The translations under genes and the position numbers were made by a program. Positions 1-33,703 of a stretch of DNA of 33,703 nt are shown in pieces. The notes beneath the pieces are model-generated. The model saw only the letters and a list, made by a program, of their open reading frames with translations. It did no database searches and was not told the DNA's origin. Source of the stretch: a virus. The stretch is from IMG/VR virus record IMGVR_UViG_3300037264_008085, positions 1-33,703 of that record. One strand, given 5' to 3'. The first letter of the stretch is position 1. Every line of letters starts with the position of its first letter.

Positions 1-57
1 GATCTGAATTGTTCCCAGTTCGACCTGTTTTTGTATTTCTTTTCCGGTGAGGATCAT
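1..57 (-). CDS. dcd: Probable dCTP deaminase, N-terminal fragment
   Basis: Only the first 19 codons lie in the window, and the gene runs off its left edge. The translation is MILTGKEIQKQVELGTIQI, which matches the typical opening of dCTP deaminases: M-I-L-[ST]-x-x-E-I, a short helix, then a G-x-[IL]-x-[IV] strand. The family deaminates dCTP to dUTP and so feeds dTMP synthesis; many large phages carry one. A GAGAG element lies about 8 bases upstream of the ATG. The gene is the most distal one visible in the leftward operon. The catalytic residues are outside the window, so the call rests on a short N-terminal match. Confidence 0.6.
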   Translation of the reverse strand, partial: MILTGKEIQKQVELGTIQI

Positions 58-286
58 CGGGTTTCTCTCGTGTGATGCGTGCGTGTAATTGTTGGACGAT
101 GCCAGCAGCTTTGGCCGCTGCTGTGTATTTTGTACTTAAGAGACTGAGTGCTACACCACCGATGTCGAATGCGGTTTCAATGTGTTCACGTGTCACCTTG
201 AAGCGCCGCTTGCGACGTGTGAGCTTTTCGAGTGCTTGAGAGAATGTGTTTATGTTGTTGAGCAACCTTGTCAGGTGTGTCGTCAT
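1..286 (-). CDS. Hypothetical protein, partial or overlapping dcd
   Basis: An open frame starts with ATG at 286, overlapping the stop of the upstream gene in an ATGA arrangement. It stays open to the window edge, about 95 codons. The first 75 residues look like a real small helical protein: a basic stretch (LTRRKRRFK) is followed by an alanine-rich helix. After base 57 it would overlap the dCTP deaminase start in another frame, which is long for this genome. The frame may end just beyond the window. The product is not recognised. The main support is the coupled start and the lack of any other gene in 58-282. Confidence 0.42.
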   Translation of the reverse strand, partial: MTTHLTRLLNNINTFSQALEKLTRRKRRFKVTREHIETAFDIGGVALSLLSTKYTAAAKAAGIVQQLHARITREKPDDPHRKRNTKTGRTGNNSD

Positions 287-471
287 CTATCGTCTTTCAA
301 AAACTGTTCGACGCGTTCACGCGTAATAAATCGTAGTTTTGAAAAATCTAGGTCACCACTTTCGAGAATGGAACCTATGGCGAAAAAGAATTCCTGACTG
401 AAGTCTTCTATTGGAACTTCACTGGTGTAGTAACAAACGTGGAGGGCTCGCACCCACTTATACCGCGCCAT
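283..471 (-). CDS. Small hypothetical protein (62 aa)
   Basis: The frame is open back to 600, but that would overlap the zinc-ribbon gene. ATG at 471, starting MARYKWVRALHVCYY, fits the spacing of the operon better. A GAGG lies only two bases from the ATG, so the start is not certain. The protein is compact with an acidic middle and a C-terminal ITRERVEQFLKDDR helix. No family is recognised. It ends at the ATGA junction with the next small leftward frame, which supports it being a member of the operon. Confidence 0.5.
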   Translation of the reverse strand: MARYKWVRALHVCYYTSEVPIEDFSQEFFFAIGSILESGDLDFSKLRFITRERVEQFLKDDR

Positions 472-503
472 TACCTCAACTTTTAATTTCTCAGTACGCC
501 GAC

Positions 504-662
504 TCACGGCTTCTTCTCGAATGGTGCTGTCCCACAAGAAGGACAGCGGGGTACGTTTGAACGATCGCTGATTTCCACGAGAGCCCCACAGACCGGACAT
601 TTGGGTTCACCAGATGCCGCCGTCTTTGGTGGCTCTTCTGTTTGGACTCCGTATTTTTCCAT
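504..662 (-). CDS. Small zinc-ribbon protein (52 aa)
   Basis: Two CxxC knuckles, CPVCG and CPSCG, are separated by about 14 residues, the spacing of a rubredoxin-type zinc ribbon. A longer frame reaches 779 but would overlap the upstream gene by 110 bases. The ATG at 662 has a good Shine-Dalgarno (TGAGGACAGC then ATG) overlapping the stop codon of the upstream gene, so I chose it. Such small ribbons usually bind nucleic acid or protein partners. Nothing more specific can be said. It sits in the leftward operon of replication, repair and lysis genes. Confidence 0.65.
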   Translation of the reverse strand: MEKYGVQTEEPPKTAASGEPKCPVCGALVEISDRSNVPRCPSCGTAPFEKKP

Positions 663-669
663 GCTGTCC

Positions 670-915
670 TCAGACACTACGACCTCCAAATAAACGACTG
701 TGACCTTTGGGAGTTGTTCCGTAGAAGTGATACCGGTAAACGCCTCCGCCTTCACTGAAACAACGAATGTCGTTTCCACTCTGGCGGAGGTCGCTCACAC
801 GGCCTGTGTACTTCAAAGCGATGCCACTCAGCTCTACGTTGGTTGCACCTTGATTCCCGCGAAGTTGAAGTAACGACAGGATTTTTTTACATTGTGCAGC
901 CAGGCGAGCAGACAT
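670..915 (-). CDS. Small winged-helix-like DNA-binding protein (81 aa)
   Basis: The N-terminal half (SARLAAQCKKILSLLQLRGN, then a second helix ATNVELSGIALKYTGRVSDLRQSG) has the pattern of small phage winged-helix proteins in which the helix ending in R-[VI]-S-D-L-R is the recognition helix. It continues with a strand-like segment (DIRCFSEGGGVYRYHFYG) that would form the wing. It starts two bases after the upstream stop codon, so translation is probably coupled. It may regulate the operon or help in replication. The target is unknown. Confidence 0.62.
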   Translation of the reverse strand: MSARLAAQCKKILSLLQLRGNQGATNVELSGIALKYTGRVSDLRQSGNDIRCFSEGGGVYRYHFYGTTPKGHSRLFGGRSV

Positions 916-917
916 GA

Positions 918-1307
918 CTACGTTGATGCAGCGCTTTCGCCTTTGCCCTTTCCCTTGGTCTCTGCGGCCTTCTCGGGTGTCTTGGTCGCGGCGGTCGTCT
1001 TGTCCTTCTTGGCACGTGGTTTCCGCGGTTGTGAGACCCGGAATGCGTTCTCCAGTTGATTCTGCACCGGCTTGACACAGTGAGCATCACAGATGTTGCT
1101 CGTGGTCTGGACCTTCCCTTTGAACAGAACGACCAAATCCGGAGCACCCTCGCCTAAACCTGAGAAGAACTTTTCGATGTCCAGCCGCGTTTGCTGCTTC
1201 ATCTTTTCTTTGGCTTGGAGGTCCGCGATTTTGTCGCTGTCGATTTCGATTTCTTCTTGGCGTTTGCAACGGTCACAGCTGTGACCAATTTTTACGTTCA
1301 TACCCAT
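918..1307 (-). CDS. Hypothetical protein with Cys pairs and Lys/Ala-rich tail (129 aa)
   Basis: I chose the ATG at 1307 because GAGGAG lies six bases upstream; the frame itself is open to 1349. The N-terminal domain has CDRC near residues 11-14 and a second pair in CDAHC near residue 75, together a possible single zinc site around a helical insert. The last 40 residues are a low-complexity Lys/Ala/Thr/Glu tail (KKDKTTAATKTPEKAAETK), likely disordered and basic. This could be a small nucleic-acid-binding protein. No family is recognised. It directly follows the endolysin gene. Confidence 0.6.
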   Translation of the reverse strand: MGMNVKIGHSCDRCKRQEEIEIDSDKIADLQAKEKMKQQTRLDIEKFFSGLGEGAPDLVVLFKGKVQTTSNICDAHCVKPVQNQLENAFRVSQPRKPRAKKDKTTAATKTPEKAAETKGKGKGESAAST

Positions 1308-1317
1308 GTGCGTCTCC

Positions 1318-2571
1318 TCACGTGTGTGTTTTGTTAAATGCGCGCTCATCCAATTTGAGCGCTTTTTCCAGTCGGTCCATTGTCTCTACGGTAGGGATTC
1401 CGTTAATCGGCAGTCGGTCAGTTTGAAAATTGCGATTCCAGTCTTGCTGAAACACGGTGACAGCGGCCTGGGTTTCATGACCCAAGTCACCATCGGCTCC
1501 AAACTTCGGAAGCACGGCAGACCCGTACAACGTCATCAGGGCCGTCTGTACTTCAACCACGGAATCGATATTTTCATCGTCCTGAGCACACTGCCCACCG
1601 GCGAAATGATAATTGTCGTAGGTGCCGTTGTTGATGGCTTGAAGCTCAACTTGGTCAACCACATCATCCGCACCTTGTACGTTCACAAGGCCTTGAACAA
1701 AGCTATATTCCTTGATGGGGAAGGTTTCAAACGCAGCGTTGTTGATGAGTTCACGAGGCCACAGAGGTCCCATGTCGAACTTGTCCTTGCGCCAATCAGC
1801 GTGGTCACTCATACGCTTCCGGTCCATACGACCGGTAGCAGCGATGCACAAGCGCTTGAGTTTGATGTCCGTGATGACTTGATGCCACGTGTACGGCATC
1901 ATGTTCTTCACACCACGGTATGGAACATCGAGTGAGACCGGGGTATACGCCTTCACGATGTTGGCGTTGATGGGTCCGGCCCAGTAACACCACTGATTGT
2001 TTTTTAGATGGCATTCCAACGCGTTGACCATTTCAACGTGGATACCATCCTTGTTGCGAAGCGGTTCACCCCAGCAACAGTTGGCAATGTTTACGACGTA
2101 AAATGGTACGCCGTCAAAGCCAACCACGAAGTGTGTTGCGGCCCCAGAAAGACCACGCCATGCAACGACGAATTTTCCATTCGCTTCCGTTACATGCGCA
2201 GAACTACCTCGCTTTGCTGCGAACACGTCGGCTTCGTTCTTGTTAGCAAAGGAACGAGATTGACCCCGTGGTGCAGAAGAAAACCAGCTAAGTGCACCAT
2301 TGCGACTGATGCCCGCAGTAGCGTGGTCTACCCACCACAACTGCTGAACTGGCGCAAGACGCCCGCGATGGTCACCTTGCGTAGTTGGGAAATAATCTTT
2401 GAGGTCTGGCATCTCGCTGGCGATGTCGAGATGGGAACGTTGCCACATCAGATCAAGCGTTCGAATCGCCTGGTTTTTGTCGATGGGACCATCCTCAGCT
2501 TTTTGCCAAAGAATGTCGTATTCTCCACGAATGGCCGCTGCATTGTTTTGAATGTCATCCCAAAAACTCAT
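1318..2571 (-). CDS. Endolysin: N-acetylmuramoyl-L-alanine amidase with C-terminal peptidoglycan-binding domain
   Basis: The protein (417 aa) has an N-terminal helical extension, then an amidase_2 (T7 lysozyme-like) domain at about residues 72-275. Motifs are VDHATAG (zinc ligand H83), GIHVEMVN, and DHADWRKDKFDMGP, giving H257, K264 and D266 in the family's H-x(n)-K-x-D order. A peptidoglycan_binding_1 repeat follows at about residues 335-400 (DSVVEVQTAL, FGADGDLGHETQAAV, VFQQ). The enzyme should cut the amide between MurNAc and L-Ala during lysis. The ATG at 2571 has AGGAG about eight bases upstream and lies just after the nuclease stop; the longer frame from 2625 would overlap that gene. 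No signal peptide is visible, so a holin is expected. Confidence 0.85.
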   Translation of the reverse strand: MSFWDDIQNNAAAIRGEYDILWQKAEDGPIDKNQAIRTLDLMWQRSHLDIASEMPDLKDYFPTTQGDHRGRLAPVQQLWWVDHATAGISRNGALSWFSSAPRGQSRSFANKNEADVFAAKRGSSAHVTEANGKFVVAWRGLSGAATHFVVGFDGVPFYVVNIANCCWGEPLRNKDGIHVEMVNALECHLKNNQWCYWAGPINANIVKAYTPVSLDVPYRGVKNMMPYTWHQVITDIKLKRLCIAATGRMDRKRMSDHADWRKDKFDMGPLWPRELINNAAFETFPIKEYSFVQGLVNVQGADDVVDQVELQAINNGTYDNYHFAGGQCAQDDENIDSVVEVQTALMTLYGSAVLPKFGADGDLGHETQAAVTVFQQDWNRNFQTDRLPINGIPTVETMDRLEKALKLDERAFNKTHT

Positions 2572-2582
2572 AATGTTTTCTC

Positions 2583-3500
2583 CTATCGGATTTTTCCGCG
2601 ACACATGTGCCAGTAGCCACACCACTTTTCACTGCAGCACCAGTTCGTCGGGTCCGTCGGGGGAAAGACCCCGGCACTGATTGCTTCAGCGACACCACGA
2701 ATGATTTGCTTAAGCCAAGCGTGGTCTTTCGAACTTCGAAAGGTGTCCAATCGTTTCAGCTTCGGTGTCTTCTGCTTGAGCAGTTGATCGAAGCGACCAG
2801 CTAAAATGCCGGTAGCGTAGGAGTAAAAAGTCAACTGGATAGACCCGTTGGCTTCGGCATCCGTCATGCTCTTGGATTTGAACTTGAAGTCCACGATAGC
2901 CGTACGCAGACCCGCAGGAATAGCACCACCGGCTTCATGTATCAACGCAGCTTCATCTGGTGAAAAGGACAGACTGGCATCTGAATCGATGAGGTCGATG
3001 TACCCCAACATCGGAACACCCTCAATCGTTATTTTCACTTCTTCTTCGATACCGCGAATGGTCTGACCATCTTTTGTGACCACACGTGGTTTCACCGTCG
3101 GTGCGACTGAGTGGTTGTACATACGAACCAACGCCAAACCTTGGTCTTTCATTCCATCACGAGGATCGTCGGCATCCCACGTAACTTCTTCCTGACACGC
3201 CTTGTCCCAGCTAGACGAGAAAGTATCCATGACTTCTTCATCCGAGGCCGGCGTACCATGGTCAACGATGTGATGGTGTGTTTTTTCCAGCGCAGAATGT
3301 CCGCTGGTGCCTTGAATGAGATTGCCCGACGGTGGGTTCTTCTCATCCTTGATGTACCGAAACTCGTATTGCTTCGGACAACGCAAGTACATGTTGATTT
3401 GTGACACGCTCAAATAGTTGCGCGGTAAGGTCAGCACCCTTTCAGGCACATCAAAGACTTCATCGGCGACGTTTGAGTCGCCAATATCTTTACCTTTCAT
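2583..3500 (-). CDS. RecB/Cas4-family PD-(D/E)XK nuclease with probable 4Fe-4S cluster
   Basis: The 305-residue protein has the full RecB/Cas4 motif set: YLSVSQINMYLRCPKQYEF (C41, first cluster Cys), GTSGHSALEK (H68, E72), GYIDLI (D169), IVDFKFK (D204, K206) and QLTFYSY (Q222). Near the C-terminus lie C288, C289, C294 and C300. A lone N-terminal Cys with a C-terminal Cys trio is the AddB/Cas4 iron-sulfur signature. The family acts as exonuclease on DNA ends, in recombination or DNA processing. The start at 3500 has GGAAGG overlapping the upstream stop. The gene is next but one to a SNF2-type helicase, so the two may act together on phage DNA. Confidence 0.85.
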   Translation of the reverse strand: MKGKDIGDSNVADEVFDVPERVLTLPRNYLSVSQINMYLRCPKQYEFRYIKDEKNPPSGNLIQGTSGHSALEKTHHHIVDHGTPASDEEVMDTFSSSWDKACQEEVTWDADDPRDGMKDQGLALVRMYNHSVAPTVKPRVVTKDGQTIRGIEEEVKITIEGVPMLGYIDLIDSDASLSFSPDEAALIHEAGGAIPAGLRTAIVDFKFKSKSMTDAEANGSIQLTFYSYATGILAGRFDQLLKQKTPKLKRLDTFRSSKDHAWLKQIIRGVAEAISAGVFPPTDPTNWCCSEKWCGYWHMCRGKIR

Positions 3501-3506
3501 GGGGTA

Positions 3507-3953
3507 TTACCTTCCACCGACGGGTGGATCGGAGGATTCTCCGTCCATCGGCATTGAGGGTTGTACGGCTGCCAGTTTGGCGTGGGCTCTCGCGGCGGGA
3601 TGTACCCCTCCGCTTTTTTGTGGCCCTCTTGCCGCTATGTCTGCAGAAGCAGACCGCAATTGGTCAAGAGACATCGTTGATTCCGTTTCATCGTCATTGT
3701 TCGTTTCGCTTTCAAGGGGGTCGTTTGATTCGTCGTTCGTTGTTTCAGGGGGATTTTGCTGGTCTACACCGCTTTCTGGAACAGCGCAAGACTCTTTCGC
3801 AGGGATGGGTGTCGGGTCACATTCGATGACGTAGGTCTTTCTTTCTGCGTCAAAAACGTAATCTGTGTTACGGGGCTTGAGTCCGTTTTCGGCAAGCATA
3901 TTGTTGATGTATTCACGGAGGTCAGCCTCTTCGATCGTGATGGTCATTTTCAT
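3507..3953 (-). CDS. Hypothetical acidic protein (148 aa)
   Basis: The ATG overlaps the helicase stop as ATGA, so translation is coupled. The first 50 residues (MKMTITIEEADLREYINNML ... YVFDAERKTYVIECDP) look like a small alpha/beta domain. The middle, about residues 58-92, is acidic and disordered with many Asn, Asp, Glu and Ser. A possible helix follows (MSLDQLRSASADIAARG) and then a Pro/Ala-rich end. No family is recognised. Its place between helicase and nuclease suggests an accessory role in DNA metabolism, which is inference only. Confidence 0.7.
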   Translation of the reverse strand: MKMTITIEEADLREYINNMLAENGLKPRNTDYVFDAERKTYVIECDPTPIPAKESCAVPESGVDQQNPPETTNDESNDPLESETNNDDETESTMSLDQLRSASADIAARGPQKSGGVHPAARAHAKLAAVQPSMPMDGESSDPPVGGR

Positions 3954-5851
3954 AGTTCGTGTACCTTGGTAATGGTTCGCGCCACGGTGTGTTCCTCAAG
4001 TTCTTGTTTTGCTACGAGGCTATTGGCTATCTGATCTTTGGCAGTCAAGGATTTCGCCACGTACCTCTCGACACCGTCGGTAAGCAGCCGATAAACCGTG
4101 GTGGTCTGCGTTTGTCCGATTCGATAATTACGGTCGATGGATTGCTTGTAGTGTTCAAGGTTCCATGACAACGAGTAGTAGACCATGTACTTAGCCACGT
4201 TCAACGTGATGGCCACTGCTGTTGCAATTTGGCCGACGTACACGCGACACGTAGGGTCTTCGTTGAATTTCTTTTCGAATTCCTGGATGTGGTCCATCGA
4301 TCGACCGTCGACACGTACGTACGTGTGACCCTGCGGCAACGCTTTTTGTACGAGGTCTTCGATGATGTTCAACTCTTCGATGAACTGACCCCAGATGATC
4401 ACCTTGTGACCCTCATCGCGTAGAAGTTCTTCAAGTAGCTCTAAACAAGGCTCTTCTTTTGAATTCACGCCAAGCCGTTCAGCAAACGTTTCTGGCGGAG
4501 GACCCATCCGCGCCTGTTCAGCTTTACGTTCAGTCTCATCGGGGTGGTGCCACGCTGCGCACCGTTTTGTCCATGGACGTATCGGTGGCTCGGCCATCAC
4601 ACAGTTGTGAACGTGGGCACACTGGTCACACGGGTTATTCGTGTGTTCCTTTTTCAAAATGAACCCGCTGCTTACCTGCAGCAGTTTGCTGATGAGCACC
4701 GCGGGATGTGGAATATCGATGACGCCTTTAGGAAGTACGAGCTGATCGTTGACCAGCTGAGCAACCAACGATTCGATGTCGCCGTACTGCTGTACCTGGG
4801 TAACCAGCGTGTTGTAGAGCTGTCGAGCCTTTCCCTGCAGTTTGATAGGGATATCTATGATCGTTCGTTCCGGCAAATCGACGCAGTCTTCTTTGCGCCG
4901 GCGAATCGACAGACTATTTGCACGCCGGTTGATGATGTCCATGTTCTTGTACCCGGTCACGATTCGCATGTCGTGTACCGACCGGATATAAAACTTGCGC
5001 GCGAAGTCCGTCTTGGTCCACGGCATCACGTATTCCGCCAGAAATCGGAACTGCGGAGGCAGGTCCTTTGGGTCACCAAGCGACGGTGTACCTGACATGA
5101 TGACGCGACGAAATGCTTTCTTACCCACCTCTGTTGCCACCTGTGTCCGCATCGACTCGTAGCCTTTGAGCTTGTGACTTTCGTCGGCAACGATAGCGGT
5201 GTACGGTACGTGCTCGATGATTTGCGCGTAGTAACGTTTCATCGTGTCGTACGTCATCACAACACCGTCGAAGTTTTTAGCTTCGAGAATTTGCGCTTGC
5301 TTCTTCTGAGGGGTCTCACCGTCGATGACCTGGTACTGCTGGTTAATCCCGTGAATTTTCAACTCGTTGGGCCACACGTGCATCGCGATGCGCGGACATA
5401 CGATGATGGGCCATGCCCCTACCGCACGTTGCCAGTCGATGACAATCTTGGTTTTGCCAAGTCCGCAATCGAAGAACAGCGCAGCTCTCAGATTCCAAAT
5501 AAGGTGAACCAACCCATCAAGCTGATGTTGAAAAGGCTTCGTCTTGAATTCAAAACCAGGCGGCAACACGTTGTTTTTGACGTTTTCTCCGTATACGTCC
5601 ATCGCTTCAAAGTGTTTCTGTGCCGCATCAGACAACACCACGGTAGCCCCGTTGCCTTTGGCCTTGGCTTGAAGATCAGCAAGGACCCGTGTGTGTAGTG
5701 GATAGTACGCAGGAAAGTAGTAGTGTCCGTCCTTGAGAAGTGTGGCCCCGAAGACGTCGGAGTACTTGAACCCAAAAACCCCAAGAGCTGAAACTTTGAA
5801 AACCGGCGTTCTGTTCAATTGCAGAACTTGTAAATGTATCTCTTTGCTCAC
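3950..5851 (-). CDS. SNF2-family DEAD/H-box helicase/ATPase with Cys-rich insertion
   Basis: The 633-residue protein carries the two RecA-like lobes of SF2/SNF2 ATPases: a Q-like PFQHQLDGL (106-114), Walker A DCGLGKTK (128-135), DESH (223-226), SGTP (253-256), CVDLPERT (about 323-330), and in lobe 2 KVIIWGQF, VRVDG and QSIDRNYRIGQ (570-580, motif VI). Between the lobes C408, C411, C417 and C431 form a Cys cluster that could bind zinc or Fe-S. The family translocates on duplex DNA and remodels protein-DNA complexes; phage members occur in replication and recombination clusters. The start is GTG with only a weak GAG element upstream. Confidence 0.88.
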   Translation of the reverse strand: MSKEIHLQVLQLNRTPVFKVSALGVFGFKYSDVFGATLLKDGHYYFPAYYPLHTRVLADLQAKAKGNGATVVLSDAAQKHFEAMDVYGENVKNNVLPPGFEFKTKPFQHQLDGLVHLIWNLRAALFFDCGLGKTKIVIDWQRAVGAWPIIVCPRIAMHVWPNELKIHGINQQYQVIDGETPQKKQAQILEAKNFDGVVMTYDTMKRYYAQIIEHVPYTAIVADESHKLKGYESMRTQVATEVGKKAFRRVIMSGTPSLGDPKDLPPQFRFLAEYVMPWTKTDFARKFYIRSVHDMRIVTGYKNMDIINRRANSLSIRRRKEDCVDLPERTIIDIPIKLQGKARQLYNTLVTQVQQYGDIESLVAQLVNDQLVLPKGVIDIPHPAVLISKLLQVSSGFILKKEHTNNPCDQCAHVHNCVMAEPPIRPWTKRCAAWHHPDETERKAEQARMGPPPETFAERLGVNSKEEPCLELLEELLRDEGHKVIIWGQFIEELNIIEDLVQKALPQGHTYVRVDGRSMDHIQEFEKKFNEDPTCRVYVGQIATAVAITLNVAKYMVYYSLSWNLEHYKQSIDRNYRIGQTQTTTVYRLLTDGVERYVAKSLTAKDQIANSLVAKQELEEHTVARTITKVHEL

Positions 5852-5871
5852 GTTTATCTCGCCAACCTTAC

Positions 5872-6285
5872 CTAGAGTTTGGTAGACTCGTCAAGACCAC
5901 ATCGGGAACACTTCAAACCTGCAATTTTTTCCATCCTGAACGAAGGCGACATCTCCATCTCCAGGGATTTAGACGCGGTGGCTTCACCACAACGAGGACA
6001 AATCATTTTGAGTTCCGATCCTTCTTTAGTCTCAAACAGGAAGACCTCCTCCGGCTTACCGGACTTCACGTACGCCGCGAGACGATTCCGCCCGATGAGG
6101 CATTTACTTGGTAAACTGTGCCAATCTCCTGTGATCAGCGTACATGCGGTATGCCCGAGTCCGGGACCAGCGGCGCACTTCAACGAATACTGACAGGTGC
6201 CACAGCGTTGGTGCCACCTGATTTCATCACAACGGTCTTTGATGGGACAAAGTCCGCAAAGCAGTCGGTTGTATAGTTCGGGCAT
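5872..6285 (-). CDS. Cysteine-rich zinc-binding protein (137 aa)
   Basis: Twelve cysteines lie in two groups. The N-terminal half has eight (CGLC, RC, CGTC, KC, AC, KC) within about 60 residues, suggesting two metal sites or an Fe-S cluster. The C-terminal third is a zinc ribbon, CPRC and CSRC, 30 residues apart. AAGGA lies about eight bases before the ATG. It is the first gene of the leftward operon and its start codon is only 27 bp from that of the divergent portal gene. No family is recognised; it might be a DNA-binding regulator or a partner of the SNF2 ATPase. Confidence 0.75.
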   Translation of the reverse strand: MPELYNRLLCGLCPIKDRCDEIRWHQRCGTCQYSLKCAAGPGLGHTACTLITGDWHSLPSKCLIGRNRLAAYVKSGKPEEVFLFETKEGSELKMICPRCGEATASKSLEMEMSPSFRMEKIAGLKCSRCGLDESTKL

Positions 6286-6312
6286 CTCTTCTATCCTTTA
6301 CCTAGGAACAAA
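6286..6312. promoter_or_regulatory. Divergent intergenic region between leftward operon and portal gene
   Basis: Only 27 bp separate two divergent ATG codons. Both ribosome binding sites fit inside: AGGAA for the portal and AAGGA on the other strand, meeting at a central CCTAGG palindrome. The rightward strand also reads TTCTATCCTTTACC, which resembles the CCTATACTT motif found before other genes here. There is no room for complete back-to-back promoters, so at least one must extend into a coding region. Confidence 0.4.
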
Positions 6313-8034
6313 ATGGCGAATGGCGACTTGACCGGCTCGGAAGTGGAATCGTTGTTCCGCAACAGCAGTTCCCATCCGAACCCTATGTTCGATTTTTTGA
6401 CGGGGTTCGTACCTCGTCGCCTACGCGACATGTTCGTGTGGATGGAGTATCTGTACTACAACTCCGCGCAGATATTTGCGGCGTTGAAAAAGTTTTCTGA
6501 GTATCCCATCACGGACATCAGCTACAAGACCCAAAGCGACGCGGCGGAGAACCGCATCAAGGACCTACATGAGAAGCAACTACGTGTTCGTGGTTTGCTG
6601 ATTCAATGTGGTCTCGATCGCTGGATTTACGGCAATTCATTCGTATCGGTGTATCAACCGATGGTTCGTTTCTTGAAGTGCCCGCTCTGCACAAAGATGA
6701 CGAACATCGAGCATGTCAACTACCGATTCAAATTCAAGAAGCTCATCTTCGAGTACACCTGCCGCGCATGCAAAAAAGTTGTTGAAGGAAAAGTCATCGA
6801 CCGTCGTGTGACCAACCCTTCACGTATCCACGTCATCCGCTGGGACCCAAAGCAGATGGACATCGACTACAACCCGTTGACGGGTCGGTCGGTCTACTAC
6901 TACTCAGTCCCCAAAGACATCAAAGACAAGGTTGCCAAAGGCAACAAGCACATCATCAACACGATGCCGATGTCGTTCATGCGCGCCGTACGTGACGGCA
7001 AAATGTACCGTTTTGCCGACGGCAAAATCTTCCACATGAAGGTGGCACCGCCAGCCGGTATTGACCAACAGTGGGGTTTTCCACCACTGACCGCGGCCAT
7101 CAAATTGTTCTTCTACGCTGCGGTTCTGCGCAAGGCTAATGAAGCCATCGCCCTCGACCACATCGTACCATTCCGAATTCTGCATCCCGCACAGAACGTA
7201 GGAAGCGGCGATCCCATCACCCAAATCTCGTTGTCGAATTTGTTCGAGAACGTCAAAAGCGGTCTGCGTCGTTGGCGACGTGACCCCCTAACCATCATGA
7301 CTGCGCCGGTGCCGGTCGGTATGACACAGATTGGTGGCGATGGTCGTGCGCTTCTAACCCTTGGTGAAGTGAAGGAAGCGGAAGATGGCATCATCGCGGC
7401 GATGGGTATCCCGCGTGAGTTCATCTACGGCGGTTTGTCCTTCACAGGTTCGGCTATCACGTTGCGTATGTTGGAAAATCAGCTGCTCACGTATACTGGT
7501 GAACTCAACGAGTTGCTGCAGTGGATCACGGACGAGTCCTGCGACATCCTAGGCTGGCGCAAGGTTCAGGTTGAACTCACCGAGTTCAAGCTCATCGACG
7601 ACATTCAACAAAAACAGGTCGTCATGCAGTTGAACCAACAAGGGCAGATGGTGTCCAACACGACCATCGCCGAAATGAACGACTTCGATTTGAAAGATGA
7701 ACGTTCCCGTCGAATGCAGGAGCAACTTGACGAAGTTCGTTTCCAGCATGAACTTCAAACCAAGATGCGTAAGCTCCAAGAGAGCTTGGCCCAGAAGGTT
7801 CACGCACAGTCGCAGATGACCGGCGGCGGTATGGAATACGACCAACAAGCGGTCATCGCAAAAGCAGACGAGTTCGTGCAGTCACTCATGTCGATGGAAC
7901 AAGGCCAACGCAAGAGCATGCTTCATCAGATGCAGGTCGAAGATTTCGTTCTGTATTCCGTCGTGATTCAACGACTCGAAGAGACGCGAAAACAAATGAC
8001 GGAACAACAAAGCAGCGCAGCAGCCGGGGGATAA
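6313..8034 (+). CDS. Portal protein, with an inserted zinc knuckle
   Basis: At 573 residues it has the usual length of phage portal proteins. Portal-like features are RWIYGNSFVSVY, SRIHVIRWDPKQMDIDYNP, the core helix region FPPLTAAIKLFFYAAVLRKANEAIALDHIVPF, and IPREFIYGG followed by SFTGSAITLRMLENQLLTY, then a long Gln/Glu-rich C-terminal coiled coil from about residue 455. The portal forms the dodecameric ring through which DNA enters and leaves the capsid. Unusually, C123, C126, C150 and C153 (CPLC and CRAC) form a zinc ribbon inserted in the N-terminal part. AGGAA precedes the start. No terminase is visible in the window. Confidence 0.8.
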   Translation: MANGDLTGSEVESLFRNSSSHPNPMFDFLTGFVPRRLRDMFVWMEYLYYNSAQIFAALKKFSEYPITDISYKTQSDAAENRIKDLHEKQLRVRGLLIQCGLDRWIYGNSFVSVYQPMVRFLKCPLCTKMTNIEHVNYRFKFKKLIFEYTCRACKKVVEGKVIDRRVTNPSRIHVIRWDPKQMDIDYNPLTGRSVYYYSVPKDIKDKVAKGNKHIINTMPMSFMRAVRDGKMYRFADGKIFHMKVAPPAGIDQQWGFPPLTAAIKLFFYAAVLRKANEAIALDHIVPFRILHPAQNVGSGDPITQISLSNLFENVKSGLRRWRRDPLTIMTAPVPVGMTQIGGDGRALLTLGEVKEAEDGIIAAMGIPREFIYGGLSFTGSAITLRMLENQLLTYTGELNELLQWITDESCDILGWRKVQVELTEFKLIDDIQQKQVVMQLNQQGQMVSNTTIAEMNDFDLKDERSRRMQEQLDEVRFQHELQTKMRKLQESLAQKVHAQSQMTGGGMEYDQQAVIAKADEFVQSLMSMEQGQRKSMLHQMQVEDFVLYSVVIQRLEETRKQMTEQQSSAAAGG

Positions 8035-8037
8035 CCG

Positions 8038-8511
8038 ATGCCAAGAGATCCTGAAGAAGGAAGTTTTGCCGCCGCAATCAACCGCGCTAGTGCGGTTCCT
8101 GACGACGTTGGTGTGGGAGCCACCCAGGAACTTCCCTCCATATTCAAATCCTCAGATTTTCCGATTCCGCAAGGTGACCATGTACAAAACATGGATTCGG
8201 ACGATGACAAAAAGATTCAAGGCATCCCGGCCTATAAATACAAAGCGAACATCAAACGGTTTTTGATCGGACCCATCAGTCAAGGTCGCGACGAGCGGGG
8301 CATGCCTGTCATCGTCGAGCACGACGACAGCATCGCCTACCAAGAAGTGCTCAACGAAATTCTTGCAGGACGTGCAGTTCTCCAGTGGGACGATAAAAAA
8401 GTTACCAACGAAGGTGGCCTCATCGTCGCTATGGTTTGGTTGATTCCCAAAGAGGAACCACGTAGCCCCAAACCAGATCCGATGAACCCTGAAAACTATG
8501 ACCGCCAGTAG
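8038..8511 (+). CDS. Hypothetical protein downstream of portal (157 aa)
   Basis: The ATG lies three bases after the portal stop, with a GGGGGAT element from the end of the portal gene acting as ribosome binding site. The first 60 residues look disordered. A compact domain follows from IPAYKYKANIKRFLIGPISQG to LIVAMVWLIPKEEPRS, ending in a proline-rich tail. No family is recognised. The position directly after the portal suggests a head or connector accessory protein, which is inference. Confidence 0.72.
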   Translation: MPRDPEEGSFAAAINRASAVPDDVGVGATQELPSIFKSSDFPIPQGDHVQNMDSDDDKKIQGIPAYKYKANIKRFLIGPISQGRDERGMPVIVEHDDSIAYQEVLNEILAGRAVLQWDDKKVTNEGGLIVAMVWLIPKEEPRSPKPDPMNPENYDRQ

Positions 8512-8896
8512 AACACCGCGATTCTTCATCCAAGCGGCCACACGCCTCATGGTCAAACGCGCTACGCGTATGCCGTGGCATGACCTGATTACCGACGCTG
8601 TTCATTTCGTAGGTAAAGAAAATATACCCACGAGCGTACTGTCTTTGTTACCCGGTACAGCTCCAGCAGAAACGCCGCCTTCAGACCTTGTACAGGACAC
8701 AGAAACTGTACAAGAACCAAAAGAAGCGCCCGCTGGGCTGCCCGAGGGAATGATATTAACTGAAGGGAATTTACCTCCGGCGGAAGTTCCACCGGAAGTA
8801 ATCCCTACTGATAGGCCAGACGTGGTTACTACTATTCCACTACCAGCCTCTAGGTTACGAATGGGCGATGGGTTGAAGTTGCCTTCAGCTGGGTAG
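8498..8896 (+). CDS. Hypothetical proline-rich protein (132 aa)
   Basis: The frame overlaps the previous gene by 14 bases and no strong ribosome binding site is seen, so a coupled start is assumed; ATGs at 8549 or 8567 are alternatives. About 50 residues at the N-terminus (FFIQAATRLMVKRATRMPWHD) are basic and helical. The rest is disordered and rich in Pro, Glu and Val (PPAEVPPEVIPTDRPDVV). Codon use is more AT-rich than the neighbours. No function is suggested by the sequence. It converges on the leftward gene at 8918 with only 21 bases between, and I see no terminator there. Confidence 0.55.
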   Translation: MTASRTPRFFIQAATRLMVKRATRMPWHDLITDAVHFVGKENIPTSVLSLLPGTAPAETPPSDLVQDTETVQEPKEAPAGLPEGMILTEGNLPPAEVPPEVIPTDRPDVVTTIPLPASRLRMGDGLKLPSAG

Positions 8897-8917
8897 CCTA
8901 GCCGAAAGGACGTACGT

Positions 8918-9685
8918 TCATGCTTCTCCCCCTCTTTCTTCCGTCAACGGTGTGTTCTCCGAGTCTTGGGTTGGAGGAACGACCGTTACGGTACTGACGG
9001 ATTCTTGGCGCACATCGACGACCTTGATGGTCGCCTCGGGCTCGCCGGCCGAATCGATGACCGGCATCTTGCCCTTGAACTGGTCTCCGATTTTGAACTT
9101 GGGATGCGCCTTGTTGCATGCTTTGCAGACGTTCTTCGGAATGAAGGGACGCCCTTGTTTGACCAGGTCGTTGCGTGTAACAACCCAGTACGCCTGTGAG
9201 ATGCTCACTTCAAACACGTTCTTGCACATGTGGCATCTCTTTGTCGCCGCGGGGAGATATCGGTCTCCCTCGTTGTAAGCCTTGATGATCTCATTCGGTT
9301 GCATCGTTCGTTTGCCCATCGCCAGTAAGACGATGCTGGGCATGAAGCCCGGTGTGGAGTCCCACGGTTCTGGTCGTGCGCTGAAATCGAAAATGAAGAA
9401 ACCAATGGCCGCAGACACGGCGTAGATATGGTTCAACATTGAACGCACATCCATCGGCCCGAGGGTACAACCCTCATTGTGTATCCGAGCAAGAAACTCG
9501 GGTAGCTGGTGAGATCGGTCGGCGTAGATTGCCGCCAACCACTGACGAGGACCGAAGTCCCCAAGAATCGGAACTCGAACTTCCGGGTAGGCGGACTCAT
9601 GTTCCAGGTGTTCGTGTGTCTCCTGAGATGCCGGTTGTGCAGGTTGCGCGTGTTGTGCGTTGTGGTCGTTTCGTTCGTTTTTCAC
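8918..9685 (-). CDS. Hypothetical zinc-ribbon protein (255 aa)
   Basis: A GTG start at 9685 has a near-perfect AAGGAGG five bases upstream. A TTG at 9733 in the same frame has no such site, so I chose GTG. The first 35 residues are rich in His, Gln, Ala and Pro and probably disordered. A hydrophobic helix (MLNHIYAVSAAIGFFIFDF) lies near residue 110. CHMC and CKAC, about 35 residues apart near residues 155-190, form a likely zinc site. The C-terminus is Val/Thr/Glu-rich. It is the only leftward gene inside the rightward structural block, and its role is unknown. Confidence 0.72.
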   Translation of the reverse strand: MKNERNDHNAQHAQPAQPASQETHEHLEHESAYPEVRVPILGDFGPRQWLAAIYADRSHQLPEFLARIHNEGCTLGPMDVRSMLNHIYAVSAAIGFFIFDFSARPEPWDSTPGFMPSIVLLAMGKRTMQPNEIIKAYNEGDRYLPAATKRCHMCKNVFEVSISQAYWVVTRNDLVKQGRPFIPKNVCKACNKAHPKFKIGDQFKGKMPVIDSAGEPEATIKVVDVRQESVSTVTVVPPTQDSENTPLTEERGGEA

Positions 9686-9761
9686 GTGTTCCTCCTTTGG
9701 AATAAATACCCAAGACTCATGTTCTTTTACCAAAACAACCCGTTCTTTTAGATTCGCCTCA

Positions 9762-9774
9762 CCCTATACTTAAG
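9762..9774 (+). promoter_or_regulatory. CCCTATACTTAAG motif before the RNA polymerase gene
   Basis: The motif lies 23 bases upstream of the polymerase ATG in the 102-bp divergent gap 9686-9787. TATACT at 9765-9770 resembles a bacterial -10 element, but no good -35 is seen at 16-18 bp. The same core occurs before other genes here. The rest of the gap holds nothing recognisable besides the ribosome binding site of the leftward gene. Confidence 0.45.
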
Positions 9775-9787
9775 CCTGGAAACCGTT

Positions 9788-12700
9788 ATGCCGCTCATCC
9801 CTGTACTTGCCGAATCAAACGACAAACGCGAGCACATCCGAAAACGGGTGATCGAAGGCGTTCAGTCCGTTTTTCCGATGAAGGTGAAGGACTACACCGT
9901 AGAGGTGCAGAACGCGACGGTACACGCTGAGGATTATTCGTCTCGTGAACAGAAGGACGCAATCCTTCGTGGCAAGACACTGCAAGAAGCGCTCAAGGCT
10001 GACGTACTTCTCAAAGACGCTGATGGCAAAATCATCGAGGAAAAGAAGAACGTTACCATCGCGCAAATTCCCTATTTCACGCCTCGTCATACTTTTATCG
10101 TCGACGGTAATGAATACGTCATAGCCAACCAACGACGCGTGCGCCCCGGTGTCTACACGCGTGTACGTGGTAATGAAGAACTTGAGGCAACGTTCAACCT
10201 ATCCAAAGGTTCTAACTTTCGGTTGAACATGGACCCTGCGAAGGGGCATCTGTACATGGAATACGGAACCTCAAAAATTCCGTTGTACGCCACACTCAAA
10301 GGTCTCGGGGTTACAGATACCGAGATGAAGGCTCACTGGGGCGCTGGTGTCGTAGACCTCAACAAGGACGCCTTTGCTAAGAAGCAAGATTCATCAATCA
10401 AGAAACTGTACGAAAAACTGATTCCGTCCTATCGCCAAACCGTGACCACATCGGAAGGCATGGCACGTGCCATCTCCGAGGAGTACGAAACCAACACGTC
10501 CATGGACGCGGATGTGAATCAACGAACGCTGGGTTACGGCTACAAAAAAGTCACACCGCAAGCTCTGTTGGTTGCGTCTCAGAAGTTACTTGATGTGCAC
10601 CGTGCTGGCGTCACCACTGATGACCGCGACAGTTTGGGTTTTCAAACACTCCATGGCGTCGAAGACTTTCTGAAAGAGCGCGTTGGTTTGGAAGCACGCA
10701 ACCTACGCCGTAAGATGACTATCAAAGCCAGCGGAGGACAGAAACCTTCGCTCGACCGGATTCTTCCAGCCTCGCCATTCACTCGGTCATTGCGTGGCTT
10801 CATCACCACCGCAAATCTGTCCGCCATTCCAACGCAAATCAACCCTGTTGAAATCTTAGATACCGCGAGTCGCATCACTTCGCTCGGTGAAGGCGGTATC
10901 TCGTCTGAGCGGGCCATCCCCGGTGAAGCACGCAATCTGCACTCCACGCACTTTGGGGTCATCGATCCTGCACGTACACCCGAGTCAGGTAAGGCCGGCG
11001 TCGATTTGCGAGCCGCGTTGTGGACGCAACGTGACGAGAACGGACGGGTCTACACCAAACTTCGAAATGTTCGTACGGGGCGTGTCGAAGACGTACCTGT
11101 CGATAAATTGGAAGTCTCCACGATTGCATTTCCAGGAGAGATGCGGCGTAGCACGGGTATCGGTGTCTTGCAGAAAGGTTTCGTTACGTCCGTTAAGAAG
11201 AGTGACGTGGACTACGAGATGACGCATGCGTCGTCAATGTATGGTCCGACGACCAATCTCGTTCCCATGCCTGAAAGTCTACAAGGCAACCGTATCGTCA
11301 TGGGTTCAAAGATGCAGACACAAGCCTTGCCTCTCCTGACACGGGAAGCGCCGCTGGTACAGGTAGGGTCATTCAATCGTGGGCGCACCATGGAGGATGA
11401 GATTGCGGATCTCATCGTTCCCGTAGCGCCTGTCTCTGGCATCATCAGAAAAGTCGACAAGGACTACATCTATATTGAACCGGAGAAGACAAAACACTCC
11501 GAAGTCCAGCCGATTTATCTCCGCGAAGCCAGCTACGTGATGATGGACAAAACTGCAGCGGGCACAACGCCGCTGATCAAGGTCCACTACGACGACAACT
11601 TCCCACTGGCGTCAAAGACGTACCTTCACAACAACGTACAGGTGAAAGCAGGGGACCGTGTGACGAAGGGTCAGCAACTTGCTGATTCGAATTTCACAAT
11701 GGACGGTAAGTTGGCCCTCGGTAAAAACCTCGTCGTCGGATACATGGCGTACAAAGGATTGAACTCCAACGACGCTGTTGTGATTTCAGAGTCTGCGTCG
11801 GTGAAGTTGACCAGCGAGCATATGTACAAAGAGATGATGCTGATCGACAGCGATATGGTGCTCGATGTTCGAAAATACCGAGCACAGTTTCCGAGCACGT
11901 GGACTGCGGCGCAACTTGCCAACTTGGATGAACAAGGCGTCGCGAAGTCTGGCGTTACAGTCAACCCTGGGGACCCAATCATCATAGCGCTACGTAAAGC
12001 TACACCGACGGCTGAGATGCAGATGCTTGGTCGTCTGCACAAAACTTTGGCACACCCTTATCGGGAAGAGGTCATTACCTGGATTCACCGGTCCCCTGGT
12101 ACGGTGTTCGACGTCATCAATACCGGCAGTCGTGTCGTGGTCACCATCAAGACGCAGGAGACTGCTGGCGTCGGTGACAAAATCTCCGGACGTTACGGGA
12201 ACAAAGGCGTCATCGCTAAAGTTATTCCCGACGACCAGATGATACGAACCAAAGACGACAAACCCTTGGACATATTGATGACGTCAGCCGGGATTATCTC
12301 CCGCGTTAACCCCGCTCAAATCATCGAAACTGCAGTAAGCAAGGTAGCCTTGAAGACGGGAAAACCCGTCATAATCGATTCGTTGAGTGGACAGAACAAC
12401 GTGCAGTGGGCCAAGGACTTGCTCAAAAAGCACGGCATCTCTGATAAAGAAATCGTCCATGACCCGACGGAGAATAAGGACATCGTAGGTCCCGACGGTA
12501 AGGGCATCATGGTTGGCCCGCAATACATCCTCAAACTCTTCAAGTCCACCGAAACGAACTATGCCGCGCACGGTGTGGAAGATTACGACGTAAACCAACA
12601 GCCTGCCAAAGGTGGCGGCGAAGAGAGTGCGAAGGGTCTTGGCCGTCTTGAGATACAGACGCTCATGGCCCATAACGCACGCAACGTGCTTCAAGAGGCC

Positions 12701-14218
12701 GCAACATTGAAAGGCACGCGCAACGATGAATTCTGGCGAGCCTACCAACTCGGTCAACCGCTGCCCAAGCTCAAATCCTCTTTCGCTTACGACAAATTTC
12801 GAGGGATGCTGCAGGGTGCAGGCATCCAAGTAGATAAGAGTGGAAACAACCTGCTGCTGCGTCCTCTGACGGACAACGACATCAAGAAGATGTCAGCCGG
12901 TGCCATCAAATCTCCGACGATGGTACGAGAACGTGACTTGAAACCAGAGAAGAACGGTCTCTTCGATCCTGTCATCACCGGCGGTGCGAACGGTGATCGT
13001 TGGTCACATGTAGACTTGCGCGAACCCATCCTCAACCCCACTTTCGAAGAACCTGTTCGTCGTCTGCTGGGTCTCACACAAGCTGATCTACGCAAGCAGT
13101 TGAGCGACGAAGGTGGTTCAGGTATTCGAAGACGCCTCGATAAGCTCGACCTTGGTAAGAAGGAACGTGAGCTCAAAGAGACGGTACGCAACGCTACCGG
13201 AGCCTCGCTGGACGATGCCGTCAAGCAGATGAAGTATCTCCAAGCGCTGAAAAAGGAGAACCTTACGCCCGCTGAGGCTTACATTCTGTCCAAGCTACCG
13301 GTCATCCCGCCGGTGATGCGTCCCGTGCTGCCGTCGACAGGTAAACGAGACCTTCTGGTTTCCGATGCCAACTATCTGTACCGCGATGCAATGTTGGCGA
13401 ATGAAGTTCTCGGTGAAATGAAGAACACCAAACTTCCTGAGGAAATCGGTAGAGCTCGTCTGGGCATGTACGACGCAACCAAAGCGGTCTTCGGACTTGC
13501 AGACCCTGTCAGTCCACAACTACAAGGACGTAAAGCCAAGGGATTCATCACGACGATTTCAGGCAAAGGCAGCCCCAAGGGCGGTTTCTTTCACGGCAAA
13601 TTGTTGCGCATGCCTCAGGACCTTTCCGGCCGCGGCACCGCTGTCCCTGACCTGACGCTTGGAATGGATCAAGTTGGTCTTCCGGAAGATATGGTCTGGT
13701 CCACTTTCGGACCACACATCATTCGACGTATGGTGCAGAACGGTTACAAAGCACTCGATGCCAAACAGATGATCGAAGACAAGCACCCGGTTGCACGAGA
13801 CGCGATGATGGCTGAGACGAAGATACGTCCCGTGCTGGTCAACCGCGCACCAACACTGCATCGCCACGGCATCGTAGGAGCTTACGTAGTTCCTGTACCT
13901 GGCAAAACGATCCGGGTGAATCCCTTCATCGAAGAAGGTATGAACCTGGACTACGATGGTGACGCCCTACAAATTCACGTCCCTGTGCAGGACAAGGCCG
14001 TCAACGAAATCAAAGGTATGACGATGTCCAACATGTTGTTCGGGGATAAAACTCGGAACAATCTGCTGGTCTTTCCTCAGCACGAAGCAATCCTCGGTAT
14101 CTATGCGGCCAGCAGTGCCGCGGGTGGGAAACGCTACAAGTTCAAAACCAAACAAGAAGCGATGGCTGCTTACAACAAGGGTGATGTCGACATTGCCGAC
14201 ACTGCCCATATTGGCTGA
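9788..14218 (+). CDS. Multisubunit RNA polymerase: beta fused to N-terminal half of beta'
   Basis: Residues 1 to about 1020 align with bacterial beta: the hybrid-binding region near GNRIVMGSKMQTQALPLL, GDRVTKGQQLADSNF, LALGKNLVVGYMAYKGLNSND, GVGDKISGRYGNKGVI (about 793-808) and SRVNPAQIIET. Beta' starts near residue 1028 (DIKKMSAGAIKSP, LKPEKNGLFDP), then IPPVMRPVLP, LVNRAPTLHRHGI and NLDYDGDALQIHVP, with the Mg-binding triad at D1388, D1390 and D1392. The chain stops at 1476, just past FPQHEAILGIY. The rest of beta' is encoded at 15698. The N-terminal beta' zinc domain and most lineage-specific insertions are missing. A beta-beta' fusion is rare. Position among virion genes raises the possibility of a virion-packaged polymerase. 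Confidence 0.93.
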   Translation: MPLIPVLAESNDKREHIRKRVIEGVQSVFPMKVKDYTVEVQNATVHAEDYSSREQKDAILRGKTLQEALKADVLLKDADGKIIEEKKNVTIAQIPYFTPRHTFIVDGNEYVIANQRRVRPGVYTRVRGNEELEATFNLSKGSNFRLNMDPAKGHLYMEYGTSKIPLYATLKGLGVTDTEMKAHWGAGVVDLNKDAFAKKQDSSIKKLYEKLIPSYRQTVTTSEGMARAISEEYETNTSMDADVNQRTLGYGYKKVTPQALLVASQKLLDVHRAGVTTDDRDSLGFQTLHGVEDFLKERVGLEARNLRRKMTIKASGGQKPSLDRILPASPFTRSLRGFITTANLSAIPTQINPVEILDTASRITSLGEGGISSERAIPGEARNLHSTHFGVIDPARTPESGKAGVDLRAALWTQRDENGRVYTKLRNVRTGRVEDVPVDKLEVSTIAFPGEMRRSTGIGVLQKGFVTSVKKSDVDYEMTHASSMYGPTTNLVPMPESLQGNRIVMGSKMQTQALPLLTREAPLVQVGSFNRGRTMEDEIADLIVPVAPVSGIIRKVDKDYIYIEPEKTKHSEVQPIYLREASYVMMDKTAAGTTPLIKVHYDDNFPLASKTYLHNNVQVKAGDRVTKGQQLADSNFTMDGKLALGKNLVVGYMAYKGLNSNDAVVISESASVKLTSEHMYKEMMLIDSDMVLDVRKYRAQFPSTWTAAQLANLDEQGVAKSGVTVNPGDPIIIALRKATPTAEMQMLGRLHKTLAHPYREEVITWIHRSPGTVFDVINTGSRVVVTIKTQETAGVGDKISGRYGNKGVIAKVIPDDQMIRTKDDKPLDILMTSAGIISRVNPAQIIETAVSKVALKTGKPVIIDSLSGQNNVQWAKDLLKKHGISDKEIVHDPTENKDIVGPDGKGIMVGPQYILKLFKSTETNYAAHGVEDYDVNQQPAKGGGEESAKGLGRLEIQTLMAHNARNVLQEAATLKGTRNDEFWRAYQLGQPLPKLKSSFAYDKFRGMLQGAGIQVDKSGNNLLLRPLTDNDIKKMSAGAIKSPTMVRERDLKPEKNGLFDPVITGGANGDRWSHVDLREPILNPTFEEPVRRLLGLTQADLRKQLSDEGGSGIRRRLDKLDLGKKERELKETVRNATGASLDDAVKQMKYLQALKKENLTPAEAYILSKLPVIPPVMRPVLPSTGKRDLLVSDANYLYRDAMLANEVLGEMKNTKLPEEIGRARLGMYDATKAVFGLADPVSPQLQGRKAKGFITTISGKGSPKGGFFHGKLLRMPQDLSGRGTAVPDLTLGMDQVGLPEDMVWSTFGPHIIRRMVQNGYKALDAKQMIEDKHPVARDAMMAETKIRPVLVNRAPTLHRHGIVGAYVVPVPGKTIRVNPFIEEGMNLDYDGDALQIHVPVQDKAVNEIKGMTMSNMLFGDKTRNNLLVFPQHEAILGIYAASSAAGGKRYKFKTKQEAMAAYNKGDVDIADTAHIG

Positions 14219-14229
14219 ACCGCGTCATG

Positions 14230-14242
14230 CACTATACTAAGG
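14230..14242 (+). promoter_or_regulatory. CACTATACTAAGG motif
   Basis: TATACT (14233-14238) with TTGGCT 16 bp upstream (14211-14216) could be a weak sigma70-like promoter, and the motif matches the CTATACT core before the polymerase gene. It ends three bases before an ATG at 14245, so a transcript from it would have almost no leader. Confidence 0.4.
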
Positions 14243-14244
14243 AT

Positions 14245-14505
14245 ATGAACCCGTTCACCTTCGCCTACAAACTAGGCTCGGCCAAAGCTCTTGAGAGATT
14301 CACGTCGCAGATGGGGTCTGATTCGGACAATCCGACCGCAGAACCGCCGATGAAGATGGCCGGCCGACGTGCGGTTGACCGCATCTTGAAGGAAACGGCC
14401 GAGAAAAAAGAAAAGATCATACGACCCCGTACCATTTCTCGAACACCGGTGAAGGGCAATCCAGGTCTGAATCGACTGCGTGCGCGTCTCAAAAAACATA
14501 AATAG
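14245..14505 (+). CDS. Small basic hypothetical protein (86 aa)
   Basis: Two in-frame ATGs exist, at 14227 and 14245. I favour 14245 because it begins MNPFTFAYKLGSAKALERF, the same type of N-terminus as several neighbours, but neither start has a well-spaced ribosome binding site. The C-terminal half is strongly basic (RRAVDRILKETAEKKEKIIRP ending RLRARLKKHK). It is the first gene in the cassette between the two polymerase pieces. No family is recognised; binding to nucleic acid or to the polymerase is possible. Confidence 0.65.
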   Translation: MNPFTFAYKLGSAKALERFTSQMGSDSDNPTAEPPMKMAGRRAVDRILKETAEKKEKIIRPRTISRTPVKGNPGLNRLRARLKKHK

Positions 14506-14517
14506 CGTTACCTCGTA

Positions 14518-14592
14518 ATGTCAGCTGCGCACTACATCGGAGGTCGGAAGGGTTGGCATCTCGACAAAGGCATGCAGCCAATCGACGAATGA
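14518..14592 (+). CDS. Possible micro-ORF (24 aa)
   Basis: An ATG-to-TGA frame encodes MSAAHYIGGRKGWHLDKGMQ and four more residues in the 109-bp gap between two small genes. There is no clear ribosome binding site. The residue mix looks protein-like and the stop abuts the CCTATAGTT motif. It could also be chance. Confidence 0.2.
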   Translation: MSAAHYIGGRKGWHLDKGMQPIDE

Positions 14593-14604
14593 CCTATAGT
14601 TACC
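14592..14604 (+). promoter_or_regulatory. ACCTATAGTTACC motif
   Basis: This is a further copy of the CCTATA(C/G)TT core, 20 bases upstream of the ATG at 14615. TATAGT is at 14595-14600. No -35-like hexamer is present at normal spacing. It is followed by CCGGAAG, which may serve as ribosome binding site. Confidence 0.38.
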
Positions 14605-14614
14605 GGAAGTCAAC

Positions 14615-14821
14615 ATGCCGTTCAAATCAGAGGCGCAGCGCCGCAAATTTTACGCCATGGCCAATCGTGGTGAGATTTCCCATCAAGAAGTGAAAAAATG
14701 GGAAGACCACACACCGGATAAGAAGCTTCCTGAACACGTCAAGAAATCGATGTACACCTTTGGTGTTCAACGCGCGCTTGACACTTTCAACATTCAACGA
14801 GGAGTACCCAATGAATCCTAA
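14615..14821 (+). CDS. Small phage protein, MPFKSEAQRRKFYAMANRGE type (68 aa)
   Basis: The N-terminus has a pattern I know from many small phage proteins and from ends of larger ones: K-S-x-A-Q-R-R-x-F-Y-A, then R-G-E-I-S, then W-E-x-x-T-P-x-x-K-L-P. Its function is not known to me. It ends with YTFGVQRALDTFNI, similar to the N-terminal motif of its neighbours. The stop overlaps the start of the next gene by 11 bases. It belongs to the cassette that separates the two parts of the RNA polymerase. Confidence 0.75.
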   Translation: MPFKSEAQRRKFYAMANRGEISHQEVKKWEDHTPDKKLPEHVKKSMYTFGVQRALDTFNIQRGVPNES

Positions 14822-15389
14822 CGCCCTTCGAAAACAACGTCTCCAGATTCACGCAGCTTTGCTTGGACTCTTCGTGCTTGTCACGGGTCTGTGTTTGCTT
14901 CCGCTTGTCGCTTTCGCTGCAGATGCAGTGGTTGCGCCAACCACGCCAGCACAAACACCTTTGCAAGCCGCGCTGATGCCAATTCTTTCAACTCTTGGAC
15001 TTGTGATTGCAACATTTGTAGGGGCTGGTGTGAAAAAGCTCGCATCCATCTTCGAAAAAAAGTTCAACGTGGACATTCCGGATGCGCTGGAAGAGTCGAT
15101 GGCTCGTCAAGCGCGACGTCTCGTAGCTGCAGCCGAAGAGAAAGCTGAGAAACGTCTTCTCTACGGTGATAAGAAGGATACGCCTGGCGCAGAAAAAGCA
15201 GCCATGGTCATCACCTCGTTGGGAGACTACGCTAAGCGTCTAGGTTATGGACCGGAGTGGCAGAAGGAGCGCATCGAAAACTTGGTTGACGGTGTTCTGC
15301 ACATTGACCGAGATGTGGTCATCGGTACCCCCGCAAGTATCAGCCCTGAACGCAGCGCCGCATTGAAAGCCGCATTGAACGGAAAATAA
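14811..15389 (+). CDS. Holin-like membrane protein candidate (192 aa)
   Basis: I chose the ATG at 14811 because GAGGAG lies seven bases upstream, giving 192 residues; the frame is open from 14760. Residues 12-37 form a signal-like hydrophobic segment with an AFA-A cleavage-type site. Residues 52-73 form a second membrane segment (MPILSTLGLVIATFVGAGV), followed by a long charged, mainly helical cytoplasmic-type region (ALEESMARQARRLVAAAEEK) and a soluble C-terminus. Two short membrane segments with a charged helical tail resemble LL-H-type phage holins, which make the hole that releases the endolysin. It is larger than typical holins and lies 12 kb from the endolysin, so another membrane role is possible. 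Confidence 0.7.
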   Translation: MNPNALRKQRLQIHAALLGLFVLVTGLCLLPLVAFAADAVVAPTTPAQTPLQAALMPILSTLGLVIATFVGAGVKKLASIFEKKFNVDIPDALEESMARQARRLVAAAEEKAEKRLLYGDKKDTPGAEKAAMVITSLGDYAKRLGYGPEWQKERIENLVDGVLHIDRDVVIGTPASISPERSAALKAALNGK

Positions 15390-15698
15390 GTGACGCAGGA
15401 CTTCTACAAAGAAGGCGTCGCGCAAGCGCTACGTGATACCGGTTTCAAGGTCGCTGAAGACCTTGAGACTGATGGTACGCCATACCCTGAAAAGAGTATG
15501 ACGATCAACGCAGAAGCGCTTGCGCGACAGCTTCGTGAGCTGTCGAAAGAAGACGAAGTACCGGGACACGTCGGAGCTGAGAACAACGTGTATACCTGGG
15601 ACCGACCAGTCACGTGGCAGGCTCCCACGAATCTTTCAGGCCTCGATACAGGCCAAAGTACCGCGGGAATGATGACACCAGGTAACCAGCGCGGGTAA
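15390..15698 (+). CDS. Hypothetical protein (102 aa)
   Basis: The GTG start follows the previous TAA directly, and the stop overlaps the next ATG as TAATG, so it is translated in a coupled chain with the polymerase C-terminal subunit. It opens with FYKEGVAQALRDTGF, the Y-x-x-G-x-x-x-A-L motif shared with neighbours. A helix follows (NAEALARQLRELSKEDE) and a Gly/Thr-rich end. No family is recognised. The tight coupling to the second polymerase piece suggests a role with it or in the same particle. Confidence 0.72.
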   Translation: MTQDFYKEGVAQALRDTGFKVAEDLETDGTPYPEKSMTINAEALARQLRELSKEDEVPGHVGAENNVYTWDRPVTWQAPTNLSGLDTGQSTAGMMTPGNQRG

Positions 15699-17485
15699 TG
15701 ACTACCACCACTACCGTCGGGCAAATGCTTCTGAACGATGCATTACCACCGACACACCAGATTCACGGTCAGACATCCAAGAAGGACCTGATGGTCCTGA
15801 TGTCGGATTTGGCTAAGACCGATCCGGCTACCTACGTTAAAACGGTGAGCAAACTCAAAGCCGTCGGTGATCGTGTCATCACCGGTTCAGGCATCACAGT
15901 AGGCCTTGACGACATTGAACCGGAATACAAAGGTCGCGATGCGATCTTGAAGCCGGCGCTTGCACGAATGCGAGAGACGAAGGACCATCAAAAACGTGTC
16001 GACATCATCGTCGAAACCCAGAAGAAGATGTTGGAGCATACGCGATCTCATCCAGGGCAGATGACAGTCATGGCCGTCAGTGGAGCCCGTGGAAAGTTGC
16101 CTCAGCTGATGCGTACAGTCGCGTCACCCATCGCAGTCGTCGACGAAAACAAAAACACAATCCCTTGGATGATTGGTCGTAGTTTTTCGGAAGGACTGAC
16201 GGGACCTGATGCGTGGGCCGAGATGACCGAAGCACGACGTAACGTCGTCGAAGGTCAAATCTCTGTTACCGAACCCGGCGCCATGTCGAAAATGTTCGTG
16301 AACACGATGAGTGATCAAATCATCACGATGCCGGATTGTGGCACAACAAACGGCATCTTGATGGACGCTTCCGACTCGCAGATCATGGACCGTTACATCG
16401 CGGGAACCAACGAGTTGGTAACACCGCGAGTAGCTATGCGACTTCGTAAGGAGGGTGGCCAGGTCAAGGTTCGTTCGCCTCTCACATGCGAAGCCTCTGA
16501 TGGTGTATGTCAGCGCTGCCAAGGTCTGAATGAGAAAGGTCAAGTTCATACAGTAGGAACCAACGTAGGAATACGGGCTGCTCAATCGTTGAGTGAACCA
16601 CTTACCCAGATGGTTCTTGGAGCCAAACACGCACTCGGTGTTGCCGAGACCAAAGGCAAAACACTTGAGGGTCTACACGGCGTAAAGCAGTTGGTTGAGG
16701 TTCCGGAAAGCTTCTTCAACAAGGCCACCCTCGCGGCAAAGCCAGGGCATGTCACCAAAATAGAAACAGCGCCTCAAGGCGGCAACTACGTCTACGTCAA
16801 CAGCAGTCAGTACTACGTCCCCCCAAATCTCAGCGTCCTCGTAAAAAAAGGGGACCAGGTAGACGCAGGAGATGTGTTGTCGGACGGCATCCCAAAGCCG
16901 GACGAACTGGTGGCGTACAAAGGCTTGGGCGTCGGCCGGAAGTACCTGACAGACGCACTTTACGGCGTATATTCTCGTAACGGGATCGACATCGATAAGC
17001 GCCATCTTGAAACTTTGGCAAAAACGGACTTGAACTACGTACGCATCATGGACAATGATAGTCCTGAGCTTGGCGTGATGCGTGGCGACATTGTCAACTA
17101 CAACAAATTCCGGCAAAGCATCGCGGACCACTCCATGACGGTGCCCACCAGCGAAGCGCTTGGACAGTACCTGGGCAACAACTTGCTACATCACACCGCT
17201 GGCACCGAGATTACTTCTGCCGTTCTGCAAGACTTCAAGAAGCAGGGAATCAAGAATATCCCGGTTGCCCCTCGCGTTCCGCAGCACGAAATGATAATGA
17301 AGCCTATCGCCCGAACGCCGTTGCTACGACCTGACTGGCTTGCACGTATGGGACACCGTCATCTGAAACAATCGCTCTTGGAAGGTGCAGCCTTTGGAGA
17401 AGCGAGCGACATCCACGGCACCCACCCCATCCCGGCCTTCACGTTTGGTGCAGAATTTGGCCAAGGTTCGCGGGGCCACTACTGA
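15698..17485 (+). CDS. Multisubunit RNA polymerase beta' subunit, C-terminal half
   Basis: The 595-residue protein carries the bridge-helix and trigger-loop part of beta': MAVSGARGKLPQLMR (bacterial MADSGARGSAAQIRQL), then GRSFSEGLTGPDAWAEMTEA, and the second zinc site, with DCGTTNG, LTCEASDGVCQRC and four conserved Cys, followed by VGIRAAQSLSEPLTQM (bacterial IGVIAAQSIGEPGTQL). The C-terminal part (YVPPNLSVLVKKGDQVDAGD, ALGQYLGNN) fits the barrel and clamp region. It should join the fused beta-beta' chain to form the active centre. In the trigger loop, the position of the bacterial catalytic His appears to be Thr. The split of beta' resembles that of cyanobacterial rpoC1/rpoC2. The start overlaps the previous stop. 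Confidence 0.92.
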   Translation: MTTTTTVGQMLLNDALPPTHQIHGQTSKKDLMVLMSDLAKTDPATYVKTVSKLKAVGDRVITGSGITVGLDDIEPEYKGRDAILKPALARMRETKDHQKRVDIIVETQKKMLEHTRSHPGQMTVMAVSGARGKLPQLMRTVASPIAVVDENKNTIPWMIGRSFSEGLTGPDAWAEMTEARRNVVEGQISVTEPGAMSKMFVNTMSDQIITMPDCGTTNGILMDASDSQIMDRYIAGTNELVTPRVAMRLRKEGGQVKVRSPLTCEASDGVCQRCQGLNEKGQVHTVGTNVGIRAAQSLSEPLTQMVLGAKHALGVAETKGKTLEGLHGVKQLVEVPESFFNKATLAAKPGHVTKIETAPQGGNYVYVNSSQYYVPPNLSVLVKKGDQVDAGDVLSDGIPKPDELVAYKGLGVGRKYLTDALYGVYSRNGIDIDKRHLETLAKTDLNYVRIMDNDSPELGVMRGDIVNYNKFRQSIADHSMTVPTSEALGQYLGNNLLHHTAGTEITSAVLQDFKKQGIKNIPVAPRVPQHEMIMKPIARTPLLRPDWLARMGHRHLKQSLLEGAAFGEASDIHGTHPIPAFTFGAEFGQGSRGHY

Positions 17486-17486
17486 T

Positions 17487-17520
17487 TTGGAAAACAAAAC
17501 ACGATACCCTATATTAGGGT
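17487..17520 (+). promoter_or_regulatory. Promoter-like site with a perfect palindrome
   Basis: TTGGAA (17487-17492), a 17-bp spacer and TATATT (17510-17515) match a sigma70 layout. The -10 region lies inside a perfect inverted repeat, ACCCTA TAT TAGGGT (17506-17520), which could be an operator. The site is in the 70-bp gap after the polymerase gene, 46 bases before the ATG at 17556. That gene has GAGG in its leader. Confidence 0.5.
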
Positions 17521-17555
17521 GGACTTTCGGACGAACGTCTCCAACGAGGTAAACA

Positions 17556-18944
17556 ATGACCACACCGTCTATGTTCAAGCGCGCATACGCCCGAGGCGTT
17601 AACGATGAGCTCATCCGCCTGGGAGCGATTCGTTATCCCAGCAAAACCGCAGCCGATGAAGTTGCCGATGCAGTCGGTGACCACATGCCGGTTGAACCCG
17701 CTGCGGAAGACGTTCCAGCAGAGGTGGCGGGTGAAATCGCCGCTACCCTGGTGGATGCAGCAAACCAGCTGGTTTCCTCAGCGGGTGCATCGGCTGGAGT
17801 TCCCGAGGGGCAGGAGCTTCCTCCGGAAATGGCGCAAGGGATGGAAGAAGCTGCCAAGCAATCTGCCGCCGCGGACATCGATACCCGCGCTCACGCTGCG
17901 GCTACCGATCTGATGCAGAAAGCCGCGGAGCACACGAAGCGTGCACTGGGTTCCACCATCGAAGGTGGCGACAAGGGCAACACCATGATGGAAGCCCCTG
18001 CAGCCGAAACCAAGATGGAGAACTCCAACCGCCCCGTGAACAAGTACGTTGCGGGCGTGGGCAACACGGCGTATCCGGTCGGCAAAGGCAACGTCGGCAC
18101 CGAGCAGTCGCCAGCGCCGGAAGCTCCGGGTGAATCGCCGAGCGGCACCAACTCCGTCATCCGGCAATCGAAGATGGGCAGCGTTCTTGCGGGTGTGCTT
18201 CGCAAGTACGCCATGGGTTCCACCATCGAAGGTGGCGACAAAGGCAACACCCCGGCCGAAGCCGCGAGTGTCACCGGTGAAGCCGCTCTGGACAACACGC
18301 TGCGCCCGCAAGGCAAGTACGTTGTCGGCGTCGGCAACACCGAAATGGCTCCTGGCACCGGCGTTGTCGGTTCCGAGCAGCCGCATGAACTCGCGCCGGG
18401 TGCGTCGGCTCCCGGAAGCAATTCCGTGACTGAGTTCTCGGCTTCGAACAAGTCCGGATCGTACGACCCGTTCCTGGCGCTGTTCGAAGTCACTGCCCAG
18501 AAAGTTGCGGCGCATCTGCCCAACAATCTGTCGCAGGACGAGAAGGTCGCTCACATCCGCCAGATGATGGGCTACACGGACGAGGAAATCGTCTCGCACA
18601 TAGGCCTGCTGCACAAGCAAGCCGGTGCCACGGACGACCAAGCTGTCGCCGCTGCCACCGCGCAAGCGAAGGCAGCTTCGGCGCAGCGTCCGCGCTACGC
18701 GGGGCCGGGGTCCACTCGGACGGATCACCGATTGACCAACCAGAAAACCGCCACGGCGGAGGAAACGACCAAGTCGGAAGAGAAGCCCAACCATGGAGAC
18801 AAGGGCACCTTTCCGATGAATCTCGCCAAGAAAGACGAGAAGACCGAGACCAAGGCCGAAGAGAAGGCCGAAAAAGAAGGCTCGGCTTCCGGCAACTTGC
18901 TAGCCCGCATTCGCAGCGTGAGCCAGACTCACCTGCGCGCATAA
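17556..18944 (+). CDS. Hypothetical virion-region protein with 89-aa tandem repeat (462 aa)
   Basis: The N-terminus has FKRAYARGVNDELIRLG followed by YPSKTAADE. Residues about 50-130 are Ala/Glu-rich and helical. Two copies of an 89-residue repeat follow, each starting GSTIEGGDKGNT and containing KYV[AV]GVGNT and GSNSV/GTNSV. A helical region (about 310-360) and a charged Lys/Glu-rich, disordered tail complete it. GC content and codon use are higher than in the flanking small genes, as expected for an abundant protein. No family is recognised. Position before other structural genes suggests an internal head or core component. Confidence 0.75.
   Translation: MTTPSMFKRAYARGVNDELIRLGAIRYPSKTAADEVADAVGDHMPVEPAAEDVPAEVAGEIAATLVDAANQLVSSAGASAGVPEGQELPPEMAQGMEEAAKQSAAADIDTRAHAAATDLMQKAAEHTKRALGSTIEGGDKGNTMMEAPAAETKMENSNRPVNKYVAGVGNTAYPVGKGNVGTEQSPAPEAPGESPSGTNSVIRQSKMGSVLAGVLRKYAMGSTIEGGDKGNTPAEAASVTGEAALDNTLRPQGKYVVGVGNTEMAPGTGVVGSEQPHELAPGASAPGSNSVTEFSASNKSGSYDPFLALFEVTAQKVAAHLPNNLSQDEKVAHIRQMMGYTDEEIVSHIGLLHKQAGATDDQAVAAATAQAKAASAQRPRYAGPGSTRTDHRLTNQKTATAEETTKSEEKPNHGDKGTFPMNLAKKDEKTETKAEEKAEKEGSASGNLLARIRSVSQTHLRA
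17948..18470 (+). repeat. Tandem repeat, period 267 bp (89 aa), two copies
   Basis: A stretch starting GGGTTCCACCATCGAAGG recurs at 17948 and 18215, and the following sequence remains alignable for the whole unit at protein level. The first 30 bases are nearly identical while the rest has diverged, so the duplication is old, or only the start is under constraint. Confidence 0.85.
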
Positions 18945-18978
18945 CGACGCAGTCGCCGGGCTTGACGGCAGATTTTGG

Positions 18979-19005
18979 GCGTCTGCACCGGCATGGAGCA
19001 GACGC
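18979..19005 (+). promoter_or_regulatory. Hairpin abutting a start codon
   Basis: GCGTCTGC (18979-18986) and GCAGACGC (18998-19005) form a perfect 8-bp stem with an 11-base loop. The 3' arm ends exactly one base before the ATG at 19006, and the GGA of the ribosome binding site is at the loop-stem border. No T-run follows, so it is not a standard terminator. It could control translation of the next genes. Confidence 0.6.
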
Positions 19006-19203
19006 ATGAAATCACTATTCCCACTCGCACTGAAGCTAGCGGCTGAGCAGATTGCTCATCAGCTACAGCAACGTGAGCCTGCGGACCAGCTTGAGCAGGT
19101 TCCGGTAGGACGATCGGCATTGCGTTTACTCGGTAAACGAACGCAGCCGACGTCAACGGAACCTGCACCCAAGTTGGTCTCCACCACCGGCACAAGGGAG
19201 TAA
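19006..19203 (+). CDS. Small hypothetical protein (65 aa)
   Basis: The ATG has GGAG about seven bases upstream, inside the hairpin just described. The stop overlaps the next start as TAATG. The N-terminal MKSLFPLALKLAAEQIAHQL is a helix with a hydrophobic face. The rest is Gln/Glu/Pro/Thr-rich and probably disordered. No family is recognised. The coupled stop and start make it likely to be a real gene that also relays translation to the metallopeptidase candidate. Confidence 0.6.
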   Translation: MKSLFPLALKLAAEQIAHQLQQREPADQLEQVPVGRSALRLLGKRTQPTSTEPAPKLVSTTGTRE

Positions 19204-19814
19204 TGTCCCTTACGTTGGCAGACCTCGCTACGCCTGAAGGTATCGCGGAAGTCGTTCGCGTTACCGGAGGTACGCGCAGCTACTACAACCATCCCGAACA
19301 GGGCGAAGCGTTGCAAGAAGTGGCGCGTAACGCCATCGTTCGAAATCCAGCGATAGGCAAGCTTCTGGTACGCGTCGTACCTAATCTTCCAAACGCGTTC
19401 TATAATTACGAGCGAGGAGAGATTATCCTGGGGATAGTCAATCCTGCTGTCCTGGCTCATGAAATCGAACACTCACGTAACATCCAACAAGAGGGGTTCT
19501 ATCGCAAAATGCTTCGAGTGGCTGAGGGCGTCACCCGCGTAAACAACCTGGCAGCGATGCCGGTGGTGATGGGCCTTCGTATCTTTCTGGACAATCCCAC
19601 TCAACGCAACGACATCTTGAAAACTCTTGCCGGCATCTCAGCCGCGGCTGCCGCACCGGGCTTGGTTGAGGAGATGGCGGCTTCGGCTGGTGCCATCAAA
19701 AACAACCCCAACAAAATGGAATTTGCTAAAACTTTGACACCTGCTTTCATGGCTCACCTGATGCACCGAATGTCACCGGTACTCACCTACCAAATGGGAC
19801 GAACAGATGTATAA
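19203..19814 (+). CDS. Probable membrane zinc metallopeptidase (HExxH gluzincin type)
   Basis: The 203-residue protein contains LAHEIEHSRN (H86, E87, H90), the zinc-binding and catalytic motif of zincins, after a short strand (GEIILGIVNPAVL). Two hydrophobic segments follow (MPVVMGLRIFL at about 119-129 and ILKTLAGISAAAAAPGL at 138-154). Next comes VEEMAAS, where E157 within E-x-x-A-S is in the position of the third zinc ligand of M48-like and YugP-like peptidases. It would act at or in a membrane, or inside the prohead. It is translationally coupled on both sides with virion-region genes. Family membership is inferred from motifs alone. Confidence 0.72.
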   Translation: MSLTLADLATPEGIAEVVRVTGGTRSYYNHPEQGEALQEVARNAIVRNPAIGKLLVRVVPNLPNAFYNYERGEIILGIVNPAVLAHEIEHSRNIQQEGFYRKMLRVAEGVTRVNNLAAMPVVMGLRIFLDNPTQRNDILKTLAGISAAAAAPGLVEEMAASAGAIKNNPNKMEFAKTLTPAFMAHLMHRMSPVLTYQMGRTDV

Positions 19815-22476
19815 GCACGCACAACCCGTATCGCCACGCACCCAAGGTTTCATGGAACAACCTGGAGGCGAAGAAGAGGAACAGCTTTTTGAACAAGGCT
19901 TTTCCCAGATGGCTCACAACGTCCTGGTGAGCAAGTTTCCCGACCTAGTCGAGAAGGTTGTTACGTTCAAAACATTGGAGACCGATCTCGATGACGGTGC
20001 TGGTGTTGGTGCGTTCGTTGTTCAACACGGCAACTCAATCATCTACGTTCCGGTGGTCATGGCTGACAACCAGCTGAAGCCACTCGACATGTTCTACAAC
20101 AAAGACCTCAACGTCTTTCTGCCGTTGTCCCAAGAGTGGCTGGAAGAAGTCGGTCAGCTGACTTTGGATGAGATGGGTGAAGCGGTGCAGACACCGAAGA
20201 CCCTTCGACGTGACGTGGACATTCGTCATCTGGTCATTCCGCCGACAACTGGTCGCTTCGCTTACGCCGCGGCTCGTGGTGATGGAACCTTCGATGTGAA
20301 TCGTGATCTGCTTGCGATGCTCAAGCACACGACGGCAAAGGCCGCGTCGGCACCGCCTGTGCTGGCAAAGTTCTTGGCCAACGCGCCAAACGAAATCAAA
20401 GAAGCGTTCAGCAACGTCGTTCGCAGTCGTGAAAAGCTTGCGACCGCGGTCTACCGTCTGTACGACTTCGATGAAATCTGCGCGTCACTGACGAAAACCG
20501 CCAGCGCACGCAACAGCAAAGGTGGGGCTCTGTGGGTCGTGGGACGCGATACCCCGCCGGAAACTTTCAAAGACATCTTCGGTGATCGTGCTCCGGAGAG
20601 TTTCCAAGGCGTCCTGCTGAAAGGCTACGGCTACAAAGATACTCGTGTTGACTTGAATCATGCGTACCAGATTCAGGAACGCCTCAAACTCACCACGCCA
20701 CAGGAGAGCGGGTTCTACAACGTATTTACCCGACAGGGAAAAGTCGAACCCGCATTCATTCTGTCCAATCCACGCGCGGTTGATGGTTACTACAGTCCGT
20801 CGCAAGCGGCGCCGGAAGGTCGTCACGGCAAGCGCCACGACACGCTTCACCACGGGGAACACAACAAAGGTTACCTCGTAATCATGAACGGTGGCCGTAG
20901 CATTTCAAAGATGTACGACGCCAGTTTGGTCGGAGAGAAACTCGATGGAGACGGCAAATCCAAAGAGTCGGAAATCTGGAACAAACTGATGAACGGCACG
21001 GCCGGTGATACCCCGAACAACGGGGATTACGGTGTCTTCATCAAGAAGACGGGAACGGGTTTTGTTGGGACCAAGCCTTTCACCATCAAGAACGTGTCGA
21101 CCGATGCCGGTGGCATCCGTCGTATCTCTTTGAACAATTTCGATGAGAATTTGCTCATCACTGATCCAGCCGCAGCAAAGGCTGGGCTTCACAGGCCCAA
21201 AGGTTCCGGCATCACGTACATCCCGACGGATGCACGATTCATCCGTTTGACACGTGATCAACAGGAATCCACGGACCTGTTCGACAATGCCACCGACGTG
21301 ACTCGTTGGTTCTACAACAAGTTCGACGCCATGGGCGCGCACAACTTCACCGTGAAGAATGCCGGCGCCGGTCAGGTTTCGATCGACGGTCGAAACAACC
21401 TGACGCCTGTGGCTGCGATGACCAAGCTCGCCTTGGATTACCACATCTCTTTCCCCGAGGCCGAAACCGCGGTCAAGAAAGCGATGGAGTCCACCAACAA
21501 CCGGATTCGAATCAACGTGCTGACTCCGGCGCAGTCGATGAAAATCGCGCAAGACCCGATGATGGGTGGAGATCCGAATGCTGGTGCTATGCCTCCTGGC
21601 GGAGACCCCGCAGCAGCGGGCATGGACCCTTCTGCGATGGGCGCTGCACCGCCACCACCGCCGTCACCACCTTCGCCGTTGGACATCGCCATCGGTGAAA
21701 AGCAAACACAGCTTCAACAGCAATCCGCTGGTTTGCAGCAACAGCAGATGTCCATCGATCAACAAGCTCAGTTGCTGTCCGAAATCGGCGCACGTGCACA
21801 AGCGATTGCCACCGGTGGCGCTGCCGCTGTTCAACAGGGCGCTCCGCCTGCGGGCATGGCTCCTCCCGGTGGTGCTCCGCCTGCGGGGATGGCACCGCCT
21901 GGTGGTGCGCAGCCTGCAGGAATGGCTAGCCCAGAAGACTCTCCGGCGGGAGATCCCACCGCAGCCATGGCTGGTGGGATGGGTGGTGCTCCGGCGGGTG
22001 GCATGGACCCGATGGCTGCGGGTGGTTCGCCACAACCGGGCGGTCCGATGGACCCCATGGCACAGCAACAGCAACAGCAACCACAAGCAGGTGGACCTGG
22101 TGCAATGATGGCGACGGAATCCCCGTCAGCGCAGGAAATTCAAAACCAAGTCAATCCTCAGTTCCTGGAACAAGCAGCAAAGCTGGATGATACCGGCGCT
22201 TTCGACGCCGCAGCCATCGCGTCCATGGCGCAATCTCCCAGCTTCCAAAACATGGTGACGGATTACGTCCCCACCCTGGAACGCGCACTCGACAACCTCG
22301 GCCGAATCTTGCTGACTATGTGGATGCAAGAATCGGAACTGAAGCAGCAGATCGGTGAAGAACAATACGTCGATATGGAAGACAACATCCGCGCCGTGTT
22401 CGAAGGTCTGGGTGACCTCATCCTGACGATGAACAAGAATGCCATCATGCTGAACGACGCCTCCACAAAACTGTAA
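19807..22476 (+). CDS. Large hypothetical virion-region protein (889 aa)
   Basis: The start overlaps the previous stop by eight bases. Residues 1 to about 580 look like a folded multidomain protein; LTKTASARN lies near residue 230 and a basic His-rich stretch (GRHGKRHDTLHHGEHNKGY) near 350. From about 590 to 780 it is low complexity: Met/Gly/Pro/Ala runs, PPPPPSPPSP, a Gln-rich coiled-coil-like part, and PPAGMAPPGGA repeats. The last 100 residues are again folded and helical (TDYVPTLERALDNLGRILLT). No family is recognised. Length, position and expected abundance fit a structural or internal head protein. Confidence 0.78.
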   Translation: MYKHAQPVSPRTQGFMEQPGGEEEEQLFEQGFSQMAHNVLVSKFPDLVEKVVTFKTLETDLDDGAGVGAFVVQHGNSIIYVPVVMADNQLKPLDMFYNKDLNVFLPLSQEWLEEVGQLTLDEMGEAVQTPKTLRRDVDIRHLVIPPTTGRFAYAAARGDGTFDVNRDLLAMLKHTTAKAASAPPVLAKFLANAPNEIKEAFSNVVRSREKLATAVYRLYDFDEICASLTKTASARNSKGGALWVVGRDTPPETFKDIFGDRAPESFQGVLLKGYGYKDTRVDLNHAYQIQERLKLTTPQESGFYNVFTRQGKVEPAFILSNPRAVDGYYSPSQAAPEGRHGKRHDTLHHGEHNKGYLVIMNGGRSISKMYDASLVGEKLDGDGKSKESEIWNKLMNGTAGDTPNNGDYGVFIKKTGTGFVGTKPFTIKNVSTDAGGIRRISLNNFDENLLITDPAAAKAGLHRPKGSGITYIPTDARFIRLTRDQQESTDLFDNATDVTRWFYNKFDAMGAHNFTVKNAGAGQVSIDGRNNLTPVAAMTKLALDYHISFPEAETAVKKAMESTNNRIRINVLTPAQSMKIAQDPMMGGDPNAGAMPPGGDPAAAGMDPSAMGAAPPPPPSPPSPLDIAIGEKQTQLQQQSAGLQQQQMSIDQQAQLLSEIGARAQAIATGGAAAVQQGAPPAGMAPPGGAPPAGMAPPGGAQPAGMASPEDSPAGDPTAAMAGGMGGAPAGGMDPMAAGGSPQPGGPMDPMAQQQQQQPQAGGPGAMMATESPSAQEIQNQVNPQFLEQAAKLDDTGAFDAAAIASMAQSPSFQNMVTDYVPTLERALDNLGRILLTMWMQESELKQQIGEEQYVDMEDNIRAVFEGLGDLILTMNKNAIMLNDASTKL
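21841..21927 (+). repeat. 33-bp tandem repeat encoding PPAGMAPPGGA
   Basis: Two full copies (21841-21873 and 21874-21906) and a diverged partial third copy lie in the low-complexity region of the 889-residue protein. The repeats are in frame, with period 11 codons. Confidence 0.8.
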
Positions 22477-23180
22477 TGCGACACGACCCGCACCATCTAC
22501 TTGCGGAAGCGTACCGAGAGGTGCACGAACGCAAAGAAGCAACCAGCCCCAAGGCCCGTGAATTGGTGCTGGCACTGCAGGGTCGCGCTCTACGTGAAGG
22601 CTTGGAATACGCGATCGATAAATACGAAAATGAGGAAGATCGACACTACATTGAATCGATGCTTGTTGCGGGCGGTCCCATTGAACTTGTTAGAGCTGCC
22701 ACTGAAATGCCTCTCGCAGCCGTGACGGCTTACGACGAATTCATTTTTGACCAGAGTGTTTTCCGTGATCGCCTCGACCGTCGTAACTACGTAAGAGAAT
22801 TGGCTGCGACCAAAACTATAGATGAAGACGCATTCAAGCTGTACCAATCTGCGATGGTCATCGGACCCGACGTTATCGCGTGGCGTCTCAACAATTCCAA
22901 AGAAGTTGAGCGCATGCTCAAACCGGGCGAAATCATCCGGCGCTGTCTGGGAGATGCCATGTTCCGCGGACTAAGCCACCGTCTCATGCCCAACGTGGAA
23001 CTCACCAAGAACCATGTGGCTTGGATGAAATACACGAAAGAGTTGGCGGTTGAGTTGAACAAGATTGACCCGGCTGACGCACGCGATGCGGAAGACGCGC
23101 TCAAAGTGGCCTTGCGCCACGAAGACAAAACCGTTAATGCTTCAAGTTCTGGCATCCCACAGGAAAAAATTCTGCACTGA
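22476..23180 (+). CDS. Hypothetical protein (234 aa)
   Basis: The ATG overlaps the previous stop as TAATG. The protein is highly charged and predicted mostly helical: an N-terminal HHLLAEAYREVHERKEA, a middle IAWRLNNSKEVERMLKPGEIIRR, and a disordered C-terminus. No signal peptide, membrane segment or known motif is seen. No family is recognised. Its coupling to the large virion-region protein suggests it acts in the same process, perhaps as a head-assembly or connector factor. Confidence 0.75.
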   Translation: MRHDPHHLLAEAYREVHERKEATSPKARELVLALQGRALREGLEYAIDKYENEEDRHYIESMLVAGGPIELVRAATEMPLAAVTAYDEFIFDQSVFRDRLDRRNYVRELAATKTIDEDAFKLYQSAMVIGPDVIAWRLNNSKEVERMLKPGEIIRRCLGDAMFRGLSHRLMPNVELTKNHVAWMKYTKELAVELNKIDPADARDAEDALKVALRHEDKTVNASSSGIPQEKILH

Positions 23181-23188
23181 GGCTCACT

Positions 23189-23986
23189 ATGACTGAACAA
23201 CATCTCGACCAACTCGCCAAAGAAGCCGTCACTCGTTACACCACCGATAAGATGGCGTTGAACGATGTCGCTACGGACATCGCTACGCGCGAGAATATGG
23301 ACCCCGAGCACATCAAACGGCTGGTCGAAGCGGTCAACACCGAGGCCTTCAAGAACAAATTCGACAACCCCACAGAGGGTGCCACGGACCGGATGGTCGA
23401 ATTTGAAACTGCGAGCCCACACGCAGTCATCAGCCGCATGCTCACAGAGGCGAAAGACGCCATTGAAGCTCTACCTGGTAACGCGTCTGAGTATGACGAC
23501 GATATGACATCGTCCCTGCCCAACACCCGCGAATACAAAGCGGATGAGATGTTGCCCGATCAACCTCCGGGAAAAACATCGGAGGAACGACCTGTCAAGA
23601 AACACATCGTTGCCGGCCGCTTGCACAAAACGGCTGAAGACTTGCACAGCAAAAAGCTCGCGGAGCGCAACACCTTCACCGACGCGACCCAAGCCTTGCT
23701 CGACTGCTTTCGTCGTGCGGGCGCATCCTCTTTTGAAGAATTCGAAAAGAGCGCGTTCTATCACCTGGGTGAAGAGGTAGCGCCGTATTTACAGGTGCTA
23801 CGGCAAAGCCTTGGAAAGCCGTCAGCAGAGTACGACCACGTGGCCTCTGTGAAGATTGCTCGTGTGGTCGACATGGAAACCAAGGAGATGAAACTGCTGA
23901 AATCAGCGTTGACCTCCTACAATACCATCACCAAATACGCACAAGCCCTGCGCACCGTCGAGAAACAAATTGCCAGACTCACGTAA
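23189..23986 (+). CDS. Hypothetical helical protein (265 aa)
   Basis: It begins eight bases after the previous stop. The N-terminal 75 residues are helical, the middle (about 95-145) is acidic and disordered (SEYDDDMTSSL, DQPPGKTSEERP), then RLHKTAEDLHSKKLAERN leads to a C-terminal helical bundle. The layout of two helical parts joined at a KTA-containing linker fits a protein processed during head maturation, as inferred for several neighbours. No family is recognised. Confidence 0.75.
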   Translation: MTEQHLDQLAKEAVTRYTTDKMALNDVATDIATRENMDPEHIKRLVEAVNTEAFKNKFDNPTEGATDRMVEFETASPHAVISRMLTEAKDAIEALPGNASEYDDDMTSSLPNTREYKADEMLPDQPPGKTSEERPVKKHIVAGRLHKTAEDLHSKKLAERNTFTDATQALLDCFRRAGASSFEEFEKSAFYHLGEEVAPYLQVLRQSLGKPSAEYDHVASVKIARVVDMETKEMKLLKSALTSYNTITKYAQALRTVEKQIARLT

Positions 23987-24857
23987 CAAAACAGCCATTT
24001 TCGGACCAGCGCTAGTCGCCGCTAGCGTGGCTACGCCGTGGGCAAAAGAGATAGCAGCCAACACCTCACGACGCTACGACCAAACCTTGAATGACATCAT
24101 CACCGCACGATACAAAGAACCGGGAGAAAAGCTCGTGACTGCTAGTGCAAAATCTTTTACGGAAAAACGAGCGGCTCTTCAAAGCAACACCAAAACCGCG
24201 GGACCTATAGGCACGGCAGGTAAGGCGATTGGTAAAGGTCTTGGCATGATAGGCGATGTTGTTGCGAAACCTTTCGCACGCGGGGCTGGTCAAGCTATTA
24301 GACAGGGCATCGAGAAAGCCCCCGGCCTCGTGACCAACTTAACGAACTTCGTAACAGCACACCCTTATTTAACAAGTGGTGGTTTTCTCGGTTTCTCCGC
24401 TGGCGCAGCTATGATGGAGCCTACCCTTGCCGCTTATGCGGAGAAAATCAAAGACCATCTCGTTCCATCCAACCAAGAAGACGTCATGATGGACGAAGGC
24501 TCACAAGCCTTCGCAAAAGCCGTTGGCGCCAATGTGGGCGAAGGAACTGTAGGTCTTCTCGGTGACTTCATGTCCAAGGGAGTTTCGGGGGTTACATCCA
24601 TCCCGCAAAACATTGCACGCAACAACATGTTCAAGCAGTTGCAGGAGACTGACGACGTACTCGCAACGGCCAACATCGCCGATCTGCAGGACGCCTATCA
24701 CACGATGGTTCGTTTCGCGCCGACGCTGGCGACAGACAAGAATGCTGTGCGGTCGTTTCTGCGAGAAGCGACGCTGTACGGTAGCGGTCCCAATGTGATT
24801 TCAATCAAGCAATTGGCAGACGCTGAAAAGACTCTCGGAGGCTATGAGTCGAAATGA
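23970..24857 (+). CDS. Hypothetical Ala/Gly-rich membrane-associated protein (295 aa)
   Basis: The best start is TTG at 23970, preceded by GAGA, overlapping the previous gene by 17 bases. The frame has no ATG until well inside. Hydrophobic segments lie at about residues 9-24 and 135-157 (LTSGGFLGFSAGAAMMEPTL). A glycine-rich amphipathic region (TAGKAIGKGLGMIGDVVAKPFARGAG, here residues about 80-106) resembles the membrane-active parts of phage ejection proteins. KTA occurs twice (NKTAIFG, TKTAGPI). It could be an internal protein ejected with the DNA. No family is recognised. Confidence 0.7.
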   Translation: MPDSRNKTAIFGPALVAASVATPWAKEIAANTSRRYDQTLNDIITARYKEPGEKLVTASAKSFTEKRAALQSNTKTAGPIGTAGKAIGKGLGMIGDVVAKPFARGAGQAIRQGIEKAPGLVTNLTNFVTAHPYLTSGGFLGFSAGAAMMEPTLAAYAEKIKDHLVPSNQEDVMMDEGSQAFAKAVGANVGEGTVGLLGDFMSKGVSGVTSIPQNIARNNMFKQLQETDDVLATANIADLQDAYHTMVRFAPTLATDKNAVRSFLREATLYGSGPNVISIKQLADAEKTLGGYESK

Positions 24858-25087
24858 AAAATCTATTCAACGCGCAACCAAAACACATCCGGCACGCTCT
24901 TCAATTCAACATGCACAAAGTTGCAGCTGTGTTGACTCGACAAGAAGGCATCCCCCTTCCGCCGGATGTAGACGAGATCAACATCAAAACTGCAGTTTTC
25001 GCCCTTGGTGTAAAGATCGCCAAACAACGTTTTGAGAAACGTGCGATTCTCGACGGCATCATGAGCATCGCCCGGCTTCAGGACTAA
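24854..25087 (+). CDS. Small hypothetical protein (77 aa)
   Basis: The start overlaps the previous stop as ATGA. The protein is mostly helical and basic, with HKVAAVLTRQEGIPLPPDV in the middle and INIKTAVFALGVKIAKQRF in the second half. The latter carries both a KTA and a weak form of the F-x-x-G-x-x-x-A motif seen in neighbours. No family is recognised, but the coupled context makes it a likely gene. Confidence 0.7.
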   Translation: MKNLFNAQPKHIRHALQFNMHKVAAVLTRQEGIPLPPDVDEINIKTAVFALGVKIAKQRFEKRAILDGIMSIARLQD

Positions 25088-25090
25088 CCC

Positions 25091-25654
25091 ATGAACCACG
25101 CACTGCCCGTCTACAAAATCGCTATCAAAGGTGTGAAAACATCAGCGGTGCTGGAGAAGTACGCTGCACAGGATTCGTCTGTACTGAACTTGAAAAGCGA
25201 ACACGACTTCAATCTGTTTCAGTTACTCAAGAACGCGGGACTGCAAGAAATCGCAGGCAAGATTCCTGAAAGCGTGCGTAAAGGACTTGGCTACGGTGCA
25301 GGTGCTGCCATCCCTGCAGCCGCTGCCGGTGGTCTTCTCATCCATCAAGCTGGAAACGAAGCACGAGACACCACCGAGGACCTGCGTAACAAGGCGCTGC
25401 AGACGGCTCTCGGTGTCGGCGCTATCGGCGCAGGTCTGTACGGGCTTCACCGCGCAACGACTCCCGACCATCAGAAAGAATCCTCTGCAAACGATGAACT
25501 GCTGAGCAAACTGGCGACGGCTGGTTACCTCGACGTGATCTTTGAAGCCGAGGAAAAAGCCGCTGACGACCAGGATGTACGACGTAAACTGTCGCAGTGC
25601 CGACTATTGAATGCTGAACACGGCATCCAGCTGTTCCATGAACTACTCACCTGA
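25091..25654 (+). CDS. Hypothetical Gly/Ala-rich membrane protein (187 aa)
   Basis: It starts three bases after the previous stop, and its own stop overlaps the protease start as TGATG. Two hydrophobic Gly/Ala segments lie at about residues 66-84 (GLGYGAGAAIPAAAAGGLL) and 102-119 (ALQTALGVGAIGAGLYGL), with charged helices on either side. The pattern is like the neighbours at 23970 and 29371 and suggests membrane insertion, perhaps during DNA entry. No family is recognised. Confidence 0.72.
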   Translation: MNHALPVYKIAIKGVKTSAVLEKYAAQDSSVLNLKSEHDFNLFQLLKNAGLQEIAGKIPESVRKGLGYGAGAAIPAAAAGGLLIHQAGNEARDTTEDLRNKALQTALGVGAIGAGLYGLHRATTPDHQKESSANDELLSKLATAGYLDVIFEAEEKAADDQDVRRKLSQCRLLNAEHGIQLFHELLT

Positions 25655-28641
25655 TGTCGCGTCAAAAAATCATACAGCTCGACGAACGCGTTGCGAAGAC
25701 AGGGGAGCTATCTGTTCAACCCATCATTCTATGGGGTGCACGTAGCAAGCCCTTCTTTGAATCATTGTCCAAAGAAGCCAGTTCCAGTCCTGCGTTGGAA
25801 TACATCAAGAATGTACAACCAACACCTGGACGAACCGTTGTTCTGATCATCGGCCTTGGTAGCTACGAATATTACGGTTTGAACCGTAATGGCGACGGTT
25901 TCAACGAAGAACCGTACAAGCCTGGGTGTTCGAATGGTCCTGGCCGTGATGCCTGGATAACGGATGACGAACTCATCACGAAACATTACCAGTCGTATGA
26001 ACAAGGCCACGTCTATAAGCACCACGTCAACAAAGACCCGAAGCGTGCTATCGGCAAAGTCATCAAGGCTTTCTGGAACCCCTATATGCATCGGGTTGAG
26101 GTTCTGGAAGACCTCGACAATGCGCGGGACCCGGAGTTAGCAGAGCGCATCGCTGACGGCGAATACCCCGCAAAGAGCATGGGATGCTTCCCTGCAGGGA
26201 CCCGTATTCACACCGATGCAGGTTTCAAAAAGATCGAAGACATCCGCGTCGGCGACGTAGTGTTGAACCGCAAAGGTCAGTGGACCTGCGTGACCGAAAC
26301 ACACACTCGGCCGTACCGCGGAAAACTTTACAGCGTGCACACCACCACTGGGGATTCCTCGGCTACAAGTGAACATCCGTACGCGGTGCTGCCGTCGAAC
26401 TATGTGAACGAGGGTACCCCCAAGGGACATCTACGACGTAAAGATCCTAAACGAATCAACGTCGAGGACTCCGTCTGGACCCATGCGGAGTGTTTAGACG
26501 CGGACGACTACCTGATCACCCCGTTTGACACCACGGAAAAAACAACACTTAGCGTCCCGTTGTGTCGCCTGCTCGGTTACTACGCAGCAGAGGGTCACAT
26601 CGTTTACCAGAACGAGAAGCCTTACGGCGTCGAATTTAACCACCACAAAGAAGATGCAGCGGTCGTAGAACTCCCCATCCTATTCCAAGTGTTGTGCCCT
26701 GGAACGTCGTGGCACCAGCGTGATCGTGGGAATAGCGATAAAGCCGCGCACACCTATATCTACTCCGCTGAACTCGCACATCTTTGCATCCAACACGTAG
26801 GGCGTTACGCCGCACAGAAACATCTAAGCTTGGAGCTACTGCAGCAAGACCGTGAACGTCAACTATCCCTGCTGGGTGCTTGGATAAACGGCGACGGCGG
26901 CACGGTAAGCACCGGAGAATTCTATGTATGTTCCTGCAACGACTTGCTCATGCGCCAAGCGCAGACCATAGGTTTTCGTTGTGGCTTGTACGGCAACCAC
27001 CACGCCATCGTGCATCAACCATCCCCTCTCGTGGATCACGTAACAACGGAGTACCGGGTCAGTTTTGCCCGGCGCGGATGCAACATCATGTCTCCGTACA
27101 CCGTCAAGGTGCAGAACCGCGTGCTGAAAAGTCCGTCGACCGGCGCGTTTTTCATCGAGGGGGCGGTGGTTTCACGCATCAAAGACATCAGCGTCCTTGA
27201 TTTTGACGGCCCCGTTTACAACTTTGAAGTTGCAGATGACGAAAGTTACGTGGCGGAAAGTCACGCTGTTCACAACTGTCGAATCAAATTCGACGTTTGC
27301 ACCGTCTGCGGAAACATGGCGCCGACGCGCAAGCAATACTGCGATCATCTCAAATTCGAAATGTGTACCTTGCGTCCTGACGGCGTCAAAGTTGGAATGC
27401 TTAACCCAGCACCGAAATTCTTCGATAGTTCATGGGTCATTCGTCCGGCTGACCGTACCGGCTTCATGTTGAAGAAGGTAGCTGACGTAAACCCAACCTA
27501 CGAACTCAGTTCAGCTATCCTTGGCGACATGGTCGATGACTACAATGCCAAAGCCGCGGCAGCCAAGAAACTAGCAGTCATCGACAAAGTTGTACGTGGT
27601 TACCCCGCTGGCATAGCTCAGTCTGATTTACCCAACGCCAAGCTCATCGAGCAGTACACCAAGGGTGCTCTGCCGGATGTTGTTCAAAACACTCCGAAGC
27701 TGTCACACGAAAATCTGAAGACGCTCGCACCATACAACCTCGGAACCACCCTCGCTGAATTGTCGCGCAACGGAATCCTGCTCACTACACCGGAATTCGT
27801 GAGCTTGTTCATCGAAAAAGCGATGCCAGGTGTAAAGATACCTGCACATGTACTCGATAACCTCGTCGCCACACAAGCAGAACTCTTTGAACTGTACAGT
27901 CAACATCCCTCGTTGATGGATGAGTGTGCCGACGTATTACAACCGACAGAGGTAGCACCATCTACGTTGAAGACTGCTGTGGCTGCTTTGCGTGAAAAGC
28001 GATCAACAGTTTCTGATTACCTCTATCGCCGGTATACACCGCACATCACCGATCTACAAGAACCGCCGGAATCAGAACTCCTCGAAGTAGTAGACCCTAC
28101 GTCAGGACGTACATACCAGACGACCCACGGTGCGGCGCTAGCTGCCCATGACGCTATCGCTGAATCCCAAATCAAACGGATGGTGGGTGGCGCAGCTCTA
28201 CTTGGCGGCACCTACAAGATGATGAGCATGAACCCTCATCTCCGACCCTTTCGACTTCCCATCGCAGCTGGTCTAGGGTATGCAGGGTCTAAAGCTATTC
28301 CTCAAGATATGGGGCCTACCTACGAAACTACGTCAGGTGAACACATCCCCAGCATCAGTGAGTTCGTAGAAAAACAGAACGCGGACTGGAACACCATCAA
28401 CACCCTGGGCCAGGATTACGAAATCACGAAACAGGGCTCAGCTACGTTGACGCGTGTAATGTGCCGTAACGCTTACCTGACCCCTGAGCTACGGAGCGTA
28501 TTCCTGAAAGCCAGCAGCTTCGGATTACGTGGTAACGCCCCCCGGTTGTTCGACCGTTGCAAGCTGGGGGAAGACGGTATTGTCGATGAACGTTTGGACT
28601 TTGAGAAGGTTTCTACTGTCATCGGAAACCTAATCTGGTAG
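25654..28641 (+). CDS. Prohead (capsid maturation) protease precursor interrupted by an intein
   Basis: The 995-residue precursor contains an intein (residues 178-541), leaving a 631-residue mature protein. The N-extein has KHHVNKDPKRAIGKV and, after splicing, EYPAKSMGCRIKFDV. These match the H-x(n)-P-I-G-x-[VI] and S-[IM]-G-[FC] motifs of S78-type prohead proteases, with His near residue 130 and S175 as likely catalytic residues. CTVCGN and YCDHL after the junction form a possible zinc site. The long C-terminal part holds LKTAVAALRE, a Gly-rich hydrophobic stretch and a helical end, and may be a self-cleaved scaffold or another domain. Location just ahead of the capsid genes supports the call; the family is usually much shorter, about 200 residues. 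Confidence 0.78.
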   Translation: MSRQKIIQLDERVAKTGELSVQPIILWGARSKPFFESLSKEASSSPALEYIKNVQPTPGRTVVLIIGLGSYEYYGLNRNGDGFNEEPYKPGCSNGPGRDAWITDDELITKHYQSYEQGHVYKHHVNKDPKRAIGKVIKAFWNPYMHRVEVLEDLDNARDPELAERIADGEYPAKSMGCFPAGTRIHTDAGFKKIEDIRVGDVVLNRKGQWTCVTETHTRPYRGKLYSVHTTTGDSSATSEHPYAVLPSNYVNEGTPKGHLRRKDPKRINVEDSVWTHAECLDADDYLITPFDTTEKTTLSVPLCRLLGYYAAEGHIVYQNEKPYGVEFNHHKEDAAVVELPILFQVLCPGTSWHQRDRGNSDKAAHTYIYSAELAHLCIQHVGRYAAQKHLSLELLQQDRERQLSLLGAWINGDGGTVSTGEFYVCSCNDLLMRQAQTIGFRCGLYGNHHAIVHQPSPLVDHVTTEYRVSFARRGCNIMSPYTVKVQNRVLKSPSTGAFFIEGAVVSRIKDISVLDFDGPVYNFEVADDESYVAESHAVHNCRIKFDVCTVCGNMAPTRKQYCDHLKFEMCTLRPDGVKVGMLNPAPKFFDSSWVIRPADRTGFMLKKVADVNPTYELSSAILGDMVDDYNAKAAAAKKLAVIDKVVRGYPAGIAQSDLPNAKLIEQYTKGALPDVVQNTPKLSHENLKTLAPYNLGTTLAELSRNGILLTTPEFVSLFIEKAMPGVKIPAHVLDNLVATQAELFELYSQHPSLMDECADVLQPTEVAPSTLKTAVAALREKRSTVSDYLYRRYTPHITDLQEPPESELLEVVDPTSGRTYQTTHGAALAAHDAIAESQIKRMVGGAALLGGTYKMMSMNPHLRPFRLPIAAGLGYAGSKAIPQDMGPTYETTSGEHIPSISEFVEKQNADWNTINTLGQDYEITKQGSATLTRVMCRNAYLTPELRSVFLKASSFGLRGNAPRLFDRCKLGEDGIVDERLDFEKVSTVIGNLIW
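26185..27276 (+). mobile_element. Intein with LAGLIDADG homing endonuclease domain (364 aa)
   Basis: It starts with Cys (CFPAGTRIHTDAGFKKIEDI, block A), then TSEHPY (block B, TxxH), two dodecapeptide motifs LLGYYAAEGHI and LLGAWINGDGG (endonuclease blocks), VYNFEVADDESYVAE (block F) and HAVHN followed by Cys+1 (block G). All residues for class 1 protein splicing are present. The endonuclease motifs keep an acidic residue each (E and D), so it may be active. The element inserts between SMG and CRI at the presumed protease active site. Confidence 0.93.
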
Positions 28642-28655
28642 CGTACTCACGTAAC

Positions 28656-28684
28656 TTGTCTTATAGAAACAACCACCCTATTAT
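28656..28684 (+). promoter_or_regulatory. Sigma70-like promoter upstream of capsid-region genes
   Basis: TTGTCT (28656-28661), a 17-bp spacer and TATTAT (28679-28684) lie in the 82-bp gap after the protease gene. The -10 region reads ACCCTATTATT, close to the ACCCTATATTAGG site at 17506. It is 45 bases before the ATG at 28724. The rest of the gap has only the ribosome binding site. Confidence 0.5.
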
Positions 28685-28723
28685 TCCATTTGAATCTCCC
28701 CAGGGACATTCGCGAGAGGCACC

Positions 28724-29365
28724 ATGGAAATCAAAACCATCATGAAGCGGCTGGAAACCAGTCAGAGTGACGACGGCGGAGTCAAGACGGCCTCGGACCG
28801 TACGGCCACCGCGACTCCAAACCAACTGCAGGATCAGTTGCGGGCCTCGTTGCGTGCCGTCACGGCAGGTACGGGGACTACCAAAACGGCTTCGGCCGTG
28901 CCCACCCCTGGCCAGTCACCCACCGGTGATTTGGTGAAGATGGCCGCGGATTTGTCCAACGCCGAAGAAGAAGCGCTGGTCAAGCAGGCGCAGCTCTACG
29001 GAGCCGCGATGTGTGACGGCTTCATGGCTCGGTACGGGCAGTACGAAACGGCTGCCGCGGGTACCAAGACCGCCGCAGTTGTGAGCACACCGATTGATAC
29101 GGGTGTCTCGGCCATCGCCAAGTATGCAAGTGATCAGGGCGACCACGAGTTCGCGAAGTTCGCTTCGGAGAACCCCGACCTGGTCAAAGAAGCTTTCGAC
29201 TTGGGCTATCAGCGCAAGATGGACGAGCTGACCAAGACGGCCACCGCGAGCATGGAACAGGGTTACAACGACACCCTGAACGAGATTCACAAGCTGGCTT
29301 CCGACAACTACAAGAAGGGGTCGGCCCACGCACAGTACGTTGTTCGTCAAGCCCAGTCAGCCTAA
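28724..29365 (+). CDS. Hypothetical protein, scaffold or core candidate (213 aa)
   Basis: A GAGAGG precedes the ATG. The protein is Ala/Thr/Lys-rich and largely helical or disordered. It has four KTA sites (GVKTASDR, TTKTASAV, GTKTAAVV, LTKTATAS) that divide it into segments of about 35 to 80 residues. Codon use is GC-rich like that of the capsid gene, which suggests high expression. A helical, repeatedly cleavable protein just before the capsid genes fits a prohead scaffold or core protein. No sequence family is recognised, so this is inference. Confidence 0.75.
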   Translation: MEIKTIMKRLETSQSDDGGVKTASDRTATATPNQLQDQLRASLRAVTAGTGTTKTASAVPTPGQSPTGDLVKMAADLSNAEEEALVKQAQLYGAAMCDGFMARYGQYETAAAGTKTAAVVSTPIDTGVSAIAKYASDQGDHEFAKFASENPDLVKEAFDLGYQRKMDELTKTATASMEQGYNDTLNEIHKLASDNYKKGSAHAQYVVRQAQSA

Positions 29366-29370
29366 CCCCT

Positions 29371-29895
29371 GTGCAATACTCGACTGAAATATTCTCTGCG
29401 TACGCGCAGGTCTTCGATGATGTTCATGGACATCTGAAGACGTCGGGTTTTGTGGACTGGACCAGAAACGTACTGAACTCCGGTCGTAATGCACGGAGAG
29501 TCGAAGAACTTGCTGGTAGTCTGGCCCATCAAGACGCAGCGTTGGCCGGCCATGCGAATGCCTTTGCGAAGCAAAAGTTTGAAAACGACTTGCTCAGCGC
29601 ACAGCTTCGTAAAGCAAAACAAACGGGTGAAGGCGTAGCCGCGCCTGCCCCGAGCCATCTGGGTAGAAATCTAGCCATCGGTGGTGCGACCGCAGGTGCT
29701 GCTGGTTTGGGCGGCTATCTGGCCGGTGAGAAGGACAAGAAGCGTACACGTAACTTGGCTTTCGGCGCTGGCGCCGCAACCGGTTTGGCGATGCCGGGTG
29801 TGGTTCGTGGGCTTGGTAACATAGCTCGTGGCGCAAGTGCTACGGGTGCTTTCCCGGAACTTGAAGGCATGGGGGGTTACGATGCGTCGTACTGA
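29371..29895 (+). CDS. Hypothetical glycine-rich membrane-active protein (174 aa)
   Basis: The start appears to be GTG at 29371, five bases after the previous stop and without a clear ribosome binding site, so coupling is assumed. The N-terminal half is helical. Two glycine-rich segments follow, NLAIGGATAGAAGLGGYLAG and NLAFGAGAATGLAMPGVVRG, separated by a basic EKDKKRTR turn. This looks like a glycine-zipper hairpin that can enter a membrane. It may be an internal ejection protein. No family is recognised. Confidence 0.65.
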   Translation: MQYSTEIFSAYAQVFDDVHGHLKTSGFVDWTRNVLNSGRNARRVEELAGSLAHQDAALAGHANAFAKQKFENDLLSAQLRKAKQTGEGVAAPAPSHLGRNLAIGGATAGAAGLGGYLAGEKDKKRTRNLAFGAGAATGLAMPGVVRGLGNIARGASATGAFPELEGMGGYDASY

Positions 29896-30136
29896 TTACC
29901 CATCCATCGCGTCCATTGCCCAGGAAGTTTTGCTGGATGTCGACGTTGAAAAACGTATCAAAACGGCAGAACAGTCTATACTTCAGCGCGTACTGCAACC
30001 GTCAACCCCGCAAGGTACAACTGAACTAACCCGTGACTTGTTGAAGCTGGCACAGCAAGTGCGCAACGAACCAGCCGACGAAGTTACCTACGACGACATC
30101 ACCAACTTCCTGGGACATGTCAATGCAACTCGCTGA
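29882..30136 (+). CDS. Small hypothetical protein (84 aa)
   Basis: I chose the ATG at 29882, which has GGGGGG a few bases upstream and overlaps the previous stop; the frame is open from 29828. It contains VEKRIKTAEQSILQRVLQ and TRDLLKLAQQVRNEP, both helical, and ends in an acidic segment. No family is recognised. The four small genes from here to 30642 overlap in a chain and are probably made together. Confidence 0.65.
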   Translation: MRRTDYPSIASIAQEVLLDVDVEKRIKTAEQSILQRVLQPSTPQGTTELTRDLLKLAQQVRNEPADEVTYDDITNFLGHVNATR

Positions 30137-30284
30137 TGACCTTCGAAAACTTGCAGCGGACCTTCGTAAAGAAGCCGCAGAAGACAAGACGAGAAAACTC
30201 GTGAAAACCGCGCAAATCATCAGAGGCGCGACAGGCCTTGGTCTTTTGGCCAAGAAACTTGGGAGAGAATTGAATGCTCGATAA
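30123..30284 (+). CDS. Very small basic helical protein (53 aa)
   Basis: This short gene overlaps its neighbours at both ends, by 14 and 11 bases. It encodes an amphipathic LADDLRKLAADLRKEAAEDK repeat-like helix, then KLVKTAQIIRGATG, a Gly/Leu-rich stretch (TGLGLLAKKLG), and a basic end. It fills what would otherwise be a gap in the overlapping chain, and shares the KTA signature with its neighbours. No family is recognised. Confidence 0.6.
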   Translation: MQLADDLRKLAADLRKEAAEDKTRKLVKTAQIIRGATGLGLLAKKLGRELNAR

Positions 30285-30642
30285 AAACCTCATCGCTGAC
30301 GTGATGGAGAAGACGGCACTCTTTCTTGACGCTCAAGAAACGGAGAAGACCGCATCGGCTCATGCTGAACGCGCTCAGGTTGTTGATACTTTTGCAGAGA
30401 AATACGCAAGCGCCACAGGCGAAGAACTGCCGCAGAAGGTGCGTGAACAACTCATTCACAGTGATGTGAATCTGATGACCGCATTCGAAAAAATGGCTGG
30501 CATTGCCGGCCGACACGACCAAGCTCCTTCGGACCTGGGAAGCCCTGCCAGCTATTCCGAAGGACCGCCTGAACCCGCCACTGTGAAAGAAGCTGCGGAT
30601 AGAGCGGGAGATGCATTTGTAAACTGGATCGTAAACGACTAA
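30274..30642 (+). CDS. Hypothetical protein (122 aa)
   Basis: GGGAGAG precedes the ATG. The N-terminus is helical with two KTA sites (VMEKTALFLD, ETEKTASAHA), the middle is a charged helix (QKVREQLIHSDVNLMTAFEKMA), and a Pro/Ser-rich linker leads to a short C-terminal helix (AADRAGDAFVNWIVND). It lies directly before the decoration and capsid genes, where scaffolding proteins are often encoded. No family is recognised. Confidence 0.7.
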   Translation: MLDKNLIADVMEKTALFLDAQETEKTASAHAERAQVVDTFAEKYASATGEELPQKVREQLIHSDVNLMTAFEKMAGIAGRHDQAPSDLGSPASYSEGPPEPATVKEAADRAGDAFVNWIVND

Positions 30643-30682
30643 AATTTCAGGGTCGCCGCAACTGAGCTAAGGAGAAAACGAA

Positions 30683-31141
30683 ATGGCATTGCTGAACTCG
30701 AAATTCGACATCACCCGTGGATACCCCAACGGAAGTGCTTTGGCCGAGCCGTTTGCCATCATCAAGATTGGCTCACCGCTTGCACCCAAGGCTATTCCGC
30801 AGGGAAAAATCGTCACGCAGAGTCTCCAAAGCGGAGTCACTGTTATGGACGTAGCAACTTCACCCAACCTGTCGGTGGCTGATCCGATCCAGGTTTGGTT
30901 GGTTGTGGAAAGCAACGATGACTTTTCCGGAACGTTCGTTGGCAAGCTGAATGCGATTCTGCTTGGCACCGGCGTCATCTGGGAAACCACCGATTTTGCC
31001 GCGGGCTCTTACCCACCTGGCACTGCCGTCTCGTTCTCGGCGGGACAGGTCAAGGTGAAGGGCGCCAACGAGCAAATCATCGGCTACGTTGTTGCCGACG
31101 AATCGGCCACCAGCAAGGGCACGATTCGCATCGCGGGGTAA
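30683..31141 (+). CDS. Probable capsid decoration (head-stabilising) protein (152 aa)
   Basis: AAGGAG lies eight to nine bases upstream of the ATG. The protein is rich in Gly, Val, Thr and Ser with alternating hydrophobic residues typical of small beta-sandwich proteins (PQGKIVTQSLQSGVTVMDV, GTAVSFSAGQVKVKG, IIGYVVADESATSKGTIRIA). Phage decoration proteins of this size and composition are commonly encoded just before the major capsid gene and bind the outer capsid surface. The identification rests on position and composition, not a recognised motif. It lacks the KTA signature of the preceding genes. Confidence 0.72.
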   Translation: MALLNSKFDITRGYPNGSALAEPFAIIKIGSPLAPKAIPQGKIVTQSLQSGVTVMDVATSPNLSVADPIQVWLVVESNDDFSGTFVGKLNAILLGTGVIWETTDFAAGSYPPGTAVSFSAGQVKVKGANEQIIGYVVADESATSKGTIRIAG

Positions 31142-31188
31142 GTTCAAGCGGCGACTCTTTTTCGTTTAACACCAACATATAAATTTCA

Positions 31189-31205
31189 ACGACCGAAACC
31201 GTCGT
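31189..31205 (+). other. Small hairpin in the capsid gene leader
   Basis: ACGAC and GTCGT form a 5-bp stem with a 7-base loop, ending five bases before the GGAGG of the capsid gene. The 82-bp leader (31142-31223) also has an AT-rich ACATATAAATTTC that could be a -10 element. Both are weak signals. Confidence 0.3.
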
Positions 31206-31223
31206 AACCGGAGGAAAGACTCA

Positions 31224-32141
31224 ATGCCTGCATACCAAACCGAAACAAAAGAAGTTTCGGCTCAGCTCATCAACTCCAACTTCGTGCGGAAGCTGGAGTC
31301 GGGGCGCATCAAGGAGGCTCAGGACGAAGGTTCGGCGTTCATTCGCCAGAAAGTTCGTCAGGAGTCCTTTGCACGCGAAATCATCAACCCAATTCTGTTG
31401 GCTGATGATGAGCTGGACCGCGACGAAAACACCGACCAGCCCAAGAAGATTGTGGAGAAGGAGCCCGACTCTGTCGCGACCTTCGTCACTTTCCAAGGTG
31501 CTGGCCCACGTACGTGGTTCAGAGGCCCCAGGTTCGCGGTGAAGTTTGGGAAGACCGAATCCCAACGCTTCAACAAGAACAAGTGGGAGTTGATGACCTA
31601 CCAGAATGACATTCGGAAAATCTTGTCGGACAACTCCGTGAAGGATATGGCCGACCAAGAGGACCGAAAGTATCTGGAGACCATCGACGCCATTGCTGCC
31701 GCCAACGCAGGCGTGCAGATTACGGCAGCAGCGGGGTTCAATTCCGCGGCCTTCCGTAAGGGCTTCCAGACGATGGTCAACCGTCGTCAGCCCATCGGCA
31801 AGATCCTCATGACCAAAGAGCTTTACTACGAAGCTCTTGACCTACCGGCCACCTCGATCGGTGATGACGTTGCCAGCCGTCACTACGACGCTGGTATTGA
31901 GGAAGAGGAAAAGCTCTGGGGCATCCCCGTGGTTTCGACCATGAAGAGCGACATCCTCAACCCCAAGAAGGCGTACATCATCGCACCGGAGAATTTCCAC
32001 GGTGTCTTCTTCTTGCTGCAGGATGCAACTCTGTTCATCAAGCAGGAAGCCGACAATATCGAGTTCTGGAGCTACGCGGCTCCCGGAATCGGTATCGGAA
32101 ATTCCATCTCGTTCCAGGTGTTGTCCTTCCCCGGTGCCTAA
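31224..32141 (+). CDS. Major capsid protein (HK97-fold type)
   Basis: The 305-residue protein has an N-terminal charged arm (about 1-85), then a region of strands and a long helix (TYQNDIRKILSDNSVKDMADQEDRKYLETID, about 133-165). The second half has the typical capsid A/P-domain pattern: QPIGKILMTKELYYEAL, LWGIPVVSTMKSDIL, KKAYIIAPENFHGVFFLL, then strands ending GIGIGNSISFQVLSF. GGAGG is well placed before the ATG. It follows the protease and decoration genes, as in many phages. There is no long N-terminal scaffolding domain, so a separate scaffold is expected among the upstream genes. Confidence 0.8.
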   Translation: MPAYQTETKEVSAQLINSNFVRKLESGRIKEAQDEGSAFIRQKVRQESFAREIINPILLADDELDRDENTDQPKKIVEKEPDSVATFVTFQGAGPRTWFRGPRFAVKFGKTESQRFNKNKWELMTYQNDIRKILSDNSVKDMADQEDRKYLETIDAIAAANAGVQITAAAGFNSAAFRKGFQTMVNRRQPIGKILMTKELYYEALDLPATSIGDDVASRHYDAGIEEEEKLWGIPVVSTMKSDILNPKKAYIIAPENFHGVFFLLQDATLFIKQEADNIEFWSYAAPGIGIGNSISFQVLSFPGA

Positions 32142-32183
32142 CAGGTACTGTTTGCTCCGGTCGTGAACCGGCCGGGGCACCTG
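32142..32183 (+). other. Nested hairpin after the capsid gene
   Basis: An outer CAGGT (32142-32146) pairs with ACCTG (32179-32183), and an inner CCGGT (32157-32161) with ACCGG (32167-32171). No T-run follows. It may stabilise the capsid mRNA end or cause partial termination before the next gene, which has AAGGTGG at its start. Confidence 0.45.
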
Positions 32184-32202
32184 CTCCTTCAAGGTGGTTT
32201 TC

Positions 32203-32631
32203 ATGGCCAACTATAAACTCACACGTACCGGCGATGGTGCGTTGGACCTGTCCCAAGTTCCTGATGCCAGTGGTCGCCCTGTCGTTTTGCAACGCAAAGG
32301 TGATTCCTGTGTCGTCAATGAACTGAACGCAAAGCACCCTCTCGTGCAGCGTTACAAGGGGCACGGGTTGTTGGTCGAGGAAATCAGCTTGAAGATAGAT
32401 GGTGCTCCGGCTGTGCCAGCAACAGCGCCCGCACCGCCGACGCCGGCACCGCTGCCTCCGGTCACAGAAGGCAGCACTCCCGCAATCGAACCCGAACCTC
32501 CCGCGTCTGTGCCTGCTGCAGCTCCGGAAACTCCTCCGACGACGGAACCTGCGGCAGACTCAGCGTCAGTTGAACCTGACGACAAATCGGGCGGCAAGAA
32601 GTCCAAAGGTTCGAGCGGTAAATCACGCTAA
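32203..32631 (+). CDS. Hypothetical protein with Pro/Ala-rich tail (142 aa)
   Basis: I chose the ATG at 32203 (MANYKLTRTGDG) with AAGGTGG six bases upstream; the frame is open from 32194. Residues 1-65 form a small beta-rich domain. From about 70 on the chain is a disordered Pro/Ala/Thr/Glu linker, and it ends with a basic KSGGKKSKGSSGKSR. Position right after the capsid gene suggests a head-completion or capsid-surface role. No family is recognised. Confidence 0.7.
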   Translation: MANYKLTRTGDGALDLSQVPDASGRPVVLQRKGDSCVVNELNAKHPLVQRYKGHGLLVEEISLKIDGAPAVPATAPAPPTPAPLPPVTEGSTPAIEPEPPASVPAAAPETPPTTEPAADSASVEPDDKSGGKKSKGSSGKSR

Positions 32632-32653
32632 CACATCACTACTTCGCATAAAG

Positions 32654-32688
32654 AGCGCGTGCGGGCTTAGGTCTTCACGCGCTTTTTT
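32654..32688 (+). terminator. Rho-independent terminator
   Basis: An 8-bp perfect stem, AGCGCGTG (32654-32661) with CACGCGCT (32676-32683), has a 14-base loop and runs directly into TTTTTT. It lies 23 bases after the stop of the gene at 32203 and closes the capsid transcription unit. Confidence 0.85.
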
Positions 32689-32728
32689 ATTACCATCAAC
32701 ATGAACAACGTTTACGAGGTAAAGCCAC

Positions 32729-32950
32729 ATGCCATGGGAAACTACCAACATCAACGTAGCGACCTATATCGCTGAATTGAAAAACAAAACCTTCAAACAC
32801 CGATTCAACGAAAAACAACTAGTCCTCATCTTCGACATCACAGAATCGGAAGCTCAAGAGTTCACGGAGGAGTATGGGAACTCACCCTACTTCAGCTACG
32901 ACGCACGGAAGCGCCACTTCACACAACTTGTGAAACAACGCTCCAAATAA
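32729..32950 (+). CDS. Small hypothetical protein (73 aa)
   Basis: GAGGT lies about nine bases before the ATG. The protein has a basic region (AELKNKTFKHRFNEKQL), then an acidic helix (DITESEAQEFTEEYG) and a basic C-terminus ending LVKQRSK. It is the first gene after the terminator and so needs its own promoter or read-through; a sequence in its own leader does not look like one. No family is recognised. Confidence 0.62.
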   Translation: MPWETTNINVATYIAELKNKTFKHRFNEKQLVLIFDITESEAQEFTEEYGNSPYFSYDARKRHFTQLVKQRSK

Positions 32951-32963
32951 CCTATACTTTGAG
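32950..32963 (+). promoter_or_regulatory. ACCTATACTTTGAG motif
   Basis: TATACT (32953-32958) with the CC-TATACT-T core seen at 9762. A TTGTGA lies 19 bp upstream, too far for a good -35. It starts in the stop codon of the preceding gene and is about 55 bases before the next real start at 33008. Confidence 0.42.
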
Positions 32964-33007
32964 GTGTATGGGTGTCTCTTCTAATATCGAAAGCTACGGG
33001 GTGATGC

Positions 33008-33301
33008 ATGCGGCTTCAATCCCAGAGCTCAACCTTATTCCTCAGCAAACACGATGTTTTGCTGTTGGGAATAAAAAACTCACTCAATATGGTGTTCACG
33101 ACACCAGACAAGTTCTACCAAACACTATACAGAAGCATCCGCATCTTCTTCAACGGACAACGATACCTAGTCGGTATCGGAAACGACTATACTGTTTCCG
33201 AATCGGGCGGCCCTGGGACTGGGTTTGACACGGTGACATTGCTATCTGTAGCACCACGACCATTGGATATTTTAACTGCTGATTACGAAGTAAACTTCTA
33301 A
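33008..33301 (+). CDS. Hypothetical virion protein (97 aa)
   Basis: GGGGTGATGC precedes the ATG. The protein is beta-rich: FYQTLYRSIRIFFNGQRYL, then GNDYTVSESGGPGTGFDTVT and a final LDILTADYEVNF. The pattern N-G-x-R/Q ... D-Y-T-V ... G-x-G-x-D-x-V/I is familiar from small strand-rich phage structural proteins that sit near head-tail or tail genes, but I cannot name the family. The stop runs into the AAGGAG of the next gene. Confidence 0.68.
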   Translation: MRLQSQSSTLFLSKHDVLLLGIKNSLNMVFTTPDKFYQTLYRSIRIFFNGQRYLVGIGNDYTVSESGGPGTGFDTVTLLSVAPRPLDILTADYEVNF

Positions 33302-33311
33302 GGAGACATCG

Positions 33312-33703
33312 ATGCCGCGTACATTCTTACGACAAGATGCCCAGATTCAATCGACGCTCGAAACCATCGTTGGTTTCGTAGATAACACGGCCCCTTCAGC
33401 GACCATGCAGTCCGGTGCTACGCACCTGGCAGATGACCTCAACAACATGCGGTCTATCCTCATGTTGCACCGGGTGGCCAACCAGGTAGGCAACTGGTAC
33501 GACGATCTGACTGCTCCTGTCACGCTCGAAGCTGGTGTCAAGCGCGGCATCGACGCTTTGAACGACAGCCTGCACTTGGTTGAGAAGAAGCGTGTCCTGC
33601 GTGACGTGGTGTCCCTGGTGGACATCACCGTACCAGCCACACAGAACTACAAAATCCTGACGATCGGCGAACTGCCCTCCAACACCACGGCAGCGGTTGG
33701 AGC
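33312..33703 (+). CDS. Hypothetical structural protein, 5' part
   Basis: A strong TAAGGAGACATCG ribosome binding site precedes the ATG. About 130 codons are visible before the window ends. The sequence starts MPRTFLRQDAQIQSTLETIV and is helical through about residue 100, then turns to strands (VSLVDITVPATQNYKILTIGE). The segment resembles the N-terminal attachment part of a tail or fibre-type protein, but the missing remainder prevents a firm call. Confidence 0.7.
   Translation, partial: MPRTFLRQDAQIQSTLETIVGFVDNTAPSATMQSGATHLADDLNNMRSILMLHRVANQVGNWYDDLTAPVTLEAGVKRGIDALNDSLHLVEKKRVLRDVVSLVDITVPATQNYKILTIGELPSNTTAAVG

Follow-up and report, generated by a model that had tools for sequence, protein, structure and literature searches.

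In the polyvalent proteins of phages and plasmids, which act early, zincins have been described as the most frequent domain, and they are said to be always fused to the virion RNA polymerases (RNAPs) of N4-like phages, for which self-processing or the cutting of host proteins has been proposed (PMC5512222). The RNAP-bearing tape-measure protein of P23-45 combines a metallopeptidase with membrane domains (PMC10770324), and the group 1 jumbo phages of the phiKZ type conserve an uncharacterised zincin with a proposed role in maturation or virion proteolysis (PMC7824862). Here we examined a 33.7-kb virus record from IMG/VR (33,703 nucleotides, hereafter the window), which encodes a putative zinc peptidase among its virion genes. 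The locus resembles the polyvalent-protein zincins (MPTase-PolyVal, ArdC, and the C-terminal domain of the N4 virion RNAP) in that a putative zincin lies near an RNAP in a virion or early-effector context, and ArdC is a weak structural match (see below). It differs from them in that the window protein stands alone, has its kinship with YugP, and gave no match to MPTase-PolyVal (PF18818) by hmmscan, with none above cut-off in the related phage genomes. With the phiKZ-type zincin it shares an occurrence in multisubunit-RNAP phages and a suggested link to virion proteolysis (PMC7824862); however, phiKZ gave no match to the 31-sequence peptidase profile. Arash and N4 likewise gave no match to the peptidase profiles, and P23-45 gave a single match of 26 residues. 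A minus-strand match in D69 (E-value 0.007) was rejected as a homologue as it is without HExxH.

The first-pass annotation of this DNA had placed the peptidase candidate beside prohead genes, and this was borne out, as the gene was found to reside in a virion module that includes a prohead protease and RNAP genes and is syntenic with Salmonella phage Arash (Table 1). The identities to Arash were 31% for the portal, 35% for the fused RNAP β-β′N, 31% for β′C, 35% over 126 aa for gp218, 35 to 42% for the prohead protease gp222, and 40% for the major capsid protein, with gp219 also matched. The multisubunit RNAP is encoded as a β-β′N fusion with β′C about 1.5 kb downstream, an arrangement that is the same in Arash (gp206/gp216) and D69. 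Between β′C and the gp218 homologue, Arash encodes an SNF2-type helicase, whereas the window encodes the 462-aa protein and the peptidase. Two further features of the module were observed: (i) the intein of the prohead-protease-like gene is in-frame and directly follows a conserved S-M-G (SMG/CFPAGT ... VHN/C), with Arash gp222, itself without intein, aligning on either side of it; and (ii) the 462-aa protein carries a direct repeat of roughly 75 to 90 aa, starting GSTIEGGDKGNT, at residues 132 and 221.

Table 1. Coordinates of the putative peptidase, its predicted elements, and context genes in the window
Feature	Coordinates	Strand	Remarks
RNAP β fused to N-terminal part of β′	9788..14218	+	NLDYDGD motif
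RNAP β′ C-terminal part, separate gene	15698..17485	+	Context gene
462-aa protein with internal repeat	17556..18944	+	Upstream neighbour, retained in orthologous loci
Putative YugP-like zincin CDS	19203..19814	+	ATG start, 203 aa
HEIEH	19458..19472	+	H86 and H90, predicted zinc ligands; E87, predicted general base; active-site helix 81-94
Long helix 99-128	19497..19586	+	Equivalent of first YugP membrane segment; weakly hydrophobic
Helix 132-166	19596..19700	+	Equivalent of second YugP membrane segment plus glutamate helix
E156-E157, then M-A-A-S	19668..19673	+	E157, predicted third zinc ligand; aligns with Glu of YugP E-F-N/D-A-S
H185	19755..19757	+	Invariant His in 13 orthologues; candidate transition-state residue
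889-aa homologue of Arash gp218 ("structural protein")	19807..22476	+	Downstream neighbour of orthologues
Prohead-protease-like gene, Arash gp222 homologue	25654..28641	+	Intein, residues 178-541
Major capsid protein	31224..32141	+	40% identical to Arash gp226

The ATG of the peptidase ORF shares bases with the TAA stop codon of a 65-aa ORF located upstream (TAATG) and its 3′ end contains the start of the downstream gene; as it overlaps both neighbours, the ORF appears to be translated within a tight gene string. Among the 30 gene models of the window that were checked, HExxH was present in the peptidase ORF only, and within its L-V-E-E-M-A-A-S stretch, which ends at S161, the E-x-x-A-S motif begins at E157. 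When IMG/VR was scanned, first with the protein and in later rounds with alignments of increasing size, 12 further distinct orthologues of 27 to 56% identity were identified (13 with the window protein). H86, E87, H90, E156, E157, and H185 were unchanged in all 13, while the HExxH motif occurred as HEIEH, HELGH, HELNH, HELEH, and HETAH. Since the middle residues of the motif vary (IE, LG, LN, LE, and TA), it is the catalytic positions that form its conserved part. Retention of the motif together with E156, E157, and H185 in every orthologue, combined with its presence as the sole HExxH of the gene models, argues that HEIEH is beyond chance. The dN/dS ratios, calculated according to Nei-Gojobori and given for pairs with computable dS, were 0.062 (L019/L023), 0.171 (L085/L086), and 0.150 (window/L017), and point to strong purifying selection. 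All orthologues directly precede the same structural gene (about 690 to 945 aa) and, wherever the contig extends, are downstream of the β′ C-terminal gene and a 370- to 460-aa neighbour. No orthologue was found in the bacterial genome contigs scanned, and tblastn against isolated phages gave no match when the window protein, an orthologue, and three of the divergent copies served as queries. The candidate with HEIEH and E-x-x-A-S is real and very probably an active metallopeptidase.

Single-sequence scans of the window protein against Pfam, PHROGs, and NCBIfam returned no significant match; however, PF04298 (Zn_peptidase_2, YugP) was found to recur below threshold among its relatives. Relative to the curated cut-off of 27 bits, for which the window protein gave no match and under which all relatives scored, the best orthologue (L008) reached 19.5 bits (E-value 7.9e-4) and the best divergent phage copy (L087) 24.8 bits (E-value 1.8e-5), followed by L088 (19.1 bits, E-value 9.9e-4), L054 (15.8 bits), L090 (13.1 bits), and L062 (12.4 bits). 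YugP relatives were fetched from bacterial genomes with a query taken to be B. subtilis YugP, which matched a Bacillus genome at 99% identity, and profiles were compared by hhalign. Against 28 YugPs the orthologues aligned over residues 38 to 203 at a probability of 93.0% (score 52.7), the divergent phage copies at 97.3%, and all phage copies at 97.4%. Against M48 the probability was 79 to 80% and the alignments were local for orthologues and divergent copies alike, with that of the orthologue profile limited to residues 30 to 105; two column-shuffled controls yielded 0.1 to 0.2% against YugP and 0.1 to 1.0% against M48. The kinship to YugP that had been proposed for checking by HMM-HMM comparison was thus recovered, both in this comparison and in the recurrent PF04298 matches. 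A profile search of the PDB gave only matches local to HExxH, to metzincins and others.

The residues expected of a gluzincin were examined in an unguided, independent MAFFT alignment of 31 sequences (13 orthologues, 15 YugPs, and three divergent phage copies). Only H86, E87, H90, and E157 were invariant in all 31, and E157 was placed on the YugP glutamate; E156, invariant in the 13 orthologues, was not shared outside them, so that E157 is the predicted ligand, in agreement with the position assigned to it by the first-pass annotation. HExxH with a glutamate as third ligand on a following helix fits the gluzincin layout in all 31 sequences and in the helices of the predicted structure. Position 185 was His in all 13 orthologues and Tyr in the 15 YugPs and three aligned divergent copies. 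In gluzincins of the thermolysin type, stabilisation of the transition state is commonly due to a Tyr or His located past the glutamate helix, and we infer that H185 may serve this function. The protein shares with YugP the order of elements, HExGH(A), the Glu of E-x-x-A-S, and a next helix with a conserved Tyr/His, and the HMM-HMM alignment runs the full length with the catalytic residues in register. In contrast to YugP, it has no N-terminal membrane anchor, its helices are weakly hydrophobic, it has His for Tyr, and its identity is 13 to 19%. As it falls short of YugP in the PF04298 score, the membrane helices, and the Tyr, the peptidase is YugP-like and not a YugP. With M48 (HtpX/Ste24) it has in common the gluzincin scheme of HExxH and a distal Glu, but it carries E-x-x-A-S where M48 has E-x-x-A-D and shows no full-length homology.

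Structure prediction by AlphaFold2 was poor with 6 sequences (pLDDT 48) and reached a pLDDT of 92.5 and a pTM of 0.86 with the 31-sequence alignment. The latter model has strands at residues 55-58, 65-68, and 73-76 and a helix at 171-189 in addition to the helices of Table 1, and its predicted order of helix, three strands, active-site helix, and glutamate helix is that of zincins. This confident model, together with the invariance of H86, H90, and E157 across the 31 sequences and their register with YugP, makes a wide separation of the three residues unlikely. The zincin metallopeptidase ArdC was matched at Z 5.3 over 114 to 117 residues, amid unrelated helical matches of equal Z. A Foldseek search of the PDB returned unrelated helical matches, with no YugP or M48 chain among them, and shows nothing either way. 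In BFVD, a protein from an uncultured phage was matched weakly (E-value 0.017), and virion RNAP and minor-capsid proteins ranked lower; these matches were too weak to be of use.

The distribution of the gene was mapped on a maximum-likelihood tree of β′C, which was detected at about 60 IMG/VR loci, many on contigs that are fragments. The peptidase was present in all members of the 8-row clade of the window that have the slot on the contig, as well as in L045 and L085/L086. The slot was without the peptidase in L050, the sister clade of 21 rows, and the clade of Arash and D69; this absence refers to the slot, and many of the contigs are fragments. The presence label required 4 changes on the tree compared with a shuffled mean of 9.4, and one gain with a few losses is a possible history. 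As the orthologue is missing from the sister clade, Arash, and D69, the lineage, taken overall, appears able to do without the gene. A muramidase considered as the occupant of the slot in some relatives was dropped, Pfam having given no match. Remote copies of the domain were also detected outside the slot in related phages, all with HE[LVI]GH and E-x-x-A-S/N: (i) one each in L057, L054, and L062, the last forming the YugP-like HELGHA domain of a 638-aa protein (L062:5367-7280) that also has glycine-zipper stretches and, at its C-terminus, a J-domain-like segment; (ii) two extra genes in G001, one of them immediately behind the gene for a glycine-zipper-rich protein of 1493 aa; and (iii) one in G009, within a 734-aa protein with DUF5661. 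A phage record that holds one YugP-like copy (L211) also encodes a different small HELKH protein (L211:3923-4456) with strongly hydrophobic segments and E-R-E-A-Y-L-E-S, for which Pfam gave no match.

The first-pass annotation had described the protein as a membrane peptidase, reading HEIEH, two hydrophobic segments, and E-x-x-A-S as the layout of membrane gluzincins. The motifs, the helices, and the gluzincin layout stood, but the helices proved only mildly hydrophobic. Based on the best 19-residue Kyte-Doolittle mean per segment, the two helical segments of the window protein scored 1.07 and 1.27, and the orthologues about 0.7 to 1.7 (0.94 to 1.07 in the most distant), compared with mostly 1.7 to 2.6 per span (lowest 1.41) in the bacterial YugP relatives. 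An N-terminal hydrophobic segment was looked for in the peptidase and none was found. With values well under those of YugP and Arg126, inside the first segment, retained in 11 of the 13 orthologues, the membrane label is not supported, and the peptidase probably occurs in soluble form or is attached to membranes peripherally at most. An enzyme that, in the manner of YugP or HtpX, is embedded in the inner membrane of the host, cuts membrane proteins, and aids entry of the DNA or RNAP would account for the positional equivalence of the helices to the YugP spans, for an Ala/Gly-rich helix, and for the amphipathic nature of helix 99-128; given the low hydrophobicity and the conserved Arg, we regard it as improbable.

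Our favored explanation, which we consider to have about an even chance of being correct, is an active stand-alone zincin that is carried as virion cargo and acts during infection. In a YugP-like gluzincin arrangement, H86, H90, and E157 would hold the zinc, E87 would activate the water, and H185 would take the place of the YugP Tyr in stabilising the transition state; this zinc binding and catalysis appear highly likely. The peptidase would be co-translated with the virion genes, packaged, and, after delivery with the phage multisubunit RNAP, would cut proteins of the host, or phage proteins delivered along with it, as infection begins, a part of the proposal that is argued from context and precedent and for which the chances are near, or just short of, even. 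A stand-alone zincin that is patchily retained next to genes for RNAP and structural proteins agrees best with delivered cargo and second best with maturation. The placement of divergent copies behind the very large glycine-zipper-rich protein of G001 and within the multi-domain protein of L062 also speaks for the favored explanation. In the maturation alternative, the enzyme would trim internal virion proteins, such as the neighbouring 462-aa protein with its repeat or the structural protein of 889 aa, in the prohead or infected cell beside the gp21-like prohead protease. The tight translational coupling to the structural gene and the constant position in the morphogenesis module are in keeping with such trimming, as is the cleavage suggested for the phiKZ-type group 1 zincin (PMC7824862). 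However, a prohead protease is already present in the module, homology to a phiKZ gene was not found at the sensitivity used, and sister phages with the same structural proteins are without the gene, which would be odd for an essential enzyme; we therefore hold this main competitor to be rather unlikely. Filling of the slot by different proteins in other phages would suit a catalytically dead zincin that is retained for its fold, in a structural or adaptor role, but all catalytic positions are invariant at 27 to 56% identity and purifying selection appears strong, making loss of activity very improbable. Less probable still is a hydrolase of peptidoglycan peptides for entry or lysis. The first-pass annotation raised peptidoglycan-linked peptides as a target, and the position in the virion module would suit it, yet no result points there, and at the sensitivity of Pfam the protein showed no kinship with M15, M23, or other wall peptidases. 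YugP is not known as a wall enzyme.

Delivery as cargo may be part of a wider pattern in which RNAP-delivering phages repeatedly pair their RNAP with a zinc protease; here a membrane YugP would have been recruited, lost its hydrophobicity, exchanged Tyr for His, and become a free effector that is packaged and injected. As a whole, this scenario is speculative and unlikely. The present findings would add to the multisubunit-RNAP phages a previously unnamed zincin family that lies beyond the cut-offs of Pfam, PHROGs, and NCBIfam. The question of why a metallopeptidase so frequently accompanies virion RNAPs (N4, P23-45, and phiKZ-type) becomes testable, and with the peptidase on a separate gene, deletion or mutation is possible without touching the polymerase. 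A soluble-looking YugP-type enzyme would also be convenient for the structural and biochemical study of a poorly studied membrane family.

Other proteins of the virion module were found to share sequence features. An N-terminal motif, [YF]xxGxxx[AE]L, occurs in the otherwise unrelated products of 14227-14505, 15390-15698, and 17556-18944, that is, in 3 of the 30 gene models compared with a shuffle mean of 0.05, and many small proteins in related loci such as L034, L041, and L210 carry it as well; it is perhaps a capsid-targeting signal. In addition, the small proteins encoded at 23970-24857, 25091-25654, and 29371-29895 are glycine-zipper-like and possibly membrane-active.
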